Part shown: piece after piece, positions 1 to 64,000 of the stretch
How the letters are laid out: every line of letters begins with the position of its first letter
How positions within the stretch are numbered: position 1 is the stretch's first letter
Assembly: GCA_016865035.1 (NCBI GenBank)
Contig: CP018227.1
Span: 280,001 to 344,000, forward strand
Direction of reading: 5' to 3'
Length of the DNA: 64,000 nucleotides
DNA from: Kordiimonadales bacterium IMCC3096
GTDB lineage: Bacteria; Pseudomonadota; Alphaproteobacteria; Minwuiales; Minwuiaceae
Position numbers and translations under genes: made by a program
Notes under the pieces: generated by a model
Seen by the model: the letters and a program-made list of their open reading frames with translations, nothing else
What the model was told of the DNA's origin: nothing
The model's database searches: none

Positions 1-1
1 C

Positions 2-376
2 GACACCTTCGGCACAAGCAATCTGGCGACGGAGATGATCGACGAGAACCTGCAGTTCGATGAACTGCTGTCCCGCATCCGCGCCAACCCCGACGAGATG
101 CTCAGCCCCTCTGCACTGATGATGCGCCAGATGTTCGGACGTGCGGAGAATGCGCCCAGCATCTTCAGTGTTCTGCTCGGCACCCTCAATATCGTGCAGG
201 ACCGGCTCAACCGCTCCCGCATGGCAGGCGACCCGGCCGACATCGATATCGCGCCAAGGCTGGGTCACATCGGCCTGCTGGAATTCGATCGCGCGGAAGA
301 GGCGATCGAGGAAGGCCGGGCCGCCGTCGAACGCGCCCTGCCCGCGCTTGCGGACGCCTATGCCATTCTGGCCTGA
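2..376 (+). CDS. Patatin-like phospholipase, C-terminal part (cut by window edge)
   Basis: Only the last 124 codons are present; the frame is open from base 2 and stops at 376, so the gene starts outside the window. The visible part contains a segment reading DRLNRSRMAGDPADIDIAPR followed by LGHIGLLEF and EEAIEEGR, which matches the C-terminal end of RssA/patatin-type serine hydrolases as I know them. The nucleophile GXSXG motif and the oxyanion hole would lie upstream and cannot be checked. It is followed by a 115-bp gap and an unrelated transporter on the same strand. The family call is inference from the C-terminal pattern. Confidence 0.65.
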   Translation, partial: DTFGTSNLATEMIDENLQFDELLSRIRANPDEMLSPSALMMRQMFGRAENAPSIFSVLLGTLNIVQDRLNRSRMAGDPADIDIAPRLGHIGLLEFDRAEEAIEEGRAAVERALPALADAYAILA

Positions 377-491
377 AGCCTGTTACCGCGTGTCGTCGGC
401 GCGGTCGTGAATGTCGGCACATCACTTTCGATTGCCGACAAATTCGCGTAGGGTCCGCGCTCGGAAACCGGCCCGTACCTACAGGTGATCC

Positions 492-1880
492 ATGGCTGCC
501 ATCTTCTCTGTCTCGGCGCTGTTCCTCGGGATCGCCCTCATGATGCTCGGCAACGGCCTGCAGGGGTCACTGCTGGGCCTGCGCGGTTCCCTCGAAGGCT
601 TTGACAATCAGGTACTCGGCCTGGTCATGTCCGGTTACTTCGTCGGATTTCTGGCCGGATCGCTGTTCGCCCCGAAGGTCGTGGCGAAGGTCGGGCACAT
701 CCGCGTCTTTGCCGCGCTGGCCTCCCTCGCCTCCGCCGCCGTTCTGGTGCATTCGATCTTCATCGATCCCTGGATCTGGTTCGCCATGCGCCTGCTCACC
801 GGCCTGAGCTATGCCGGTCTCTATATCGTGGCCGAAAGCTGGATCAACGATCTGAGCGACAACCAGAACCGGGGGCGCCTGCTCGCAACCTACATGGTCG
901 TCCAGCTCGGCGCCCTGTCGGCCGGCCAGTATCTGCTGGGTGCGTCGGACCCGAGCGGGGCCAACCTGTTCATGATCGTCGCGGTCCTGGTCTCGCTGGC
1001 ACTGCTGCCGGTCTGCCTTGCCGCATCCCGCGCCCCGGACTTCACCGCCCCGGAGACGCTCAGTTTCAGGGAGCTCTACCGCCTCTCCCCGCTCGGCTCC
1101 GTCGGCATGACGCTGAACGGCGTCACCAATGGTGCGATCTTCGGTTTCGCGGCGATCTATGCGCAGCGCATCGGCCTCTCCGTCACGGAGATATCGACTT
1201 TCATCGCCGTCATCTTCCTGGGCGGCATGCTGTTTCAATGGCCGATCGGACGGATCTCCGACCTGGTGAACCGTCGGCTGGTCATTACCGTCGTGACATT
1301 CGCGGCCATGCTGGCGGCGATCGTCGCGATCCTGTTGCCGGAACCGGTGACCGTGCAGCCGCCAGCCATGATTGAATCGCGCAGTGTCTGGCCGCTGTTC
1401 ATTGCCATGGCCATCTTCGGCGGCTTCTCCATCCCGATGTATTCGCTGTTCAATGCCCATGTGAACGACCGGGTGCCCCTGAAGAAGATGGTCGCCGCCT
1501 CCAGCGGCCTGATCTTTCTGAACGGTACGGGCGCCATCCTGGGCCCGAACCTGGCGGCCCTTGCCATCGACCTGACCGGCCCCGACGGCTTCTTCATCAC
1601 CCTGGCCGCGATCCACTGCATCATCGGCCTGCTGACCCTGTTCCGCATGCTGCGCAAGCCCGCCCCGACGGCGAAGCAGCATGTCGATTTCGTGGCCATG
1701 CCGGTACGCGGCACATCCTACGCGGTGCAACTGACCGTGGAGCAGGATGAGAACGGCGAGACACCTCCCGACAATGGACAACAGGACGGGACACCGGAGA
1801 CGGAATCCGCCCCGGAGCCTGAAGCCCCTTCAGAAGAACCCGTTGCCGGACAAGGCGGAGACACCAATGGAAACCGCTGA
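492..1880 (+). CDS. MFS transporter, YcaD-like
   Basis: A 462-residue inner-membrane protein with about 12 hydrophobic segments in residues 1-395. The stretch [20 protein letters not shown] and the [20 protein letters not shown] region near residue 115-135 are typical of the YcaD branch of the major facilitator superfamily, whose substrates are largely unknown. The last ~65 residues form a soluble tail rich in Pro, Glu and Gln, which is longer than in most family members. Its stop overlaps the ATG of the next gene by 14 bases, so the two are probably co-translated. The substrate cannot be predicted from the sequence. Confidence 0.85.
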
Positions 1881-2994
1881 TGCCGTTGTCATCGGCGCGG
1901 GCGTCGTCGGTCTCGCCATTGCACGTGAACTGGCGATGGCCGGGCGCGAGGTCATCGTGCTGGAGCGGGAATCGCTGATCGGCTCGATCACCAGTTCACG
2001 GAATTCGGAGGTCATTCACGCCGGGATCTACTATCCGAAGGACAGCCTGAAGGCCCTGACCTGCGTCCAGGGCAAGCAGTTGCTGTATGCGTTCTGCGAG
2101 AGCCACGGCGTTGCGCACCGGCGTTGCGGCAAGGTCATCGTCGCCACCAGCGAGAGCCAGATCGCCACGCTGGAGGGCATTCGCCAGAAGGCCGTCGCCA
2201 ATGGGGTGCCCGACCTGCGCGCGGTCGGGCGGGCCGAACTGGCAGAGCTGGAGCCTGCCGTGACCGGCGTGAAGGCCCTGCTGTCCCCCTCCACCGGCAT
2301 CATCGACAGCCATGGCTATATGCTGGCGCTGCAGGGCGACGCCGAGACACATGGGGCGATGATCGCCTTCGACACGCCGGTCGAACAGATCACCGTTTCG
2401 GACGACGGGCCGGGCATCCGCACCGGTGGCGCGGCCCCGTTCGAGATGCGCTGTCGCACCCTGGTCAATGCCAGCGGACTGGATGCCCCCGGCCTGGTGC
2501 AAGACATCGACCGGCTGCCGGCGAGCGCGCGGCCGCAAACATGGTTCGCCAAGGGCAACTACTACGTGCTCGCCGGTCGTGCGCCGTTCAACCGCCTGAT
2601 CTATCCGGTGCCCGAACCCGGGGGTCTGGGCGTTCATGTCACCATCGACATCGGCGGCGGCGCCCGTTTCGGCCCTGACGTCGAGTGGCTGGAAACGCGG
2701 AACCCGAGCCGGATCGACTACACCGTGGATCCCGCGCGCGCGGAAAAATTCTACGCCGCCGTCCGCAGCTACTGGCCCGACCTGCCCGACGGCGCGCTGC
2801 TGCCCGGCTACTCGGGGGCGCGTCCGAAGCTCACTGCCCCGGGCGAAGAGGCTGCCGATTTCCGCATCGAAGGCCCCGACGACCACGGCTGTCCGGGACT
2901 GATCAACCTGTTCGGGATCGAGTCTCCCGGCCTCACCGCCTCCCTCGCGCTGGCCCGGATCGTCGGCAGCAAGGCAGGCTCCGGCACCGGCTGA
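1867..2994 (+). CDS. FAD-dependent oxidoreductase, L-2-hydroxyglutarate oxidase-like
   Basis: The ATG at 1867 lies inside the end of the MFS gene and gives a 375-residue protein beginning [17 protein letters not shown], a Rossmann FAD-binding motif (GAGVVG at residues 10-15) right at the N terminus, as expected for the D-amino-acid-oxidase/LhgO fold. The motif [20 protein letters not shown] is the signature of the LhgO/L2HGDH group, and an [16 protein letters not shown] segment near the C terminus completes the FAD site. The likely reaction is oxidation of a 2-hydroxy acid with electrons passed to the membrane quinone pool. The exact substrate is inferred only from family resemblance. Confidence 0.85.
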
Positions 2995-3065
2995 CCCCGA
3001 TGCCAGAGTCCGGCGCATGCACGCTGGACAGCATTCACACCACTCTGCTAAAGCCGCCCGGCGCG

Positions 3066-3155
3066 GGACAGGTGGCCGAGTGGTTGAAGGCAGCGGTCTT
3101 GAAAATCGCCAAGGGTTAACCCCCTTCGTGGGTTCGAATCCCACCCTGTCCGCCA
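3066..3155 (+). tRNA. tRNA-Ser (anticodon UGA)
   Basis: The acceptor arms GGACAGG (3066-3072) and CCTGTCC (3145-3151) pair perfectly, followed by discriminator G and an encoded CCA. The anticodon loop reads CTTGAAA with anticodon TGA, the long variable arm expected of serine tRNAs is present, and the T arm contains GGTTCGAATCC. The last 14 nt of the gene (3142-3155) are repeated at 13416-13429, so this tRNA is the attachment site of the adjacent element and was kept intact by the integration. Confidence 0.97.
3142..3155 (+). repeat. attL: tRNA-side attachment core
   Basis: CACCCTGTCCGCCA is the last 14 nt of tRNA-Ser, including CCA, and is identical to 13416-13429. Flanking bases differ on both sides, so the identity block is exactly 14 bp. 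Confidence 0.9.
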
Positions 3156-3197
3156 ATCATATTTGATTTTATTGATAAATTTTCCGAATTTTTCGTC

Positions 3198-3221
3198 TAC
3201 CCCACATAATACCCCACTTAA
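3198..3221 (+). repeat. Tandem integrase arm-type sites, left end
   Basis: Two adjacent 12-mers, TACCCCACATAA (3198-3209) and TACCCCACTTAA (3210-3221), lie 43 bp inside attL. The 9-mer CCCCACATA recurs at 13277-13285 and, inverted, at 13332-13340 near the other end. Short repeats on both sides of the core are what lambda-type tyrosine integrases bind with their N-terminal domain; that role here is inferred. Confidence 0.7.
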
Positions 3222-3254
3222 GAGAACCGCCTGCACAGAAGGGCTGCGGCTGGA

Positions 3255-3805
3255 TCAGGGGTGGCTTGCGAGCAAAGCGGGCAATCTCGTTTGCATGTTC
3301 TCCATAAGCACCAGGGCGCATTCGACTGTCTCGCCCGTCATCGCTATCTGGAGTTGCCCTGCGGGTGCAGCCTGATCCCAGGCGAAATTCTGCGTGAGAA
3401 AGTCCAGAACGTCGCGCTTGTAGTCCGTGTCAGGGTTTTGCAGGTGATCGCCCTTTGTCTCCAGACCCACGACCCGCCCAGCGCCCGCCTTACCGCCAGT
3501 GGCGAAGATGAAGCCAGGATAGATGCGCCCGCGCTTCCAGCCTTGCAGGCCGTAGTTCGCCTTCGTCACGTTCCCGTGCCACCATCTCCCCGTCCAGCCG
3601 CAGCCGGAATTGAATCCGCTCGGCCCTCACGTCCAAATTGTCTGAAACAGTTGGTGCCGCTGAAGGGCACCGACAGCGACTTGTCGGATATCACCACGGC
3701 CACCAGCGGCGGCGCGACTTACCCTGCGGCCTGCGGCCCGGTCGAGCACTTCGTCGGCCCATTGTTTCAGGCTTTCGCCCGACAGCTTGGCAGCGGGAAG
3801 AGCGA
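3255..3805 (-). pseudogene. Remnant of Type III restriction subunit Res (C-terminal end)
   Basis: The open segment 3255-3569 encodes YGLQGWKRGRIYPGFIF, then VVGLETKGDHLQNPDTDYKR, DVLDFLTQNFAWD and ECALVLMENMQTRLPALL. This is the C-terminal PD-(D/E)xK nuclease end of Type III Res/DEAD-box restriction subunits as I recall them. The usual YPDF aspartate is Gly here (YPGF), although ETK is kept. Upstream, 3570-3805 holds further coding-like text in other frames (for example VRAERIQFRLRLDGEMV), interrupted by frameshifts and an apparent internal deletion, so no intact protein is possible. It lies directly downstream of the Type ISP gene on the same strand. Confidence 0.65.
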
Positions 3806-6800
3806 TCAACTCGGGATGTCGAGTTCGGGCAGGCTGTTCACAATCTTCATTGTCTCCAAACTCACGGTGATCACGCGGCGGAACAGGTCCAGCGGATAAC
3901 GCGGACTACCCACCGTCTCGTTGGCATAGTCATTGGCGTCGTTTACGATGCCGCTGTCCTTGTCCTGCTTGACCACCTGCCGTTCCATGACCCATTCCAG
4001 CGCGGGCTTGCCGTTGACCACATAGTCATATGCCTCAAGCGGAATATTCGTCATTGTGATGTTGCCGTTGTAGACAATGGTGGTGCGATCCTTTTCCTTG
4101 CCCTTGCCGCCGAACTTCATCTTCTTGACACGGTAGAACCTCACCGGGTCGTTCTGCGCCTCGTTTATCAGGCGATGATCGCCTTCCTTGAACGTGGCCA
4201 TATACGGCTCGATCGTCTCGAAATTCACGTGCAGGTCGCCCAAGGCGCGGCCAGCATCGCGAAAGGCGGAAAAATCCGCAAAGATGCGGACCGCTGGGAT
4301 GCGGGGCAGCGCCTTGGCGAGGTTGTTCCGGAACCGCTCGCGGTAGTCGGGCGCGTGCAGCAGGCCGTAGATGTAGTAGAATAGGTCTTCCTTGCTGATC
4401 TCCTGCCCCGGATAGGCGGCCTGAAAATGTGAGAGACCTGCATCGGTAATGGCATCGCGGCGGGTCAGGCCGGTTCCCTGATCCTCACCTGTGGCGAGGA
4501 GGCCCTCATCCGGTAGAGTTTCCTCGTAAAGGTAAAGTGGGAAGCACTGGCCGGAATCCACAGTGTGCAGGTTCGGCAACGCGTTCGACATCAAGGCAGC
4601 AAACCCTGCACTCGCACCTATCCCCGAGACCTGGATCACGAGATTCTTAGTGTTCGCATTGGGGAAGACACGAGGAATTTGGTAGACGCAATTGTTATAG
4701 TAACGGTCGAAATACATCCACCGATTGTCGAAAGGACGGTACAGGCCAAGGCGGACCGAACTTTCATTATAGGGCACCTTCTTGCCGCGCGGTACGTCGT
4801 TGCGCTGCACCCGATCCCAACTCATCCGCTTGGGGTCAGTATTGATGAAATCCTCGACACGCTGTTTCTTGTCCGATGCTTGAAAGCGATCAACCTCGGA
4901 ATTGTAGAAGTCGATCATTCGGCGCATGTTTCTCTCTAGCTTCGTCCGTGAAGCATTGTAGCACCAAGCATCTCGGTTGGTTTTGACGCCTTGAGAGTAG
5001 TTCTCGAAGAGGCCCTGGTCTTCACCACGCTTGGCCCCTATCAGAGGGAACTTGTCGAAACTCGGATCAGCTTGGTCAAGCCAGTCATTCTGCGCATCCG
5101 GAACAATCCGCATCCAACCTTGCGCGTCTGCGATACCGTCAATCGAGTGGAAGTCACGGATGATATTCAGCTTTTCCTGTTGGCTCAGGTAGTCGCCGAT
5201 GTCGTGGAATTGGATGCGTCCGTGTTCGGTGGCGGTCGGATTCTTCACGAAGACATAAATCGCAACTGGCGTTCGGGTGCCTTCACCGAACACGTTGCCC
5301 TTCTCCTTGCGGCGCTGCTCGCCAGAGGTTCGGGCATTGCCGCGAAGGTGGAACACGTAGAGGTCACTGAATTCTTCCGCGAGGCATTTGCGTAGCCCGT
5401 CGGTGGCGTTGCCGTCGATCCAGCCTGCATTCGTCACGTAGGCCATGACGCCTGCATTCCCGATCCGGTCCGATGCCCAGCGGATCGCGCGGATATAGCT
5501 GTCGTAGAGCGAGTTTTTCAGATATGCCGTCGAGTGAGCCGCGTAGGTGTCACGGATTTTCACGTCCAGTTGTGGATAGGCGATGTTCGCCGCGTTATCA
5601 TTTGCGCTGTTCTGCCCCGCCGAATAGGGCGGGTTGCCGATAATCACACGAATATCCAGTCCCTTTTGCCGCGTGCGGCGCTCGGAATTGTCCGGCAGAA
5701 GGTTCGCGACCATGTCGCGCTCCTGCTCGTACATCTGGAACGTGTCGGTCAGCAGGATGCCGCCAAACGGCTCATAGGGCGCGTCGTCGCTCAGATCGCC
5801 CTGCTTCAGCTCGTGATAGACCGTCTCGATGTTGATGGCGGCAATGTAGTAGGCCAGCAGAACGATCTCGTTGGCGTGTATTTCCTCGCGGTATTTGCGC
5901 GCCAGCTCATCTGGGGCGATCAGGCCGGATTGCAGCAGGCGGGTGATGAAGGTTCCCGTGCCGGTGAACGGATCGAGGATGTGGACGCCCTCGGACCCGA
6001 GCGTTTGACCGAACTGCGCCCTGAGCACGTCATTGACCGAGTGGAGGATGAAATCCACTACCTCGACCGGGGTATAGACGATGCCGAGCCGCTGGGTCAG
6101 GACCGGGAAAGCCCCTTTGAAGAAGCTGTCATAGAGTTTGTAGATCAGCTCCTGCCGTCCGTTTGCGGTGACCACATCGGCGGCGCGGCGTTCTACGCTG
6201 GCGTAGAACTTGGACAGGCTCTCGGATTCCTTGGCGAGGTTGTGTTCGTGAAGCTGCCCCAGGACCGTTTCCATCGCGCGGGAGACGGGGTTTTCCCTGG
6301 TGAACTGGCTGCCCTTGAACAGGGCGTCGAAGACGGGGCGCGTGATCAGGTGCTGGGCCAGCATCTCGATGGCCTCGGCCTCGGTGATTGAGGGGTTCAG
6401 GTCATCCTGAAGCTCTTCAAGAAAGGCAAGGAAAGCATCCCGCTCGGCCCCTGATTGCCCGACGATGGTGGTGATCCGCGTGATATGGGATTGAGCGATC
6501 TTGGCGATATCCTTGGCCCAGGTATCCCAGTATTCGCGGGTGCCGCATTTCTGGACGATCTTGGCCATGATGGCACGAGTGAATTCGTCGAAGACGAGCT
6601 CGCCCTGGCCAACATTGGGACCAGTCGGTCGCGCGGTGGGTGCTGCCTGACCGATGCCTGCACCAGCTTTCGCGGCCTTTGTCTTGTTGGTGGCGAAGTC
6701 ATCGACCACGGCGGTCAAATCTTTCAGTTCGGTCTCTGAAGCGATGCGGACCAACTCGACTTTGTCGCTGATATCCTCGCCCAACTCGGCTTGGTTGATC

Positions 6801-8692
6801 CGCGTGTCGAGGCGTTCATCGTGGGCACGCAGGGCGTTCAGAATTTGCCAAACGACCCTGTAGCGCTCGTTATCGTTCAGCGCTTCCTCGGGCTTGGTGT
6901 TTGGAGGGATTGCAACCGGCAGGATTACGTAACCGAGCTTCTTGCCTTCTGCCCGACGCATGACCCGCCCAACAGATTGCACCACGTCGATCTGGCTCTT
7001 GCGCGGGTGCATGAACATTATGGCGTCAAGGGCAGGCACATCGACGCCTTCGGACAAGACCTTGGCGTTGGTAAGGATACGACAGGTATCGTCACCTGCG
7101 TCCGCCTTGAGCCAACTCAACATTTCCTCGCGGGCGCTTGCATTGTAGCTGCCGTCGATATGTCGGACTTCGGCGCTCAAATGGCGTGCATCATCGACCA
7201 ACTCATTACCGGCATATTCATCGACAACTCTGGTGAACTCATCCTCGATGATCTTTGATTTTGCGATGCTCTGGCAAAACGCCAGCGCTCGCTTCATCGG
7301 GCGCGCATCGAATGTCAGGTCGCCCTTGAGGTCGCTCTTTGTCAGAGCTTTGTAGCATCCGATGATCTTGGTGGCATCATCCAGCGTCAGCTCTGCGCCT
7401 TCCTTGAGGCGGCTCTGGATGGTGCTGGAAATCAGCCCCTCATCCACGGCGAGCACCACGACCTTGTAGTCGGTCAGCAACTCCTGTTCGACTGCCCAGC
7501 CAAAGCCCCGGTGGAACAGGTCTTTTCCGAACTTGGTCTCATCATCCATCGAGGCCAACTCGGCTTCATGGTCATCGGCTTTGCGGCGCGCGGCTTCCCC
7601 GAAGATGCGGGGGGTGGCCGTCATGTAAAGGCGCTTGCGCGCCGTCACATAGTCGTTGCTGTGGATGCGGACGAAGTTGCTGTCATCCTCGTCCTTCAGG
7701 GTAACGCCTGTGGTCCGGTGCGCTTCGTCGCAGACCACCAGATCGAACTCGGGCAAGCCATGGTTCTTCTGCGCCCGCGTCAGCACGTCGATGGAGTGAT
7801 AGGTCGAGAAGACAACGGTCATCCTATCGGCAGGCGCATCCTTGACCTGGCGCGCTAGCTTCTCTGGGTCTGTCGTGGCCGGGAAGGCGAGGTCATGGAC
7901 ATTCAGATCGAGGCTGTCCGCATCAGCGTTACGCCCGACCTTGATGTCCGAACAGGCAGAGAAGGCCGTGAACTCTTCCTGGCAGTCGTTCTTCCACTCC
8001 CGCACAGTCTGAGACATCAACGCCAGCGATGGCACCATGAACAGGACGCACTTGCCTCGGCCCGCAATCGTTTCGGCAATGCAAAGGCCGGTGAAGGTCT
8101 TGCCCGTGCCGCAAGCCATGATGAGCTTGCCACGATCTGCCTTAGCTAGCCCTTCTGTGACAGCTTTCAGCGCATCCCGCTGGTGGTCCCGCAACTGCTT
8201 CTTGGGCGCAAGGCTGACATTGCCGGTTCGGATGAACTGCGACCAGTCGATCCGACTGGCTTCCAGCTCGCTGATGCCGATTCGGTTCCAGTCCTTCGAG
8301 AGCTTGTCGAGGGTTTCGTTCGTGTTGCGCCCGAAGTCCTTCTGAGTGGTGTCCGCGATGATCAGGCGCTTGAAGAGGTCATTTGAGGCCGCCGAGATGA
8401 AGCTGTTGATGTCGGGCTTCTGGATCACATGGCTGGGGGCGTAGAACTTGCACTGTATGGCCGCATACCCCGACCCGTCCGCGAGGGTGGCCACCAGGTC
8501 GATCCCGGTGTCTGCATTGCTCCAGCCATGCTCCTTGGCCCATTCTGCGAAAGGGACCACGGCGGAGTAGAACTGCTTCTGGATATCGTCGTTGGTGAGA
8601 AATACCCGGACCAAGCGCTCGAAATAGTCGCCCTTCTCACGCTCGTTGGTCGAGGCGGCACGGAAGGTTTCCAGAAGTTCGCTTAGCTGCAT
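3806..8692 (-). CDS. Type ISP restriction-modification enzyme (nuclease-helicase-methyltransferase)
   Basis: A 1,628-residue single polypeptide, slightly longer than LlaGI/LlaBIII (about 1,570-1,580). In order it shows an Mrr-like nuclease with GIDLVA (Asp65) and QCKFY (Gln80-Lys82); a superfamily 2 translocase with ACGTGKT (193-199), CDEAH (321-325), TAT (358-360) and QSVGRVMRR; a coupling region; an N6-adenine methyltransferase with DPFTGTGTF near residue 905 and NPPY near 1017; and a C-terminal target-recognition region. Such enzymes methylate one strand of an asymmetric site and cut DNA between two head-to-head unmodified sites after translocation, protecting against phages. All catalytic motifs look intact and no separate specificity subunit is needed. 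The recognised sequence cannot be predicted. Confidence 0.92.
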   Translation of the reverse strand: MQLSELLETFRAASTNEREKGDYFERLVRVFLTNDDIQKQFYSAVVPFAEWAKEHGWSNADTGIDLVATLADGSGYAAIQCKFYAPSHVIQKPDINSFISAASNDLFKRLIIADTTQKDFGRNTNETLDKLSKDWNRIGISELEASRIDWSQFIRTGNVSLAPKKQLRDHQRDALKAVTEGLAKADRGKLIMACGTGKTFTGLCIAETIAGRGKCVLFMVPSLALMSQTVREWKNDCQEEFTAFSACSDIKVGRNADADSLDLNVHDLAFPATTDPEKLARQVKDAPADRMTVVFSTYHSIDVLTRAQKNHGLPEFDLVVCDEAHRTTGVTLKDEDDSNFVRIHSNDYVTARKRLYMTATPRIFGEAARRKADDHEAELASMDDETKFGKDLFHRGFGWAVEQELLTDYKVVVLAVDEGLISSTIQSRLKEGAELTLDDATKIIGCYKALTKSDLKGDLTFDARPMKRALAFCQSIAKSKIIEDEFTRVVDEYAGNELVDDARHLSAEVRHIDGSYNASAREEMLSWLKADAGDDTCRILTNAKVLSEGVDVPALDAIMFMHPRKSQIDVVQSVGRVMRRAEGKKLGYVILPVAIPPNTKPEEALNDNERYRVVWQILNALRAHDERLDTRINQAELGEDISDKVELVRIASETELKDLTAVVDDFATNKTKAAKAGAGIGQAAPTARPTGPNVGQGELVFDEFTRAIMAKIVQKCGTREYWDTWAKDIAKIAQSHITRITTIVGQSGAERDAFLAFLEELQDDLNPSITEAEAIEMLAQHLITRPVFDALFKGSQFTRENPVSRAMETVLGQLHEHNLAKESESLSKFYASVERRAADVVTANGRQELIYKLYDSFFKGAFPVLTQRLGIVYTPVEVVDFILHSVNDVLRAQFGQTLGSEGVHILDPFTGTGTFITRLLQSGLIAPDELARKYREEIHANEIVLLAYYIAAINIETVYHELKQGDLSDDAPYEPFGGILLTDTFQMYEQERDMVANLLPDNSERRTRQKGLDIRVIIGNPPYSAGQNSANDNAANIAYPQLDVKIRDTYAAHSTAYLKNSLYDSYIRAIRWASDRIGNAGVMAYVTNAGWIDGNATDGLRKCLAEEFSDLYVFHLRGNARTSGEQRRKEKGNVFGEGTRTPVAIYVFVKNPTATEHGRIQFHDIGDYLSQQEKLNIIRDFHSIDGIADAQGWMRIVPDAQNDWLDQADPSFDKFPLIGAKRGEDQGLFENYSQGVKTNRDAWCYNASRTKLERNMRRMIDFYNSEVDRFQASDKKQRVEDFINTDPKRMSWDRVQRNDVPRGKKVPYNESSVRLGLYRPFDNRWMYFDRYYNNCVYQIPRVFPNANTKNLVIQVSGIGASAGFAALMSNALPNLHTVDSGQCFPLYLYEETLPDEGLLATGEDQGTGLTRRDAITDAGLSHFQAAYPGQEISKEDLFYYIYGLLHAPDYRERFRNNLAKALPRIPAVRIFADFSAFRDAGRALGDLHVNFETIEPYMATFKEGDHRLINEAQNDPVRFYRVKKMKFGGKGKEKDRTTIVYNGNITMTNIPLEAYDYVVNGKPALEWVMERQVVKQDKDSGIVNDANDYANETVGSPRYPLDLFRRVITVSLETMKIVNSLPELDIPS

Positions 8693-8707
8693 GGTAAGGC
8701 TGCCCTG

Positions 8708-9070
8708 TTAAATGATCTTGATGTCAGGCGCATGAGCGGCGCTGACTGGCCAAGCGCTTCCCTCGCACCCCTTCAGCATATTGATCTCTGCCTCGACCGG
8801 CGGGCGAAAGGCTTCCTGGACAATCATAGGTGCAGACTTGCGGGCTTCTGGGCCTTGCTCACACTTCCGCTTCGCCTTGCGCTTTTCCTCCCGTGCGATC
8901 TTTAGGTAGGCCCCTGCCAGTTCCCCAACGTGCTCGATTGGATCGACAGGCAGATGACAGGACATGGTTTCATGATCGACATCTTCATCAGCGCCAGCAC
9001 GGGCAGGAGACGGCACCGCAAGGTGATAATTCCAGACGAATTCCTTGCCCTTGAAAACCAGTTCCGTCAT
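8708..9070 (-). CDS. Small protein with Type III Mod-like N terminus, possibly a remnant
   Basis: This 120-residue frame starts MTELVFKGKEFVWNYHLAVP, which closely resembles the first 20 residues of Type III-like site-specific DNA methyltransferases (Mod). After residue 20 the resemblance ends: there is no IHGDNLHAL stretch and no DPPY catalytic motif, and the rest is a charged segment (YLKIAREEKRKAKRKC) of no family I recognise. It lies 15 bp upstream of the ISP start and probably shares its transcript. It may be a truncated, fused mod gene or a small protein in its own right. The Mod resemblance is from memory of the family, not from an alignment. Confidence 0.55.
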   Translation of the reverse strand: MTELVFKGKEFVWNYHLAVPSPARAGADEDVDHETMSCHLPVDPIEHVGELAGAYLKIAREEKRKAKRKCEQGPEARKSAPMIVQEAFRPPVEAEINMLKGCEGSAWPVSAAHAPDIKII

Positions 9071-9140
9071 CGCGCGCCCCCTGCTTTGCGTCGATAGAAC
9101 AGAAAACCCCGCACCGGGGCAACAGCCGGTTTGCCCGTCG

Positions 9141-10160
9141 CTACACCATTCCCCGGATCAATTCACCCTGCCGTGATGGCGACACGGGGCAATAGGCGCT
9201 GAGCGTGGTAGCGATATTCTCGTGGCCAAGGTTCATTGACCAGGCTTTGAATTGCTCCGGGGTCTTGCAATGGTCGTTCGCCAGAAGGCCAAGGGTCTTG
9301 CGGAAACCATGCGGGGCAAAGGCGGGCAAACCTGCGCTCGTGAAGGCGTCCTTGACCACGGTGCGCAACTTGCCCGCGTTGGTGTAGGTCTCGCGCGACA
9401 GGCCCAGGTTGGCAAACGCGCCGTCCTTCAGCCCCATCCTTGGCTTGGGAAACAGGGCGTCATTCGGGCCAAACAGTTCCTCTTGCCGCAGGTATGTCAC
9501 CCAATCGCGGAAGGCTTGCAGATAGGCATCATCGACCGGGAAAAACCATGTGGTGAAGGTCTTGGCAAACTTGGTATTCACGTCGCGGGCGTCCTGATAG
9601 ATGCAACTCTCCACAAGATCGACATGCTTCAGGCGCATGGACGCAACCGCCCCGTCCCGCGCGCCGGTCAACATCAGGAAGGCAAAGAGGGCCTTGTCGC
9701 GGCGCTGCAAGGGCGTCGCGCCGGGCATCTGCGCAAAGGCGTGACGGCACTGTTCCAGGGTCGGGTGGATCGTATCGCGCGCCGTGTGGGCGATGCGGGC
9801 GTCCTTGGCGTTCAGGTTGAAATACTCGGCGTCAGCATAGGCGATGCGCGACTTGTAGCCGGGCTGCCCTGCCAGCCAGAGAACGAACGCCTTGACCATG
9901 CGCAGGGTGCCATCGACCGTGGCCTTGGAAAGCGGCGCGCCGGTGCGGGCGTTTTTCTCGTTCGACAGGTGCCGTTTGAATGCGACAGCATGATCAATGT
10001 GGAAGCGTTTGAACGGCTTGAAGCCGGTGCTTCGCTCGAAGCGCAGAATGGCTTCGGCGGCCTTGTCAACCGTGGCCATGTCGCTGCGTTTGGCTTCACG
10101 CAGGAATTGCAGGTAATGCCGTTTGATGCGCTCGTTTTCTTCATGGAATTTCCGGGCCAT
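9141..10160 (-). CDS. Tyrosine recombinase (second, internal)
   Basis: A 339-residue protein when started at the ATG at 10160, which follows a good ribosome site (GGAAAGGA about 7 nt upstream); a longer start at 10241 would overlap the preceding gene. The N-terminal half has a SAM-like core-binding domain and the C-terminal half carries a complete catalytic set: Arg in TGARDGAVAS, HGFRKT (HxxR), GHENIATTL and the nucleophile in LSAYCPVSP. It is unlike the P4-type integrase in the same element. It may act in excision, dimer resolution or cargo inversion; it is not next to either attachment site, so the role is open. Confidence 0.85.
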   Translation of the reverse strand: MARKFHEENERIKRHYLQFLREAKRSDMATVDKAAEAILRFERSTGFKPFKRFHIDHAVAFKRHLSNEKNARTGAPLSKATVDGTLRMVKAFVLWLAGQPGYKSRIAYADAEYFNLNAKDARIAHTARDTIHPTLEQCRHAFAQMPGATPLQRRDKALFAFLMLTGARDGAVASMRLKHVDLVESCIYQDARDVNTKFAKTFTTWFFPVDDAYLQAFRDWVTYLRQEELFGPNDALFPKPRMGLKDGAFANLGLSRETYTNAGKLRTVVKDAFTSAGLPAFAPHGFRKTLGLLANDHCKTPEQFKAWSMNLGHENIATTLSAYCPVSPSRQGELIRGMV

Positions 10161-10209
10161 TATGCGTCCTTTCCGAAGTGATGGTTCAAGAGGGGTTCCG
10201 TGGTATCCT

Positions 10210-10635
10210 TTAGGCTCGTGGCCCCTCTTTGATCGCAACACAGAAAATCTCGCTGAAATGGTCGATCTTCGACCGGCTGATCATGCGATTGCAGGTGCCC
10301 CCGCACGCATCACAAAGCCCCAGAAGTCGGGCAGTCTTCGCGGTTTGTGGAATGCAGTCGACCATCAGTCCCATGGGCGTGCGTCCTGCCTTGCAGGTCA
10401 GGCAATAGAGTTGATCCTGTTGCAGTGGTGCCTTTGACGCTTTCGCCCTGTCTTCCAGGAAAATGCGCAGGGAGTCCCCAAGAATCAGGAATGGCCGCCT
10501 TGATCTCATTAGGGGCAGACCGGACTTCACCCAACTGCGGATCGTGCCGATGGACACGCCAACCGCAATGGCCGCTTCCTCGACTGTGTAGGTGCGCGCC
10601 GCTCGAATGGTGCGGGGGTTTGGACGCTTAGGCAT
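10210..10635 (-). CDS. HTH protein with C-terminal zinc-ribbon-like region
   Basis: A 141-residue protein. Residues ~15-45 (YTVEEAAIAVGVSIGTIRSW) form an excisionase/MerR-like helix-turn-helix. The C-terminal half has two cysteine pairs, YCLTCKAG and LCDACGGTC, spaced as a zinc ribbon. It lies immediately upstream of the second recombinase and is probably co-transcribed with it. This arrangement suggests a DNA-binding partner or directionality factor for the recombinase, but that is inference. I do not recognise a named family covering both halves. Confidence 0.75.
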   Translation of the reverse strand: MPKRPNPRTIRAARTYTVEEAAIAVGVSIGTIRSWVKSGLPLMRSRRPFLILGDSLRIFLEDRAKASKAPLQQDQLYCLTCKAGRTPMGLMVDCIPQTAKTARLLGLCDACGGTCNRMISRSKIDHFSEIFCVAIKEGPRA

Positions 10636-10668
10636 ATGAAACCCGCCCGAGACCGTTTCGCGCCTGCA

Positions 10669-10863
10669 TCAGGGCATTGTCCGGGTCGAGGCTTTTGCGA
10701 CCTCCCATGCCTCGATCTCGGACAATCGCCAGCGCGTGCAACCGGGGCTGAGTTTGACGGGCTTGGGAAAGGTCGGATCTTCGCTGGCCCAGCGCCGGGG
10801 GGTCAGATGATGAACCGCATAGCGCGCCCCAAGCTGGCGGTCGGAAAGATACGTCTCGGGCAT
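10669..10863 (-). CDS. AlpA-like regulator / excisionase
   Basis: The start at 10863 is chosen because GGAGG lies five bases upstream; in-frame ATGs at 10875, 10905 and 10929 lack this. The 64-residue product MPETYLSDRQLGARYAV...HHLTPRRWASED...FPKPVKLSPGCTRWRLSEIEAWE is a typical AlpA/MerR-type winged helix, the size of P4 and CP4-57 regulators that switch on integrase expression or help excision. The neighbouring P4-type integrase on the same strand fits this role. Confidence 0.8.
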   Translation of the reverse strand: MPETYLSDRQLGARYAVHHLTPRRWASEDPTFPKPVKLSPGCTRWRLSEIEAWEVAKASTRTMP

Positions 10864-10987
10864 TCGTGCCTCCATAGTTTCGCTATGGGGCGCATCCTCA
10901 TGCATCCGTTCGACAAAATGAATATTCAAAATCAGTCGCTTAAGCGGATTGAGAAAAGCCGCTCATGGCCCAAGCACTCTGCCGCAA

Positions 10988-11962
10988 TCAATCGAACCGC
11001 TTAGGCGGTTTGGCTGGATACAGTGCTTCGTATCGGGCTTTCAGGTCTTCACCAGCCTCCCCGCGTCGGATTTCGCCAACATACTCCATCACCTGCCCCC
11101 TGCCTTGACGCCACAACAAAAAGTCGGCCTCGATTGCTCTGTTGAGCGCAAGTTCCGCCACGGATGCGATTCCAAGCTTCACGACATCTGGATTCCGCTG
11201 TGCAACATCTTCGAGCGCATCCATAAGGGCGGCTCGGCGCGCCTCGCGTGCCTGCGAAGACCTTCTGCTACCGGATTCCCCTGCCTTCTTGCGTGTTTCG
11301 ATTGCCTTCTGAGCTTCTGCTTCGACCTGGTGCGCCAAAATCTCAAGGTCTCTCCAGTGAAAACCTGCCGAGAAATCATCCTCTGTTATGTAATAGTGAT
11401 ACTGATAAGATGCGGCGACAAAGGCAGGTGACGAATGGGGCAGATTGAGCCAGCAAAATTCGAATGCAGCGACAACCTGCCAATTTTCGCCGAATCTCTC
11501 CTTCAATTCTTCCATTTTTCGATTGTCGAGAAACTCAATAACTTCACGTGATAGAACATCAACTTTATTCTTGTCATAAATTCCAGAATTTTTGAGAACA
11601 TCAAAGGCAAGTGGTGATTCGCGATCTCCGGCATCTATTTCAAATGGAAATCCTTTTTTGATCAACTCATGAAATATATCTTTGTCTCTGGTTATTGAAA
11701 AACTAAGTTCGGAAATTTCACTTCCTACAGGGTGTTGTTTCTTGTACTCATCCGCCTCAAATTCGCTAAAGAGAATAGTACTTGTGACTTCGACAGGCTT
11801 CAAGCCGGTGCGATAGTGAAGATAAACCATCCAGACTTCATCTGCCGCTTCATTTCCTCTCATTTGATGCGCAGAAGGAAAAAATGCGTCACCACGACGA
11901 AGGTGATTGATATTTACATTCTGGATGATGGTCTTGCGCGTCGGACGTCTTAGCTCATGCAT
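10988..11962 (-). CDS. Unknown island protein, 324 aa
   Basis: The ATG at 11962 overlaps the integrase stop by eight bases, so the two are translationally coupled; an upstream ATG at 11983 is possible. I recognise no family. The N-terminal two thirds are hydrophilic and mixed alpha/beta with several aromatic stretches (SYQYHYYITEDDFSAGFHWR near residue 200). The C-terminal third is helical and charged with a run of Lys/Arg/Glu (EAQKAIETRKKAGESGSRRS). Base composition between about 11500 and 11900 is clearly more AT-rich than the surrounding sequence, suggesting separate acquisition. No signal peptide or membrane segment is seen. Position inside a defence island makes an accessory or anti-phage role possible but unproven. 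Confidence 0.7.
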   Translation of the reverse strand: MHELRRPTRKTIIQNVNINHLRRGDAFFPSAHQMRGNEAADEVWMVYLHYRTGLKPVEVTSTILFSEFEADEYKKQHPVGSEISELSFSITRDKDIFHELIKKGFPFEIDAGDRESPLAFDVLKNSGIYDKNKVDVLSREVIEFLDNRKMEELKERFGENWQVVAAFEFCWLNLPHSSPAFVAASYQYHYYITEDDFSAGFHWRDLEILAHQVEAEAQKAIETRKKAGESGSRRSSQAREARRAALMDALEDVAQRNPDVVKLGIASVAELALNRAIEADFLLWRQGRGQVMEYVGEIRRGEAGEDLKARYEALYPAKPPKRFD

Positions 11963-13256
11963 GCCCGACCTCCAGCTTGACAACCTTGCCGCTCTGGATT
12001 TTCCCGCTCATGAAATCCGCCCAATCGGCCATCATGCGCCGCCGCTTCTCAATCATGTCGCCGCGCCGGTAGCTGGCCTCCACGGCATTGCTGATCTTGT
12101 GTGCCAGAGCGACTTCGGCCATGTCGCCGGGATAGTTGGTTTGTTCCGCCACCCAATCGCGAAACGTCGACCGCAGGCCATGCGGTACGGCGGGCCGCTT
12201 CGACGTCCGGTCAATGAAACCCGTGCCGCCTTGAGCAAGCTCTGCCTCGTGCATCCGCCTCATGGTGGCCGATAGCGTCATGTCGGACAACTGCCCGCCC
12301 CGCGCTGCCGGGAACACAAGCGGGTTGCCCTTGAGGCGGGGCAGGGCCTTGAGCATCTTCACCGCAGCAGCAGACAGGGGAATGCGGTGTTCCTTGCCCA
12401 TCTTCATGCGGGCACCTGGAATGATCCAAAGCGCCTTGTCGAAGTCGATCTCATCCCAAGCCGCGCCCCGAACCTCTTGCGACCGCGTGGCGGTCAGGGC
12501 GGCAAGTTCCAGCGCCCGCGCCCCAAATCCTTCTCGGGTCCGCAAGGCGGCAAGCCAGCGCGGCGCGTCATCCAGCGCCAGAGCCGGGTGGTTGCCTTCT
12601 TTCGCCACCCTGGACGGTGGCGGCAACAGTTCCTTGAGGTTGCCCGCCCAGCGTGCCGGATTGTCACCATGCCGATGCCCCGCGACCGTGGCCCAACTCA
12701 AGACAGCCTCAATCCGACCGCGCAGGCGTGATGCGGTTTCGGTCTTGTCCATCCATAGCGGTTGCAGCACGCGCACTACGTCCTGTGTCGTGATGTCCTG
12801 CACCAGCATCTTTCCAAGGTCAGGGGTGGCATAGGTCGCAAGCGTGTTTTCCCATTGCTGGCGGTGCTTCGCGTTCTTGAAGGCATCGAGCTTGGCGGCA
12901 AGGGCCTTGTCCACCGCGTCGGCAAACGTCAGCCCACGGCGCTGGGCGGCCACCAGCGCGGCCTTGGTGGCCTTGCGTTCCTCTACCGGGTCTATGCCCC
13001 TATCGATCTTGGCGCGCGCTTCTCGGGCTTTGTCACGGGCCTGCGACAGCGTCACGCCGGGAAAGCCCCCAAGGCCCAGGTCCCGGCGCAGGGTGCCGAC
13101 CTTGACGCGCAAGACCCAGGACCGCCCGCCGTTCGGCGTGAGTTGCAGGTAGAGGCCGGGCACACCACCGACCGAACACAAGACATTCCGCTTGCCGCCC
13201 GGATGGGTCAGCCTCTTGACGTCCAGCGCGTTGAGTTCTTCGGCAACCTTTGGCAT
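11955..13256 (-). CDS. int: P4-type tyrosine integrase
   Basis: A 433-residue site-specific integrase. The start at 13256 gives MPKVAEELNALDVKRL followed by a DUF4102-type arm-binding domain (GLYLQLTPNGGRSWVLRVKV, residues ~30-90), a core-binding domain (~110-200) and the catalytic domain with Arg in TATRSQEVRG, HGLRSTFRDW (HxxR) and LAHKISNAVEASYRR (His and Tyr nucleophile). It drives integration at the tRNA-Ser end. The gene start is only 160 bp from attR, and arm-type repeats occupy 13263-13286 and 13332-13340 immediately upstream, so integrase binding could autoregulate its promoter. It is at the opposite end of the element from the tRNA. Confidence 0.95.
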   Translation of the reverse strand: MPKVAEELNALDVKRLTHPGGKRNVLCSVGGVPGLYLQLTPNGGRSWVLRVKVGTLRRDLGLGGFPGVTLSQARDKAREARAKIDRGIDPVEERKATKAALVAAQRRGLTFADAVDKALAAKLDAFKNAKHRQQWENTLATYATPDLGKMLVQDITTQDVVRVLQPLWMDKTETASRLRGRIEAVLSWATVAGHRHGDNPARWAGNLKELLPPPSRVAKEGNHPALALDDAPRWLAALRTREGFGARALELAALTATRSQEVRGAAWDEIDFDKALWIIPGARMKMGKEHRIPLSAAAVKMLKALPRLKGNPLVFPAARGGQLSDMTLSATMRRMHEAELAQGGTGFIDRTSKRPAVPHGLRSTFRDWVAEQTNYPGDMAEVALAHKISNAVEASYRRGDMIEKRRRMMADWADFMSGKIQSGKVVKLEVGHA

Positions 13257-13262
13257 CGATCT

Positions 13263-13343
13263 TATCCCACATTGTACCCCACATAAAATTTGTAGCCGGG
13301 TGCATAGGATTGCGCAAGGTTGCATAGGCGCTATGTGGGGTTT
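13263..13343. repeat. Integrase arm-type sites, right end, over the int promoter
   Basis: TATCCCACATTG (13263-13274) and TACCCCACATAA (13275-13286) are tandem and match the left-end pair. TATGTGGGG at 13332-13340 is the same 9-mer inverted. They lie between the int start (13256) and attR (13416). The rest of the gene-free stretch 13257-13589 holds attR and a short unremarkable segment up to the end of the DMT transporter gene. Confidence 0.7.
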
Positions 13344-13415
13344 GATCAGGAATTCAGCGTGATTCAGGAAACGCAAGCATCTGATCGCAAAGGATAAAGA
13401 AGGCATCATGGCGGG

Positions 13416-13429
13416 CACCCTGTCCGCCA
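13416..13429 (+). repeat. attR: distal attachment core
   Basis: An exact 14-bp copy of the tRNA-Ser 3' end, CACCCTGTCCGCCA. Host sequence resumes with CGATTTTCTG. Confidence 0.88.
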
Positions 13430-13589
13430 CGATTTTCTGTCTCACGCTCAACGCGCCGTGTTCACCCGCTCCGACGGGGTGCCCATGCGGGCGGTCACGC
13501 CGACGTGCGTCGGTTCTCCACGCATCCAGCCCTGGTGACTCTCAGCCCTGTCCAGTGGATGGGCAGGGGTTCAGCGGGGCCACCATCGT

Positions 13590-14573
13590 CTAGGCTTCCG
13601 GTGCGGTGTGCCGGAGCCTGCCTTTTCTCAGACTCGCGAGCGTAAGGCCATAGATGCAGGCGACCACGACTGCCAGGGCGACGACCTGGTGAGGTGCGAT
13701 GGCATCGCCGAGGAACGGGACGGCAAGGACCATCGTGAAGGCAGGCCAGGGTGTGGTGATCGAACTGGCCAATGACACATCGATATGGCGGACAGCGTAG
13801 AACCAGACGAGCAGTTCCAGGAAGTAGACCAGCCCCATGAGGGCCGACATTGCATGGAAAATGGCGCCTATGCCTGAAGCGAACCCTGACGGGACAGCCA
13901 CGGCCAGAACGACCGCCAGAAACAGCGTCGAGACCGCCACCCGGAAGAACGTGACCTGCACCGGCGTTATGGGCGTTTTGCTGAGCTCCTCCTTGATGAT
14001 GACATGGGCGATACTCCACAGCAGGGGCACCCCGAGAGACACGAGGAACCAGGGCGACAGGCTCGACATCAGGAAAGTGCCGCCGGTGCCGAGGCAGTAG
14101 AGTGCGCCGATCAGAACAACTGTCAGGGCCAGTTCGACTGCGGTCTTGCGCCGTTTCAGGAACAGGGACTCCCAAAGGATCGCGAACAGCGGGTAGGCCT
14201 GGATCGCAATGGCTGCATTCGCCGCACCGGCCTTTTCGACCCCCAGAACGTACAGATAGGTCGAGAGGCCGAAAAGCATGCCGGTGAAGAGCGCGACGCG
14301 TATCATCCGGTCACGTTGCCGGCGGGACAGATCAATGCCGAAAATCCCCCTGCCGCCCCTTCGCAGTTCCCATCCGAACACCGGCGCAGCGAACACCACC
14401 TGCCAGACAGAGAGCGCAAAGGCGAAGCCGAGCGCCCCGATATCGGACGGGCGCAGGTTGGAGATAATCGGCATGACTCCGAGCAGCATGAGGCTGACCA
14501 GGGAGAGGACGATGCCTTTCCCGACTGACGGAGAGAAAAGTGCCATGACTGGAGTCCATGATTGCATTGACAC
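13590..14573 (-). CDS. DMT-superfamily (EamA) transporter
   Basis: A 327-residue inner-membrane protein with about ten hydrophobic segments arranged as two EamA repeats (roughly residues 15-150 and 180-310). Drug/metabolite transporters of this type export or import small metabolites such as amino acids. It is transcribed divergently from a MocR-type regulator with only 51 bp between the starts, and that gap carries repeated TGCAAT boxes, so it is very probably the regulator's target. The substrate is unknown; the partner's PLP domain suggests an amine or amino-acid ligand. Confidence 0.85.
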   Translation of the reverse strand: MSMQSWTPVMALFSPSVGKGIVLSLVSLMLLGVMPIISNLRPSDIGALGFAFALSVWQVVFAAPVFGWELRRGGRGIFGIDLSRRQRDRMIRVALFTGMLFGLSTYLYVLGVEKAGAANAAIAIQAYPLFAILWESLFLKRRKTAVELALTVVLIGALYCLGTGGTFLMSSLSPWFLVSLGVPLLWSIAHVIIKEELSKTPITPVQVTFFRVAVSTLFLAVVLAVAVPSGFASGIGAIFHAMSALMGLVYFLELLVWFYAVRHIDVSLASSITTPWPAFTMVLAVPFLGDAIAPHQVVALAVVVACIYGLTLASLRKGRLRHTAPEA

Positions 14574-14583
14574 CCACAGTCAC

Positions 14584-14609
14584 TGCAATCACACATTTAT
14601 CAGTGCAAT
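14584..14609 (+). promoter_or_regulatory. Direct repeats, probable MocR operator
   Basis: TGCAAT occurs at 14584-14589 and 14604-14609, 20 bp apart (about two helical turns), in the longer contexts CACTGCAAT and CAGTGCAAT. An inverted ATTGCA is at 14561-14566. Direct repeats between the divergent starts are typical of MocR/GntR binding sites; binding itself is inferred. Confidence 0.55.
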
Positions 14610-14624
14610 AGAAAGATTGATCTG

Positions 14625-16019
14625 ATGGCAATTTGGATTCCCGATCTGTCGGGGCGTGATGGCCCGAAATATCTCCGGATCGTCGAGGCGATGGCGGAGG
14701 ATATTGCGACGGGACGCCTGCCCGCAGGGACACGCCTGCCACCGCATCGTGAACTGGCCTATCAACTCGGCATATCCCCGAACACGACCAGCCGGGCCTA
14801 CGCGGAGGCGGTAAAGCGGGCGCTGCTGAAGGGTGAGGTGGGTCGGGGGACCTTTGTGCGGTCGATCGCCCCCGATCCGGCGCAGGCGGAACCCGAAACC
14901 CTTCGCCGGGCAGAGAGCGGGCCGATTGACCTGTCGCGCAACCTGCCGATGCCGGGGGTGTCAGAGCAGCACGTCCGCCGCGTGATGTCCGGGATTGCCG
15001 ACACTGTGCACTTGCGATCCCTCCTGGACTACCAGACGGATGCAGACCTCCTGCACCACCTGGAGGCGGGTCAGATATGGCTCGCGCGTTGCGGCCTTGA
15101 ATCGGACCTCGATTGCATCGTTCCGGTCATCGGCGGGCAGCACGGGATCCTGTGCATCCTCATGGCGCTCTTGCAGCCGGGCGATCTGCTGCTGACGGAG
15201 TCGCTGACCTACACGCCGGTGCTCACAATGGCAGCCCGTCTCAACCTGCAGACCGGAGGTGTCGCGATGGACGGCGAAGGTGTGGTGCCGGAGGCTTTCG
15301 AGGCCTGGTGCCGCAAGGCAAACCCCAAAGCCTTCTATCTGACGCCGACCCTGCAGGCTCCCAAGACGATCACGTTGTCCAGGGCGCGACGGATGAGGAT
15401 CGCGGAGATCGCCGCGCGCCATGGCGTGGTCCTGATCGAGGACGATGTGTTCGGACCACTCAAGCGCGAGAAGCCCGCGCCGCTGGCACAGGTTGCGCCT
15501 GAGACGGCAATCTACGTGACCAGCCTGTCCAAGACGGTCGCGCCCGGACTGCGGGTGGGCTTTCTGAAGGCACCGAAGAAGTTCGTCCCTGCCCTTCATC
15601 AGTCGGTCAATCTGAGCGTCTGGATGACGCCGCCGATGACCCTCGAAGTTGCCAGCCGGTTGATCAAGGATGGCACCGCGGAGAGGTTGACCGGCCAGCA
15701 GAGACGAACCGCCGCGCATCGCCAGCAACTGGCGCGCAGCGTACTGGGCGCGGAGGCGATCCCGGAGGTCTCGGAGGGTTTCCATACCTGGGTGCCCCTC
15801 CCCGACGGCTGGCGTGCCGATGTGTTCTGCGCGGAATGCGCCCGCCTAGGCGTTCGGATCAGCGAGGGCCGCAGCTTCGCCGTCAACGCGGGTGATGCGC
15901 CAGAAGCCATCCGTCTCTGCGTCAGCCACGAGGCAAGTGAAGAGCGGCTGCAACGCGGCCTCGAAATTGTCGCGGGTGTGCTGCGGCAGAAGCCGACCTG
16001 GTCGTCGATGGTGATCTGA
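14625..16019 (+). CDS. MocR-family regulator (GntR HTH + aminotransferase domain)
   Basis: A 464-residue protein. Residues ~15-80 form a GntR winged helix (DIATGRLPAGTRLPPHRELA, QLGISPNTTSRAYAEAVKR). Residues ~100-455 form a fold-type I aminotransferase domain with the PLP-binding lysine in SLSKTVAPGLR (Lys303) and an IEDDVF motif upstream. MocR proteins sense amines or amino acids through PLP and usually activate a neighbouring divergent gene, here the DMT transporter. It ends before a perfect 12-bp hairpin at 16168-16200. Confidence 0.9.
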   Translation: MAIWIPDLSGRDGPKYLRIVEAMAEDIATGRLPAGTRLPPHRELAYQLGISPNTTSRAYAEAVKRALLKGEVGRGTFVRSIAPDPAQAEPETLRRAESGPIDLSRNLPMPGVSEQHVRRVMSGIADTVHLRSLLDYQTDADLLHHLEAGQIWLARCGLESDLDCIVPVIGGQHGILCILMALLQPGDLLLTESLTYTPVLTMAARLNLQTGGVAMDGEGVVPEAFEAWCRKANPKAFYLTPTLQAPKTITLSRARRMRIAEIAARHGVVLIEDDVFGPLKREKPAPLAQVAPETAIYVTSLSKTVAPGLRVGFLKAPKKFVPALHQSVNLSVWMTPPMTLEVASRLIKDGTAERLTGQQRRTAAHRQQLARSVLGAEAIPEVSEGFHTWVPLPDGWRADVFCAECARLGVRISEGRSFAVNAGDAPEAIRLCVSHEASEERLQRGLEIVAGVLRQKPTWSSMVI

Positions 16020-16167
16020 CCAACAGCCAGACCGCGAAATCGGCCATCCGTCGCGCCCCGCGGAATGTGTCTGAATGAGCTCGAAGCCGTCGCAGGGAAC
16101 AGGTGCACGGAGAGCCCACGATCAGCCGGCAGGGGGTGTACGGACGTGGCCGCATCCTCGACAGATC

Positions 16168-16200
16168 TTCATCGAACGCATGTCTCTGGCGTTCGATGAA
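16168..16200. terminator. Hairpin between converging genes
   Basis: TTCATCGAACGC (16168-16179) and GCGTTCGATGAA (16189-16200) form a perfect 12-bp stem with a 9-nt loop. It sits between the MocR gene and a gene ending at 16241 on the other strand. No clear T-run follows on either side, so a bidirectional terminator is likely but not certain. Confidence 0.55.
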
Positions 16201-16240
16201 GTACGTGCAGCAATGGGGCCCGGTCCTGGAGCCCCGTTTC

Positions 16241-17149
16241 CTACCAATCGGTCTTCAGGAACCTCTGCGCGAGGAAGGTATAGAGAGCGGAAATCGCCCG
16301 CCGTACGCTTTCCCTGGTCTCGAATTTCGGCGCTTTCCACTCTTCCTCGATCTCCGACCAGACAAGTGTGCCCATGTGCAGGTCATCGCGCTCGACACGA
16401 ACGAATTCGATGACATTCGGCAGGTTGCTGAGGGCGGAAACCACATCGTCGATCTGTGCATCGACATTCTCGAACTTCCGTCTGAATTCCTTCGTCGCAT
16501 TATCGGCCAGCAGATCCGCGCGAATGGCGTTCTCCAGCGACTGGGAGTCGGCCTTCAGCAACCCTTGGGCAGCTTTCAGATGCCGCCGGATCAGAAAAAC
16601 CCAGTGATAATATTCACGAAGCGCGTGGATGTATGAAAGCTCCCGACCGAGACGCTCGATCATCTCCACGACCTTTTCCCGGCTGTCGAGCTTCAGGGCT
16701 TCCGCAGCCTGCTCGAAGCCCTTCTGGATGTTCTTCTGAACATCCGGGTCGTCAAGCAACTTGGTCATGGCGGCGTTGTCTGCCTTGGTGACACTCTCTC
16801 CCGACACCCAGGAGGCCAGCTTCAGCATCAACTGGTTCTTGGCAGACTCGAAGTGTTCCGGTCCGATGGGCCAGGACGCCGTTCCGTCGATAATCTCGGT
16901 CGGGATCGAATCGCCCGGAGAGATGTATTGAACGAACTTCAACGCGTCCTGGGCAACGCCGATCAGCTCATAGTCTTTCGAATCCGGCGCAATGCCGAAC
17001 TCCTTGACCAGCCCCTCGATCGACAGGGCCGCATGGAGTTCACCCATCTCCACATGCAGCATGGGCTTGCGATCCGCCCCGGTGCCGAAGATATACGCGC
17101 CCGGGAGAGTGAAAATTCGGTGCTCGAAATCGAAACTGGTTACTTCCAT
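16241..17149 (-). CDS. Unknown protein, 302 aa, mostly alpha-helical
   Basis: The start at 17149 (MEVTSFDFEHRIFTLPGAYIF) is preferred over 17254 because the extra residues look non-coding. I recognise no family. The N-terminal ~110 residues look like a compact beta-rich domain. Residues ~120-260 are helical and charged, with LKLDSREKVVEMIERLGREL and FENVDAQIDDVVSALSNLP suggesting long helices or a coiled coil. There is no signal peptide or membrane segment. It lies downstream of a CheZ-like gene on the same strand, which hints at signalling or motility, but the 300-bp gap carries a hairpin and the genes may be independent. Confidence 0.65.
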   Translation of the reverse strand: MEVTSFDFEHRIFTLPGAYIFGTGADRKPMLHVEMGELHAALSIEGLVKEFGIAPDSKDYELIGVAQDALKFVQYISPGDSIPTEIIDGTASWPIGPEHFESAKNQLMLKLASWVSGESVTKADNAAMTKLLDDPDVQKNIQKGFEQAAEALKLDSREKVVEMIERLGRELSYIHALREYYHWVFLIRRHLKAAQGLLKADSQSLENAIRADLLADNATKEFRRKFENVDAQIDDVVSALSNLPNVIEFVRVERDDLHMGTLVWSEIEEEWKAPKFETRESVRRAISALYTFLAQRFLKTDW

Positions 17150-17451
17150 CGTCCTGGCCAGATCCCGCTTGGTATGTTGAGGCTGGTGTCGGCAGCCTGT
17201 GCCTTGCCACGTGATATTCGTATCATCGGACAGGTTAACGATGCTTGAATTCAAAGCCTGCCTGATACCTGCACATCATCTTCAGACAAATCTTGTCTGA
17301 GGCCCCGTAGCTCCCCTTTCAATACTCAATACCCGGAACGGAAATCCGCCGGTTATTGAAATATCCGCCGTAAAGTCCTCATGAATTCACGGAATCCGAA
17401 AATTGCATGCCTCTGAAAGCAGGATCCACTGATGCAGATGCTGTCCGTACT
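17150..17451. other. Gene-poor gap with a short palindrome
   Basis: No gene is seen here. TCAGACAA (17282-17289) and TTGTCTGA (17293-17300) form a perfect 8-bp dyad with a 3-nt centre, which could be an operator for the gene starting at 17149 or a terminator for the one ending at 17452. Confidence 0.4.
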
Positions 17452-18018
17452 TCAGAGGGATTGGCGGCCTTGCCACCTGGGCCTCTGAATGGCCAGCATC
17501 TGGCCATCGGACCAGATCAGGCCTCGGCTCCGGATCAATCGGCCATCAGCTTGTCGACCATTTCCTGATCCACCGTCATGTCCAGGCCTGGACCGGAAGC
17601 CCCCGGGGCAGCACGGCGGCCACTGATCCGGTTCCGAAAGTCGGCGACGCATCTCCAGCAGCCTCTGCCCAACGAGGTCTTGGAAATCAAACGCCTGAAC
17701 GATCTTGCTGCTGGCAGCCTGCGTCTTCTTCCTGTCTCCCGCCGCGTCGGAGAGACTGTCGACAGCCTCCAGAATCGCATCGGCCGAACTTGCAAGCTTC
17801 TCCAGACTCAGATTGATCTGGCGCTCCAGATACGAGCGGTCATCCGCAGAAAGTTCCGCCTGTGCGGAGTCGGTCTTGCTCTTCCCGCCTCGCTTGCTGT
17901 AGTCGACGGCGATACTGGAAAGCTTGTTGACGAAGCCCCGCAACTCGATCGTGCCAAGCGGATGCTTCCGGTCGACCAGTGCATCGATGTAAGGTCTGAG
18001 TTCCTTCTCAAGCGACAT
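17452..18018 (-). CDS. CheZ-like protein phosphatase, frameshifted near the C terminus
   Basis: The first ~135 residues are helical and contain IVQAFDFQDLVGQRLLEMRR, which matches the CheZ active-site helix (FQDxxGQR, with the catalytic Gln). CheZ dephosphorylates CheY-P in chemotaxis. After about residue 140 this frame becomes unlike a protein (QWPPCCPGGFRSRPGH), while the next frame reads SGPGLDMTVDQEMVDKLMAD and stops at 17535, a good match to the acidic CheY-binding tail of CheZ. A one-base change near the C/G run at about 17600-17612 would restore it. It is either a real frameshift or a sequencing error. No other chemotaxis gene is nearby. Confidence 0.6.
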   Translation of the reverse strand: MSLEKELRPYIDALVDRKHPLGTIELRGFVNKLSSIAVDYSKRGGKSKTDSAQAELSADDRSYLERQINLSLEKLASSADAILEAVDSLSDAAGDRKKTQAASSKIVQAFDFQDLVGQRLLEMRRRLSEPDQWPPCCPGGFRSRPGHDGGSGNGRQADGRLIRSRGLIWSDGQMLAIQRPRWQGRQSL

Positions 18019-18245
18019 GGTTCTGTGCCCTCCAATGCATGCCTTGATTGCCCCGGATCAGCAAGATTCGAGCTCGGAGTGGAAGCACGCCTGCACCAGC
18101 CGGTCGGGATCCAGAACGATGGCAGTCTCGTTGCCGATCCTGGCGATGCGGGTACATTTGCGCTGACAGCAGACATTCAAGCGCGCCGGCCACGCCTCAC
18201 CCAGCGCGCAAGAATCTCCTGAAAATCGTCAAAAATTCCGGCGAC

Positions 18246-18259
18246 TTGACCCACATCAA
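18246..18259 (+). promoter_or_regulatory. FNR/Anr-like box upstream of ompW
   Basis: TTGACCCACATCAA matches the consensus TTGAT-N4-ATCAA at nine of ten positions and lies 72 bp before the ompW ATG. The surrounding gap 18019-18331 holds no gene. Confidence 0.55.
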
Positions 18260-18331
18260 GAACCCGGAGCCGTCCCGGAACCAGAATGAAATCTCAGCCA
18301 ATCAAGGCAATCGATATCTGGAGCCGCGACA

Positions 18332-19012
18332 ATGAGACGAGCAATAGCTGCAATCCTGTCTGTCACCGCACTTTTCGTTGGCGCTTCGCTGATGGCGCGT
18401 CCCGCGCAGGCGGAGGCTGGCGATCTGGGGGTTCGCATCAGAGGCATCGCAGTGCTGCCAACCGCAGAATCGAACGGCATTCAGCCGACGCTTGGGAATT
18501 CGCAACTGCGTGCCGGCAACGCGGTCGTGCCGGAGCTTGATTTCACCTACTTCTTCTCGGACAACATCGCGGCGGAACTGATCCTGGCCACGACCCGGCA
18601 TCAGATCGAGGGCCGGGGCGGCATCGCGAACCTGGGCAACGCCGCCAGCGCCTGGCTGCTGCCGCCAACGCTGACCCTGCAGTATCACTTCAATCCCGGT
18701 GGCGATTTTCAGCCATATCTCGGTGCGGGACTGAACTACACCATGTTCTACGGAGAGGATGCGGACGGGGCGCTGATCAACGCGGTCGGCGCGACAAAGG
18801 TGGAAGCGGAGGATTCCTTCGGGCTGGCCGTGCAGGCAGGCCTCGACTATCGCATTGCAGAGAACCTGTTCCTCAATGTCGATGTGAAGTACGTCCGTAT
18901 CAGCACCGATGTCACCCTGCGCACCGCCAACATCGGCGTGCAGAGGACGACACTCGACATCAATCCCGTGATTGTCGGTGTCGGCATCGGCTACCGTTTC
19001 AGCCTGTTCTGA
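18332..19012 (+). CDS. ompW: OmpW-family outer-membrane protein
   Basis: A 226-residue protein with a signal peptide (cleavage likely after ARPAQA, about residue 27) and alternating beta-strands ending in a C-terminal aromatic, GYRFSLF, as in outer-membrane barrels. FQPYLGAGLNYTMFYGE and DYRIAENLFLNVDVKYVRIS are characteristic of OmpW, an eight-stranded barrel that passes small hydrophobic molecules. An FNR-like box upstream suggests induction under low oxygen, as described for OmpW in enterobacteria. Confidence 0.92.
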   Translation: MRRAIAAILSVTALFVGASLMARPAQAEAGDLGVRIRGIAVLPTAESNGIQPTLGNSQLRAGNAVVPELDFTYFFSDNIAAELILATTRHQIEGRGGIANLGNAASAWLLPPTLTLQYHFNPGGDFQPYLGAGLNYTMFYGEDADGALINAVGATKVEAEDSFGLAVQAGLDYRIAENLFLNVDVKYVRISTDVTLRTANIGVQRTTLDINPVIVGVGIGYRFSLF

Positions 19013-19090
19013 TCAGCGGTGCGTGGACGGACCTGCCAATGTCCCTCCACGCATTCCGCATCCGTCGATCAGCCGGATGCCGCTGAAGCA

Positions 19091-19705
19091 TCATGCGACA
19101 TCCGGTGCCCTGCTTTGCAGCAGCCAGAAGGCAAAGAGCGGTTCAGAGCCCGCACGCATGGCATGAAGGCTGCCCGGTCGGTTGTACAGGGAACCACCTG
19201 TTCCCGGCTCGAACCAGGGACCTCCTTCCTGCATGAACTCCCCTGAGGTCATCACCAGATAGGTCTCCTCCGGCGGATGGTCATGGTCCGGGTAACGCAC
19301 GTGCGGCGCGACCAGCGAGACACCCAGCCAGACGTCGGTTCGTCGTTCGATACCGCTGGGACCCAGGACCATGGCGTTCGCGTGCCCGTCGGTGAAACCC
19401 TCTTCGGCGTTGAGTCCCCTGACCGACCGCCTGCCCCAGACGAGCGCCGGTTCGATACGCCGGAACGCAACGGCGAGCCGCACGAGATCCTCGTCGTCAA
19501 GGCGATCCGGGTCGGTCGCCATGTCGAGATACCTTTCGCATGTCGGCAGACGCTCACCTGCCCCTGACGCCATGCCCCTCGGGCGCGCCAGTGCGGCAAA
19601 GCACTCCGAGACCGATGCCTGCGACCGCCCCTCCCCGGCCCGCCCGGCAAAGGCCATGGCAGCCGCGTCGATGAATGCCTGAAGCTCCATGGATCGCTCG
19701 GTCAT
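19091..19705 (-). CDS. Cupin DMSP lyase (DddL/DddQ-type)
   Basis: The start at 19705 follows AGGAG and gives 204 residues, about the length of DddQ. The C-terminal cupin carries YPDHDHPPEETY (His141, His143, Glu147, Tyr149) and His181 in PGSLHAMRAG, the metal-binding pattern of this family, together with the conserved MVLGPSG and VWLGVSLVAPHVRYP segments. Members cleave dimethylsulfoniopropionate to dimethyl sulfide and acrylate. An AcuI-type acrylyl-CoA reductase at 48589 could handle the acrylate. The choice between DddL, DddQ or a non-DMSP homologue cannot be settled by eye. Confidence 0.75.
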   Translation of the reverse strand: MTERSMELQAFIDAAAMAFAGRAGEGRSQASVSECFAALARPRGMASGAGERLPTCERYLDMATDPDRLDDEDLVRLAVAFRRIEPALVWGRRSVRGLNAEEGFTDGHANAMVLGPSGIERRTDVWLGVSLVAPHVRYPDHDHPPEETYLVMTSGEFMQEGGPWFEPGTGGSLYNRPGSLHAMRAGSEPLFAFWLLQSRAPDVA

Positions 19706-19766
19706 TGACTGTTCTCCTGTAGCGGGCCGACTGGCCGGATAGCGTGCGCCATTGGTATCACAGCAT

Positions 19767-20516
19767 CTATGCGCGCCGGGCAATGTAGAAGCCGTAGCTG
19801 ATGTAATCGGAGAATTTCTCGTAGAGGGATATCTCGATTTCCTCAGCCTCGACCAAGGCAACGGCCTCAGCCGTATTGCCGTTTCGGTCAAGGAATGCCC
19901 GGAACCTGCGGCGCATCGGCGTGTAGTAATTGTCCATCCAGCAATGCTCCGGCAGCACGAAATAGCCGACGGGTGCGTAGCCGCTGGCTTCGAGAACAGC
20001 CAGCTTCTCGGCTGCAGTGCCTACCTCGGGATATTCCCGCTGCCAGTGTTCCTGCAGGTCGGTCGGCCTGTCGCTCGTGAGCCAGGTCAACTCGGAAACG
20101 GCCAATATGCCGCCAGGCTTGAGGAAACGTCGCCAGGATCTCACACCGTTGGCAAACCCCATGCTGTAGACCGCACCCTCTGACCAGATCGCATCGAACT
20201 GCCCATCCTCGAAGGGAAGCGCTTCCATGGAAACGTTCAGGGGCCTGATGCGATCACCGAGATTCGCGCGCCTGGCGGCTGTCTCAAGCTCGGCGAGAAA
20301 CACCGGCAGGAAATCCACTGCGGTGACTGTGGCATCGAGCTCACCGGCAAGTATCAGGGCTGAGGCACCGCAGCCACAGCCGATATCCGCGATCCGGATG
20401 TCCCTGATACCGGCAAGTCCCGAGAGCCTGATGGCGAGACGCGTTTCGTCGTCGCCACCCGGTCCCTGCCGCCTGGCGCTGCGGTGAAGGTCCGCAAGCA
20501 GTTCCATTCCGTCCAC
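19767..20516 (-). CDS. Class I SAM-dependent methyltransferase
   Basis: A 249-residue soluble protein. Motif I is IADIGCGCGASALILA (about residues 42-57), followed by an acidic ADFLP-type loop (VTAVDFLPVF) and a post-motif LPFEDGQFDAIWSEGAVYSM segment, which together define the seven-strand Rossmann methyltransferase fold. The acceptor is unknown; small-molecule methyltransferases of this kind are common. It lies 62 bp upstream of the DMSP lyase gene on the same strand and may be co-transcribed with it. The 286-bp gap before the next gene shows nothing recognisable. Confidence 0.82.
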   Translation of the reverse strand: MDGMELLADLHRSARRQGPGGDDETRLAIRLSGLAGIRDIRIADIGCGCGASALILAGELDATVTAVDFLPVFLAELETAARRANLGDRIRPLNVSMEALPFEDGQFDAIWSEGAVYSMGFANGVRSWRRFLKPGGILAVSELTWLTSDRPTDLQEHWQREYPEVGTAAEKLAVLEASGYAPVGYFVLPEHCWMDNYYTPMRRRFRAFLDRNGNTAEAVALVEAEEIEISLYEKFSDYISYGFYIARRA

Positions 20517-20802
20517 GTTTCATCCTTCCCGACACATCCGCGACCATACGCCAATCTGCTTGGCCCCAAACCAGAAAGCCCAGCATTCCCACCCGATACC
20601 GCCCGGTCAGAACCTGGCTGAACAGCTTCACCAGATCGTTCTTCGCCGGTCTCAGTCTGGATCCGGAACGGGCTATTCGCAAACCACGGCAATGGCTCGA
20701 CCCTTGCGAACCTGCACCGAGCCGCGCGGTCGGTAGTCATCATGTCCAACACCGCGCGGATCATCCGCATATCCGATTTCGCGCGTTGTCCTGTGGGAAG
20801 CG

Positions 20803-22011
20803 TCATGTTGCCTTCGGGATCGGTCCGTAGGTCAGTCGGAAGCCGATAACCGCGGCGACCAGCAACGCGATCTGCATCAGTGCCAGCGGCAGCATGGTGC
20901 CGTCGTTCAGCAAACCGACGACGACGATGACGCTGGCGACAGTGAGCATCTGGGAGGCGCCGAGCAGTGCGGCGCCCGATCCGGCACGGCCCGGCGCCTC
21001 GATCACGACGCCGGCGGCTGTGAACGGGGCCATGCCGCCAAGCAGTGCGATGGTCAGGAACTCCAGCGCCAGGTAGGCGTACTGGTGCAGCATGCCCGCC
21101 TGATGGAGCGCGACCTGCACCAGTACCGGAACAATCGAGGCAATGACGAAATAGTGCGCGCCCTGGGGCACACCGATCGACCCAGCCAGCCGACGGGCGA
21201 TCAGCAATCCGCTCAGGAAGCCGGCCATCACCACGCCAACGCTGATACCAAGGCCAAGCGGCCCGGCCTGACCGTTCGCCAGGTCAATGAAGGGCGCGTT
21301 GGCGATGAAGGTATAGCTCGCGCCATAGGCACAGCAGTGCGTGAAGAGGTAGGCGAAATAGCGCCCATGGACGAACAGGCCGGAATAGGTTCGGGCCATG
21401 CGGATCGGGTTCAGCCCACCCGTCGTCCGCTCCGTCAGTGTCTCGCGAAAGCTCGCGACCAGCCAGGCGCAGGCAAAACCGGCGACCAGCAGCCCGGCGA
21501 GGATCGCGGCCTGCCAGCCGCCATGGGGTATCAGCGCCTCGCCGATCAGCGGGCCGCAGATCATCATCGTGCCGCTGGAAATGAACAGCGGCGCCATCAT
21601 CCGGGCGGTCTGGCGGTCATCGGTCGCGATGTCACGCACGACCGCGCGGGCCAGCACGTACCCGGCGCTGGCACCGGCGCCCTGGACGATGCGACCGGCG
21701 ATCAGCACTCCGATACCAGGGGCGAGCGCAGCCAGAACCGAGCCGATGCCGAACAGCATCAGCCCACCGATCAGCACCGGCCGTCGGCCGAATGCGTCGG
21801 AAAGCGGCCCCATCAGCAACTGCCCGAGGCCGAACGCCACCGCGAAACCGGAGATCGCAAGCTGGGCGGTGACATTGGGCGTACCGAACTCGCGGGCAAT
21901 TCCGGGGAGGCTCGGCACCAGCAGTGAGGTCGACAGGTCACCGACTGCGAACAACAACATCAGCAGTGGCAGGATCCGCGGCGTCGTCGCCCCATCGCCG
22001 GTCGCCGTCAT
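20803..22011 (-). CDS. Bcr/CflA-type multidrug MFS transporter
   Basis: The start at 22011 (MTATGDGATTPRIL) follows GGAGG; 402 residues with 12 predicted membrane helices. The signature GQLLMGPLSDAFGRRPVLIG between helices 2 and 3 and VQGAGASAGYVLARAVVRD in helix 5 (motif C-like) identify the drug:proton antiporter Bcr/CflA branch. It probably exports toxic compounds. No regulator adjoins it. Confidence 0.88.
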   Translation of the reverse strand: MTATGDGATTPRILPLLMLLFAVGDLSTSLLVPSLPGIAREFGTPNVTAQLAISGFAVAFGLGQLLMGPLSDAFGRRPVLIGGLMLFGIGSVLAALAPGIGVLIAGRIVQGAGASAGYVLARAVVRDIATDDRQTARMMAPLFISSGTMMICGPLIGEALIPHGGWQAAILAGLLVAGFACAWLVASFRETLTERTTGGLNPIRMARTYSGLFVHGRYFAYLFTHCCAYGASYTFIANAPFIDLANGQAGPLGLGISVGVVMAGFLSGLLIARRLAGSIGVPQGAHYFVIASIVPVLVQVALHQAGMLHQYAYLALEFLTIALLGGMAPFTAAGVVIEAPGRAGSGAALLGASQMLTVASVIVVVGLLNDGTMLPLALMQIALLVAAVIGFRLTYGPIPKAT

Positions 22012-22183
22012 CGTGCTTTTCCTCCCCTTCGCACAGGACGTCTCCGACATATAGCGCTCCGTGCGCCGCAAATCGATCGCGCCCGGTCAGGTCAATCTGA
22101 AGCCGACATTCGACAAGCCCGGCACAGTCAGGCCTGCCAAGGGACACAGGCCCCTCGTCTACCTGCTCGGCGGGACAAGGGTA

Positions 22184-22216
22184 GACAGCAGTGAACTGCC
22201 GAAACTCACTGCTGTC
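22184..22216 (-). terminator. Hairpin downstream of the dsbA-like fragment
   Basis: GACAGCAGTGA (22184-22194) and TCACTGCTGTC (22206-22216) form a perfect 11-bp stem with an 11-nt loop, eight bases past the stop of the dsbA-like frame on the minus strand. Confidence 0.55.
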
Positions 22217-22223
22217 ATGGCCC

Positions 22224-22690
22224 CTAACGTTGCAATGCGCTGCGAATTCGACCCGAGATCTCCGAATAGTCCATGGGGTTGGAAACCATCTGGCCGTTGA
22301 CAAAGAGAGTCGGCGTACTGGTAACCCGCATGCGTTGATGCCCCTCCAGCCGCGAAGACAGAATCATGTCGACAAGTGACTCATCTGCCATGCAGGCATC
22401 GAAAGCCTGACCGGACACACCAAACTGCATGCCGATCTGGCGCAACGCCGCCGTCGGGTTAGCGATCTTGGACCAGCTTGGCTGACGCTCGAACAACACA
22501 TCGACGACGCCGAAGAAGTTCTGCTCGCCGCTGCATCGCGCCAACATGGACGCCTGAAGGGCGTAACGGTCCAGCGGATATTCGCGGAGGACGAACCGCA
22601 CCTTGCCGGAGAAAACCCACTCCTCCGTCAGCGCCGGATAGACTTCCTCGTGAAAACGGCGACAATCGGAACAGAGAGGTGGTTCGGTTC
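22224..22690 (-). pseudogene. DsbA-family thiol oxidoreductase, N terminus lost at an IS element
   Basis: Reading the minus strand from the IS edge, the frame gives LCSDCRRFHEEVYPALTEEW, with the redox CXXC motif as CSDC (22662-22673). It continues through GKVRFVLREYPLD and RVTSTPTLFVNGQMV, the cis-proline (TP) region of DsbA-type thioredoxins, to the stop. The signal peptide and first strand that should precede the CXXC are missing because the IS3 element begins about 20 bases upstream. Any product would stay in the cytoplasm, so the gene is very likely dead. Confidence 0.75.
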
Positions 22691-22735
22691 GTTTGAACAG
22701 TTTCGAGCCGTTTCTTAGGTGGATTTTCCGCTTGG

Positions 22736-23566
22736 TTATGCCGCCACCGGGATTGGTTGCAACTTGATGTGATATGCCTGATCGGGCGTTTGCCCTTCCA
22801 GCGATGAATGCGGTCTCCTTGTGTTGTAGAAGGCCAGGTATCGGTCGATGCCCTGTCGGGCGGCTGACACGCTTTCATAGGCGTGCAGATAGACCTCCTC
22901 GTATTTGACGCTGCGCCAGAGCCGTTCGACAAACACGTTATCGCGCCAAGCGCCCTTGCCATCCATGCTGATCTGGATGTCGGCGTCCTTCAGCGCCTTG
23001 ATGAAGTCAATGGACGTGAACTGTGATCCTTGGTCCGAGTTCATGATCTCCGGCTTGCCATATCTGCGCAGGGCATCATTCAAGGCCTCCAGACACGGCG
23101 CTGTTTCCAGCGTCACCGACAGCCGCCAGGCCAGAACCTTGCGGCTGAACCAGTCCAGAACGGCGACCAGATAGACGAACCCTCGGGCCATGGGAATGTA
23201 GGTAATATCCATGGCCCAGACCTGATTGGGCTGCGTCACGGCCAGCTTGCGCAGCAGGTAGGGATAGATCCTGTGACCGGGCGCAGGCTTGCTGGTGTTC
23301 GGTCTGCGATAGAGCGCCTCAATGCCCATCGTTTTCATGCAGGTTGCCACGTGCAGCCGCCCGGCCGTGAAGCCTTCCTGCCGCAGCAACCCTTTCATCA
23401 TACGGCTGCCCGCGAACGGGTAGTCCATGTGCAACTCGTCAATTCTGCGCATAAGCTTGAGGTCCGCCGCACTGGTCGGGCGCGGCGCGTAATACAGGCT
23501 GCCCCGGCTGATCCCGAGAAGCCGGGCTTGCCGTGTCAGGCTCAGCCTGTGGTCCGGGCCCGTCAT
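22736..23566 (-). CDS. IS3 transposase OrfB (DDE integrase domain)
   Basis: A 276-residue catalytic subunit with an HTH_21 segment (YPFAGSRMMKGLLRQEG) followed by the rve DDE core: WAMDITYIP (first Asp), IMNSDQGSQFTS (second Asp) and the Glu in NVFVERLWRSVKYEE. It ends with FYNTRRPHSSLEGQTPDQAY. All catalytic residues are present. Its ATG overlaps the OrfA stop (ATGA), the usual IS3 arrangement allowing a -1 frameshift fusion. Confidence 0.93.
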   Translation of the reverse strand: MTGPDHRLSLTRQARLLGISRGSLYYAPRPTSAADLKLMRRIDELHMDYPFAGSRMMKGLLRQEGFTAGRLHVATCMKTMGIEALYRRPNTSKPAPGHRIYPYLLRKLAVTQPNQVWAMDITYIPMARGFVYLVAVLDWFSRKVLAWRLSVTLETAPCLEALNDALRRYGKPEIMNSDQGSQFTSIDFIKALKDADIQISMDGKGAWRDNVFVERLWRSVKYEEVYLHAYESVSAARQGIDRYLAFYNTRRPHSSLEGQTPDQAYHIKLQPIPVAA

Positions 23567-23874
23567 TTCCTTGCGCTCGGCAACAGACCGGCCTTGTCGA
23601 GCGCGCCCTCTAAAAAATCGTTTTCCAGCGCCAGCTGGCCAATCTTCGCGTGCAGGGACTTTACGTCGATCTGCGGCTCTTTCGCGGCCTTTGGCGTGTC
23701 ATCGAAGACACCCGTTACGCCCTCAAGCAGCTGATCCTTCCACTGCTTGATCTGATTGGGATGCAGGTCGAACTGCGTCGCCAGCTCGCTCATCGTCCTG
23801 TCGCCCTTCAGCGCCGCCAATGCGACTTTCGCTTTGAAGGCAGGGCTGTGGTTCCGCCTGGGTCGTCTTGTCAT
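23563..23874 (-). CDS. IS3 transposase OrfA (HTH)
   Basis: The ATG at 23874 follows GGAG and gives 103 residues: MTRRPRRNHSPAFKAKVALA, an HTH (MSELATQFDLHPNQIKQWKD), then a leucine-zipper-like region (LHAKIGQLALENDFLEGAL). This is the DNA-binding half of the IS3 transposase and recognises the terminal repeats. Confidence 0.92.
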   Translation of the reverse strand: MTRRPRRNHSPAFKAKVALAALKGDRTMSELATQFDLHPNQIKQWKDQLLEGVTGVFDDTPKAAKEPQIDVKSLHAKIGQLALENDFLEGALDKAGLLPSARK

Positions 23875-23954
23875 CTTCGCTCCTTCGTCCCGGCAACGCT
23901 GCCGGATTGGGAGCAGAAAATCCACCTAACTCAACTGTCCAGATTTGTCGGGCC

Positions 23955-24224
23955 ACCTCTTTCGGCGGGATCGTGCGCGATGTCGTCGGAAATGAGCAAT
24001 CCATCATCCTGCGCCGCGAAATCTACGTGCTGGCCGCGCTGCTGGGGGGATCGACCTATGTCATTCTGTCGTCCCTTGCCCTCGAACGCTTCGATGCAGC
24101 GATCTGCGCCTTTGTGGTCACCTTCGTCGTACGCGGTCTGGCCATCGTGTTCGGCTGGTCGCTGCCGAGCTATTACCGGGAACCGCGCCCGATCGATGAT
24201 TCCACGCGCCGGAAAAAGAAATGA
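23955..24224 (+). pseudogene. TRIC-type cation channel, C-terminal fragment
   Basis: Just right of the IS, the frame reads TSFGGIVRDVVGNEQSIILR, REIYVLAALLGGSTYVILSS, then a further membrane helix and WSLPSYYREPRP to the stop. FGGIVRDV...LRREIYA-type motifs and the WSLP end are typical of the second half of YadS/TRIC proteins, seven-helix membrane channels. The first three to four helices and the start are absent, so the gene is broken. Its orientation is opposite to the dsbA-like fragment on the other side of the IS. Confidence 0.7.
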
Positions 24225-24300
24225 GGCTTTCCACTCGGGGAGCGTAGCAAGAACGGCCTGGCTCTGGTCCCGGCTGTCGGGAAGCCGGGGGTCACATCAT

Positions 24301-24458
24301 CGTGTCCCATGCGGCTCGGATCGAAACGATGGCTGGTCCATTGAACTCTTCGGCAACATCGTCGAGATGGTCGCCTGGCCAATGCACCGGAAGCAAAAAC
24401 CAAACGGGCCGCCCTCGATGAGAGAACGACCCGTTCGGTAAAAGTGGTTGCGGGGGCA
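24301..24458. repeat. Copy A of a 160-bp segment containing the tRNA-fMet 3' end
   Basis: This stretch aligns with 31886-32046 at roughly 80-85% by eye, and is near-identical over the last 55 bases. It includes the terminator-like hairpin AACGGGCCG/CGACCCGTT (one mispair) and ends with GTGGTTGCGGGGGCA (24444-24458), the reverse complement of the last 15 nt of tRNA-fMet including CCA; then the two copies diverge completely. The remainder of 24225-24534 holds no gene. Confidence 0.75.
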
Positions 24459-24534
24459 CGAAGCCGACGTTACTTGCACGTCGATCACGCTATCCTGCGA
24501 TGGCATCACTCCATCACACCGTGGGACTAATCAG

Positions 24535-24651
24535 CTAGGCGCCTTCCTTGCGGCCCCGGGTTGAAGTAACCGGACCTTGCGGCTTTGCTCTTCGACCTTT
24601 GTGACCTTTGCCATGGATACGGCCAACGATATCGCCCTTGCCGAGGTCCAT
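24535..24651 (-). CDS. Possible small basic protein, 38 aa
   Basis: ATG at 24651 is preceded by GGGGGAG with seven-base spacing. The product starts MDLGKGDIVGRIHGKGHKGR, is very basic and ends TRGRKEGA. The composition looks like a nucleic-acid-binding or ribosome-associated small protein, but I cannot assign it; its likeness to protein bTHX is weak. It is 34 bp downstream of the PhyH gene on the same strand and just inside the repeat that bounds the region. Confidence 0.4.
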   Translation of the reverse strand: MDLGKGDIVGRIHGKGHKGRRAKPQGPVTSTRGRKEGA

Positions 24652-24685
24652 GCGACGGCTCCCCCGTGTTGCCCAGCGCGAATGG

Positions 24686-25480
24686 TCAGGCTGCGAAGGA
24701 TTTCAGGCAGTCATCGCCCGCCGAGACCAGTGGTGAGAAGTCCCTGGCGGCATAATATTCCGGGCGCTCATACGTCTCTCCCCGGTTATCGACCGCGCTG
24801 ACATTCAGATAGAGAATAACCCGACGAAGCGGTGTGATATTGACTGAAGAGCCATGCACCACCGTCATGTCCATCAGCAGAAGCGATCCCGCCGGCCCCT
24901 CGATTGCTTCCAGACCATGTTCAGCGACCAGGCTGGCGATGGTTTCCCGCGGAATGTCGAAACGGTATTTCGATACGGTTTCAAAATCTTCGGAGGTGGG
25001 ATCCTGGAACGCCCTGGACACGATGCCGTGCCTGTGCGAGCCCGGAATGCCGAGAACAGGAGCATTGCACGAGTTCACGTCATTCAAAAACACGCCGACC
25101 ATGATGCCTCGGGGATCAGGCAGTCCGTCGACCCGATGATATGTGCCGAAGTCCTGATGCCATTTCACAATGGATCCATCGATCTGCTTGACGTTGACCC
25201 GGCTCTGATGAACGAAGACCTTCGAGTCGAGCAATGCTTCCGATGTATCCACAATGTTCGGATGGCGGGCCAGTGCCGCAAATCGGTCATCAAGCAGATG
25301 CATGCCATAGACCACGTGCGGCGCGCCATCCGGCTCGCGCGCGACTTCCGGCCCGTCATGTTCGGTCACGGCCTTCACCGCATCGTTGAGCACGGAAACT
25401 TCGGTGGCATCGAAAGCGTTTGGAATGACAATCCAGCCTTTGTCGCGGAAAGTCTCGATCTGTGCATCGGTCAATTGCAT
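24686..25480 (-). CDS. PhyH-family Fe(II)/2-oxoglutarate dioxygenase
   Basis: The start at 25480 (MQLTDAQIETFRDKGWIVIP) gives 264 residues. The metal triad is visible: His108 and Asp110 in KWHQDFGTYH and His209 in MTVVHGSS, with Arg220 in position to hold 2-oxoglutarate. LNDVNSCNAPVLGIPGSHRH is the typical PhyH/EctD core. Such enzymes hydroxylate small carboxylates or amines. It is transcribed with the aldolase immediately upstream (17-bp gap), so hydroxylation followed by retro-aldol cleavage is a plausible sequence, but the substrate is unknown. Confidence 0.9.
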   Translation of the reverse strand: MQLTDAQIETFRDKGWIVIPNAFDATEVSVLNDAVKAVTEHDGPEVAREPDGAPHVVYGMHLLDDRFAALARHPNIVDTSEALLDSKVFVHQSRVNVKQIDGSIVKWHQDFGTYHRVDGLPDPRGIMVGVFLNDVNSCNAPVLGIPGSHRHGIVSRAFQDPTSEDFETVSKYRFDIPRETIASLVAEHGLEAIEGPAGSLLLMDMTVVHGSSVNITPLRRVILYLNVSAVDNRGETYERPEYYAARDFSPLVSAGDDCLKSFAA

Positions 25481-25497
25481 TTTCGAATTCTCCCTCA

Positions 25498-26277
25498 TCA
25501 GGATTCTGCTGCGTTCCGAAGGTCCGTGATGCCGGCCGAAAGGCTGTTGGCAAACAGGCCGATATCATAGCTGTACGACATCATCCGGTAACCGCGTTTC
25601 ATGAAATCGTAACCCCATTCAGGCGTTGGGGCGAGGGTCGCCGCAGTCTTGCCGTTCCGTTCGGCGGCGTTGACGATCGCATCTATGCCACGCTGCAGGT
25701 CCGGATGGTCGAACTGTCCGGGTATCCCCAGCGACAATGACAGGTCCGCATGGCCAAGGTGGGCGGCATCCACGCCTTCCACAGCCATGATTTCCTCCAC
25801 GTTCTCAAGTCCGGCCGCAGTCTCGATCAGCACGGTCGTCATCGTTCTTTCCTCGGCCTGACGGGCTTTCTCGGCCATGTCCCCCGCCGTGTAATCATCA
25901 TGGGCACCGCCGAAGATTGCACCGCGGATTCCATGCGGGGGATACCTGTTCCAGCGAACGAGCTCTCGCGCTTCGTCAGCACTTTCAACCATCTGGTACA
26001 GCATTCCGAAGGCGCCGGAATCCAGCAGCCGCGCTGTGAACTGATAGTCCTTGCCGGGCGGACGGGCGAAGGGCACAACGCCAAGGCCACGGCACAGAGC
26101 GAACTGGGTCTTCATCTCGCCAATCGAGAATCCCGAATGCTCAAGATCGTAGAACACGAAGTCTGCCCCCGACTCGGCGAGTATCTGTGGCAGTCCGGGA
26201 CTCAGGAACTCGAACATCATCGTCCCGAACACTGTTTCGCCCTTGGCAAGTCGTTCTTTCACCGGATTGTGCCGCAT
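25498..26277 (-). CDS. HpcH/HpaI-family aldolase (class II, 2-oxo-acid type)
   Basis: The start at 26277 follows GGGGGGAG; 259 residues. FGTMMFEFLSPGLPQILAES and GADFVFYDLEHSGFS, followed by RWNRYPPHGIRGAIFGGAHD and a metal-binding VLIETAAGLENVEEIMAVEG (Glu) and HLGHADLSLSLGIPG (Asp), are diagnostic of the HpcH/HpaI fold. These enzymes cleave 4-hydroxy-2-oxo acids to pyruvate plus an aldehyde, or act on related acids. It heads a two-gene operon with the PhyH oxygenase, divergent from the TauD/TRAP operon with a 176-bp shared control region. Confidence 0.92.
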   Translation of the reverse strand: MRHNPVKERLAKGETVFGTMMFEFLSPGLPQILAESGADFVFYDLEHSGFSIGEMKTQFALCRGLGVVPFARPPGKDYQFTARLLDSGAFGMLYQMVESADEARELVRWNRYPPHGIRGAIFGGAHDDYTAGDMAEKARQAEERTMTTVLIETAAGLENVEEIMAVEGVDAAHLGHADLSLSLGIPGQFDHPDLQRGIDAIVNAAERNGKTAATLAPTPEWGYDFMKRGYRMMSYSYDIGLFANSLSAGITDLRNAAES

Positions 26278-26453
26278 AGATCTCCCCCCTGCATTTCTGT
26301 TGCACTCATTTGCACCGCAGTGTCCCGTTGGGTCAATGCAGCGCTCTGCATGGCAGCTTCTCAATTTTGCTTTGCTGTGTCGGCGAACCAGCCGCTACGA
26401 TGTCTCCTGTTACAGAGTGGTGTGATTTCGCCGCTCTGCAAGGGGAGGGAGCC

Positions 26454-27335
26454 ATGACCACGATTGAGGCGGTCGCCGGACAGGCGTTCGGTGCCGAGGT
26501 TACTGACATCGATCTGTCTGTTCCCCTGTCGCCCACCGAGGTTGGGGAATTGCGCGATGCCCTGCCCAGGCACCGTGCACTCCGATTTCCAGATCAGAAG
26601 ATCCAGCCCGATGATTTCGTCCGGTTCTCGATGATCTTCGGCAGACCGCATCCCCATGTACTAGAGCATCTGCGCCTGGAAGGTCATCCGGAGATCCTGC
26701 TTCTGACAAACATAGTCGAGGACGAGAGCAAGCCGAACGGACATAACGGAGCAGCCTTCTGGCATACTGACAATTCATACGAACCTGACCACGCCAGCGC
26801 GACGATGCTCTACGCCAGGTCGGTGCCGGTGCAGGGCGGCGAGACCTACCTCTGCGACATGGTCGCGGCGTTTCGCGATCTGCCGGAGTCCCGCCGACGT
26901 TTCCTGGAGGGGCTTACCGTCCGACACCGTTATGGCAACCGGGATGCAGGTGCCGAACACGATGCAGGAAAGCTGAAGCCGGAGCAGAAGGCGCGGGTAC
27001 CGGAAGTCGAACACGAACTGGTCAAGCGCCATCCTGTCAGTGGCGAGAAATGCCTGTATGCGGTCGCTGCCAGCGCTCGCGGCATCGTTGGAATGCCCAA
27101 TGATGAAGCGACGGCCCTGCTGGATGAACTGAAGGTCCATTGTACCCAACCGAAATACACCATCACCCAGCACTACAGGGTCGATGACCTGTTCATCTGG
27201 GACACCATGGTGACCATGCACGCAGCGGCGGTGATGGATGTGGCCAGCAATCAGAGCAACACGAGGATCATGCACCGGATCAGCGTGAAGGGGTATCCCG
27301 GCGCATCCGGCTACGCTGCAAGTCAGGCCGTATGA
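26454..27335 (+). CDS. TauD/TfdA-family dioxygenase 1
   Basis: The ATG at 26454 follows GGGAGGG; 293 residues. Fe ligands are His104 and Asp106 in FWHTDNSYE and His256 in TMHAAAVMD, with Arg271/Arg275 for 2-oxoglutarate. The N-terminal VTDIDLSVPLSP and RFPDQKIQPDDFVRFSMIFG regions are standard TauD/TfdA. It is the first gene of an operon with the TRAP transporter; its stop overlaps the dctQ start. It probably makes the first oxidative attack on the imported compound, for example cleavage at a heteroatom or hydroxylation. Confidence 0.92.
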   Translation: MTTIEAVAGQAFGAEVTDIDLSVPLSPTEVGELRDALPRHRALRFPDQKIQPDDFVRFSMIFGRPHPHVLEHLRLEGHPEILLLTNIVEDESKPNGHNGAAFWHTDNSYEPDHASATMLYARSVPVQGGETYLCDMVAAFRDLPESRRRFLEGLTVRHRYGNRDAGAEHDAGKLKPEQKARVPEVEHELVKRHPVSGEKCLYAVAASARGIVGMPNDEATALLDELKVHCTQPKYTITQHYRVDDLFIWDTMVTMHAAAVMDVASNQSNTRIMHRISVKGYPGASGYAASQAV

Positions 27336-27832
27336 TGCTCAACCAGGTTGCTCACATCATTGACCGGATCAATGGCTTTGTCGGGGTGACAGTCTCGTTC
27401 CTGACCCTGCCGATGATCGCGGTGATCCTTCTGGAAGTGATCCTGCGCTACGTATTCACGGCACCCACAATCTGGGCGCTGGAGTCGGCACAGATCATGT
27501 TCGGGTTCATGTTTCTTCTCGGTGCCGGCTACACGCTCAGGGAAGACGGCCATGTGCGGGTGGAAATCGCCTACATGTATGCCCGTCCCCGCACCGTTTC
27601 GGCAATGAAGATTTTCGCCTTGTTCTTTGTCTTCTTCTATTGCGCCGTTGTTCTCTACTATGGCGGCCAGAAGGCACTGGAATCGATAGAAATCGAGGAA
27701 CAACGTTTCTCTGTCTGGAGTCCCTATATCTACCCCGTAATATCAATGATCCCGCTTGCTGCGATACTCATGATCCTGCAGGGATTGTCTCAGATGTACC
27801 GTGAGTTCGGAAAGATGCGGGAACATGACTGA
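27332..27832 (+). CDS. dctQ: TRAP transporter small permease (DctQ)
   Basis: A 166-residue membrane protein with four hydrophobic helices; VSFLTLPMIAVILLEVILRY and FGFMFLLGAGYTLREDGHVR are the DctQ signatures. Its ATG overlaps the oxygenase stop by four bases and its end overlaps the dctM start by eight, so the three are tightly coupled. It partners the large permease in sodium- or proton-driven uptake. Confidence 0.93.
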   Translation: MMLNQVAHIIDRINGFVGVTVSFLTLPMIAVILLEVILRYVFTAPTIWALESAQIMFGFMFLLGAGYTLREDGHVRVEIAYMYARPRTVSAMKIFALFFVFFYCAVVLYYGGQKALESIEIEEQRFSVWSPYIYPVISMIPLAAILMILQGLSQMYREFGKMREHD

Positions 27833-29153
27833 ACTCGGGATCGAATACATAACGCTCCTGTTGTTCGTCGGCCTGCTGCTCACCATTTTTCTCGGAGTGC
27901 CGCTGGCCTTTGCCCTCGGCACGGTCAGTCTGGTGGCAACCTACTTCTTCTGGGGACCGGCCAGCCTATTCCTTGTCGGCAGCAAGATCGCCGACATGAT
28001 CTTCAATTATACGCTGATATCGGTCCCCTTCTTCCTGTTCATGGCGAACGTCCTTGCAAAATCCGGGATCGCGGATGACTTCTACGATGCCATGTACAAA
28101 TGGATGGGACCGCTGCGTGGTGGCCTCGCCATTGGTACGGTCATCATCTGCGCCCTGATTGCTGCCATGAGCGGTGTCAGCGCCGTCGGCGTCGTGACCA
28201 TGGGCACGATCGCACTGCCGGCGATGCTGAAACGGGGTTACGACAAGAACATTGCGGTCGGAACCATCCTGTCCGGCGGCGCGCTTGGGCAGCTCATACC
28301 GCCCAGTCTGCTGGCCATCATCTTCTCCAGCATGGCCAACCTCTCGGTCGGAAAGATGTTTCTGGCCGGGGCCACGCCCGGACTTCTGCTGATGGGGCTG
28401 TTCATCGTCTATGTCGCGATCAGGTGCGGCATCAACAAGGACCTGGGCCCGCCCATTCCGATCGAGGAACGGCGGCAGATCACGTTGCGGGACAAGCTGG
28501 TAAGCCTGAAGGTCGTGCTGCCTGCCACGCTGTTGGTACTTGGTGTGCTGGGATCGCTTTTTGCCGGGATCGCCAGTCCGACCGAGTCGGCAGCCGTCGG
28601 CGCGTTTGGCAGTCTGCTCGTGGCCGCCGGCAACCGGCGGCTGACGCTGGAGGCACTGAAGGACGCCTGTCGCCAGACGCTGCTGTCCTCCACCATGGTC
28701 ATGTGGATCGCGATCAGTTCGCTTCTGTTCGTTTCAGTCTATGCGGGTCTGGGTGGCGACCAGTTCGTGAAGGATCTGATCGAGATCGCGGGCGTCGGCA
28801 AGTGGCAGGTCATCTTCGCCATGATGCTGATCATCTTTCTGCTGGGCATGATCATGGATCCTGTGGGCATCATCTTCCTGACGGTGCCGATCTTTCTGCC
28901 GATCGTCGAGACAATGGGTTTCAATCCGATCTGGTTTGGCGCACTGGTGATCATCAACCTTGAGATGGCATATCTGACACCGCCATTCGGATACAATCTC
29001 TTCATCCTGAAATCCGTGGCGCCAAAGTCCATTCTGACCATCGATTTGTACAGGGCGGTACCACCGTTCGTGGCACTTCAGGCGTTAGGATTGTTGCTGT
29101 GCATTGCCTTTCCCGAGATCATTACATGGTTGCCGGAGGCCTTGTTGCCCTAG
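27825..29153 (+). CDS. dctM: TRAP transporter large permease (DctM)
   Basis: 442 residues with about 12 helices. PLAFALGTVSLVATYFF, AMSGVSAVGVVTMGTIALP (the AASGAtaAtv-type hairpin), GGALGQLIPPSLLAIIFSS and IIFLLGMIMDPVGIIFLTVP are standard DctM/DedA family motifs. The start at 27825 (MTELGIEYI) overlaps dctQ. This is the transport channel of the TRAP system. Confidence 0.95.
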   Translation: MTELGIEYITLLLFVGLLLTIFLGVPLAFALGTVSLVATYFFWGPASLFLVGSKIADMIFNYTLISVPFFLFMANVLAKSGIADDFYDAMYKWMGPLRGGLAIGTVIICALIAAMSGVSAVGVVTMGTIALPAMLKRGYDKNIAVGTILSGGALGQLIPPSLLAIIFSSMANLSVGKMFLAGATPGLLLMGLFIVYVAIRCGINKDLGPPIPIEERRQITLRDKLVSLKVVLPATLLVLGVLGSLFAGIASPTESAAVGAFGSLLVAAGNRRLTLEALKDACRQTLLSSTMVMWIAISSLLFVSVYAGLGGDQFVKDLIEIAGVGKWQVIFAMMLIIFLLGMIMDPVGIIFLTVPIFLPIVETMGFNPIWFGALVIINLEMAYLTPPFGYNLFILKSVAPKSILTIDLYRAVPPFVALQALGLLLCIAFPEIITWLPEALLP

Positions 29154-29233
29154 CAGCCGACAGCGATCCGGACACTGAACCAATGTCCGGAAAACGCCGC
29201 ACCCAAGTGTGGCATCAACTGGGAGGAGAACCG

Positions 29234-30277
29234 ATGAAACTGCTCATGAAGACTGCACTATGCGGCTTGGTGGCCGGCGGCATGATGTCTATAGCTGCTG
29301 CCGCTCAGGCGCAGGACAAGATCACCTGGCGGATGCAGACGATCGCTGCCCCGAACACCTCCGAATATGACGATCTGGCCAAGGCGTTCGCGGATCGCGT
29401 CAACGAACTGTCCGAAGGCAAGCTTGAGATCAAGGTTTTCGGTTCCGGCGTGCTTGCCGGCGAACTTGAGGCAGGCACGGCGGTCGGCCGGGGTGTGTTC
29501 GAGGTGTGGCACAGCTACATGCAACTGTACGCTTCGAAGGACAAGGTGTTCCGTTCGGCAAACGAATGGCCGGTCAATGCCGACCGGCTCCAGGCTGCGA
29601 TGTGGTATGATCAGGGTGGTGCCAAGATCTATCGGGACGCCCTTGTAGATGACAATCTGTACCATCTCGGCGTGACGCCGGTTTCCGGTGAACACATCTG
29701 GTCGAATGTGCCCCTCCGCAGTGTCGAGGATCTGAAAGGACTGAAGATTCGTTCCGGCGGCGTGGCATCACGCAGCTTCGCCCTTCTTGGTGCGGCGCCG
29801 GTCTCCATGTCAGGTGGCGATGTCTACCAGGGACTGCAGCGTGGTGTTGTCGACGCGGCCGAGTGGACCACACTGACAGTGAACTACGGCTTTGGACTCC
29901 ATGAAGTCTCCAAGTACGTCATCACACCCAGTTACTCCGGCGGTGCTACCTACGACTGGATCGTCAACCTTGAGGCATGGAACAGTCTTCCGGACCACCT
30001 CAAGAACATTGTCAACGCCGCACTTGCGGAGGTTGGCATGTCCTACTGGATGAAGGTGAAGGCCGAAGAGCAGGTGACCTTCCAGAAGCTCCGCGATGCT
30101 GGTATCGAGATCATCGAATGGTCTGCCGATGACATGCGCAAGCTGGAAGAGGCCCGCATGAAGGTCGTTGCCGAGATCTATACCGAAGACGCACCGGAAT
30201 ACGCAGCCGTGCTGAAGGATCATTTCCGGTTCATCGAGTCACTCGGTTACGACGTCCCTGACCAGTACTTGAAGTAG
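29234..30277 (+). CDS. dctP: TRAP transporter substrate-binding protein (DctP)
   Basis: The start at 29234 follows GGGAGGAG; 347 residues with a Sec signal peptide (AAAAQAQD, cleavage near residue 26). LEIKVFGSGVLAGELEAGTA and DLKGLKIRSGGVASRSFALLGAAPV contain the conserved region with the Arg that fixes the ligand carboxylate. ATYDWIVNLEAWNSLPDH is also typical. The ligand is therefore probably a carboxylic (or similar anionic) acid. A strong terminator follows nine bases downstream. Confidence 0.93.
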   Translation: MKLLMKTALCGLVAGGMMSIAAAAQAQDKITWRMQTIAAPNTSEYDDLAKAFADRVNELSEGKLEIKVFGSGVLAGELEAGTAVGRGVFEVWHSYMQLYASKDKVFRSANEWPVNADRLQAAMWYDQGGAKIYRDALVDDNLYHLGVTPVSGEHIWSNVPLRSVEDLKGLKIRSGGVASRSFALLGAAPVSMSGGDVYQGLQRGVVDAAEWTTLTVNYGFGLHEVSKYVITPSYSGGATYDWIVNLEAWNSLPDHLKNIVNAALAEVGMSYWMKVKAEEQVTFQKLRDAGIEIIEWSADDMRKLEEARMKVVAEIYTEDAPEYAAVLKDHFRFIESLGYDVPDQYLK

Positions 30278-30285
30278 TCTCGCCA

Positions 30286-30323
30286 GACGTCCACCGGGCA
30301 GGTGTGCCTGCCCGGTGGACGTC
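30286..30323. terminator. Strong hairpin after dctP
   Basis: A perfect 17-bp stem (GACGTCCACCGGGCAGG at 30286-30302; its complement at 30307-30323) with a TGTG loop. It lies between the converging dctP and Dabb-like genes and can serve both. Confidence 0.8.
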
Positions 30324-30333
30324 CCATGAGGCG

Positions 30334-30660
30334 CTAACCGTTCTCGCTGGTCTCCGAGACGAGATGAAAGATGCTGCCCTCGAACCAGGGCAGAATCACC
30401 GCCATCGCGTCATGCACCTGCATTCTCTCCGGGCTATCCAGCATCATCTTCATCGCCGTCAGGTCAGGGAAACGAAGCTGGTATATCTGGTAGATGTCGG
30501 GGGCTCCGGCTTCGGCTTCGCGAGTTCTCAGGGCTTCGGCAGAGGTGACTCCCGGCAGTTGCCTCAGCAATGGCAGCACAGTGGAGACAACGTGGGCGTC
30601 AAAATCCGCTTGTCGGTCCTCGACAACAGAACCAATGAATATCGCCTGACGCAGAATCAT
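30334..30660 (-). CDS. Dabb/EthD-like ferredoxin-fold protein
   Basis: The start at 30660 gives 108 residues beginning MILRQAIFIGSVVEDRQADF and containing VVSTVLPLLRQLPGVTSAEA and YQIYQLRFPDLTAMKMMLDS. This beta-alpha-beta-beta-alpha pattern is that of small dimeric alpha/beta-barrel proteins (EthD, Dabb, monooxygenase-like). They act as accessory or small-molecule binding proteins in catabolic clusters. It is divergent from the second TauD gene (76 bp apart). Function is unassigned. Confidence 0.65.
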   Translation of the reverse strand: MILRQAIFIGSVVEDRQADFDAHVVSTVLPLLRQLPGVTSAEALRTREAEAGAPDIYQIYQLRFPDLTAMKMMLDSPERMQVHDAMAVILPWFEGSIFHLVSETSENG

Positions 30661-30736
30661 TTGCTTTCGCCCTTTGCAGTTTGTTGACCGCACGCTATGC
30701 GGGGGACCGGAGCATGACAATACTGGAGGTACAGCC

Positions 30737-31618
30737 GTGCGTTTCGAGCCGCTTCATGAATCGTTTGGCGCACGCGTCTTCGATTTCGATTGCAGGAACT
30801 GCGGAGACGCAGCGCTTGCTCTGACGCTGAAGAAGGCTCTGTCGGACTGGCAGGTCCTGCTGTTTCGCGGTCAGGATCTGACCGATGCCGAGTTCGTGGC
30901 CTTCTGCCGACTGTTCGGGGAACTGGAGATACTGCCAGAACCCGAGAAGCGGCATCCCGCACACCCGGAGATATTCAATCTCAGCAATGTCCGTCCTGAT
31001 GGATCATTGACGCCCAATGACGATCCACAGGCTGTGTTTCTGCGCGGGACATCTCGCTGGCACACCGACTCCAGCTTCCGCCACGTTCCGTGTCTCGCCA
31101 CGATCCTGTACGCGCTGGACGTACCACCAGAGGGTGGTGATACCGAATTCGCCAACATGATCGCCGCGTTCGAATCCCTCGACCCGACCGAACTTGAGGC
31201 TCTGTCGCGTCGGGCCGCGGTGCATTCCTATGCCTACAGTCGCTCGGCCAACCCTGGAAGACTTCCTCCACTGAGCGCGGAGGAACTGGCAAAGGTGCCC
31301 GATACCGTGCATCCCGTCCTGAGACGCCTGCCCGACGGTCGACATTCGGTCTTTCTGGGCGGCCACGTCTCGCATCTGGAAGGGGAGGACGTTGCAAGCA
31401 GCCGACACCAAGTTCGTGAACTGGAAACGCGGTTGACCACTATCGGCAATGTGTACCGGCATCGCTGGCAGAGGAAAGACCTGCTTCTGTGGGACAACCG
31501 GTCGACCCTGCATCGACTGACCGGGTATCAGATCGACAAGTATCGGCGCGTGATGCGGCGATGCACAGTCGCAGGGACAACTGGCGTTGAGCCAGTGGAC
31601 AAAGAGCTGTGGGGATAG
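30737..31618 (+). CDS. TauD/TfdA-family dioxygenase 2
   Basis: A GTG start at 30737 is chosen because GGAGG sits seven bases upstream; 293 residues. Fe ligands are His109 and Asp111 in RWHTDSSF and His259 in STLHRLTGY; Arg270/Arg274 follow for 2-oxoglutarate. The protein is only distantly similar to the first TauD-type enzyme in the cluster, so the two probably act on different intermediates. It is the last recognisable gene before the right-hand repeat and tRNA-fMet. Confidence 0.9.
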   Translation: MRFEPLHESFGARVFDFDCRNCGDAALALTLKKALSDWQVLLFRGQDLTDAEFVAFCRLFGELEILPEPEKRHPAHPEIFNLSNVRPDGSLTPNDDPQAVFLRGTSRWHTDSSFRHVPCLATILYALDVPPEGGDTEFANMIAAFESLDPTELEALSRRAAVHSYAYSRSANPGRLPPLSAEELAKVPDTVHPVLRRLPDGRHSVFLGGHVSHLEGEDVASSRHQVRELETRLTTIGNVYRHRWQRKDLLLWDNRSTLHRLTGYQIDKYRRVMRRCTVAGTTGVEPVDKELWG

Positions 31619-31885
31619 CCTCGAGGGCATTGTCGGAGCAATTCTACCCGGACGCGGCGATTGCTGAGGGGCCAAGGTTTCAGGCCGTGATCTGTCGCCA
31701 GTCCGCGACCATTGCATCGTAGCGCCGCTTGAAGTCGGGTCGGCGGCTGAGATAGCGGTCGAGGTTGAAGTGATCGTGGATGGCGGGGTGCCCTGCTCCC
31801 CCAACTCTGCATCGCCTTGAGCTCGCGCATGTCTCGCGTGAACCCTTGCTGGAGAGATCCTGCGAGAGCTGGTTGACCAGACTCT

Positions 31886-32108
<223 letters not shown>

Positions 32109-32209
32109 TCAAGGTGCCTGGCGAGCGGTTGGAACCGCGTTGCCGGGAGCGGTGATATAGCCCCTGTGCCCCGGCTTGTGAACCCCTGCTCTCAGGAAAA
32201 ATGACAGCT

Positions 32210-33178
32210 TCATGAAAGCGGTGGTGGCGGGCGTTGACCGCGGTCGCCGGAGAGGCGCTGCCAGAGCCGGTCCAGGCCCGGTACGACACCATGCGGCATC
32301 AGCATCACCAGCGCGATCAGCAGCAGCCCATAGACCGGAAAGGAGATGGACTTCGAGATGATCCCGGCCGCATCGGGGAGGAATTCGACGATCAGGCCGC
32401 CGACGAACGCGCCCCGCAAGGTATCGATGCCCCCCGCCACTGCCCCGATCAGCAGGGCAATCCCCAGAAAGATCGTGTAGGTATCCGGCGCCACGAAATC
32501 CGCCAGCAGCCCGGCGAGCCCGCCGGCCAGTCCCGCCGCGGCACCCGACACGCCAAAGGCCGTGGTCCGGAACAGGGCGACATTGATCCCCATGGTCTTC
32601 GCCGCATCCGGGTGGTCGCGCAGCGCCCTGAGCGCCCGCCCGATGCGGCCGTGCATCAGATTGCCGATCAGGAAGGCCGACAGCACAACGATCAGCAGCG
32701 ACACCAGGTACCACCACTGGTCATCGGACAGTGGCAGGCCGAACGGTGCCCCGGGACGATCCAGATAGATGCCCTGCACCCCGCCGGTGAACTGGTCGAA
32801 TGGCGGGGCCTTCAGGATACGCGGCACCACCAGGGCGAGTCCCCAGGTGGCCAGCGCCAGATGCACGGTGCTGAACCGCAGGGCCGGCCAGCCGAACAGG
32901 AAGCCGAAGACGAAACCCGATACCGCGCCGAAGGGCAGTGCCAGATAGGGGGACATGCCCCATTCGGTGGTCAGCATCGCCACCGTATAGGCACCGATGG
33001 CGAAGAACGCGCTGTGACCGATGGAGAACTGCCCGCTGATCCCGGTCAGCAGGTTCAGCCCCAGAATGGCGATGGCGAAGACAATCGCGTCCGTGAAGCG
33101 ATAGAGGTCATAGTCCTCCAGCACGAACGGAAGCGTGAGGGCGATCAGAAGCCCCAGGGCCGTCTGGACACGAACCAT
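32210..33178 (-). CDS. livM: Branched-chain amino-acid-type ABC permease LivM (orphan)
   Basis: A 322-residue permease with about nine helices. GISGQFSIGHSAFFAIGAYT, LRALRDHPDAAKTMGINVAL (the cytoplasmic EAA-like loop) and LIGAVAGGIDTLRGAFVGG are diagnostic of LivM. Normally LivH, LivG, LivF and LivK are adjacent; here none is, and the gene is followed directly by tRNA-fMet. It shares a 1-nt stop/start overlap with the VOC gene upstream, so they are co-transcribed. The partner subunits must be encoded elsewhere or were lost. Confidence 0.92.
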   Translation of the reverse strand: MVRVQTALGLLIALTLPFVLEDYDLYRFTDAIVFAIAILGLNLLTGISGQFSIGHSAFFAIGAYTVAMLTTEWGMSPYLALPFGAVSGFVFGFLFGWPALRFSTVHLALATWGLALVVPRILKAPPFDQFTGGVQGIYLDRPGAPFGLPLSDDQWWYLVSLLIVVLSAFLIGNLMHGRIGRALRALRDHPDAAKTMGINVALFRTTAFGVSGAAAGLAGGLAGLLADFVAPDTYTIFLGIALLIGAVAGGIDTLRGAFVGGLIVEFLPDAAGIISKSISFPVYGLLLIALVMLMPHGVVPGLDRLWQRLSGDRGQRPPPPLS

Positions 33179-33585
33179 CAGCGCCGGTCTACTGTCGGGT
33201 CGGAATCGAGAATGTTCGACACCTCGATCAGGTTCCCGTCCGGGTCCCTGAGATAGAGGGACAGGATCGGCGCGCTGGCCCCGGTACGCTGAACCGGCCC
33301 CTCCAGCACAGGAACACCAAGTGCTTCCAGATGTGCCAGGACGTCTGCCAGGGGGACTGTGGTGAGGAAACAGAGGTCGCCCGATCCCGGTGTCGGGCGG
33401 TCGGCCTTCGGCTCGAACTCCCTGCCCGCCTCGTGCAGGTTGATCTTCTGGTTGCCGAAACGCAGGGCGGTCCGTCCCTGTCCGAAGGTTTCCACCTGCA
33501 TGCCCAGGGCCTCCGTATAGAAGCGGACAGTCGCGGGGATGGAGGCCACCGTCAGGACAAGATGGTCAAGGCTGTCGATATGCAT
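33178..33585 (-). CDS. VOC-superfamily protein (glyoxalase-like)
   Basis: 135 residues starting MHIDSLDHLVLTVASIPATV with two beta-alpha-beta-beta-beta modules. His8 (DHLVLTV) and the C-terminal YLRDPDGNLIEVSN with its Glu are the usual VOC metal ligands. Members include glyoxalases, isomerases and extradiol-type enzymes; the precise reaction is unknown. It precedes livM in the same transcript. Confidence 0.85.
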   Translation of the reverse strand: MHIDSLDHLVLTVASIPATVRFYTEALGMQVETFGQGRTALRFGNQKINLHEAGREFEPKADRPTPGSGDLCFLTTVPLADVLAHLEALGVPVLEGPVQRTGASAPILSLYLRDPDGNLIEVSNILDSDPTVDRR

Positions 33586-33611
33586 GGATTTCCGTCCGGT
33601 CAGGTCGCGGC

Positions 33612-34994
33612 TCAGCGGGCGACGGTTTCCACGGGCACTTCCTCCGGTGCCCCGTCGGCATCCTGCTTCACCTCATCGACCAGCAGGACCGTGTCGGCAG
33701 AGGGTTGCACGGAGCGCCAGCTCAGGCTGTCGAAGGTGTTGCAGCGGGGACAGCGGGGGTGCCAGTCGGCAGGCGTCTCGCCGCAACTGTCGCACTGCCA
33801 GTGTGGCGCGGCGGGCGCGTCCGCAAGGCGCATCAGCCATTCCCGCGCCTTCCCGGCACCGTCGCCGGACCGCTCCGCCAGACTGACCATCAGGCGACAA
33901 TGGCGCTGATCGATCGTTTCAGCCTTGTCGTTGGCGCGCTGTGCTGCCTCGTTGGCCTTCATCAGGTCGTCGGCCTCCAGCGCCAGTCGCGCCAGCACCA
34001 GCAGGCTTTCCTCATCCCCGGGCGTCGACTTGTGCAGCGTCTCGAAGCGCGCCAGCCGCGCCGCAGGACTCTCCCCGGGCTTCAGTGCCAGGAACGCCTC
34101 GGCAATGGCAGGATGACGGGTCTGCTGCCAGGCTGAGGTCAGGTGCCGGTTGGCCTTACGCTCCTTGCCCGATGCGGCGAGCAGGCGCGCCTCCAGCACT
34201 GCGGCAGGCACATGCGCGGGATCCTGTTTCAGGGCATCCGTGGCGTGCGTCAGCGCTTCGCGACGCTGTCCGGCGGCCTCCTTGGCCAGTGCATCGGCGG
34301 TATAGAGCACCGCCAGCTTGTGTCCCGCATTCTCCCGCGTGTAGACACCGGCCAGCTGCCCGCCTGCGACGGTCTGGGAGGCGGCAGTCCAGTCCTCGGC
34401 CGAGACCTGGAGATCGAACAGCGACCGGACGGCCCAGCCTGCGCCGGGACGCAGATTGCGTGCCCGCATGGCCAGCGCCAGGGCCTGTTCGTGGTCACCC
34501 AGACGACCCGCCTGGATCAGCAGGCCGCGCAGCGCCACCAGCTCCGTCTCCTTGGTATCCAGCATGGCGCGGAAGTATTTCTCCGCCGTCTTGTCGTCGC
34601 CCGCGAGCTGTGCAGCCTGCGCCCGAAGCAACTGGGCCATCGGCGGGCCATTCAGCAGCTTCTCCGCCTGTTCCGCAGCGCGGGAGGCCACCTGCGCCTC
34701 TCCGGCCGCGATGGCGGCCATGCCCTCCGTCAGGGCCTTGTAGCCCTTTTCCTTGCGGTTGCCGCGCAGGGCGGAGCCGATACGTCCCGGACTGCCGACC
34801 AGCCAGAGCCACAGGCGATAGATCAGCGCCGAAGCGCCCATCAGCACCAGCAGCAGCAACACCAGGACAGGGATCGAGGTCTCGATGCGCCAGCCGGCCC
34901 AGGCGAGCGCGATGCTGCCCGGATGATCAGCCAGCCAGGCCGCGCCAACGGCCACCAGAATGACGAAGGCGAACAGGATGATGAAGCGGATCAC
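33612..34994 (-). CDS. hemY: HemY-like TPR membrane protein
   Basis: 460 residues. Two N-terminal membrane helices (IRFIILFAFVILVAVGAAWL and ETSIPVLVLLLLVLMGASAL) with the HemY_N segment between them, then tandem tetratricopeptide helices (about 90-390). A short C-terminal region carries two CxxC pairs (WQCDSCGETPADWHPRCPRC), a rubredoxin-like knuckle as in LapB. HemY homologues lie at the end of hemCD operons and are thought to organise haem synthesis or envelope assembly. It lies three bases after the Mic60-like gene. Confidence 0.85.
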   Translation of the reverse strand: MIRFIILFAFVILVAVGAAWLADHPGSIALAWAGWRIETSIPVLVLLLLVLMGASALIYRLWLWLVGSPGRIGSALRGNRKEKGYKALTEGMAAIAAGEAQVASRAAEQAEKLLNGPPMAQLLRAQAAQLAGDDKTAEKYFRAMLDTKETELVALRGLLIQAGRLGDHEQALALAMRARNLRPGAGWAVRSLFDLQVSAEDWTAASQTVAGGQLAGVYTRENAGHKLAVLYTADALAKEAAGQRREALTHATDALKQDPAHVPAAVLEARLLAASGKERKANRHLTSAWQQTRHPAIAEAFLALKPGESPAARLARFETLHKSTPGDEESLLVLARLALEADDLMKANEAAQRANDKAETIDQRHCRLMVSLAERSGDGAGKAREWLMRLADAPAAPHWQCDSCGETPADWHPRCPRCNTFDSLSWRSVQPSADTVLLVDEVKQDADGAPEEVPVETVAR

Positions 34995-34997
34995 CGG

Positions 34998-36518
34998 TCA
35001 GTTCCCCTGCGACATGTTCTGGAAGACATCCTGTTGCAGGGCCCGGATGGCCTGCTCCAGTTTCAGCCGCTGCTCTGCAGCCACGCGCCAGGAGGCAACG
35101 GCTTCCGCCGGTGGTCCGCTCAGACCATCCAGTTCGGCAAGCGCAGCCTCCAGATTGCCCTCCTGCAGGCGATATTCGGCACGGGTCACGATGGCTTCGA
35201 CGCCGGTCCCCTCGACCTCGCCAACCCGGCGCACACTGACCAGATTGCCCAGACGCTGGAACGCCGCACCGTACCATGTGTCATCCCCGCCGATCCGTTC
35301 CGCCGTCAGCGCGGCATCCGCCGCGGCGGGGAAGCGCTGGCGCAGGGCATCCGCCGTCGGCACGCCATGCTGGGCGGCATCCGCAATCACTGCATGCTCC
35401 GCCGGATCGACCCCCAGTTCGACGACCGAATTCCAGGCCCCGGGAAATGCGGCACCGGTGGCGGCAACATCGCGCAGACGACCAAGCGCCAGCACCAGCG
35501 CCGCCTTCTGCGCCGCCTCAGCATCAGCCTGGCCCCGTTGCGATGCCGCAGCCTCGGCCACGGCATCGATGCGCGATGAAAGCGCATCGGTCTCGCTTGC
35601 CAGGGCCGCCATGCGGTCGCGCAGCGCATCAAGACTTGCGCGCAGGTCGCGGGCTGCAGTACCGGCGTCGCCTGCTCCGTCCTCGATGGCAGTCAGCCGT
35701 TGCTCAAGGTCGCCCAGCTCGGACGCCAGTGCTTCGGTGTCCGCGCTGCCGCTACTCTCGACCGGTGCCGATACCGTGCTGCCCGCACTTCCGGTCCGGA
35801 AGGAGGCCACCGTCGCTGCCAGCGCGGCAACCTCATCGCGCAGGGCTGCGAAATCGGCTTCGGAGATCGCTGCCGGGGTGGCAGAACCTCCCTGCCCGGC
35901 CTCAAGTGCGGCAAGCCGGTCCTCGATCGTCGCGGATCCGGCCAGGGCGGCCTCCAGCGCTTCCAGCCGACCCTCGACGCCCGACAGGTCAACCGCTTCG
36001 GCAGGCGTGGCGGCGGGCGCGTCAGCGACCCGCGCAGCAAGCGCACGGTTCTGGTCGGCCAGATTGGCAACTTCCGTCTTCAGGGCAGCGATCCGGTCCG
36101 CCGCGCCGCCGCTGATCTGCGGCAGGATCGTCGTGGCCCCGACACCCAGCGCCAGCAGGATGGCGACAAGGGCAAGAAAACGCGCACCGCCATCGGCCCG
36201 CTTGCGCGGCTGCGCGGCTGCGGGCGGCGGCGGCGGCGGTGGCGCGACGTCGGCAGTGTCGGCTTCCGACCCGGTCGCGGTTTCAGCGCGATCATCGCCC
36301 TCCTGAGCCGCGTCGGCGTCGACTGCCTTGTCGGCGTCAACCTCGGTAACAGGGACTGCACCACCTGCGGCAACGACTTCCACGACCTCATTCTCGCTGG
36401 TGGACGCGGCCGCCGCCTCATCTGCGTCCCCTTCGGGAGTCCCGGCAGCGTCGGTGGGCTTCGTCTCCTGCGTCTCGGCCTCCTCGGGCTTCGGCTTCTT
36501 GTCGTCCTTGTCGGTCAT
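34998..36518 (-). CDS. Mic60/mitofilin-family inner-membrane protein
   Basis: The start at 36518 (MTDKDDKKPKPEEAE) gives 506 residues. An acidic, Pro-rich disordered N-terminal region (1-100) precedes one membrane helix (FLALVAILLALGVGATTIL), a long Ala/Glu/Leu-rich coiled coil (~125-340) and a C-terminal mitofilin-like domain with ALVLALGRLRDVAATGAAFP. Alphaproteobacterial Mic60 shapes inner-membrane invaginations and is encoded between hemD and hemY, exactly the position found here. The call rests on architecture, synteny and the C-terminal motif. Confidence 0.85.
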   Translation of the reverse strand: MTDKDDKKPKPEEAETQETKPTDAAGTPEGDADEAAAASTSENEVVEVVAAGGAVPVTEVDADKAVDADAAQEGDDRAETATGSEADTADVAPPPPPPPAAAQPRKRADGGARFLALVAILLALGVGATTILPQISGGAADRIAALKTEVANLADQNRALAARVADAPAATPAEAVDLSGVEGRLEALEAALAGSATIEDRLAALEAGQGGSATPAAISEADFAALRDEVAALAATVASFRTGSAGSTVSAPVESSGSADTEALASELGDLEQRLTAIEDGAGDAGTAARDLRASLDALRDRMAALASETDALSSRIDAVAEAAASQRGQADAEAAQKAALVLALGRLRDVAATGAAFPGAWNSVVELGVDPAEHAVIADAAQHGVPTADALRQRFPAAADAALTAERIGGDDTWYGAAFQRLGNLVSVRRVGEVEGTGVEAIVTRAEYRLQEGNLEAALAELDGLSGPPAEAVASWRVAAEQRLKLEQAIRALQQDVFQNMSQGN

Positions 36519-36537
36519 GAAGTGAATTCCCGTCCGT

Positions 36538-37251
36538 CTACGATACGCATTGTTGCAACAGGTCCAGCAGGTCCGACTGGTTCGGACGCGGTGCCGCCAG
36601 TACACGCCGGAAGCTCACGTTCTGCAAGGCCACTGCCGCACGCTGACTGATGCAGCATGCAGCGATTGTCCGGCATTCGTCCAGCCTACCAGATGCCGCA
36701 ACCAGCGCCGCAAAACAGGCTGCAGACCGGGGGGAATAGAACAGCACGGCGTCGATGGCATGGTCATCCAGCGCCGCCAGCGTCTCCGGCCGAAGCGCGC
36801 TGGCGGGCACAGCGGCATAGAGAACCTGTCGCCGAACGCGATAGCCGAAACCGCTGAGAGCGGCTGCAAGATCCCCCGAGACCTCCGACCCCGCCGCATG
36901 AAACAGGGTACCACCATCGACCGGAACCTGATCGCGGACCAGCCGGACGAGGTCGGAGACATCGCCATCCGCATCATGGACAGTGGTGAAGCCTGCTTTC
37001 CGCGCCAGGGCCGCCGTGCTCGACCCGACGGCCAGCAGGGGCACGGAGCGGTCCGCATCGAAATGCACCAGGGCGCGAACGCCGTTGCGACTGGTTGCAA
37101 GCCAGTGAGCCACCCCATCGAAGTCGGGGCGCAGCCTGTCGGTGAAACGGATATCCAGTACCGGATCGACGATCACATCATGTCCCAGGTCACGCAGAAC
37201 CGACGCCGTCGCCCGGGCATCGGCTTCAGGGCGTGTCAGCAGGACCCGCAT
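36538..37251 (-). CDS. hemD: Uroporphyrinogen-III synthase
   Basis: The start at 37251 overlaps the hemC stop by one base and gives 237 residues: [20 protein letters not shown], a central DGVAHWLATSRNGVRAL segment, and AVLFYSPRSAACFAALV near the end. These are the conserved points of HemD, which cyclises hydroxymethylbilane with inversion of ring D. The family varies strongly in sequence but gene order supports the call. Confidence 0.92.
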   Translation of the reverse strand: MRVLLTRPEADARATASVLRDLGHDVIVDPVLDIRFTDRLRPDFDGVAHWLATSRNGVRALVHFDADRSVPLLAVGSSTAALARKAGFTTVHDADGDVSDLVRLVRDQVPVDGGTLFHAAGSEVSGDLAAALSGFGYRVRRQVLYAAVPASALRPETLAALDDHAIDAVLFYSPRSAACFAALVAASGRLDECRTIAACCISQRAAVALQNVSFRRVLAAPRPNQSDLLDLLQQCVS

Positions 37252-38195
37252 CAGATTGCCGCAAGGAATTCCGGCCCGGCCAGTGCCTTCAGTTCCTCGC
37301 CCGCGTCCTGCCCCAGCGCCGCAGCATCGCTCCACGCCCCGGTTCGCTCGGTCACGTGACGACGGCTGCCATCAGGCATCACGATCTCCGCCCTGAACCA
37401 CATGCCATCGCCGTTCGGGTTGTCGATGGCGAGTCCGGCAATCGGAGTCCGGCAGGAGCCATCCAGGGCAGCGAGCATCGACCGTTCGGCGGCCAGAGCC
37501 GCCTCCGTGGCGGCATCATGCAACGGGGCCAGCCGGGCACGGGTTGCACTGTCGTTGCTGCGGATCTCGATACCGATGGCGCCCTGGGCCACCGCAGGCA
37601 GCATTTCCTCCGGCTCGATCAGTGCCGTGATCCGATCCGTCATGCCTAGACGCGTCAGGCCGGCATTGGCCAGGAATGTCGCGGCGGCCTCACCGGCCTC
37701 CAGCTTCGCCAGGCGGGTCTGAACATTGCCCCGGAAGATCACGACCTTCAGGTCTGGACGCCGGAAGAGCAGTTGCGACTGACGGCGCAAGCTGGCGGTG
37801 CCGACAATCGCACCCTCCGGCAGGTCGTCGATGGAATCGGCCACCAGGCTGATGAAGGCATCGCGGGGGTCCTCCCGCGGCAACAGGCAGCAGATATCCA
37901 TGCCCTCCGGCAGGGTCGTCGGCATGTCCTTCATGGAATGCACGGCCAGATCGACACTTCCGTCGGCCAGCGATTCCTCGATCTCCTTCGTGAACAGCCC
38001 CTTGCCCCCGGCGGCGGCCAGTGCGCGGTCACGAATGCGGTCGCCGGTGGTGGTGATCACCACGATCTCGACAGCCGAATCGTCCAGTTCGGGATGGGCC
38101 ATGTGCAGCAGGCGCTTCACCTCCCGCGCCTGCCAGAGCGCCAGAGGGCTGCCGCGTGTTCCGATCCGCAAAGCCTGTGTCACTGTTTTCGCCAC
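37251..38195 (-). CDS. hemC: Hydroxymethylbilane synthase (porphobilinogen deaminase)
   Basis: 314 residues. [17 protein letters not shown] at the N terminus, [13 protein letters not shown], the nucleotide-like [11 protein letters not shown] loop and [13 protein letters not shown] with the cysteine that anchors the dipyrromethane cofactor are all present. It polymerises four porphobilinogens in haem synthesis. It is divergent from tsaD and is the first gene of hemC-hemD-Mic60-hemY. Confidence 0.97.
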
Positions 38196-38311
38196 CTTGT
38201 CCGTTTCTGCCCACGGTGTTACCCGGAGACCAGAACATTGACCAGCATGGACTGCCTGTCCATGGCCGCCTGTCGGCGGTCGGCATCAGACAGGCCAGCA
38301 GGAGCACAGAC

Positions 38312-39370
38312 GTGAGCATCGTCCTCGGGATCGAGACAAGCTGTGACGAGACCGCCGCCGCCGTCGTGACATCGGACAAGCGGATACTGGCGAACATCGT
38401 CCACAGCCAGGTAGAGGCGCATCGCCCCTTCGCTGGCGTGGTCCCGGAAATCGCGGCCCGCGCCCATGTCGAGAAGCTGGACGGGATCGTCGCGCGTTGC
38501 CTGGATGAATCCGGTATCCGGCTCGGCGACGTGGACGCCATTGCCGCGACCGCAGGTCCGGGCCTCATCGGTGGCGTCATCGTCGGCCTCACCACCGCGA
38601 AGGCCCTGGCGCTGGCCACAGGCAAGCCGCTGATCGCGGTCAACCATCTGGAAGCGCATGCGCTGACCGTGCGGATGACGTCGGATATCGCCTTTCCCTA
38701 CCTTCTGCTGCTGGTTTCGGGCGGCCATTGCCAGATCCTGCTGGTCAGGGGCGTCGGCGACTATCGCCGTCTCGGCTCCACCATCGACGATGCGGTGGGG
38801 GAGGCGTTCGACAAGACGGCCAAGCTGCTGGACCTCGGGTTTCCGGGCGGTCCGGCGGTGGAGAAGATGGCGCAGGGCGGCGATCCGGCGCGGTTCGCGC
38901 TGCCGCGACCGATGCGCGGACGCGACCACATGGATTTCTCCTTCTCCGGTCTCAAGACGGCGGTCCGCAAGGCCGCGTCAGAACTTGAGCAACCCCCGAC
39001 CCGGCACGATCTGGCCGACCTCTGCGCCGGATTCCAGGCTGCGGTCGCCGACGTGCTGGAGGATCGGATCGGGCGCGCCATCGACCATTGCCGGGCGTCC
39101 GGCACCGCACCGACCGGGCTGGTGATCGCGGGCGGGGTCGCGGCCAACCGGATGCTCCGGGCACGGCTGACGGAGACCGCGGCAGACCGTGACCTGCCCA
39201 TGATCGCCCCGCCCATCGCACTCTGCACTGACAATGGGGCCATGGTGGCGTGGGCCGGCGTCGAGCGGCTGCTGGCAGGCTCGACGGACTCTCTGGATGT
39301 GGGGGCACGGGCTCGCTGGCCACTGGATGCGGATGCGGACCCCCTTCCCTTTGCCGGCGTGAAGGCCTGA
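38312..39370 (+). CDS. tsaD: tRNA t6A37 threonylcarbamoyltransferase TsaD
   Basis: A GTG start at 38312 follows GGAG and gives [20 protein letters not shown], the conserved beginning of TsaD; 352 residues. [11 protein letters not shown] (the metal-binding HxxxH region), [24 protein letters not shown] and [14 protein letters not shown] are ASKHA-fold motifs. It transfers threonylcarbamoyl to A37 of ANN-reading tRNAs. The next gene starts four bases after its stop. Confidence 0.97.
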
Positions 39371-39373
39371 GTG

Positions 39374-40366
39374 ATGACAGACAAGCTGCAGGACATGGCG
39401 GATCGGATTCTGGCGGGCCAGCGGCGGGCGCTCGCCCGTGGGATCACGCTGGTGGAATCCAGTCGGGCCGATCACCGGGAGCAGGCGAAGATCCTGCTGG
39501 AAAAGATCGTGACCAGCAGCGGCAATGCCGTCCGTGTCGGCATCTCCGGCACCCCCGGTGTCGGCAAGTCCACCTTCATCGAGGCCTTTGGCCAGCACCT
39601 GACAGCGCAGGACCTGAAGGTTGCGGTTCTGGCGGTCGATCCGTCCTCCAAGCGTACCGGCGGTTCGATCCTGGGCGACAAGACCCGCATGGAGCATCTG
39701 GCCCGCGACCCGAACGCCTTCATCCGCCCCTCCCCGTCCGGCGGCACGCTCGGCGGTGTCGCCCGGCGCACGCGGGAAACCATGCTGCTGGCGGAGGCTG
39801 CCGGATTCGACGTCATCCTGGTGGAGACCGTCGGTGTCGGACAGTCGGAGACCACGGTCGCAGAGATGGTGGACATCTTCTGCCTGCTGCTCGCGCCCGG
39901 GGGCGGGGACGAATTGCAGGGCATCAAGCGTGGCGTGATGGAACTGGCCGATCTGGTGATCATCAACAAGGCCGACGGTGACCTGCTGCCCGCAGCCCGC
40001 AGGGCGGCAACCGAATATCGCGGCGCGCTGGGTCTGATGCGACCGAAGACGCCGCACTGGTCGCCGCGCGTGCGCATGGCCTCCGCCGTCGAGGGCAATG
40101 GCATTCCCGAGGTCTGGCGCGACATCACGAAGTTCCGCGATGACATGACCGCCGCCGGGGCGCTGGAGACCCTTCGGGCGGAACAGGCCCGGTCATGGAT
40201 GTGGCAGGAACTGACCGACAGCCTGGTTCAGGCGCTGATGGCGGACGCCGGTGTCGCCCGCGCCCTGCCGGAATGGGAGCGGCAGGTGATGGACGGCACC
40301 ACCACCCCTGGCGCCGCAGCGGACGCCCTGCGCCAGATGTTCCTCGACGGCTCCAGGTCCGACTGA
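39374..40366 (+). CDS. meaB: Methylmalonyl-CoA mutase GTPase chaperone MeaB
   Basis: 330 residues. G-domain motifs: GISGTPGVGKSTFIEAFG (Walker A), AVDPSSKRTGGSILGDKTRM, VETVGVGQSETTVAEM (switch) and NKADGD (base specificity). MeaB/ArgK protects and reloads adenosylcobalamin-dependent methylmalonyl-CoA mutase, used in propionyl-CoA breakdown. No mutase gene is nearby. An alternative GTG start lies three bases upstream. Confidence 0.95.
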   Translation: MTDKLQDMADRILAGQRRALARGITLVESSRADHREQAKILLEKIVTSSGNAVRVGISGTPGVGKSTFIEAFGQHLTAQDLKVAVLAVDPSSKRTGGSILGDKTRMEHLARDPNAFIRPSPSGGTLGGVARRTRETMLLAEAAGFDVILVETVGVGQSETTVAEMVDIFCLLLAPGGGDELQGIKRGVMELADLVIINKADGDLLPAARRAATEYRGALGLMRPKTPHWSPRVRMASAVEGNGIPEVWRDITKFRDDMTAAGALETLRAEQARSWMWQELTDSLVQALMADAGVARALPEWERQVMDGTTTPGAAADALRQMFLDGSRSD

Positions 40367-40430
40367 GTCGCCCGGATCGAGCCGTCACGTGTTGGAGTGG
40401 GCCGGTGATGCAATCAAGCAGTGAGCCGTA

Positions 40431-41090
40431 CTAGGCCGGATCGGTCAGCAGACGCAGCATCGTTGCGCCGTCCGTTCCCATGGGTACTTTCTCGAAGTCC
40501 GCGACCAGCGGCAGCGCCGCCTGCAACCGCTTCAGGTACTCCGGCTTCGGCACCGACTCGATATGGAACTGCTTCAGGTGGTCGTTGACGAACTGGCTGT
40601 CGAGCAGGATGTAGCCCCCTGCCCGGAGCCGCGCCACCAGATGCACCAGCGCGACCTTGCTGGCATCGGTGGCTGCGCTGAACATGCTCTCGCCAAAGAA
40701 CGCCGCGCCAATGGACACGCCATACAGGCCGCCGACGATCTTGCCTTCCTGCCAGCACTCGATGCTATGGGCATGGCCAAGCCGGAACAGTTCGGCATAG
40801 GCGCGCACGATCTCGACATTGATCCAGCTGTCAAAGCGTCCGCGCCGGTGATCCAGCTCGGAACAGGCGGTGATCACCTGTTCGAACGCCAGGTCGTGGG
40901 TGATGCGGAACCGGTCCTGCCGCACGGTGCGCCGCAGCCGCTTCGGCACGTGGAACCCCTCGATCGGCAGCACGCCGCGCTCCTCCGGGTCGACCCAGAA
41001 GAGCTGCGAGTCGTCACGGCTTTCCGCCATGGGGAACAGACCGCGCGAATAGGCCTGTACCAGCAGACCAGGCGAAAGCCGGTCGCTCAC
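40431..41090 (-). CDS. aat: Leucyl/phenylalanyl-tRNA-protein transferase
   Basis: A GTG at 41090, 14 bases after the accC stop, gives 219 residues beginning VSDRLSPGLLVQAYSRGLFP, the usual N terminus; a start at 41162 would reach back into accC. FWVDPEERGVLPIEGFHVPK, SWINVEIVRAYAELFRLGHA, IVGGLYGVSIGAAFFGESMF and LLDSQFVNDHLKQFH are family hallmarks. It adds Leu or Phe to N-terminal Arg/Lys to mark proteins for ClpAP. It closes the aroQ-accB-accC-aat group. Confidence 0.95.
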   Translation of the reverse strand: MSDRLSPGLLVQAYSRGLFPMAESRDDSQLFWVDPEERGVLPIEGFHVPKRLRRTVRQDRFRITHDLAFEQVITACSELDHRRGRFDSWINVEIVRAYAELFRLGHAHSIECWQEGKIVGGLYGVSIGAAFFGESMFSAATDASKVALVHLVARLRAGGYILLDSQFVNDHLKQFHIESVPKPEYLKRLQAALPLVADFEKVPMGTDGATMLRLLTDPA

Positions 41091-41103
41091 CGGAGGAGGC
41101 CGT

Positions 41104-42456
41104 TCAGAACTTCGCCACCAGCCGGTCCAGATTCTTTTCCAGCCAGTGGATGTCGTAGTCACCGTCGATGAAGGTCGGATCGTCGATCAGGGCGAGATGC
41201 AGCGGGATGGTCGTCTTGATGCCGCCAATGACATACTCGTCCAGGCAGCGCCGCAGCCGCATCAGGCACTCGTTCCGCGTCCGGCCATAGACGACCAGCT
41301 TGGAAATCAGGCTGTCGTAGTTCGGAGGCACCCGATAACCGTCGTAAAGCGCGGAATCGACCCGCACGCCCAGGCCACCAGGGGCGTGATAGCCCTGCAG
41401 CAGGCCGGGTGCGGGCGCGAAGGTTGCCGGGTTCTCCGCGTTGATCCGGCATTCCATGGCATGGCCGGTGAACTCGACATCCGACTGCTTCATGCTGAGC
41501 GGGATGCCGGACGCGACCCGAATCTGTTCGCGCACCAGATCGATGCCGGTGATCGCCTCGGTCACCGGATGTTCCACCTGCAGGCGCGTGTTCATCTCGA
41601 TGAAATAGAAGCTACCGTCCTGGTACAGGAACTCGATGGTCCCCGCACCCCGGTAGTTCATTTCCGAAATCGCGTCGGCAACCACATTGCCGATCTGCTT
41701 GCGCTGATCGGCATTCAGGGCGGGCGACGGCGCTTCCTCCACCACCTTTTGATGGCGACGTTGAATGGAACAGTCTCGCTCCCCCAGATGCACCGCATGC
41801 CCCTGCCCGTCGCCGAAGACCTGCACCTCGATATGGCGCGGGGAGGGCAGGTACTTCTCCATGTACATGGTGTCGTCGCCGAAGGCGTGCTTGGCCTCGC
41901 CGCGCGCCTGCGACAGGGATGCTTCCAGATCCTCTTCCCGCTCCACCACGATCATGCCGCGACCACCGCCACCGGCGGCGGCCTTGCACAGCACCGGGTA
42001 CCCGATCTCCCGGGCCGACGCCTTCGCGGATTCGATATCCTCCAGCGCACCCTCCGTGCCGGGCACCACGGGAACGCCGAGACGGATCATGGTCTGCTTT
42101 GCCGCGATCTTGTCACCCATCAGGCGGATATGTTCCGGCGTCGGGCCGATGAAGGCGATACCGTGCGCCTCCACGATCTCCGCAAACCGGGCATTCTCCG
42201 ACAGGAAGCCGTAACCCGGATGCACCGCATCCGCGCCGGTGATCTCGGCGGCCGAGATCAGCGCCGGGATGTTCAGATAGCTGAGCTGTGGATTGGCCGG
42301 TCCGATGCAGACGGATTCGTCCGCCAGCCGGACATGCATCGCCTCCGCGTCCGCTGTTGAATGCACCGCAACGGTGCGGATGCCCATCTCATGACAGGCA
42401 CGATGGATGCGAAGCGCGATCTCGCCGCGGTTGGCAATCAGGACCTTCTCGAACAT
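41104..42456 (-). CDS. accC: Acetyl-CoA carboxylase, biotin carboxylase subunit
   Basis: 450 residues. [20 protein letters not shown] at the start, the ATP-grasp glycine loop [50 protein letters not shown] and [16 protein letters not shown] are all intact. It carboxylates biotin on AccB in the first step of fatty-acid synthesis and lies 18 bases after accB. Confidence 0.98.
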
Positions 42457-42474
42457 GCGCCTGCTACCGTCCCG

Positions 42475-42945
42475 TCACTGTATCAGGAACAGGGGCTGTT
42501 CGTACTCGACCGGCTGTTCGTTCTCGATCAGCACGGCCACCACCTTGCCGGCCTTCGGTGCCGGTACGGGGTTCATGGTCTTCATCGCCTCGATGATCAG
42601 CAGGGTCTGGCCCTGGGTCACCGTGTCGCCGACCTTGACGAAGTTGGGCGCCCCCGGTTCCGGCGCGACATAGGCCGTGCCGACCATGGGCGAGAGCACT
42701 TCCGTCGAACCCGGATGGGCATCCGCCGCCGAAGGGGCGGCGGCAGGCGTGCCGGGCGCGGCAGCGGGCGCGGCCTGCGCAGCCGGGGCCGGTGCAGGTA
42801 CAGAGGCCACGACGGTCTGCTGTACCTTGCGTTCCAGACGCAGCTTGATGTCGTCCTGTTCGATCTCGATTTCGGTCAGGCCGGTATCGACGAGCAAGTT
42901 CGCCAGTTCCCGTACCGTGTCCACGTCCACCTTGAGTTTGGTCAT
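42475..42945 (-). CDS. accB: Acetyl-CoA carboxylase biotin carboxyl carrier protein
   Basis: 156 residues: an N-terminal helical part (MTKLKVDVDTVRELANLLVD), an Ala/Pro-rich linker (~47-77) and a C-terminal biotinyl domain with IIEAMKTMN, Lys122 being the biotin site. The ATG at 42945 is two bases after the aroQ stop, consistent with coupling. Confidence 0.97.
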   Translation of the reverse strand: MTKLKVDVDTVRELANLLVDTGLTEIEIEQDDIKLRLERKVQQTVVASVPAPAPAAQAAPAAAPGTPAAAPSAADAHPGSTEVLSPMVGTAYVAPEPGAPNFVKVGDTVTQGQTLLIIEAMKTMNPVPAPKAGKVVAVLIENEQPVEYEQPLFLIQ

Positions 42946-42947
42946 GC

Positions 42948-43409
42948 TTACGCCATTGCCTGTTGGTTCCTGGACTTTATCTCGGCTGCGAGTGCCTGAA
43001 GTGCAAGGATATATCCCAGCGACCCGAACCCGCAGATCACGCCTTTCGCGGCGCGACTGACATATGAATGATGCCGGAAATCCTCCCGCTGGTGAATGTT
43101 CGACAGGTGAACCTCCACCGTTGGCAGGTCTACCGACAGCAGGGCATCGAGAATCGCCACGGAGGTATGCGAATAGGCACCGGGATTGATGATGATGCCC
43201 GCATGCTTCGTCCGCGCCTCGTGAATCCAGTCGACGATCTCGCCCTCGTGATTCGATTGCCGGAAGTCGATCCCGATCCCGAATCCCTGCCCCACCTGGG
43301 TGCAATGGGCCTCGATATCACCAAGCGTCTCTCGCCCGTAAACCTCAGGCTGACGGGTACCGAGCAGGTTGAGGTTCGGCCCGTTGAGGATAAGAAGTGA
43401 TTCACGCAT
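42948..43409 (-). CDS. aroQ: Type II 3-dehydroquinate dehydratase
   Basis: 153 residues starting at the ATG at 43409. [20 protein letters not shown] (catalytic Tyr and Arg), [36 protein letters not shown] and [20 protein letters not shown] match the dodecameric AroQ family of the shikimate pathway. Start of the aroQ-accB-accC-aat operon and divergent from thiSG. Confidence 0.97.
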
Positions 43410-43555
43410 GGTGTTGGTGCAAGCCCCTGTTGCCATATATCTGCCGTGGTTATAGTTCGTTTCCCGGTAGCGCGAAACCACTGCCGACATGCCCGATGCC
43501 ACACGCGCACGCTAGGGCATGGCGAAAGTCACCCATCCCGAGAGGACCCGGCCAC

Positions 43556-44554
43556 ATGCGTATCTCCGTCAATGGCAAGCAGCAGATCGTTGAGGAAGGC
43601 ACCACGGTGCGGGAGCTTCTGAACCGGATGCGGGTCGATTCGCGCAAGGTCGCGGTCGAGGTGAACCTGGAGATCGTGGCCAAGTCCGCCTACGACCGGA
43701 CCCAGCTGGAGGAAGAGGATGAAGTTGAAATCGTCCACTTCATCGGCGGTGGGGATGATGCGGCACCCGGCGGTGTGGATACATCCGAAGACACCTTCGT
43801 CGTCGCCGGCCGGACATTCCGGTCGCGTCTGCTGGTCGGCACCGGCAAGTACAAGGACTATGAACAGAATGCCCGCGCGGTGGAGGCTGCGGGGGCGGAG
43901 ATCGTCACGGTCGCTGTCCGGCGGGTCAACGTCACCGATCCCGACCAGCCGATGCTGGTGGATTTCATCGATCCGACGAAGTTGACCTATCTGCCCAACA
44001 CGGCGGGTTGCTTCACGGCAGAGGATGCCGTGCGCACGCTGCGGCTGGCGCGCGAGGCCGGCGGCTGGGATCTGGTGAAGCTGGAGGTTCTGGGCGACCA
44101 GAAGACGCTCTACCCCAACATGCCGGAGACCATTCGCGCCGCAGAGAAGCTGCTGGCGGAGGGTTTCGAGGTCATGGTCTATTGCTCCGACGATCCGATC
44201 CAGGCCAAGCGGCTGGAGGAAATGGGCTGCTGCGCGATCATGCCGCTCGGTGCCCCTATCGGGTCCGGTCTCGGCATCCAGAATCCGGTCAACATCCGCC
44301 TGATCGTGGAGGAGGCAAAGGTGCCGGTGCTGGTGGATGCGGGGGTGGGCACCGCGTCGGACGCAGCCATCGCAATGGAACTGGGCTGTGACGGCGTCCT
44401 GATGAACACCGCAATCGCGGAGGCCAAGGACCCGATCATGATGGCCCGGGCCATGAAGCATGCGGTGCAGGCCGGACGACTGGCCTATCTGGCAGGCCGG
44501 ATGCCGCGGAAGAAGTATGCCGATCCGTCCAGCCCGCTCGCAGGGCTGATCTGA
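43556..44554 (+). CDS. thiG: ThiS-ThiG fusion: sulfur carrier plus thiazole synthase
   Basis: The ATG at 43556 gives 332 residues. Residues 1-66 are a ThiS ubiquitin-like domain ending in IVHFIGGG, where the Gly-Gly would be thiocarboxylated. A ~13-residue linker follows, then ThiG (about 80-332) with [47 protein letters not shown] (Schiff-base Lys) and [20 protein letters not shown]. ThiG builds the thiazole of thiamine from DXP, dehydroglycine and ThiS-COSH. The fusion buries the ThiS C terminus, so proteolysis or an internal start may be needed. I see no TPP riboswitch in the 146-bp leader. Confidence 0.93.
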
Positions 44555-44587
44555 ATCAACAGCGGTTGTCGATGGTCGCCTGCAGGT

Positions 44588-45046
44588 TCATCGCCGGGAA
44601 CCTGATCCTGACCGGGCCTTGATGATCTTGCGCATCAGAGCCACGAACAGCTCGCGTTCGTGGTCGGCAAGACTTGCCATGGCATCGGCGTTCTCCGCCA
44701 TCGCCGCCGCGACAGCCGGGCGCTGCAGCTCCCGCGCCCGATCCGTCAACCAGATCCGCTGAACCCGTCCGTCTGAGTCGTCCTTCTTGCGGATCACCAG
44801 GCCGTCGCGCTCCATCCGCGCAAGCGTGTTGGCCATTGTCGGCTGTTCGATGTCGAGCCGGATCACCAGCTCCTTCTGCGTCAGCCCGTCATGTTCCCAG
44901 AGTTCCAGCAGCGCGGGAAAGGTGCCGGGACTGAGCCCCAACGGCCTGATCCGTCTCTTGAGACCCTGCTCGAAGAGGCGCGCCACATGGTTGACCAGAT
45001 AGCCGGCCGATTGGTCCTTCGCGAAATCCATGGTGCAGGATGACAT
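44588..45046 (-). CDS. MarR-family transcriptional regulator
   Basis: 152 residues with a winged helix: GLSPGTFPALLELWEHDGLT, QKELVIRLDIEQPTMANTLA (recognition helix) and DGLVIRKKDDSDGRVQRIWL (wing with the conserved DxRxxR-like pattern). It is divergent from a small membrane-protein gene, with two palindromes in the 57-bp gap, so it most likely represses itself and that neighbour. Confidence 0.92.
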   Translation of the reverse strand: MSSCTMDFAKDQSAGYLVNHVARLFEQGLKRRIRPLGLSPGTFPALLELWEHDGLTQKELVIRLDIEQPTMANTLARMERDGLVIRKKDDSDGRVQRIWLTDRARELQRPAVAAAMAENADAMASLADHERELFVALMRKIIKARSGSGSRR

Positions 45047-45050
45047 TTGA

Positions 45051-45084
45051 ATAGCCCGCTATGCAATAATATATAGCCTGCTAT
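45051..45084. promoter_or_regulatory. Two palindromic MarR operators
   Basis: ATAGCCCGCTAT (45051-45062) and ATAGCCTGCTAT (45073-45084) share ATAGC-N2-GCTAT and are 22 bp apart centre to centre, two helical turns, placing two dimers on one DNA face between the divergent starts. Binding is inferred. Confidence 0.7.
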
Positions 45085-45103
45085 TCATCATGGGAGACAA
45101 CAG

Positions 45104-45550
45104 ATGTACAAGATCATCCATCCGATCGCGGGCACGACCGCCCTGGCAACAATCGTGACCTTCTGGCTGGCTACGGTCTGGTCGGAGCTTCTTGGCTCAC
45201 CGGCGACGGTGATCACGGTCAAGACCCTGATTCCGTGGGGCTTTCTGATCCTTGTTCCGGCGCTGGCGGCGGCCTCCCTGTCGGGCTTCCGGCTCTCGAT
45301 GCAGCACCGGGGACCGCTGGCGATCCGCAAACGGAAACGGATGCCCTTCATCGCCGCCAATGGCGTCCTGATCCTGATCCCGTCGGCGCTGTTCCTGTCA
45401 TGCAAGGCGCAGAGGCATGAACTCGATACCCTGTTCTATCTGGTGCAGGCCGTCGAACTGGTTGGTGGCTGCACGAACATCACCCTGCTGGCACTCAACA
45501 TGCGCGACGGAATACGTCTGGCCCGCACCCGGCGCCGGCGTCTGACATAG
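45104..45550 (+). CDS. Small membrane protein, 148 aa, MarR-controlled
   Basis: Follows GGGAG. Four hydrophobic helices can be drawn (ALATIVTFWLATVWSELL; LIPWGFLILVPALAAASL; MPFIAANGVLILIPSALFL; a C-terminal LVQAVELVGGCTNITLLALN) with short Arg-rich loops. I recognise no named family. The pairing with a MarR repressor suggests response to a small, perhaps aromatic or oxidising, molecule. Confidence 0.75.
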   Translation: MYKIIHPIAGTTALATIVTFWLATVWSELLGSPATVITVKTLIPWGFLILVPALAAASLSGFRLSMQHRGPLAIRKRKRMPFIAANGVLILIPSALFLSCKAQRHELDTLFYLVQAVELVGGCTNITLLALNMRDGIRLARTRRRRLT

Positions 45551-45665
45551 ATTGCCCGCGAACCGGCCCGGGCATGCGCTGCCGCGATCACTTTTCCTGT
45601 TCAGGGCCGCATTGTGATCGCCCGGGCTATGGCCTGACACCGGAAGCGGGGGCATGCTTGACGGC

Positions 45666-46286
45666 ATGAAGACACACGGCCCCATTCACGCCCTGACGCT
45701 GCTGGTTCTGCTGGCCATTCTCACGGTGGCCTGCACGCCGACCCAACCCGTTTCCGTCACCCAGCACAATCGCATTAACAGCCTTGCGGTGGCGGGCAGT
45801 ACGGTCGCTATCGCGAGCAGTGACGAAAGCCTGCGCACTGCGGACTTCGAAAAAGCCCTGGCCCAGCGCCTCAGATCCGCAGGTTTCAGCATCGTCGATG
45901 ACGCCGCGACGGCGCGTTTCGTTGCCAGCATGACGGCGGAGGTTCAGGAAGGCATCGAACGCGAGCATGTCGTGCGGACGCCGGAATACCTCGTCCGCCG
46001 CCGACTGGTGACGCTGCAGAACGGCGACCAGGTGGTGGAGACAGAACGCATCTATCGCGGCGACCGTGTCGATCGCTTTCCCTATACGCTCTGGCCCGCC
46101 ATCGTCAGCCTGACGCTCACGGAGCGGGAGACGGGCAAACCTGCATTCGAGGGTGAAGTATCGACGCAGGGATCCTGCGGCCAGATGGCGGCGCTGATCG
46201 GGCCGATGCTGGATGCCCTGTTCAGGAACCTGCGCAAGGAAAGCGGCACCGTTTCCAGTTCCTACGTCGAGGTTCCGACCTGCTGA
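45666..46286 (+). CDS. Predicted lipoprotein, possibly DUF4136-like
   Basis: 206 residues with a lipoprotein signal: MKTHGPIHALTLLVLLAILT followed by VACTP, where Cys23 would be lipidated. The mature part has SLRTADFEKALAQRLRSAGF and a beta-rich tail with Cys at SCGQM and at the C terminus. Lipoproteins that pair FEKALxxRLxxAGF with repeated beta strands resemble DUF4136 proteins; the assignment is tentative. Confidence 0.7.
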   Translation: MKTHGPIHALTLLVLLAILTVACTPTQPVSVTQHNRINSLAVAGSTVAIASSDESLRTADFEKALAQRLRSAGFSIVDDAATARFVASMTAEVQEGIEREHVVRTPEYLVRRRLVTLQNGDQVVETERIYRGDRVDRFPYTLWPAIVSLTLTERETGKPAFEGEVSTQGSCGQMAALIGPMLDALFRNLRKESGTVSSSYVEVPTC

Positions 46287-47519
<1,233 letters not shown>

Positions 47520-47538
47520 TCCCGGGATTCTGATCGAC

Positions 47539-48504
47539 ATGGCCATCCGCAACGACGACCGGGTCTTCGTTGCGGCGGTCCGTGACTTCGCGACCGCGCA
47601 GGGCATGTCGGTGCAGGCACTGTCCCACGATTGGCTGTTGATCCTGAAGACCGGCGATGGCCGCCGCTTTCCCCTGCTGGGCTATGACATCGGCCTGAAC
47701 AGCGCCACCACCCTGCGCATCGCCAACGACAAGGCCGCGACCGCCGACATGCTGGCGGCAGAGAACATCGACCACATCCCGCACCGGCTGTTCCTGAACC
47801 CGGACCTGCATGTCTTCACGCGTGGTTCCGGCAACTGGGACAGCCTGCGTAAGGCCTTCGCTGCTGCCGGTGCGGATGTGGTGCTGAAGGGCAACGAAGG
47901 CACCAGCGGCAAGGGCGTGCATCGGGTGCGCACCCCGCTGGAGCTGGAGCGGGTGGCGCACGACCTTTTCCGGACCGAACGCTCCATCGCCCTCAGCCCC
48001 TGGACGGAGATCACACGGGAATCCCGCTTCGTGGTGCTGGATGGAACCGTGCGACTGGCCTACGCCAAGACGGTCCCGACCCTCGCCGGTGATGGTGTTT
48101 CATCCGTCCGGGCCCTGGTCGCACAGGCCATGACGCCGGAAATGGGACCGTCCCTCGGCGCCTGGCTGGAAGACCTGGAGACCGAAGAACTCGACCGGGT
48201 GCCGCAGGCCGGCGAGCGCCTGCCTGTGGGGTGGCGGCACAACCTCGGACAGGGTGGCGGCATTACCGAATTGTCCACGGACGCCGACGGTCACGGTGTC
48301 GCCCTTGCCGCAGCAGCAGCTCTCAACCTGCGCTTCGGCAGTGTCGATGTGGCCCGCACGGCGGACAATCAGCACAGGGTCATGGAGGTCAATGCGGGGG
48401 TGATGCTGGAGCACTTCGCCCGCTCCGGCGCCGAACGGCGTGCCAGGGTTATCGAGACCTATCACGCCGCGCTGGCCCAGCTTGTGAGCAGCCCCGCCCC
48501 CTGA
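47539..48504 (+). CDS. ATP-grasp ligase, RimK/cyanophycin-synthetase-like
   Basis: 321 residues. ANDKAATADMLAAENIDHIPH and VVLKGNEGTSGKGVHRVRTP (ATP-grasp lid lysine and Gly-rich loop) with ESRFVVLDGTVRLAYAKTVP, then RFGSVDVARTADNQHRVMEVNAG (metal-binding Asp, Glu, Asn) define an ATP-grasp C-N ligase. The family joins amino acids or peptides by acyl-phosphate chemistry. It is spaced 19 bp behind mreB and likely co-transcribed. The substrate is unknown. Confidence 0.82.
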   Translation: MAIRNDDRVFVAAVRDFATAQGMSVQALSHDWLLILKTGDGRRFPLLGYDIGLNSATTLRIANDKAATADMLAAENIDHIPHRLFLNPDLHVFTRGSGNWDSLRKAFAAAGADVVLKGNEGTSGKGVHRVRTPLELERVAHDLFRTERSIALSPWTEITRESRFVVLDGTVRLAYAKTVPTLAGDGVSSVRALVAQAMTPEMGPSLGAWLEDLETEELDRVPQAGERLPVGWRHNLGQGGGITELSTDADGHGVALAAAAALNLRFGSVDVARTADNQHRVMEVNAGVMLEHFARSGAERRARVIETYHAALAQLVSSPAP

Positions 48505-48588
48505 AAAAAGCCCCTGACCTGAGCCTGTCGCTTCTGTTACGACTGGCGCATCTGGATTCATGCAACGCAATTGCCGGGGGAAACAATC

Positions 48589-49581
48589 ATGAGCGGTACG
48601 TTCAAGGCGCTGGTCGCCAACAAGACGGACGCAGGGTACAGCAGCGAAATCCGCGACATCACGCTGGACGACCTTTCGGCCGGTGACGTCGTCGTCGATG
48701 TTGCCTACTCGACGCTGAACTACAAGGACGGGCTGGCGGTCACCGGCAAGGGCAAGGTCTGCGAGAGCTTTCCCATGGTCTGCGGCATCGACTTCGCGGG
48801 TACCGTCGCCTCGTCCGAGAGCGCTGACTTCAAGCCCGGCGACAAGGTCGTCCTGAATGGCTATGGCCTGTCCCAGTCGCATTCCGGTGGCTATGCGCAG
48901 AAGGCCCGGGTGCGCGCCGACATGCTGGTGAAGCTGCCGGATGGCATCGACATGAAGCAGGCAATGGCCATCGGCACCGCGGGCTATACCGCCATGCTCT
49001 GCGTGCTGGCGCTGGAGAAGAACGACGTCACGCCGAAGGACGGCGCGATCCTGGTGACCGGTGCCGCCGGTGGTGTCGGGTCTGTCGCCGTCGCGATCCT
49101 GGCCAAGCTCGGCTACACGGTTGTTGCCTCCACCGGTCGTGCGGAAACACATGACTACCTGCGGGGGCTGGGCGCGTCGGAGATGATCGACCGCAACACG
49201 CTGTCCGAAGCCGGGAAGCCGTTCCAGAAGCCGCGCTGGGCCGGTGTCGTGGACACGGTCGGGTCCACCACCCTCGCCAATGCCCTGGCCCAGACCAACT
49301 ACGGCGGAGCCGTCGCGGCCTGCGGCCTGGCTGGCGGTCCGGACCTGCCGACCACGGTGCTGCCCTTCATCCTGCGCGGTGTGACCCTTGCCGGTGTGGA
49401 CAGCGTCTTCGCCCCGATGGCCGCGCGACAGGAGGCCTGGACCCGCATGGGCACGGACCTGCCGAAGGACAAGCTGGACAGCATGGCCGAAGAGGTTCCG
49501 CTGGCGAAGGTGCTGGAGCTTGCGCCGCAGATCCTGGCGGGTCAGGTACGTGGCCGCGTCATTGTCGACGTCAATGCCTGA
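48589..49581 (+). CDS. acuI: AcuI-type acrylyl-CoA reductase (YhdH family)
   Basis: 330 residues from the ATG at 48589. STLNYKDGLAVTGKGKVCES, MVCGIDFAGTVASSESADFK, YGLSQSHSGGYAQKARVRAD and LVTGAAGGVGSVAVAILAKL (NADPH Rossmann) are typical of the zinc-free MDR YhdH/AcuI group. AcuI reduces acryloyl-CoA to propionyl-CoA, detoxifying acrylate from DMSP. A DMSP-lyase gene (19091) and meaB (39374) are in the same window. The next gene overlaps by eight bases. Confidence 0.85.
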   Translation: MSGTFKALVANKTDAGYSSEIRDITLDDLSAGDVVVDVAYSTLNYKDGLAVTGKGKVCESFPMVCGIDFAGTVASSESADFKPGDKVVLNGYGLSQSHSGGYAQKARVRADMLVKLPDGIDMKQAMAIGTAGYTAMLCVLALEKNDVTPKDGAILVTGAAGGVGSVAVAILAKLGYTVVASTGRAETHDYLRGLGASEMIDRNTLSEAGKPFQKPRWAGVVDTVGSTTLANALAQTNYGGAVAACGLAGGPDLPTTVLPFILRGVTLAGVDSVFAPMAARQEAWTRMGTDLPKDKLDSMAEEVPLAKVLELAPQILAGQVRGRVIVDVNA

Positions 49582-51358
49582 CAGCGCTGCCGCCGCATCC
49601 GCCAAGTCCGACGCGGCGGCAGCCGTTGCCTGGCTCGAAGCCTTTGGCGACGCGCTGTCGCGGCAGGACGCGGGCGCGGCGGCAAGCCTGTTTCTCGAAG
49701 AGGGGCACTGGCGCGACATCCTTGCCTTCACCTGGCACATCCGCACGTTCAGCGGCACGGCGGCCATTCGCGAAGAGCTGGCACGCCGTCTAGACGCGGT
49801 GAGACCGTCGAATTTCAGCCTTGCGAAGGACCGGACACCGCCCCGCAGGGTGAAACGTGCCGGTCAGGAATCGCTGGAGGTGCTCTTCGACTTCCGCACC
49901 GCCGTCGGTCAGGGACAGGGGGTGGTTCGGCTGGTGCCTGACCCTGATGGCTCCGGCGACCTGCGCGCCTGGACCCTGATGACCGCCCTGCACGGGCTGA
50001 AGGAACATCCCGAACGGCTCAGTGCGGCACGGGCGGGTGGCGATGCCTTTGCGCGGGAGTTCGGTGGTGCCAACTGGCAGGATCATCGCGACCGTGCCCG
50101 CGCCTATGCGGACCGCGAACCCGCTGTTGTCGTGGTCGGGGCCGGACAGGCCGGACTGGCCATTGCCGCAAGGCTGAACGCCCTGGGCGTCGATACCCTG
50201 CTGGTCGAGAAGAACCAGCGGGTCGGTGACAACTGGCGCAGCCGTTACCATTCCCTGACCCTGCACAACGAAGTCTACGTCAACCATCTGCCCTACATGC
50301 CGTTTCCGCCAACCTGGCCGGTCTATATCCCGAAGGACATGCTGGCGAACTGGTTCGAGTTCTATGTCGAGGCGATGGAGCTCAATTGCTGGACGGATAC
50401 GGCCCTTGTCGGTGGCGACCATGATGCGGCAACCGGCACCTGGACCCTGAACCTGGAGAGCGGGGACGGGACGAAGCGCGTGGTGCGCCCGCGTCACGTC
50501 ATCTTCGCCACCGGTGTCAGCGCCATCCCCGTCATCCCCGACCTGCCCGGACTGGACAGCTTCCAGGGCACGGTCATGCATTCCGGCAGCTATACCGATG
50601 GCAAGGGCTGGAAGGGCAAGCGGGCGCTGGTCATCGGCACCGGCAACAGCGCCCATGACGTCGCCCAGGACCTGCAGGCCAGCGGCGCGGACGTGACCAT
50701 GGTCCAGCGCAACCCGAGCTACATCGTCAGCCTGGCGGAGGCGCAGAAGGTCTATGCGCTGTATGACGAGGGACCGCCGCTGGACGACTGTGACCTGCTC
50801 GCGGCATCCTTCCCCTTCCCCGTGCTGCGCCGGTCGTACCAGCTCTCCACCGCCGAGATGAAACGGGTCGATGCCGAGCTTCTGGCAGGGCTGGAGGCGC
50901 GTGGCTTCAAGCTGGACTTCGGGGAGGGCGAGACCGGGTTCCAGATGAAGTACATGCAGCGCGGCGGCGGCTATTACTTCAATGTCGGCTGTTCGGACCT
51001 GATCGTCAGCGGCGATATCGGCCTGCTGCATGACGAGAACATCGAGTGTTTCAATGAGGCCGGCGCAGTGCTGGACGACGGCACGACACACGCCGCCGAC
51101 CTGATCGTGCTCGCCACCGGTTACCTGAACCAGCAGGAGACCGTGCGCACCTGGCTGAACGACCGAATCGCGGATCGCATCGGCCCGGTCTGGGGTTTCA
51201 ACGACGGGGGCGAGTTGCGCAACATGTGGTGCCGCACGCCTCAGCCCGGCCTCTGGTTCACCGCCGGCAGCCTGGCCCAGTGCCGCATCTTCTCACGCTA
51301 TCTCGCCCTGCAGATCAAGGCCTGCGAGGAGGGGTTGCTGAGCCCGGAAATGTGCTAG
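49574..51358 (+). CDS. Flavin-containing monooxygenase with N-terminal NTF2-like domain
   Basis: 594 residues from the ATG at 49574, inside the acuI end. Residues ~15-150 resemble an NTF2/SnoaL fold (WLEAFGDALSRQDAGAAASL, HIRTFSGTAAIREEL). From ~180 comes a class B FMO: VVVVGAGQAGLAIAARL (FAD), VGDNWRSRYHSLTLH, LVIGTGNSAHDVAQDLQ (NADPH) and an LIVLATGYLNQQE segment. It probably oxygenates a small soft-nucleophile or ketone substrate; translational overlap with acuI hints at a shared catabolic context. Confidence 0.87.
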   Translation: MPDSAAAASAKSDAAAAVAWLEAFGDALSRQDAGAAASLFLEEGHWRDILAFTWHIRTFSGTAAIREELARRLDAVRPSNFSLAKDRTPPRRVKRAGQESLEVLFDFRTAVGQGQGVVRLVPDPDGSGDLRAWTLMTALHGLKEHPERLSAARAGGDAFAREFGGANWQDHRDRARAYADREPAVVVVGAGQAGLAIAARLNALGVDTLLVEKNQRVGDNWRSRYHSLTLHNEVYVNHLPYMPFPPTWPVYIPKDMLANWFEFYVEAMELNCWTDTALVGGDHDAATGTWTLNLESGDGTKRVVRPRHVIFATGVSAIPVIPDLPGLDSFQGTVMHSGSYTDGKGWKGKRALVIGTGNSAHDVAQDLQASGADVTMVQRNPSYIVSLAEAQKVYALYDEGPPLDDCDLLAASFPFPVLRRSYQLSTAEMKRVDAELLAGLEARGFKLDFGEGETGFQMKYMQRGGGYYFNVGCSDLIVSGDIGLLHDENIECFNEAGAVLDDGTTHAADLIVLATGYLNQQETVRTWLNDRIADRIGPVWGFNDGGELRNMWCRTPQPGLWFTAGSLAQCRIFSRYLALQIKACEEGLLSPEMC

Positions 51359-51470
51359 CCGCCGGCCCGCAATACGTCATGCGCATGCAATCGAAGTCGT
51401 GCACATTCAATGGTTGATTCCTGTTGACGTTCGCAGCCTCCGCGGACCCTGGACCCGGAGAAACTGACAC

Positions 51471-52511
51471 GTGTCGATAGAGCTGATGGATGTGACGAAG
51501 CGGTTCGGTACCGAGGCCGCCGTCGATCACCTTTCCGCCGGTGTCGCGGAAGGGGAGTTCTTTGTCGTGCTTGGCCCGTCGGGCTGCGGAAAGTCCACGC
51601 TCCTTCGTCTCATCGCCGGGCTGGAAGAGCTTGATTCCGGGACAGTGGGCCTGTCGGGAAAGCAGGTCGCAGGACCGGATCTGCATCTGGCACCGGAAGC
51701 ACGGGGCGTCGGCGTCGTATTCCAGTCCTATGCGCTCTGGCCGCACATGGACGTACTCCGCAACGTTGCCTTTCCACTCGAAGCCAGGGGGGCGCGGCGA
51801 GCCGACGCCGAACGGCAGGCCCGAACCCACCTGGAGACCGTGGCGCTGGTTCCCTTCGCCGAGCGTCTCCCTGCCGATCTGTCGGGTGGGCAGCGCCAGC
51901 GGGTTGCCCTGGCGCGCTGCCTCGCCAGCCAGGCCGGGGTCGTCCTGATGGACGAGCCCCTGGCCAACCTGGACCCGCATCTGCGCGGCACCATGGAGCA
52001 TGAACTGCGGGACTTTCATCGGACGACAGGGGCCACCACGCTCTACATCACCCACGACCAGCGGGAAGCCATGGCGCTGGCTGATCGGATCGCGGTGATG
52101 AACAGGGGCCGGTTCGAACAGGTGGCAACCCCGGACGAACTCTATGCCCGGCCCCGCAACGCCTTCGTTGCAGGATTCGTCGGGACCGGGGCCATCGTCG
52201 CAGCAATCCGGAGCAGTGACGACGATCTCCGGTTCGGTCCCTGGTCCCTGCCCGTCACCGGCAAGGGAGCAGAAAGCAGCACTACCGCCGAACAGGTCCT
52301 GCTGCGGCCCGAGTGGCTGAGCATTGATGGTGAGGCCGGAAGCCCGGTCCGGGTCGAGAGCGTGACCTACCGGGGTGGTCACTGGGAATGTCAGGCTGTC
52401 GTTTCAGGCACCTCACATTCACTGGTCCTGAACCTCGACAGTCCCGCCCGGCTGGGCGATACCCTGCCGGTCAGCATTCGAAAAGCCTGGGTCCTTCCTG
52501 AGCAGGCCTAG
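51471..52511 (+). CDS. ABC transporter ATP-binding protein (PotA/FbpC-like)
   Basis: 346 residues from a GTG at 51471. Walker A GPSGCGKSTLLRLIAG, Q-loop VFQSYALWPHMDV, signature DLSGGQRQRVALARCLA, Walker B VVLMDEPLANLDPHLR and ITHDQREAMALADRIAV, then a TOBE-type C-terminal domain (~235-346). It most likely powers the permease/binding-protein pair on the opposite strand just downstream. Confidence 0.92.
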   Translation: MSIELMDVTKRFGTEAAVDHLSAGVAEGEFFVVLGPSGCGKSTLLRLIAGLEELDSGTVGLSGKQVAGPDLHLAPEARGVGVVFQSYALWPHMDVLRNVAFPLEARGARRADAERQARTHLETVALVPFAERLPADLSGGQRQRVALARCLASQAGVVLMDEPLANLDPHLRGTMEHELRDFHRTTGATTLYITHDQREAMALADRIAVMNRGRFEQVATPDELYARPRNAFVAGFVGTGAIVAAIRSSDDDLRFGPWSLPVTGKGAESSTTAEQVLLRPEWLSIDGEAGSPVRVESVTYRGGHWECQAVVSGTSHSLVLNLDSPARLGDTLPVSIRKAWVLPEQA

Positions 52512-52534
52512 CATTTGCCGTTTCGCCATCCGTG

Positions 52535-54280
52535 TCAGTCGCGCCAGGGCACGACGCCCGGCGGCGCACGTCGGCCTGCGATATCCAGCACCAGCATCAG
52601 CATGATCGTGGCAAGAACCGTGACAACCGACATGGCTGCTGCCAGCGTGGTGTAGCCGCCGTCCTCGTAGTTGAAGATCGTCGTGCCGATCGTTTCGTTG
52701 CCCGTCGACCAGAGCAGGGCAGACACCGTGACCTCGTTGTAGGCCGTGAGGAAGACCAGGATCGCACCTGAAGCTGCCGCCGGAGCCACCAGCGGCAGGA
52801 AAATGCGGAACAGCCGCCGTCCGAACCTGGCACCGGCCACCCGGGCCGCATCATCCAGGCTCGGGTCGATCTGCAGGTAGGCGGCGGCGACCGGTTTCAG
52901 CGCGACCGAGAGGAAGGCGGCAAGATAGGCCACCAGGATGATCAGCAGGGTGTTGTAGATCGACATCTCGATCAGCGGCAGGGGACGGATGAAGGCCAGG
53001 ATGCAGGCAATCGAGATCACCAGGCCCGGCAGGGCGTAGCTGACATCGGCCAGACCGCTAATGGACGTTGCCGCGCGCCGCGCCACCCCGCGTCTTCGGA
53101 TCAGGAAAAACCCGATTCCGACTGAGTAGGCCGCCAGCATCACGGCCGCCAGTCCTGCGATCAGGGTCGAATTCATGAAGGCGCGCAGGGTGACGGACTG
53201 GGTGAGCAATATCTCTTCGAAGTTGGCACCGGTCAGGGTCGACAGCGTGAGCCGGACGCCATAGGTCGGTGTCAATGCCGTTGCCAGCAACGACAGCATG
53301 GGCAGCACCAGGACGCCGCAGACCAGCACCAGCAGGACAAGTTCGACCAGCAACCGCCAGCGCCCCAGCCTGAAACCGAGGCTTCTCTGCGGCAGGCCGA
53401 TAAGCTGGGCATGGCCGCGCCGCTGCAGATGCGCCTGCAACCCGACTGCCGTGATCGCCATCAGACCGACAATCATGGAAATCATCGAAACATTGGTCAG
53501 CATCTCGGGACCGAAACTCGACATTCGCCGCCAGATCAGCACTGGCAGCGTGGTGTATCGGGCAGGAATGCCCAGCAGCGCCTGGATGCCGAAGTTTCCC
53601 AGCGCGGAGACGAAGGCCAGCGCGAAGGCCGCAATCATGTTCGGCAGCAGCAGCGGCAGCACGATACGACGCAGCATCAGCCAGACGTTGGCACCAAAGA
53701 CCCGAGATGCATCCGACAGTTCACCCGGCAAGCTGCGCAGGGCGGCAAGCATGACAAGAAGCACGAGTGGCCCGTGCTGTATTGCCAGCAGGGCCACGAT
53801 ACCCTCACGGGAATACAGGGGGTGCGTCGTTCCGATCTCGGGGGCGATGCCGAGCCAGAGCAGCAATGCACTGCCGGGGCCAAGTGCCTGGATCCAGGCG
53901 ATGGCGGTAACATGGGGCGGTATCATCATCGGCAAGAGGACCAGGAAGATGAAGAAGCCCCGAGCCCGCGCATCGGTCAGGCCCACCAGGCAGGCCAGGA
54001 CGGTCCCGTAGACAAGGGCGAGAAGGGCGGACAGCAAGCTCGTTTCGAACGAATGCCAAAGTGCCCGCTGCACCGACCGCCCTTGCAGCGTTTCCAGCAG
54101 CGGCACCAGTGAGAGCCTGCCTGTCGGAGCCACCCCTTCCAGCAGGATCATCAACAGTGGTGTGCCGCAGATCAGCCCCCCCAACAGCAGAAGAGCGGCG
54201 AGGGTCATCCCCTCGCCGCTCCGGTTCTGTTGGCCCGGACGTGACACGCCGGGAACTCTCGGTCTCAGGTCAAGGCTCAC
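52535..54280 (-). CDS. Iron-type ABC permease, duplicated (FbpB-like)
   Basis: 581 residues with about 12 helices in two homologous halves, each with the cytoplasmic EAA loop (ELSDASRVFGANVWLMLRRI in the first, DDAARVAGARFGRRLFRIF in the second). This fused layout is typical of FbpB/ThiP-type permeases. Its ATG overlaps the binding-protein stop by four bases. It converges with the ATPase gene, leaving 23 bp between stops. Confidence 0.9.
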   Translation of the reverse strand: MSLDLRPRVPGVSRPGQQNRSGEGMTLAALLLLGGLICGTPLLMILLEGVAPTGRLSLVPLLETLQGRSVQRALWHSFETSLLSALLALVYGTVLACLVGLTDARARGFFIFLVLLPMMIPPHVTAIAWIQALGPGSALLLWLGIAPEIGTTHPLYSREGIVALLAIQHGPLVLLVMLAALRSLPGELSDASRVFGANVWLMLRRIVLPLLLPNMIAAFALAFVSALGNFGIQALLGIPARYTTLPVLIWRRMSSFGPEMLTNVSMISMIVGLMAITAVGLQAHLQRRGHAQLIGLPQRSLGFRLGRWRLLVELVLLVLVCGVLVLPMLSLLATALTPTYGVRLTLSTLTGANFEEILLTQSVTLRAFMNSTLIAGLAAVMLAAYSVGIGFFLIRRRGVARRAATSISGLADVSYALPGLVISIACILAFIRPLPLIEMSIYNTLLIILVAYLAAFLSVALKPVAAAYLQIDPSLDDAARVAGARFGRRLFRIFLPLVAPAAASGAILVFLTAYNEVTVSALLWSTGNETIGTTIFNYEDGGYTTLAAAMSVVTVLATIMLMLVLDIAGRRAPPGVVPWRD

Positions 54281-55254
54281 CCGCCGAAGATATCCTCGAA
54301 CTTCAGGCGATAGCGATCAGCATTCTCAAGCGCGTCGGAAGGATCGAAGTCCATCAGCCTGATCTGGTCACGGGCCGGGAAGCCCTCGGGCGGTGCAATC
54401 GCGGGATGGGCCGCCAGGTAGCCCTGGTCCGCGGCCATCTGCTGGCCTGCCGGTGAAAGCAGGAAATCGACGAAGGCCTTTGCTGCTTCGGGATTCTTCG
54501 CCGTGGACAGGATCGCGACCGGCTCGGTCACCGCAGAGACACCTTCCTTAGGGAAGACGAACGCGACCGGCGCACCCTGCAGCCTGTTGCGGATCGGCAG
54601 GAAGTCCACGACGAAACCATACAGCTTCTCGCCACCGGCGATGGCCTTGTATGTGCCGCCGTTGCCGCCCTTCGGGTTGGCGCCCTGGTCAGCCAGTCCC
54701 TGGTAATAGCCCCAGCCCAGGTCGGGATTGGCGGTCAGCGCGGCCATGTGGATCGTCGCAGCACCGGAGGTCAGCGGCGACGGCATGGCAATGCGGTCCT
54801 TCGCTTCCGGTTTCAGCAGATCCTTGTACGACTCAGGCACCATCGGTGCACTGGTGTTGTACATGATGCCGGTCGTGATCAGCTTGGTGGAGAAGTAGAA
54901 ACGATCCTTGTCCATCAGCGCCGGATCATAGGCGGCCACATCCGCGCCGGAATGGGCCATCAGGCGGCCTTCCCGCTTCAGCCCTTCCATGGTCACCATG
55001 TCGGCAATCAGCAGGATGTCGGGCTGCGGCGCACCGGCGGCGAACTCCGCGCGCAGCTTCGCCATCATCTTGGTGGTGCCGTCACGGACCCACTCGACTT
55101 CCACGCCCGGGTTGGCGGCCATGAACACGTCCATGGTCTGCTGGGCATCCTTGTTGGGCTGCGATGTATAGACAACCAGCTTGCCGGAAGCGGCCTCCGC
55201 CACACCTGCACCCAGTCCGACGGCGAGCATTGTCGCCAGCACGAAACGTCTCAT
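54277..55254 (-). CDS. ABC substrate-binding protein (Fe3+/AfuA-type)
   Basis: 325 residues with a signal peptide (MRRFVLATMLAVGLGAGVAE, cleaved near AEA). LVVYTSQPNKDAQQTMDVFM, VEVEWVRDGTTKMMAKLRAE, FYFSTKLITTGIMYNT and FVFPKEGVSAVTEPVAILST are typical of the bacterial transferrin/AfuA family. The mature protein lacks an obvious Tyr pair near the middle (KLYGFVVDF only), so iron may not be the ligand; thiamine-, phosphonate- or putrescine-type ligands are possible. Confidence 0.85.
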   Translation of the reverse strand: MRRFVLATMLAVGLGAGVAEAASGKLVVYTSQPNKDAQQTMDVFMAANPGVEVEWVRDGTTKMMAKLRAEFAAGAPQPDILLIADMVTMEGLKREGRLMAHSGADVAAYDPALMDKDRFYFSTKLITTGIMYNTSAPMVPESYKDLLKPEAKDRIAMPSPLTSGAATIHMAALTANPDLGWGYYQGLADQGANPKGGNGGTYKAIAGGEKLYGFVVDFLPIRNRLQGAPVAFVFPKEGVSAVTEPVAILSTAKNPEAAKAFVDFLLSPAGQQMAADQGYLAAHPAIAPPEGFPARDQIRLMDFDPSDALENADRYRLKFEDIFGG

Positions 55255-55433
55255 GGATTCATCCCCCTGGAAGATGTGAAATTCACCAATGCGGCCAATA
55301 CCGCATCCTGGCGAGGGCCGAACCTAGGGGCGGATTGTGACAGACGTCGGACAGCAGACAGTCGGGGCAGCCCTGCACAGTTCTGCCCCCCGCAGGCAAA
55401 CCTGCCAGGTCATCGGCGAGGAATGAAACAGTC

Positions 55434-56837
55434 TCAGAGGTCGCGCACATCCGCCAGCTTGCCGGCGATCGCGGCTGCGGCTGCCATGCCGGGGCTGACC
55501 AGATGGGTGCGCCCGCCACGCCCCTGACGGCCCTCGAAGTTGCGGTTGGAGGTGGAGGCGCAGCGCTCGCCCGGTTCCAGCCGGTCGGCGTTCATCGCCA
55601 GGCACATGGAGCAGCCCGGCTCCCGCCAGTCGAAGCCGGCCTCGACAAAGATCTTGTCCAGCCCTTCCTGCTCCGCCTGCTCCTTCACCAGGCCGGAGCC
55701 GGGAACGATCATGGCATGCACGTTGGCGGCAACCTTGCGCCCCTTCGCCACGGCGGCGGCGGCGCGCAGATCCTCGATCCGGCCATTGGTGCAGGATCCG
55801 ATGAAGACCTTGTCGATGGTCACATCGGTCAGCTTAACACCCGGCTGCAGGCCCATGTAGGCCAGCGCCCGGACCAGCGAGTCGCGCTTGATCTCATCCT
55901 CGATATCCGCCGGGTCGGGAACCCGCGCGGTGATCGGGGCCACGTCCTGGGGGCTGGTGCCCCAGGTGACATGCGGCGTGATGTCGGCGGCGGTCAGTTC
56001 GATGACCTTGTCGTAGTGCGCGCCCTCGTCGGAGACCATGGTCTTCCAGTATTCCACCGCCTGCTCGAAACCACCGGCCTTCGGCGCCATGGCCCTGCCC
56101 TTCACGTAGTCGAACGTCTTCTCGTCGGCGGCGATCAGACCGGCGCGCGCGCCTGCCTCGATCGACATGTTGCAGACGGTCATGCGGCCTTCCATCGACA
56201 GGTCGCGGATGGCCGAACCGGCATATTCGATGACATAGCCCGTGCCGCCCGCCGTGCCGACGACGCCGATCACGGCCAGCACCAGATCCTTGGCGGTGAC
56301 GCCTGGGTTCAGATCGCCCTCGATCTTCACCAGCATGTTCTTCGACTTCTGCTGCAGCAGGCACTGGGTGGCAAGCACATGCTCCACTTCCGACGTGCCG
56401 ATGCCGAAGGCCAGCGCACCGAAGGCGCCATGGGTCGCGGTGTGGCTGTCACCACAGACAATGGTCATGCCCGGCAGGGTGAAGCCCTGCTCCGGCCCGA
56501 TGATGTGGACGATGCCCTGGCGGATGTCGTCCATGCCGAAGTAGGGCACGCCGAATTCGGCGCAGTTCTTCTCCAGCGTCTCGACCTGGATGCGGCTTTC
56601 CTCGTCGGCGATACCGGCGGAGCGATCGGTGGTGGGCACGTTGTGGTCGGCCACGGCCAGGGTCGCATCCGGCCGACGTACCTTGCGCCCGGTGTTGCGC
56701 AGCCCCTCGAACGCCTGCGGGCTGGTGACCTCATGCACCAGGTGCCGGTCGATATACAGGATCGCCGACCCGTCATCGCGCGTCTCCACGACATGCGCAT
56801 CCCAGATCTTGTCGAACAGCGTCTTTGCCTGGCTCAC
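55434..56837 (-). CDS. leuC: 3-isopropylmalate dehydratase large subunit
   Basis: 467 residues. [60 protein letters not shown] and [15 protein letters not shown] supply the three Fe-S cysteines of the aconitase fold. It isomerises isopropylmalate in leucine synthesis. The small subunit leuD is not adjacent here. Confidence 0.97.
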
Positions 56838-56981
56838 GTCAAATCTCCTCCACCCAGCACGGGCCGCGCGTCAGCGCGCACGACCCCTGGCCGGGATCAC
56901 CCGCCCGACCGGGCGCTATCCCTATGCCCAACTGCGAATGTCGTCAATCGGGGAGGCGCAATGGCCACCCGGACCGCCTGA

Positions 56982-57494
56982 TCAGAACGGGATCTCGTCG
57001 TCCAGGTCGCTGCCGCCGCCACCGAAATCGTCGCCGCCACGGTCATTGCCGCCGCGTGAGCCGCCGCCGCCGGAACCACCACCGTAGCCGCCGCCCCCAC
57101 CGGAACCGCCGCCATAGCTGCCGCCACCGCCGCCACCTTCACCGCGGCTGTCGAGCATCTGCAGGTCGCCGCGGAAGCGGTTGAGCACGATCTCGGTGCT
57201 GTACTTGTCCTGGCCCTGCTGGTCGGTCCACTTGCGGGTCTGGATCTGGCCTTCGATGAACACCTTGGCACCCTTGCGCAGGTACTGCTCGGCGACCTTG
57301 GCCAGGTTCTCGTTGAAGATCACGACGCGGTGCCACTCGGTACGCTCCCGGCGTTCGCCGCTGTTGCGGTCGCGCCAGGTCTCCGAGGTCGCGATGCGCA
57401 GGTTCACCACCGGATTGCCGTCCGGCATCCGCCGCACCTCCGGGTCCGCCCCCAGATTGCCGACCAGAATGACCTTGTTGACGCTGCCTGCCAT
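56982..57494 (-). CDS. ssb: Single-stranded DNA-binding protein
   Basis: The ATG at 57494 gives 170 residues. An OB fold (1-110: [60 protein letters not shown]) is followed by a Gly-rich linker (~117-160) and the acidic tip DLDDEIPF that docks repair proteins. Divergent from uvrA across a large hairpin and LexA-type site. Confidence 0.97.
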
Positions 57495-57522
57495 GTCCCC
57501 GCTCCGTCGAAATATTGTGTCT

Positions 57523-57608
57523 GCCTGTTCCATCCCTCTCCCCCTCCCGCCCACCCATTTCAGGATACTTGCGTGGGTGGCCGGGAGGGGGAGAGGGATG
57601 GAACAGGC
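57523..57608. repeat. Very large inverted repeat between ssb and uvrA
   Basis: 57523-57549 and 57582-57608 are perfect 27-bp complements. After one mismatch (57550/57581) seven more pairs follow (57551-57557/57574-57580), leaving a 16-nt loop at 57558-57573. The arms are strand-biased, one pyrimidine-rich (CATCCCTCTCCCCCTCCCG) and the other purine-rich. The right arm runs into a LexA-type site at 57601-57615. Confidence 0.9.
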
Positions 57609-57615
57609 CACGAAC
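57601..57615. promoter_or_regulatory. LexA (SOS) box upstream of uvrA
   Basis: GAAC-AGGCCAC-GAAC fits GAAC-N7-GAAC (the complement of GTTC-N7-GTTC), the alphaproteobacterial LexA consensus, 166 bp before the uvrA start. LexA control of uvrA and ssb is well known in other bacteria. Confidence 0.7.
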
Positions 57616-57780
57616 CATTCATGCCCTTATAGCCGCTGCGGTTCGGGAGTCGCCAGAAGAGTCTGGCTGCGACGTCAGGGGACTCGCCTTGGGGGTGCGT
57701 GCACCCTATGTTCCTGTTTCAGGAAATGCACGGGCGACCCAGCCCCTGCCAGGCGCTTCCCCCGGAATGGTGGTTTGTAG

Positions 57781-60693
57781 ATGCAGAAGATGATCAGCGT
57801 CCGTGGGGCGCGGGAACATAATCTGAAGGGTATCGACGTCGATATCCCCCGCGACCAGCTGGTCGTGATCACCGGCCTGTCCGGGTCCGGCAAGTCGTCA
57901 CTGGCGTTCGACACGATCTATGCGGAGGGGCAGCGGCGCTATGTCGAGAGCCTGTCCGCCTATGCGCGGCAGTTCCTGGAACTGATGCAGAAGCCCGACA
58001 TGGACAGCATCGAGGGGTTGAGCCCCGCGATCTCCATCGAGCAGAAGACCACGTCGAAGAACCCCCGCTCGACCGTCGGCACGGTGACGGAGATCTACGA
58101 CTACATGCGCCTGCTGTGGGCGCGGGTCGGCATCCCCTACTCCCCCGCCACCGGCCTGCCCATCGAGAGCCAGACCATCAGCCAGATGGTTGACCGCATC
58201 ATGGCGATGCCGGAGGGGACGCGGCTGTACCTGCTGGCCCCCATCGTGCGCGGGCGCAAGGGCGAGTACCGCAAGGAGTTCCGTGACCTGCGCAAACAGG
58301 GCTTCCAGCGCGTGAAGGTGGACGGCGAGCTGTACGAACTCGACGACATGCCGACGCTGGACAAGAAGCTGAAACATGACATCGACGTGGTGGTGGACCG
58401 CGTCGTGGTGCGCGACGACATCGCCACCCGCCTGGCCGATTCGCTGGAGACGGCGCTGGCGCTGACCGACGGCATCGCGGTGACGGAAAATGCGGATGAT
58501 GGCGAGCGGACGATCTTCTCCGCCAAGTTCGCCTGCCCGGTTTCCGGTTTCACCATCGACGAGATCGAACCGCGCCTGTTCTCCTTCAACAATCCCTTCG
58601 GAGCCTGCCCGGCCTGTGACGGGCTGGGGACGGAGATGTATGTCGATCCCGACCTGGTGGTGCCCGACACGACCCTGACGGTGCGTGGCGGCGCGATTGC
58701 CCCCTGGTCCAGGACAACCAGTCCCTATTACCTGCAGACCCTGGACAGCATCCTGCGCCACTACCGCCAGTCGTCGAGCACGCCCTGGGAGGAACTGCCG
58801 AAGAACGTGCAGGACGTGCTGCTGTTCGGTTCCGGCGATGAAACCATCGAATTCACCTACGACGACGGCATGCGGAGCTACAGCACCAACAAGAGCTTCG
58901 AAGGTGTGGTGCGGAACCTGGAACGGCGCTGGAAGGAAACCGATTCCGCGCGGATGCGGGAGGAGATCGAGCATTTCCAGGCGGTTACCCATTGTTCGGT
59001 CTGCGAGGGGCATCGCCTGAAACCGGAAGCTCTGGCGGTGAAGATCGACGGCATTCACGCCGGCCACGCGGCCAGGTTCTCCATCCTGGAAGCCGCCAAC
59101 TGGTTCAACGCCCTGAACAGCAAGCTGACGCCGAAGCAGCAGGAAATCGCCGGTCGCATCCTGAAGGAAATCAACGAGCGTCTGGGCTTTCTGGTCAATG
59201 TCGGGCTGGAGTATCTGACCCTCTCGCGCAACTCCGGCACCCTGTCGGGCGGCGAGAGCCAGCGCATCCGCCTCGCCTCCCAGATCGGGTCGGGCCTGAC
59301 CGGCGTGCTCTATGTGCTCGACGAACCGTCGATCGGGCTGCACCAGCGCGACAACGCGCGCCTGCTGGAAACGCTGAAGAACCTGCGCGACCTGGGCAAT
59401 ACCGTGATCGTGGTGGAGCATGACGAGGAGGCCATCATGGCCGCCGACCATGTCATCGACATCGGCCCGCTGGCAGGCATGCATGGCGGGGAACTGATCG
59501 CGGAAGGCACGCCGGAGAAGGTGATGCAGGCCCCGAAGAGCATCACCGGCCAGTATCTCTCCGGCATGAAGCAGGTGCCGGTCCCGGCGAAACGGCGGGA
59601 GGGCTATCGCGACCGGTTCATCCGCATCGTCGGCGCCAGCGGCAACAACCTGCGCAACGTCAATGTGACCCTGCCGCTCGGCACCTTCACCTGCATCACC
59701 GGCGTTTCCGGATCGGGCAAGTCGACGCTGACCATCGAGACACTCTACAAGGCCGTGGCGCGGCGGCTGCACAATGCCAAGGCCGGCCCTGCCCCGCATG
59801 AGCGGATCGACGGGCTGGAGTGGCTGGACAAGATCATCGACATCGACCAGTCCCCCATCGGGCGCACGCCACGGTCCAACCCGGCGACGTACACCGGGGC
59901 CTTCGGACCAATCCGGGACTGGTACACCGGCCTGCCGGAGGCCAAGGCGCGCGGCTACAAGGCCGGCCGTTTCTCCTTCAACGTCAAGGGCGGGCGCTGC
60001 GAGGCCTGCCAGGGCGACGGCCTGATCAAGATCGAGATGCATTTCCTGCCGGACGTCTACGTCCAGTGCGACGTCTGCAAGGGCAAGCGCTACAACCGTG
60101 AAACGCTGGAGATCAAGTTCAAGAACAAGTCGATCTCCGACGTGCTCGACATGACGGTGGAGGAAGCACAGGAATTCTTCACCGCCGTGCCGTCCGTGCG
60201 GGAAAAGATGGACACCCTGATGCAGGTCGGCCTCGGCTACATCAAGGTCGGGCAGCCTGCGACCACCCTGTCGGGCGGCGAGGCACAGCGGGTGAAGCTG
60301 GCCAAGGAACTGGCCAAGCGCGCCACCGGCCGCACGCTCTACATCCTCGACGAGCCGACCACTGGCCTGCATTTCGAGGATGTGCGCAAGCTGCTGGAAG
60401 TGCTGCACGCCCTGGTCGATTCCGGTAATTCGGTGATCGTGATCGAGCATAATCTGGAGGTCATCAAGACCGCCGACTGGGTCGTTGACATCGGCCCCGA
60501 AGGCGGTGACGGCGGCGGCTATGTCGTCGGTGTCGGCACGCCGGAGGAAGTGGCAACCGTCAAGGAGAGCTACACCGGGCGCTACCTGGCCGACATACTG
60601 GCCCGGCGCGGGTCGAAGTCGGGTACGCCGAAGAAACCCGCGAAGCCGAAAGCCAAGGGATCGACGACGCGCAGGCGCAAATCGGCGGCCTGA
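57781..60693 (+). CDS. uvrA: Excinuclease ABC subunit A
   Basis: 970 residues, standard length. Two ABC ATPase modules with [16 protein letters not shown] near residue 31 and [16 protein letters not shown] near 641, signatures [17 protein letters not shown] and [17 protein letters not shown], and zinc modules with [26 protein letters not shown] and [23 protein letters not shown]. It recognises bulky DNA damage with UvrB. SOS-regulated if the upstream LexA box works. Confidence 0.98.
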
Positions 60694-60718
60694 GGCAGCG
60701 GGGCGGCGGGGTTCGGGT

Positions 60719-61120
60719 ATGTCCGAGTTCGTGTCGGCAACCCCTGCGTTCCCGGTTCAGGACATCGACCGAGCCGTGTCCTTCTATGAGAAAAAGCTCG
60801 GCTTTGCGCCGGTGGCAAAGGGCCCGGGCTTTGCGCTGCTGTCCCGCAACAGCGTCTTGCTGCAACTCTGGCTGGCCGATGACCGGCGCTGGAAGGAACG
60901 CACGAACATCGATCCGATCATCTCCGGTGCGGAGTCCTTTCTCGCCGGCACCGCAAGCTGCCGTATCGAAGTGACGGAGATCGAAACGCTCCACGCCGCC
61001 TGCCGGGAGCACGATATCGTTCATCCCAACGGGCCATTGAAACGTGCCGACTACGGGGCATTGGAATTTGCCGTCCTGGACCACGAAGGCAACCTGATCA
61101 CCTTCTTCCAGCCGGTTTGA
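60719..61120 (+). CDS. VOC-superfamily protein (bleomycin-resistance-like)
   Basis: The ATG at 60719 gives 133 residues: MSEFVSATPAFPVQDIDRAV, SFYEKKLGFAPVAKGPGFAL, then EFAVLDHEGNLITFFQPV. The two beta-alpha-beta-beta-beta modules and the DxEGN..tF motif fit the BRP/VOC group, which bind or isomerise small molecules. It is independent of the other VOC gene at 33178. Confidence 0.82.
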   Translation: MSEFVSATPAFPVQDIDRAVSFYEKKLGFAPVAKGPGFALLSRNSVLLQLWLADDRRWKERTNIDPIISGAESFLAGTASCRIEVTEIETLHAACREHDIVHPNGPLKRADYGALEFAVLDHEGNLITFFQPV

Positions 61121-61215
61121 CATCCAGGCACGCTTGACCAGCGAAAGCCGTGGGTTGCGGCCACGTGTTTTGACCTTAGACTTCCCGCGAATTCAGACGG
61201 GGAGGATATGGTCCG

Positions 61216-62781
61216 ATGCAGATGGCTCTGACGCAGTTCATTCGACGCAACGCCCAGATTACACGCAACGCGGTCGCGACAACCTTCGGGGAGCGGTCGC
61301 AGGACTGGACCGGATTCCAGAACCGCATCAGCCGCCTGGCCGCCGGGCTGCAGGGCCTGGGGGTCACGCCGGGGGACCGGGTGGCGATCCTGGCCAACAA
61401 CTCCGACCGTTATCTCGAATACTTCTTCGCGGTGCCGTGGTCGGGCGGTGTCTTCGTGCCGATCAACACGCGACTGGCGCCGCCGGAGGTGGAGTACTGG
61501 ATCAGCGATTCCGGCAGCCAGATCCTGTTCATCGACGACGACTTCCTGCCCTATCTGCCGAAGCTGCAGGGCAAGATGCCTAGCGTGCAGCACATCATCT
61601 ATGTGGGTGACGGTGCCGCGCCCGAGGGTCTGCTGCACTACGAGACCCTGATTCAGGAGAATGAACCGGCGGAAGACGCCGGCCGCAGTGGCGAGGATCT
61701 GGCAGGCCTGTTCTATACCGGCGGCACCACCGGCGTGTCGAAGGGTGTCATGCTGAGCCACCGCAACCTGGTCTCCAACGCCATGCACGTGATTCACGAC
61801 ATGGAATTCAGCGCCGACATGATGTACCTGCATGCCGGTCCGATGTTCCATCTGGCGGACGGCACCGCGACCTTCGGCGCGACGGTGCTGGGCGCCGGTC
61901 ACTGCTTCATCCCGAAGTTCGAACCGGCGGCAGCGCTGGAGGCACTGGAGAAGTATCGGGTCACCAACACCCTGTTCGTGCCCACCATGATGAACATGGT
62001 CGTCAACCACCCCGACGTGACGAAACGGGACATCTCCAAGCTGCGGGGCATTCTCTACGGCGCGTCCCCGATGCCGGAGGCGGTGGTGCGCAAGGCGATG
62101 GAACTGATGCCCAATGTCGGGTTCTACCATGCCTATGGCCAGACGGAATGCTCCCCCCTGCTGACCCTGCTGAAGCCGCGCTATCACGACTTTGACGGCC
62201 CGGATGCTCATCTTGCCAAGTCGGTCGGTCGCGCCACCATCGGTGTCGAACTGATCATTCTGGACGCGGATGGCAACGAGGTGCCGCGCGGCGAGGTCGG
62301 CGAGATCTGCGCCAAGGGCCCGAACGTCATGCAGGGTTACTGGAACAAGCCGGACCTGACCGCGCAGACCATCCGCGACGGCTGGATCCATACCGGCGAC
62401 GGCGGCACGATGGACGAGGACGGGTTCGTCTTCGTCGTCGACCGGGTGAAGGACATGATCATCTCCGGCGGCGAGAATGTCTATTCGGCCGAGGTGGAGA
62501 ACGCGATCTATCAGCACCCGTCCGTGGTCGAATGCGCTGTCATCGGCGTGCCTGACGACAAGTGGGGCGAGCGGGTTCATGCCATCGTCCGCCTGCAGGA
62601 GGGTGAAACGGTGGATGAGGCCGGGATCATCGCCCACTGCCACGCCCTGATCGCCAACTACAAGTGCCCGCGCTCCGTCTCCTTCCGCACCGAACCGATG
62701 CCGCTTTCCGGTGCCGGCAAGATCCTGAAGACGGACCTGCGCAAGCCTTACTGGGAAGGCAAGACCAAGCAGGTCAACTGA
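61216..62781 (+). CDS. Acyl-CoA ligase (AMP-forming)
   Basis: 521 residues. The ATG at 61216 follows GGAGG. LFYTGGTTGVSKGVMLSHRN (P-loop), YHAYGQTECSPLLTL (A5), WIHTGDGGTMDEDGFVFVVD, RVKDMIISGGENVYSAEVEN and PLSGAGKILKTDLRK (catalytic Lys) are complete ANL-family motifs. It activates a carboxylic acid, probably a medium- or branched-chain or terpenoid acid given the AtuA-like gene that begins two bases after its stop. Confidence 0.95.
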   Translation: MQMALTQFIRRNAQITRNAVATTFGERSQDWTGFQNRISRLAAGLQGLGVTPGDRVAILANNSDRYLEYFFAVPWSGGVFVPINTRLAPPEVEYWISDSGSQILFIDDDFLPYLPKLQGKMPSVQHIIYVGDGAAPEGLLHYETLIQENEPAEDAGRSGEDLAGLFYTGGTTGVSKGVMLSHRNLVSNAMHVIHDMEFSADMMYLHAGPMFHLADGTATFGATVLGAGHCFIPKFEPAAALEALEKYRVTNTLFVPTMMNMVVNHPDVTKRDISKLRGILYGASPMPEAVVRKAMELMPNVGFYHAYGQTECSPLLTLLKPRYHDFDGPDAHLAKSVGRATIGVELIILDADGNEVPRGEVGEICAKGPNVMQGYWNKPDLTAQTIRDGWIHTGDGGTMDEDGFVFVVDRVKDMIISGGENVYSAEVENAIYQHPSVVECAVIGVPDDKWGERVHAIVRLQEGETVDEAGIIAHCHALIANYKCPRSVSFRTEPMPLSGAGKILKTDLRKPYWEGKTKQVN

Positions 62782-62782
62782 T

Positions 62783-64000
62783 GTGACCTCCACGTTCAGG
62801 ATTGGCGGTGGTGCCGGGTTCTCCGCGGACCGGCTCGACCCGGCGGTCGATCTCGCGCGCGACGGTGCACTCGATGCGCTGGTCTTCGAATGCGTGGGGG
62901 AACGCACGCTGGCGTTCGGTCATCGCGACCGCCGCGCCGATCCGGCGAAGGGCTACAACAGTCTGCTGGAAACCCGGTTGCGGGCGGTCTGGCCGCTGAC
63001 CGCCGCCAGCGGCTGCCGCATCGTCACCAACATGGGTGCTGCAAACCCGGTGGCTGCCGGACGTGCGGCGCAGGGTGTTGCCCGGAACGCGGGGCTGGAC
63101 GGGCAGATCGTGGCCGTGGTGCTGGGTGACGACGTGACTGATCGCATCACCCCGGATACACCCCTGCCCCACTCCGGCTGTACGGTCGGGGATATTGACC
63201 GGACCCTGATCGGAGCCAATGCCTACATCGGTGCCGACGCGATCCTGCCTGCACTGGAAACCGATGCCAGCCTGGTCATCGGCGGGCGGCTGGCGGATCC
63301 GTCGATGTTCCTGGCGCTGCTGCGCCACCGCTTCGGCTGGTCGGCGGACGACTGGCCGCTGCTGGGGGCAGGCATACTGACCGGGCATCTGATGGAGTGC
63401 GGGGCCCAGATCACCGGCGGCTATTTCGCCGACCCGGGCCACAAGGACGTCCCCGACCTGGCCTTCGTCGGCTATCCCATCGCCGAGGTCACGGCAGACG
63501 GCACAGTCACCATCACCAAGCTGCCGCAGGCAGGCGGCATGGTCACCATGGCCACGGTGAAGGAGCAGTTGCTTTACGAGGTGCATGATCCCGCCCGCTA
63601 CCTCACCCCCGATGTCACCGCGGATTTCAGTGCCGTGCAGGTCATCGATCAGGGCGCAGACCGGGTGGGCCTGCGCGACGCCTCCGGCACCGCACGTCCG
63701 GAGACGCTGAAGGTCACTGTCGCCTTCGATGGCGGCCTGCTGGCGGAGGGCGAGATTTCCTACGCCGGGCGCGGCGCGGTCGACCGGGCGCGGCTGGCGG
63801 CGGAGATCACCGAAACCCGCCTGCGCCGGGTGCATGGGGTGACCGAGGATCTGCGCTGCGACCTGATCGGCGTGCGGTCCCTGCACGCTCACGCGGACTA
63901 TGGCTCAGAGCGCGCGGACACCGATGTGCGGCTGCGGGTGGCGGGCCGCTTCCGCGACCGCGAACGGGCGGAGGCGGTCTTGTGGGAGGTGGAGTCACTG
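62783..64000 (+). CDS. AtuA-family protein (acyclic terpene utilisation), 5' part
   Basis: A GTG at 62783 opens a frame still running at the window end (over 400 codons). FRIGGGAGFSADRLDPAVDL, DALVFECVGERTLAFGHRD, RIVTNMGAANPVAAGRAAQG and GGYFADPGHKDVPDLAFVGY are characteristic of AtuA/DUF1446, a gene of citronellol/geraniol and leucine-type breakdown clusters. With the acyl-CoA ligase upstream it suggests a terpenoid or branched-acid pathway continuing outside the window. Confidence 0.85.
   Translation, partial: MTSTFRIGGGAGFSADRLDPAVDLARDGALDALVFECVGERTLAFGHRDRRADPAKGYNSLLETRLRAVWPLTAASGCRIVTNMGAANPVAAGRAAQGVARNAGLDGQIVAVVLGDDVTDRITPDTPLPHSGCTVGDIDRTLIGANAYIGADAILPALETDASLVIGGRLADPSMFLALLRHRFGWSADDWPLLGAGILTGHLMECGAQITGGYFADPGHKDVPDLAFVGYPIAEVTADGTVTITKLPQAGGMVTMATVKEQLLYEVHDPARYLTPDVTADFSAVQVIDQGADRVGLRDASGTARPETLKVTVAFDGGLLAEGEISYAGRGAVDRARLAAEITETRLRRVHGVTEDLRCDLIGVRSLHAHADYGSERADTDVRLRVAGRFRDRERAEAVLWEVESL

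Follow-up and report, generated by a model that had tools for sequence, protein, structure and literature searches.

We describe an integrative element in which an intact gene for a Type ISP restriction-modification enzyme lies between the two ends of a Type III mod-res operon. It is found in the window, by which we mean the whole 64,000-nucleotide stretch analysed here from Kordiimonadales bacterium IMCC3096 (contig CP018227.1, positions 280,001 to 344,000), and the same element with the operon intact occurs in a congeneric genome (G008, locus L043). Very probably, the window element descended from a Type III carrier in which foreign ISP-bearing DNA replaced most of mod-res. The ancestor would have carried the Type III operon beside an hth-int1 gene pair. 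Incoming DNA with a Type ISP gene, for which a plasmid or some other mobile element is the probable source, would then have replaced mod-res in one or more steps, sparing ~380 bp of res and the first ~24 codons of mod. The integration machinery would have stayed where it was, leaving a different restriction system on the same vehicle. We infer the direction of this swap; its end product is directly observed. A prior sequence-only reading had proposed that an incoming ISP gene took the place of the inside of an older restriction operon, and this is borne out by the G008 operon, with whose ends the window remnants are collinear.

The element and its intact counterpart

The element spans 10.3 kb, lies in a tRNA-Ser(TGA) gene and is bordered by a 14-bp direct repeat, CACCCTGTCCGCCA, at 3142-3155 (the end of the tRNA) and 13416-13429. 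Its features are as follows.

3066..3155, plus: tRNA-Ser (anticodon TGA; ARAGORN), the integration target, whose 3' end is the att core 3142-3155
3197..3217, minus: tandem GTGGGGTA repeat near the distal att, a putative arm-type integrase site
3255..3594, minus: remnant, 3' end of Type III res, with the same stop codon as the intact res in G008
3590..3633, minus: second res fragment
3729..3795, minus: remnant, 3' end of a hicB antitoxin gene (86% over 66 bp; 76% at the amino acid level over 21 residues)
3806..8692, minus: intact Type ISP restriction-modification enzyme, 1,628 aa (Pfam, motifs, omega)
8765..8974, minus: remnant similar to the C-terminal portion of a small plasmid protein linked to ParA, making up most of a 120-aa frame
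8998..9070, minus: remnant, first ~24 codons of Type III mod, by comparison with G008 (secure part 9011-9070)
9141..10241, minus: int1, a tyrosine recombinase of 366 aa adjoining the cargo slot
10210..10635, minus: hth, a small helix-turn-helix protein (below the Pfam cut-off) overlapping int1
10669..10929, minus: AlpA-like regulator (Pfam)
10988..11983, minus: 331-aa protein with no Pfam match, less conserved than its neighbours
11955..13451, minus: int2, a P4-type integrase with an arm-binding domain (extent of the listed open frame; homologous start near 13265)
13416..13429, plus: second att core; the G008 element has its own second core at L043 8899

The integration site is empty in two congeners (G008 contig C45 and G004 contig C14), where the left flank joins the sequence that follows window position 13429; G005 has the left flank, with no match to the right-hand stretch. 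Thus, integrase, att direct repeats, placement at a tRNA 3' end and an empty site in relatives together mark an integrative element. It is probably moved by int2, because this protein has an arm-binding domain and lies beside the att site, and int1 is probably also a recombinase. The tandem GTGGGGTA repeat could be an arm-type site of the integrase. Between int2 and AlpA, the 331-aa protein shares 79% identity with its counterpart in G008, against 88-97% for its neighbours, and by eye the differences are concentrated in one stretch. Beyond the element, G008 lacks window 13480-19116 at the corresponding place, its flank jumping to window 19117; G004 keeps part of this stretch of ~5.6 kb, in which a transporter-like and a MocR-like gene were named by eye.

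The search of related genomes for a copy of the element whose mod-res operon is intact led to G008. Among nine genomes of the family, its own included, the 120-aa frame and a 104-aa frame ending at 3255 match the own genome and G008 alone. Both G008 matches lie on one contig, inside a 571-aa Mod and an 866-aa Res encoded by overlapping genes (base 2841 of L043 belongs to both the mod stop and the res start), and PADLOC assigns this cargo to MTase_III and REase_III; it is hence a Type III system with mod and res in one operon, of which the ends alone are left in the window. By blastn, window 8998-13437 is 92.4% identical to L043 4485-8920 over 4,445 bp, window 3057-3594 is 85% identical to L043 41-580, and window 3590-3633 agrees with L043 749-792 at 40 of 44 bases; int1 is 97% identical at the protein level. 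Because these alignments join the backbone and both remnants to L043, the window carries the L043 element minus the interior of mod-res, with the ISP gene between the operon ends. Pfam gives nothing in either remnant, and the congener was therefore needed to identify them; such blanks would fit chance resemblances, or unrelated fragments on an island that never carried a Type III system. As both remnants correspond to the ends of a single complete operon, in L043, with which the backbone and att structure are shared, that explanation is refuted for practical purposes.

The G008 copy lies in tRNA-Ser GCT and is accompanied by a repeat of that gene's 3' end, CATCCTCTCCGCCATT. Since the window copy is in tRNA-Ser TGA, the element has entered two different tRNA-Ser genes. 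The earlier idea of an exchange at one island position hence holds for one element lineage and fails for a single tRNA site.

The remnants, the Type ISP enzyme and their junctions

On the minus strand the order is int1 (9141-10241), the 120-aa frame (8708-9070), the 1,628-aa frame (3806-8692) and the 104-aa frame. The Mod start, ISP enzyme and Res end previously read from the sequence do follow one another in this order, with two of the extents drawn too long. Thus, of the 120-aa frame, taken as a whole for a Mod N-terminus, only ~8998-9070 (~24 codons) is Mod. Residues 1-21 match the 571-aa G008 Mod at 90% identity (E 1.2e-6), and at the DNA level the backbone homology extends as far as window 8998, being solid to ~9011; identity with G008 spans the 70 bp before mod and then ~20-24 of its codons. 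Residues 33-102 instead resemble the C-terminal region of a small protein adjoining ParA on a 17.9-kb plasmid of Roseivivax marinus (database E 0.3, which is weak; local E 3.8e-9). This plasmid protein (P0001) matches nothing but the window in 385 genomes of the class and, among plasmids at E 0.001, only itself. The view that the old promoter was kept gained no support: although the 70 bp upstream of mod differ from G008 at one base, a sigma-70 consensus scan gave no promoter and one terminator-like site, about chance level. A terminator-like hairpin at 9106-9120, between int1 and the mod start, was not above chance expectation in the scan.

The other extent, 3255-3805, had been assigned to the Res C-terminus; 3255-3633 is indeed Res, 3729-3795 belongs to another family as the end of a hicB gene, and 3634-3728 gives no Res match. 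At the amino acid level, 3255-3569 is 91% identical to the C-terminus of the intact G008 Res (E 7.3e-62). The second fragment lies 168 bp further into the gene and is in a different frame from the first, because the 168 bp between the two are missing; the pieces overlap shortly at the joint (3590-3594). Over 315 bases the res remnant is 91.7% identical to G008, with 19 of the 26 differences at third codon positions. This pattern, part of which is supplied by the G008 copy that is still a gene, suggests that res was broken recently relative to the divergence of the two copies. As the third-position excess implies that much of the divergence arose under selection, the swap was probably late.

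The intervening gene codes for a typical Type ISP enzyme, in agreement with the initial reading. In a single chain it combines Mrr_cat_2, ResIII, Helicase_C, ISP_coupler, N6_Mtase and Type_ISP_C domains (an Mrr-like nuclease, helicase, coupler, N6 methyltransferase and Type_ISP_C), and the nuclease, Walker A, DEAH, methylase and NPPY motifs are all present. In PADLOC it falls under the IIG and Type I single-chain models. Related loci number 32. Against four relatives omega is 0.08-0.12, where dS, at 1.3-1.7, is close to saturation. LlaGI, LlaBIII and other Type ISP enzymes are single chains that unite an Mrr-like nuclease and a helicase with a coupler, a methyltransferase and a specificity domain; they recognize an asymmetric site methylated on one strand and cleave between head-to-head sites. 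Such an enzyme methylates host DNA at the enzyme's own site and cuts unmodified DNA after ATP-driven translocation. The window enzyme has the same one-chain domain layout as LlaGI and LlaBIII, with nothing unusual seen in it. It is predicted to be active, and the present cargo would then provide ISP-type restriction in a host where there had been Type III restriction.

In the nine family genomes, the own one included, no donor of the ISP gene was found, the sole other match being a distant, methylase-like one in G008 (29% over ~250 residues). The segment 3634-3728 has no match in these genomes, and plasmids gave one weak match (E 0.2) touching its edge. Together with 8693-8997, it gave no convincing match beside ISP genes in other loci, nor in the family genomes barring a 27-base match in G006. 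A match of 36 bases to a DUF6880 gene on a plasmid was set aside as weak (E 0.03). The ends of hicB and of the plasmid protein beside the ISP gene hint at a plasmid-like donor.

As the junctions fall within mod and res, at a distance from int1 and the att sites, joining by illegitimate recombination is most likely. More than one event may separate the old operon from the present state, since extra gene pieces accompany the ISP gene. These pieces, together with the separate 168-bp internal deletion in res and the short overlap at its joint, would also fit a stepwise variant in which the ISP DNA was inserted without loss and the remainder of mod and res was deleted later. No intermediate of such a course was seen, and because its end result is the same, sequence alone does not separate it from replacement, with which it is compatible; we give it a real chance, somewhat short of even.

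Comparison with known defence systems

Defence hotspots have been described in phages, their satellites and genomic islands (PMC9122126; PMC12629846). Those of PMC9122126 resemble the present locus in having a short slot between conserved mobile-element genes that holds many defence systems with high turnover. They differ in that the present slot is bounded by int1 and the distal att and still contains stubs of the former tenant, and that a Pfam scan of eight frames gave no phage or satellite gene besides the integrases and the AlpA-like regulator. Those eight frames of 3255-13451 contain no replication or capsid-hijack genes, which places the element outside the P4-like phage satellites. The Pseudomonas genomic-island hotspots (PMC12629846) share tRNA linkage and modular defence cargo, for which module exchange was suggested; those islands are called large, whereas the ten elements here with clear ends measure ~7-15 kb. 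Restriction specificity also changes at a Type III locus through the diversity of the modA recognition domain in Neisseria and Haemophilus; however, a domain of one gene varies there (PMC3311624), whereas here a whole system of another type replaces the operon.

Cargo turnover in mobile defence hotspots is thus known, while the element family considered below and a swap that leaves both stubs appear to be new. Neither is mentioned in titles and abstract openings on Type ISP transfer, tRNA islands, defence-element turnover or replaced and remnant restriction genes, a body of text that mostly excludes subscription journals and whose silence is weak evidence. The turnover of defence genes is usually inferred from loci with different systems; here both ends of the former tenant persist, and comparison with the intact copy of a sister species makes the swap junctions readable and their age estimable.

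Cargo among the relatives of int1

An int1 match is present in 23 of 385 genomes of the class (own included), and no match was obtained at E 1e-10 among 50,697 phage records. Of the 25 places outside the own genome we used 20, together with two congeners (G007, G008) and two of the four plasmid records, and added L014, L016 and L032 from the search with the ISP enzyme. R195, K224, H311, R314, H340 and Y350, which we take to be active-site residues of the tyrosine-recombinase type, are identical in all 24 aligned rows, one of them partial. The hth gene precedes int1 in 20 of 25 loci, and a tRNA stands directly before int2 in 13 of 25.

The cargo adjoining int1 is of several unrelated kinds. Type III systems occur in L043, L090, L092, L096, L097, L104 and L108, Type I in L091 and L105, MmeI-like IIG enzymes in L045, L098, L100 and L107, and ISP enzymes in the window, L014 and L032, as well as in L109 with one gene between. 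Other cargo comprises HmaABC (L093), a methylase-specificity protein (L094), QatC (L101) and PDC-S11 (L102). A resolvase-like gene (named by eye) separates int1 from the cargo in L093 and L094, and the cargo gene faces int1 in L100, L101 and L102. No defence or restriction-modification gene was found after int1 in L095, L099, L103, L106, L016 and the two plasmid records examined, PADLOC having covered only L103 among these, with one protein.

Restriction-modification matches turned up no further than 6 kb past int1 at 14 of 24 loci; for other integrases, with 7 kb considered on both sides, the figure is 2 of 20 (Fisher p 0.0014). This comparison favours the int1 loci in that the references, always taken from other loci, stem from int1 loci. 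From a start of 28 loci, 17 with a match, we dropped L014, L032 and the window, which had been met through ISP or the finding itself and all had matches, and L016, which had come through ISP and had none; L043, first met through the finding's own frame and then through int1, was retained. With same-locus references barred, L093, L094, L101 and L102 count as misses despite their PADLOC defence genes. The 20 controls were hand-picked open frames of at least ~380 aa, searched on both sides without a PADLOC scan, some of them clipped by contig ends.

A tree of int1 was built from 24 rows (the broken L106 omitted, the partial L109 dropped and L043 added). Stars mark nine of its 21 inner branches, the branches of L108, L016 and L101 are long, and the 16 rows labelled Type I, III, ISP or IIL require at least nine cargo changes. 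All five starred two-row clades join different cargo:

window and G008: ISP and Type III; end branches 0.01
L092 and L032: Type III and ISP; end branches 0.05-0.11
L104 and L105: Type III and Type I; end branches within 0.25-0.41
L093 and L094: Hma and methylase-specificity protein; end branches within 0.25-0.41
L097 and L100: Type III and IIL; end branches within 0.25-0.41

Only the first two pairs are close, and as the window and L032 were found through the finding or the ISP search, two of the five were not sampled blindly. Elements related to this one, in other bacteria, seem to change restriction cargo in the same slot. In the ISP gene of L032 (1857-4178, Amylibacter cionae) the middle has been lost in frame, with residues ~520-1376 missing, so that this cargo is itself decaying. 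Unlike the L092/L032 pair, the window still has edges of the old cargo.

The presence of ISP genes beside int1 elsewhere raises the alternative that the window acquired its gene by homologous recombination from a related int1 element. This could draw on L014, L032 and L109, and on the L092/L032 pair, whose DNA homology ends at the int1 stop codon. However, as far as mod codon 24 the window backbone remains close to that of G008, and its ISP-flanking DNA has no convincing match beside ISP genes in the loci collected (best tblastx E 3.5e-4, in L016, ~4 kb from the ISP gene). We therefore consider this route unlikely and favour replacement by foreign DNA.

We also considered whether hth-int1 defines an undescribed family of compact tRNA-borne elements dedicated to carrying exchangeable restriction systems, in which int1 itself takes part in cargo change. 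The points in its favour are the constant place of int1 and its intact residues. Repeats common to the int1 end and the distal end of the slot were at most 7-10 bases long in nine elements, at shuffle level in eight, with the direct repeat of L014 one base above shuffles. As the slot ends of eight of nine elements thus lack a repeat above shuffle level, there is no support yet for a role of int1 in the exchange, and we regard this proposal as distinctly improbable. As one vehicle with several unrelated restriction systems, the int1 family nevertheless offers a set for studying how replacement proceeds without harm when the old methylation is lost.

Among 20 loci tested for att repeats, seven (L090, L092, L093, L096, L097, L100, L014) have a tRNA before int2 and a second att copy beyond the cargo, and three (L098, L104, L108) have the tRNA beyond the cargo and a copy on the far side; matches were doubtful in three (L099, L103, L105) and absent in seven. 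The ten elements with clear ends span ~7-15 kb, and by eye a tandem TGTGG/GTGGGG-like repeat lies near the distal end in nine of nine elements inspected. Two further genes or gene groups, named by eye, were seen at these loci: an HsdM-like gene before int1 in L106 and, just past the distal att of L090 (oriented, 11705-16508), TniQ and TnsA/B/C-like genes of a Tn7-like transposon.
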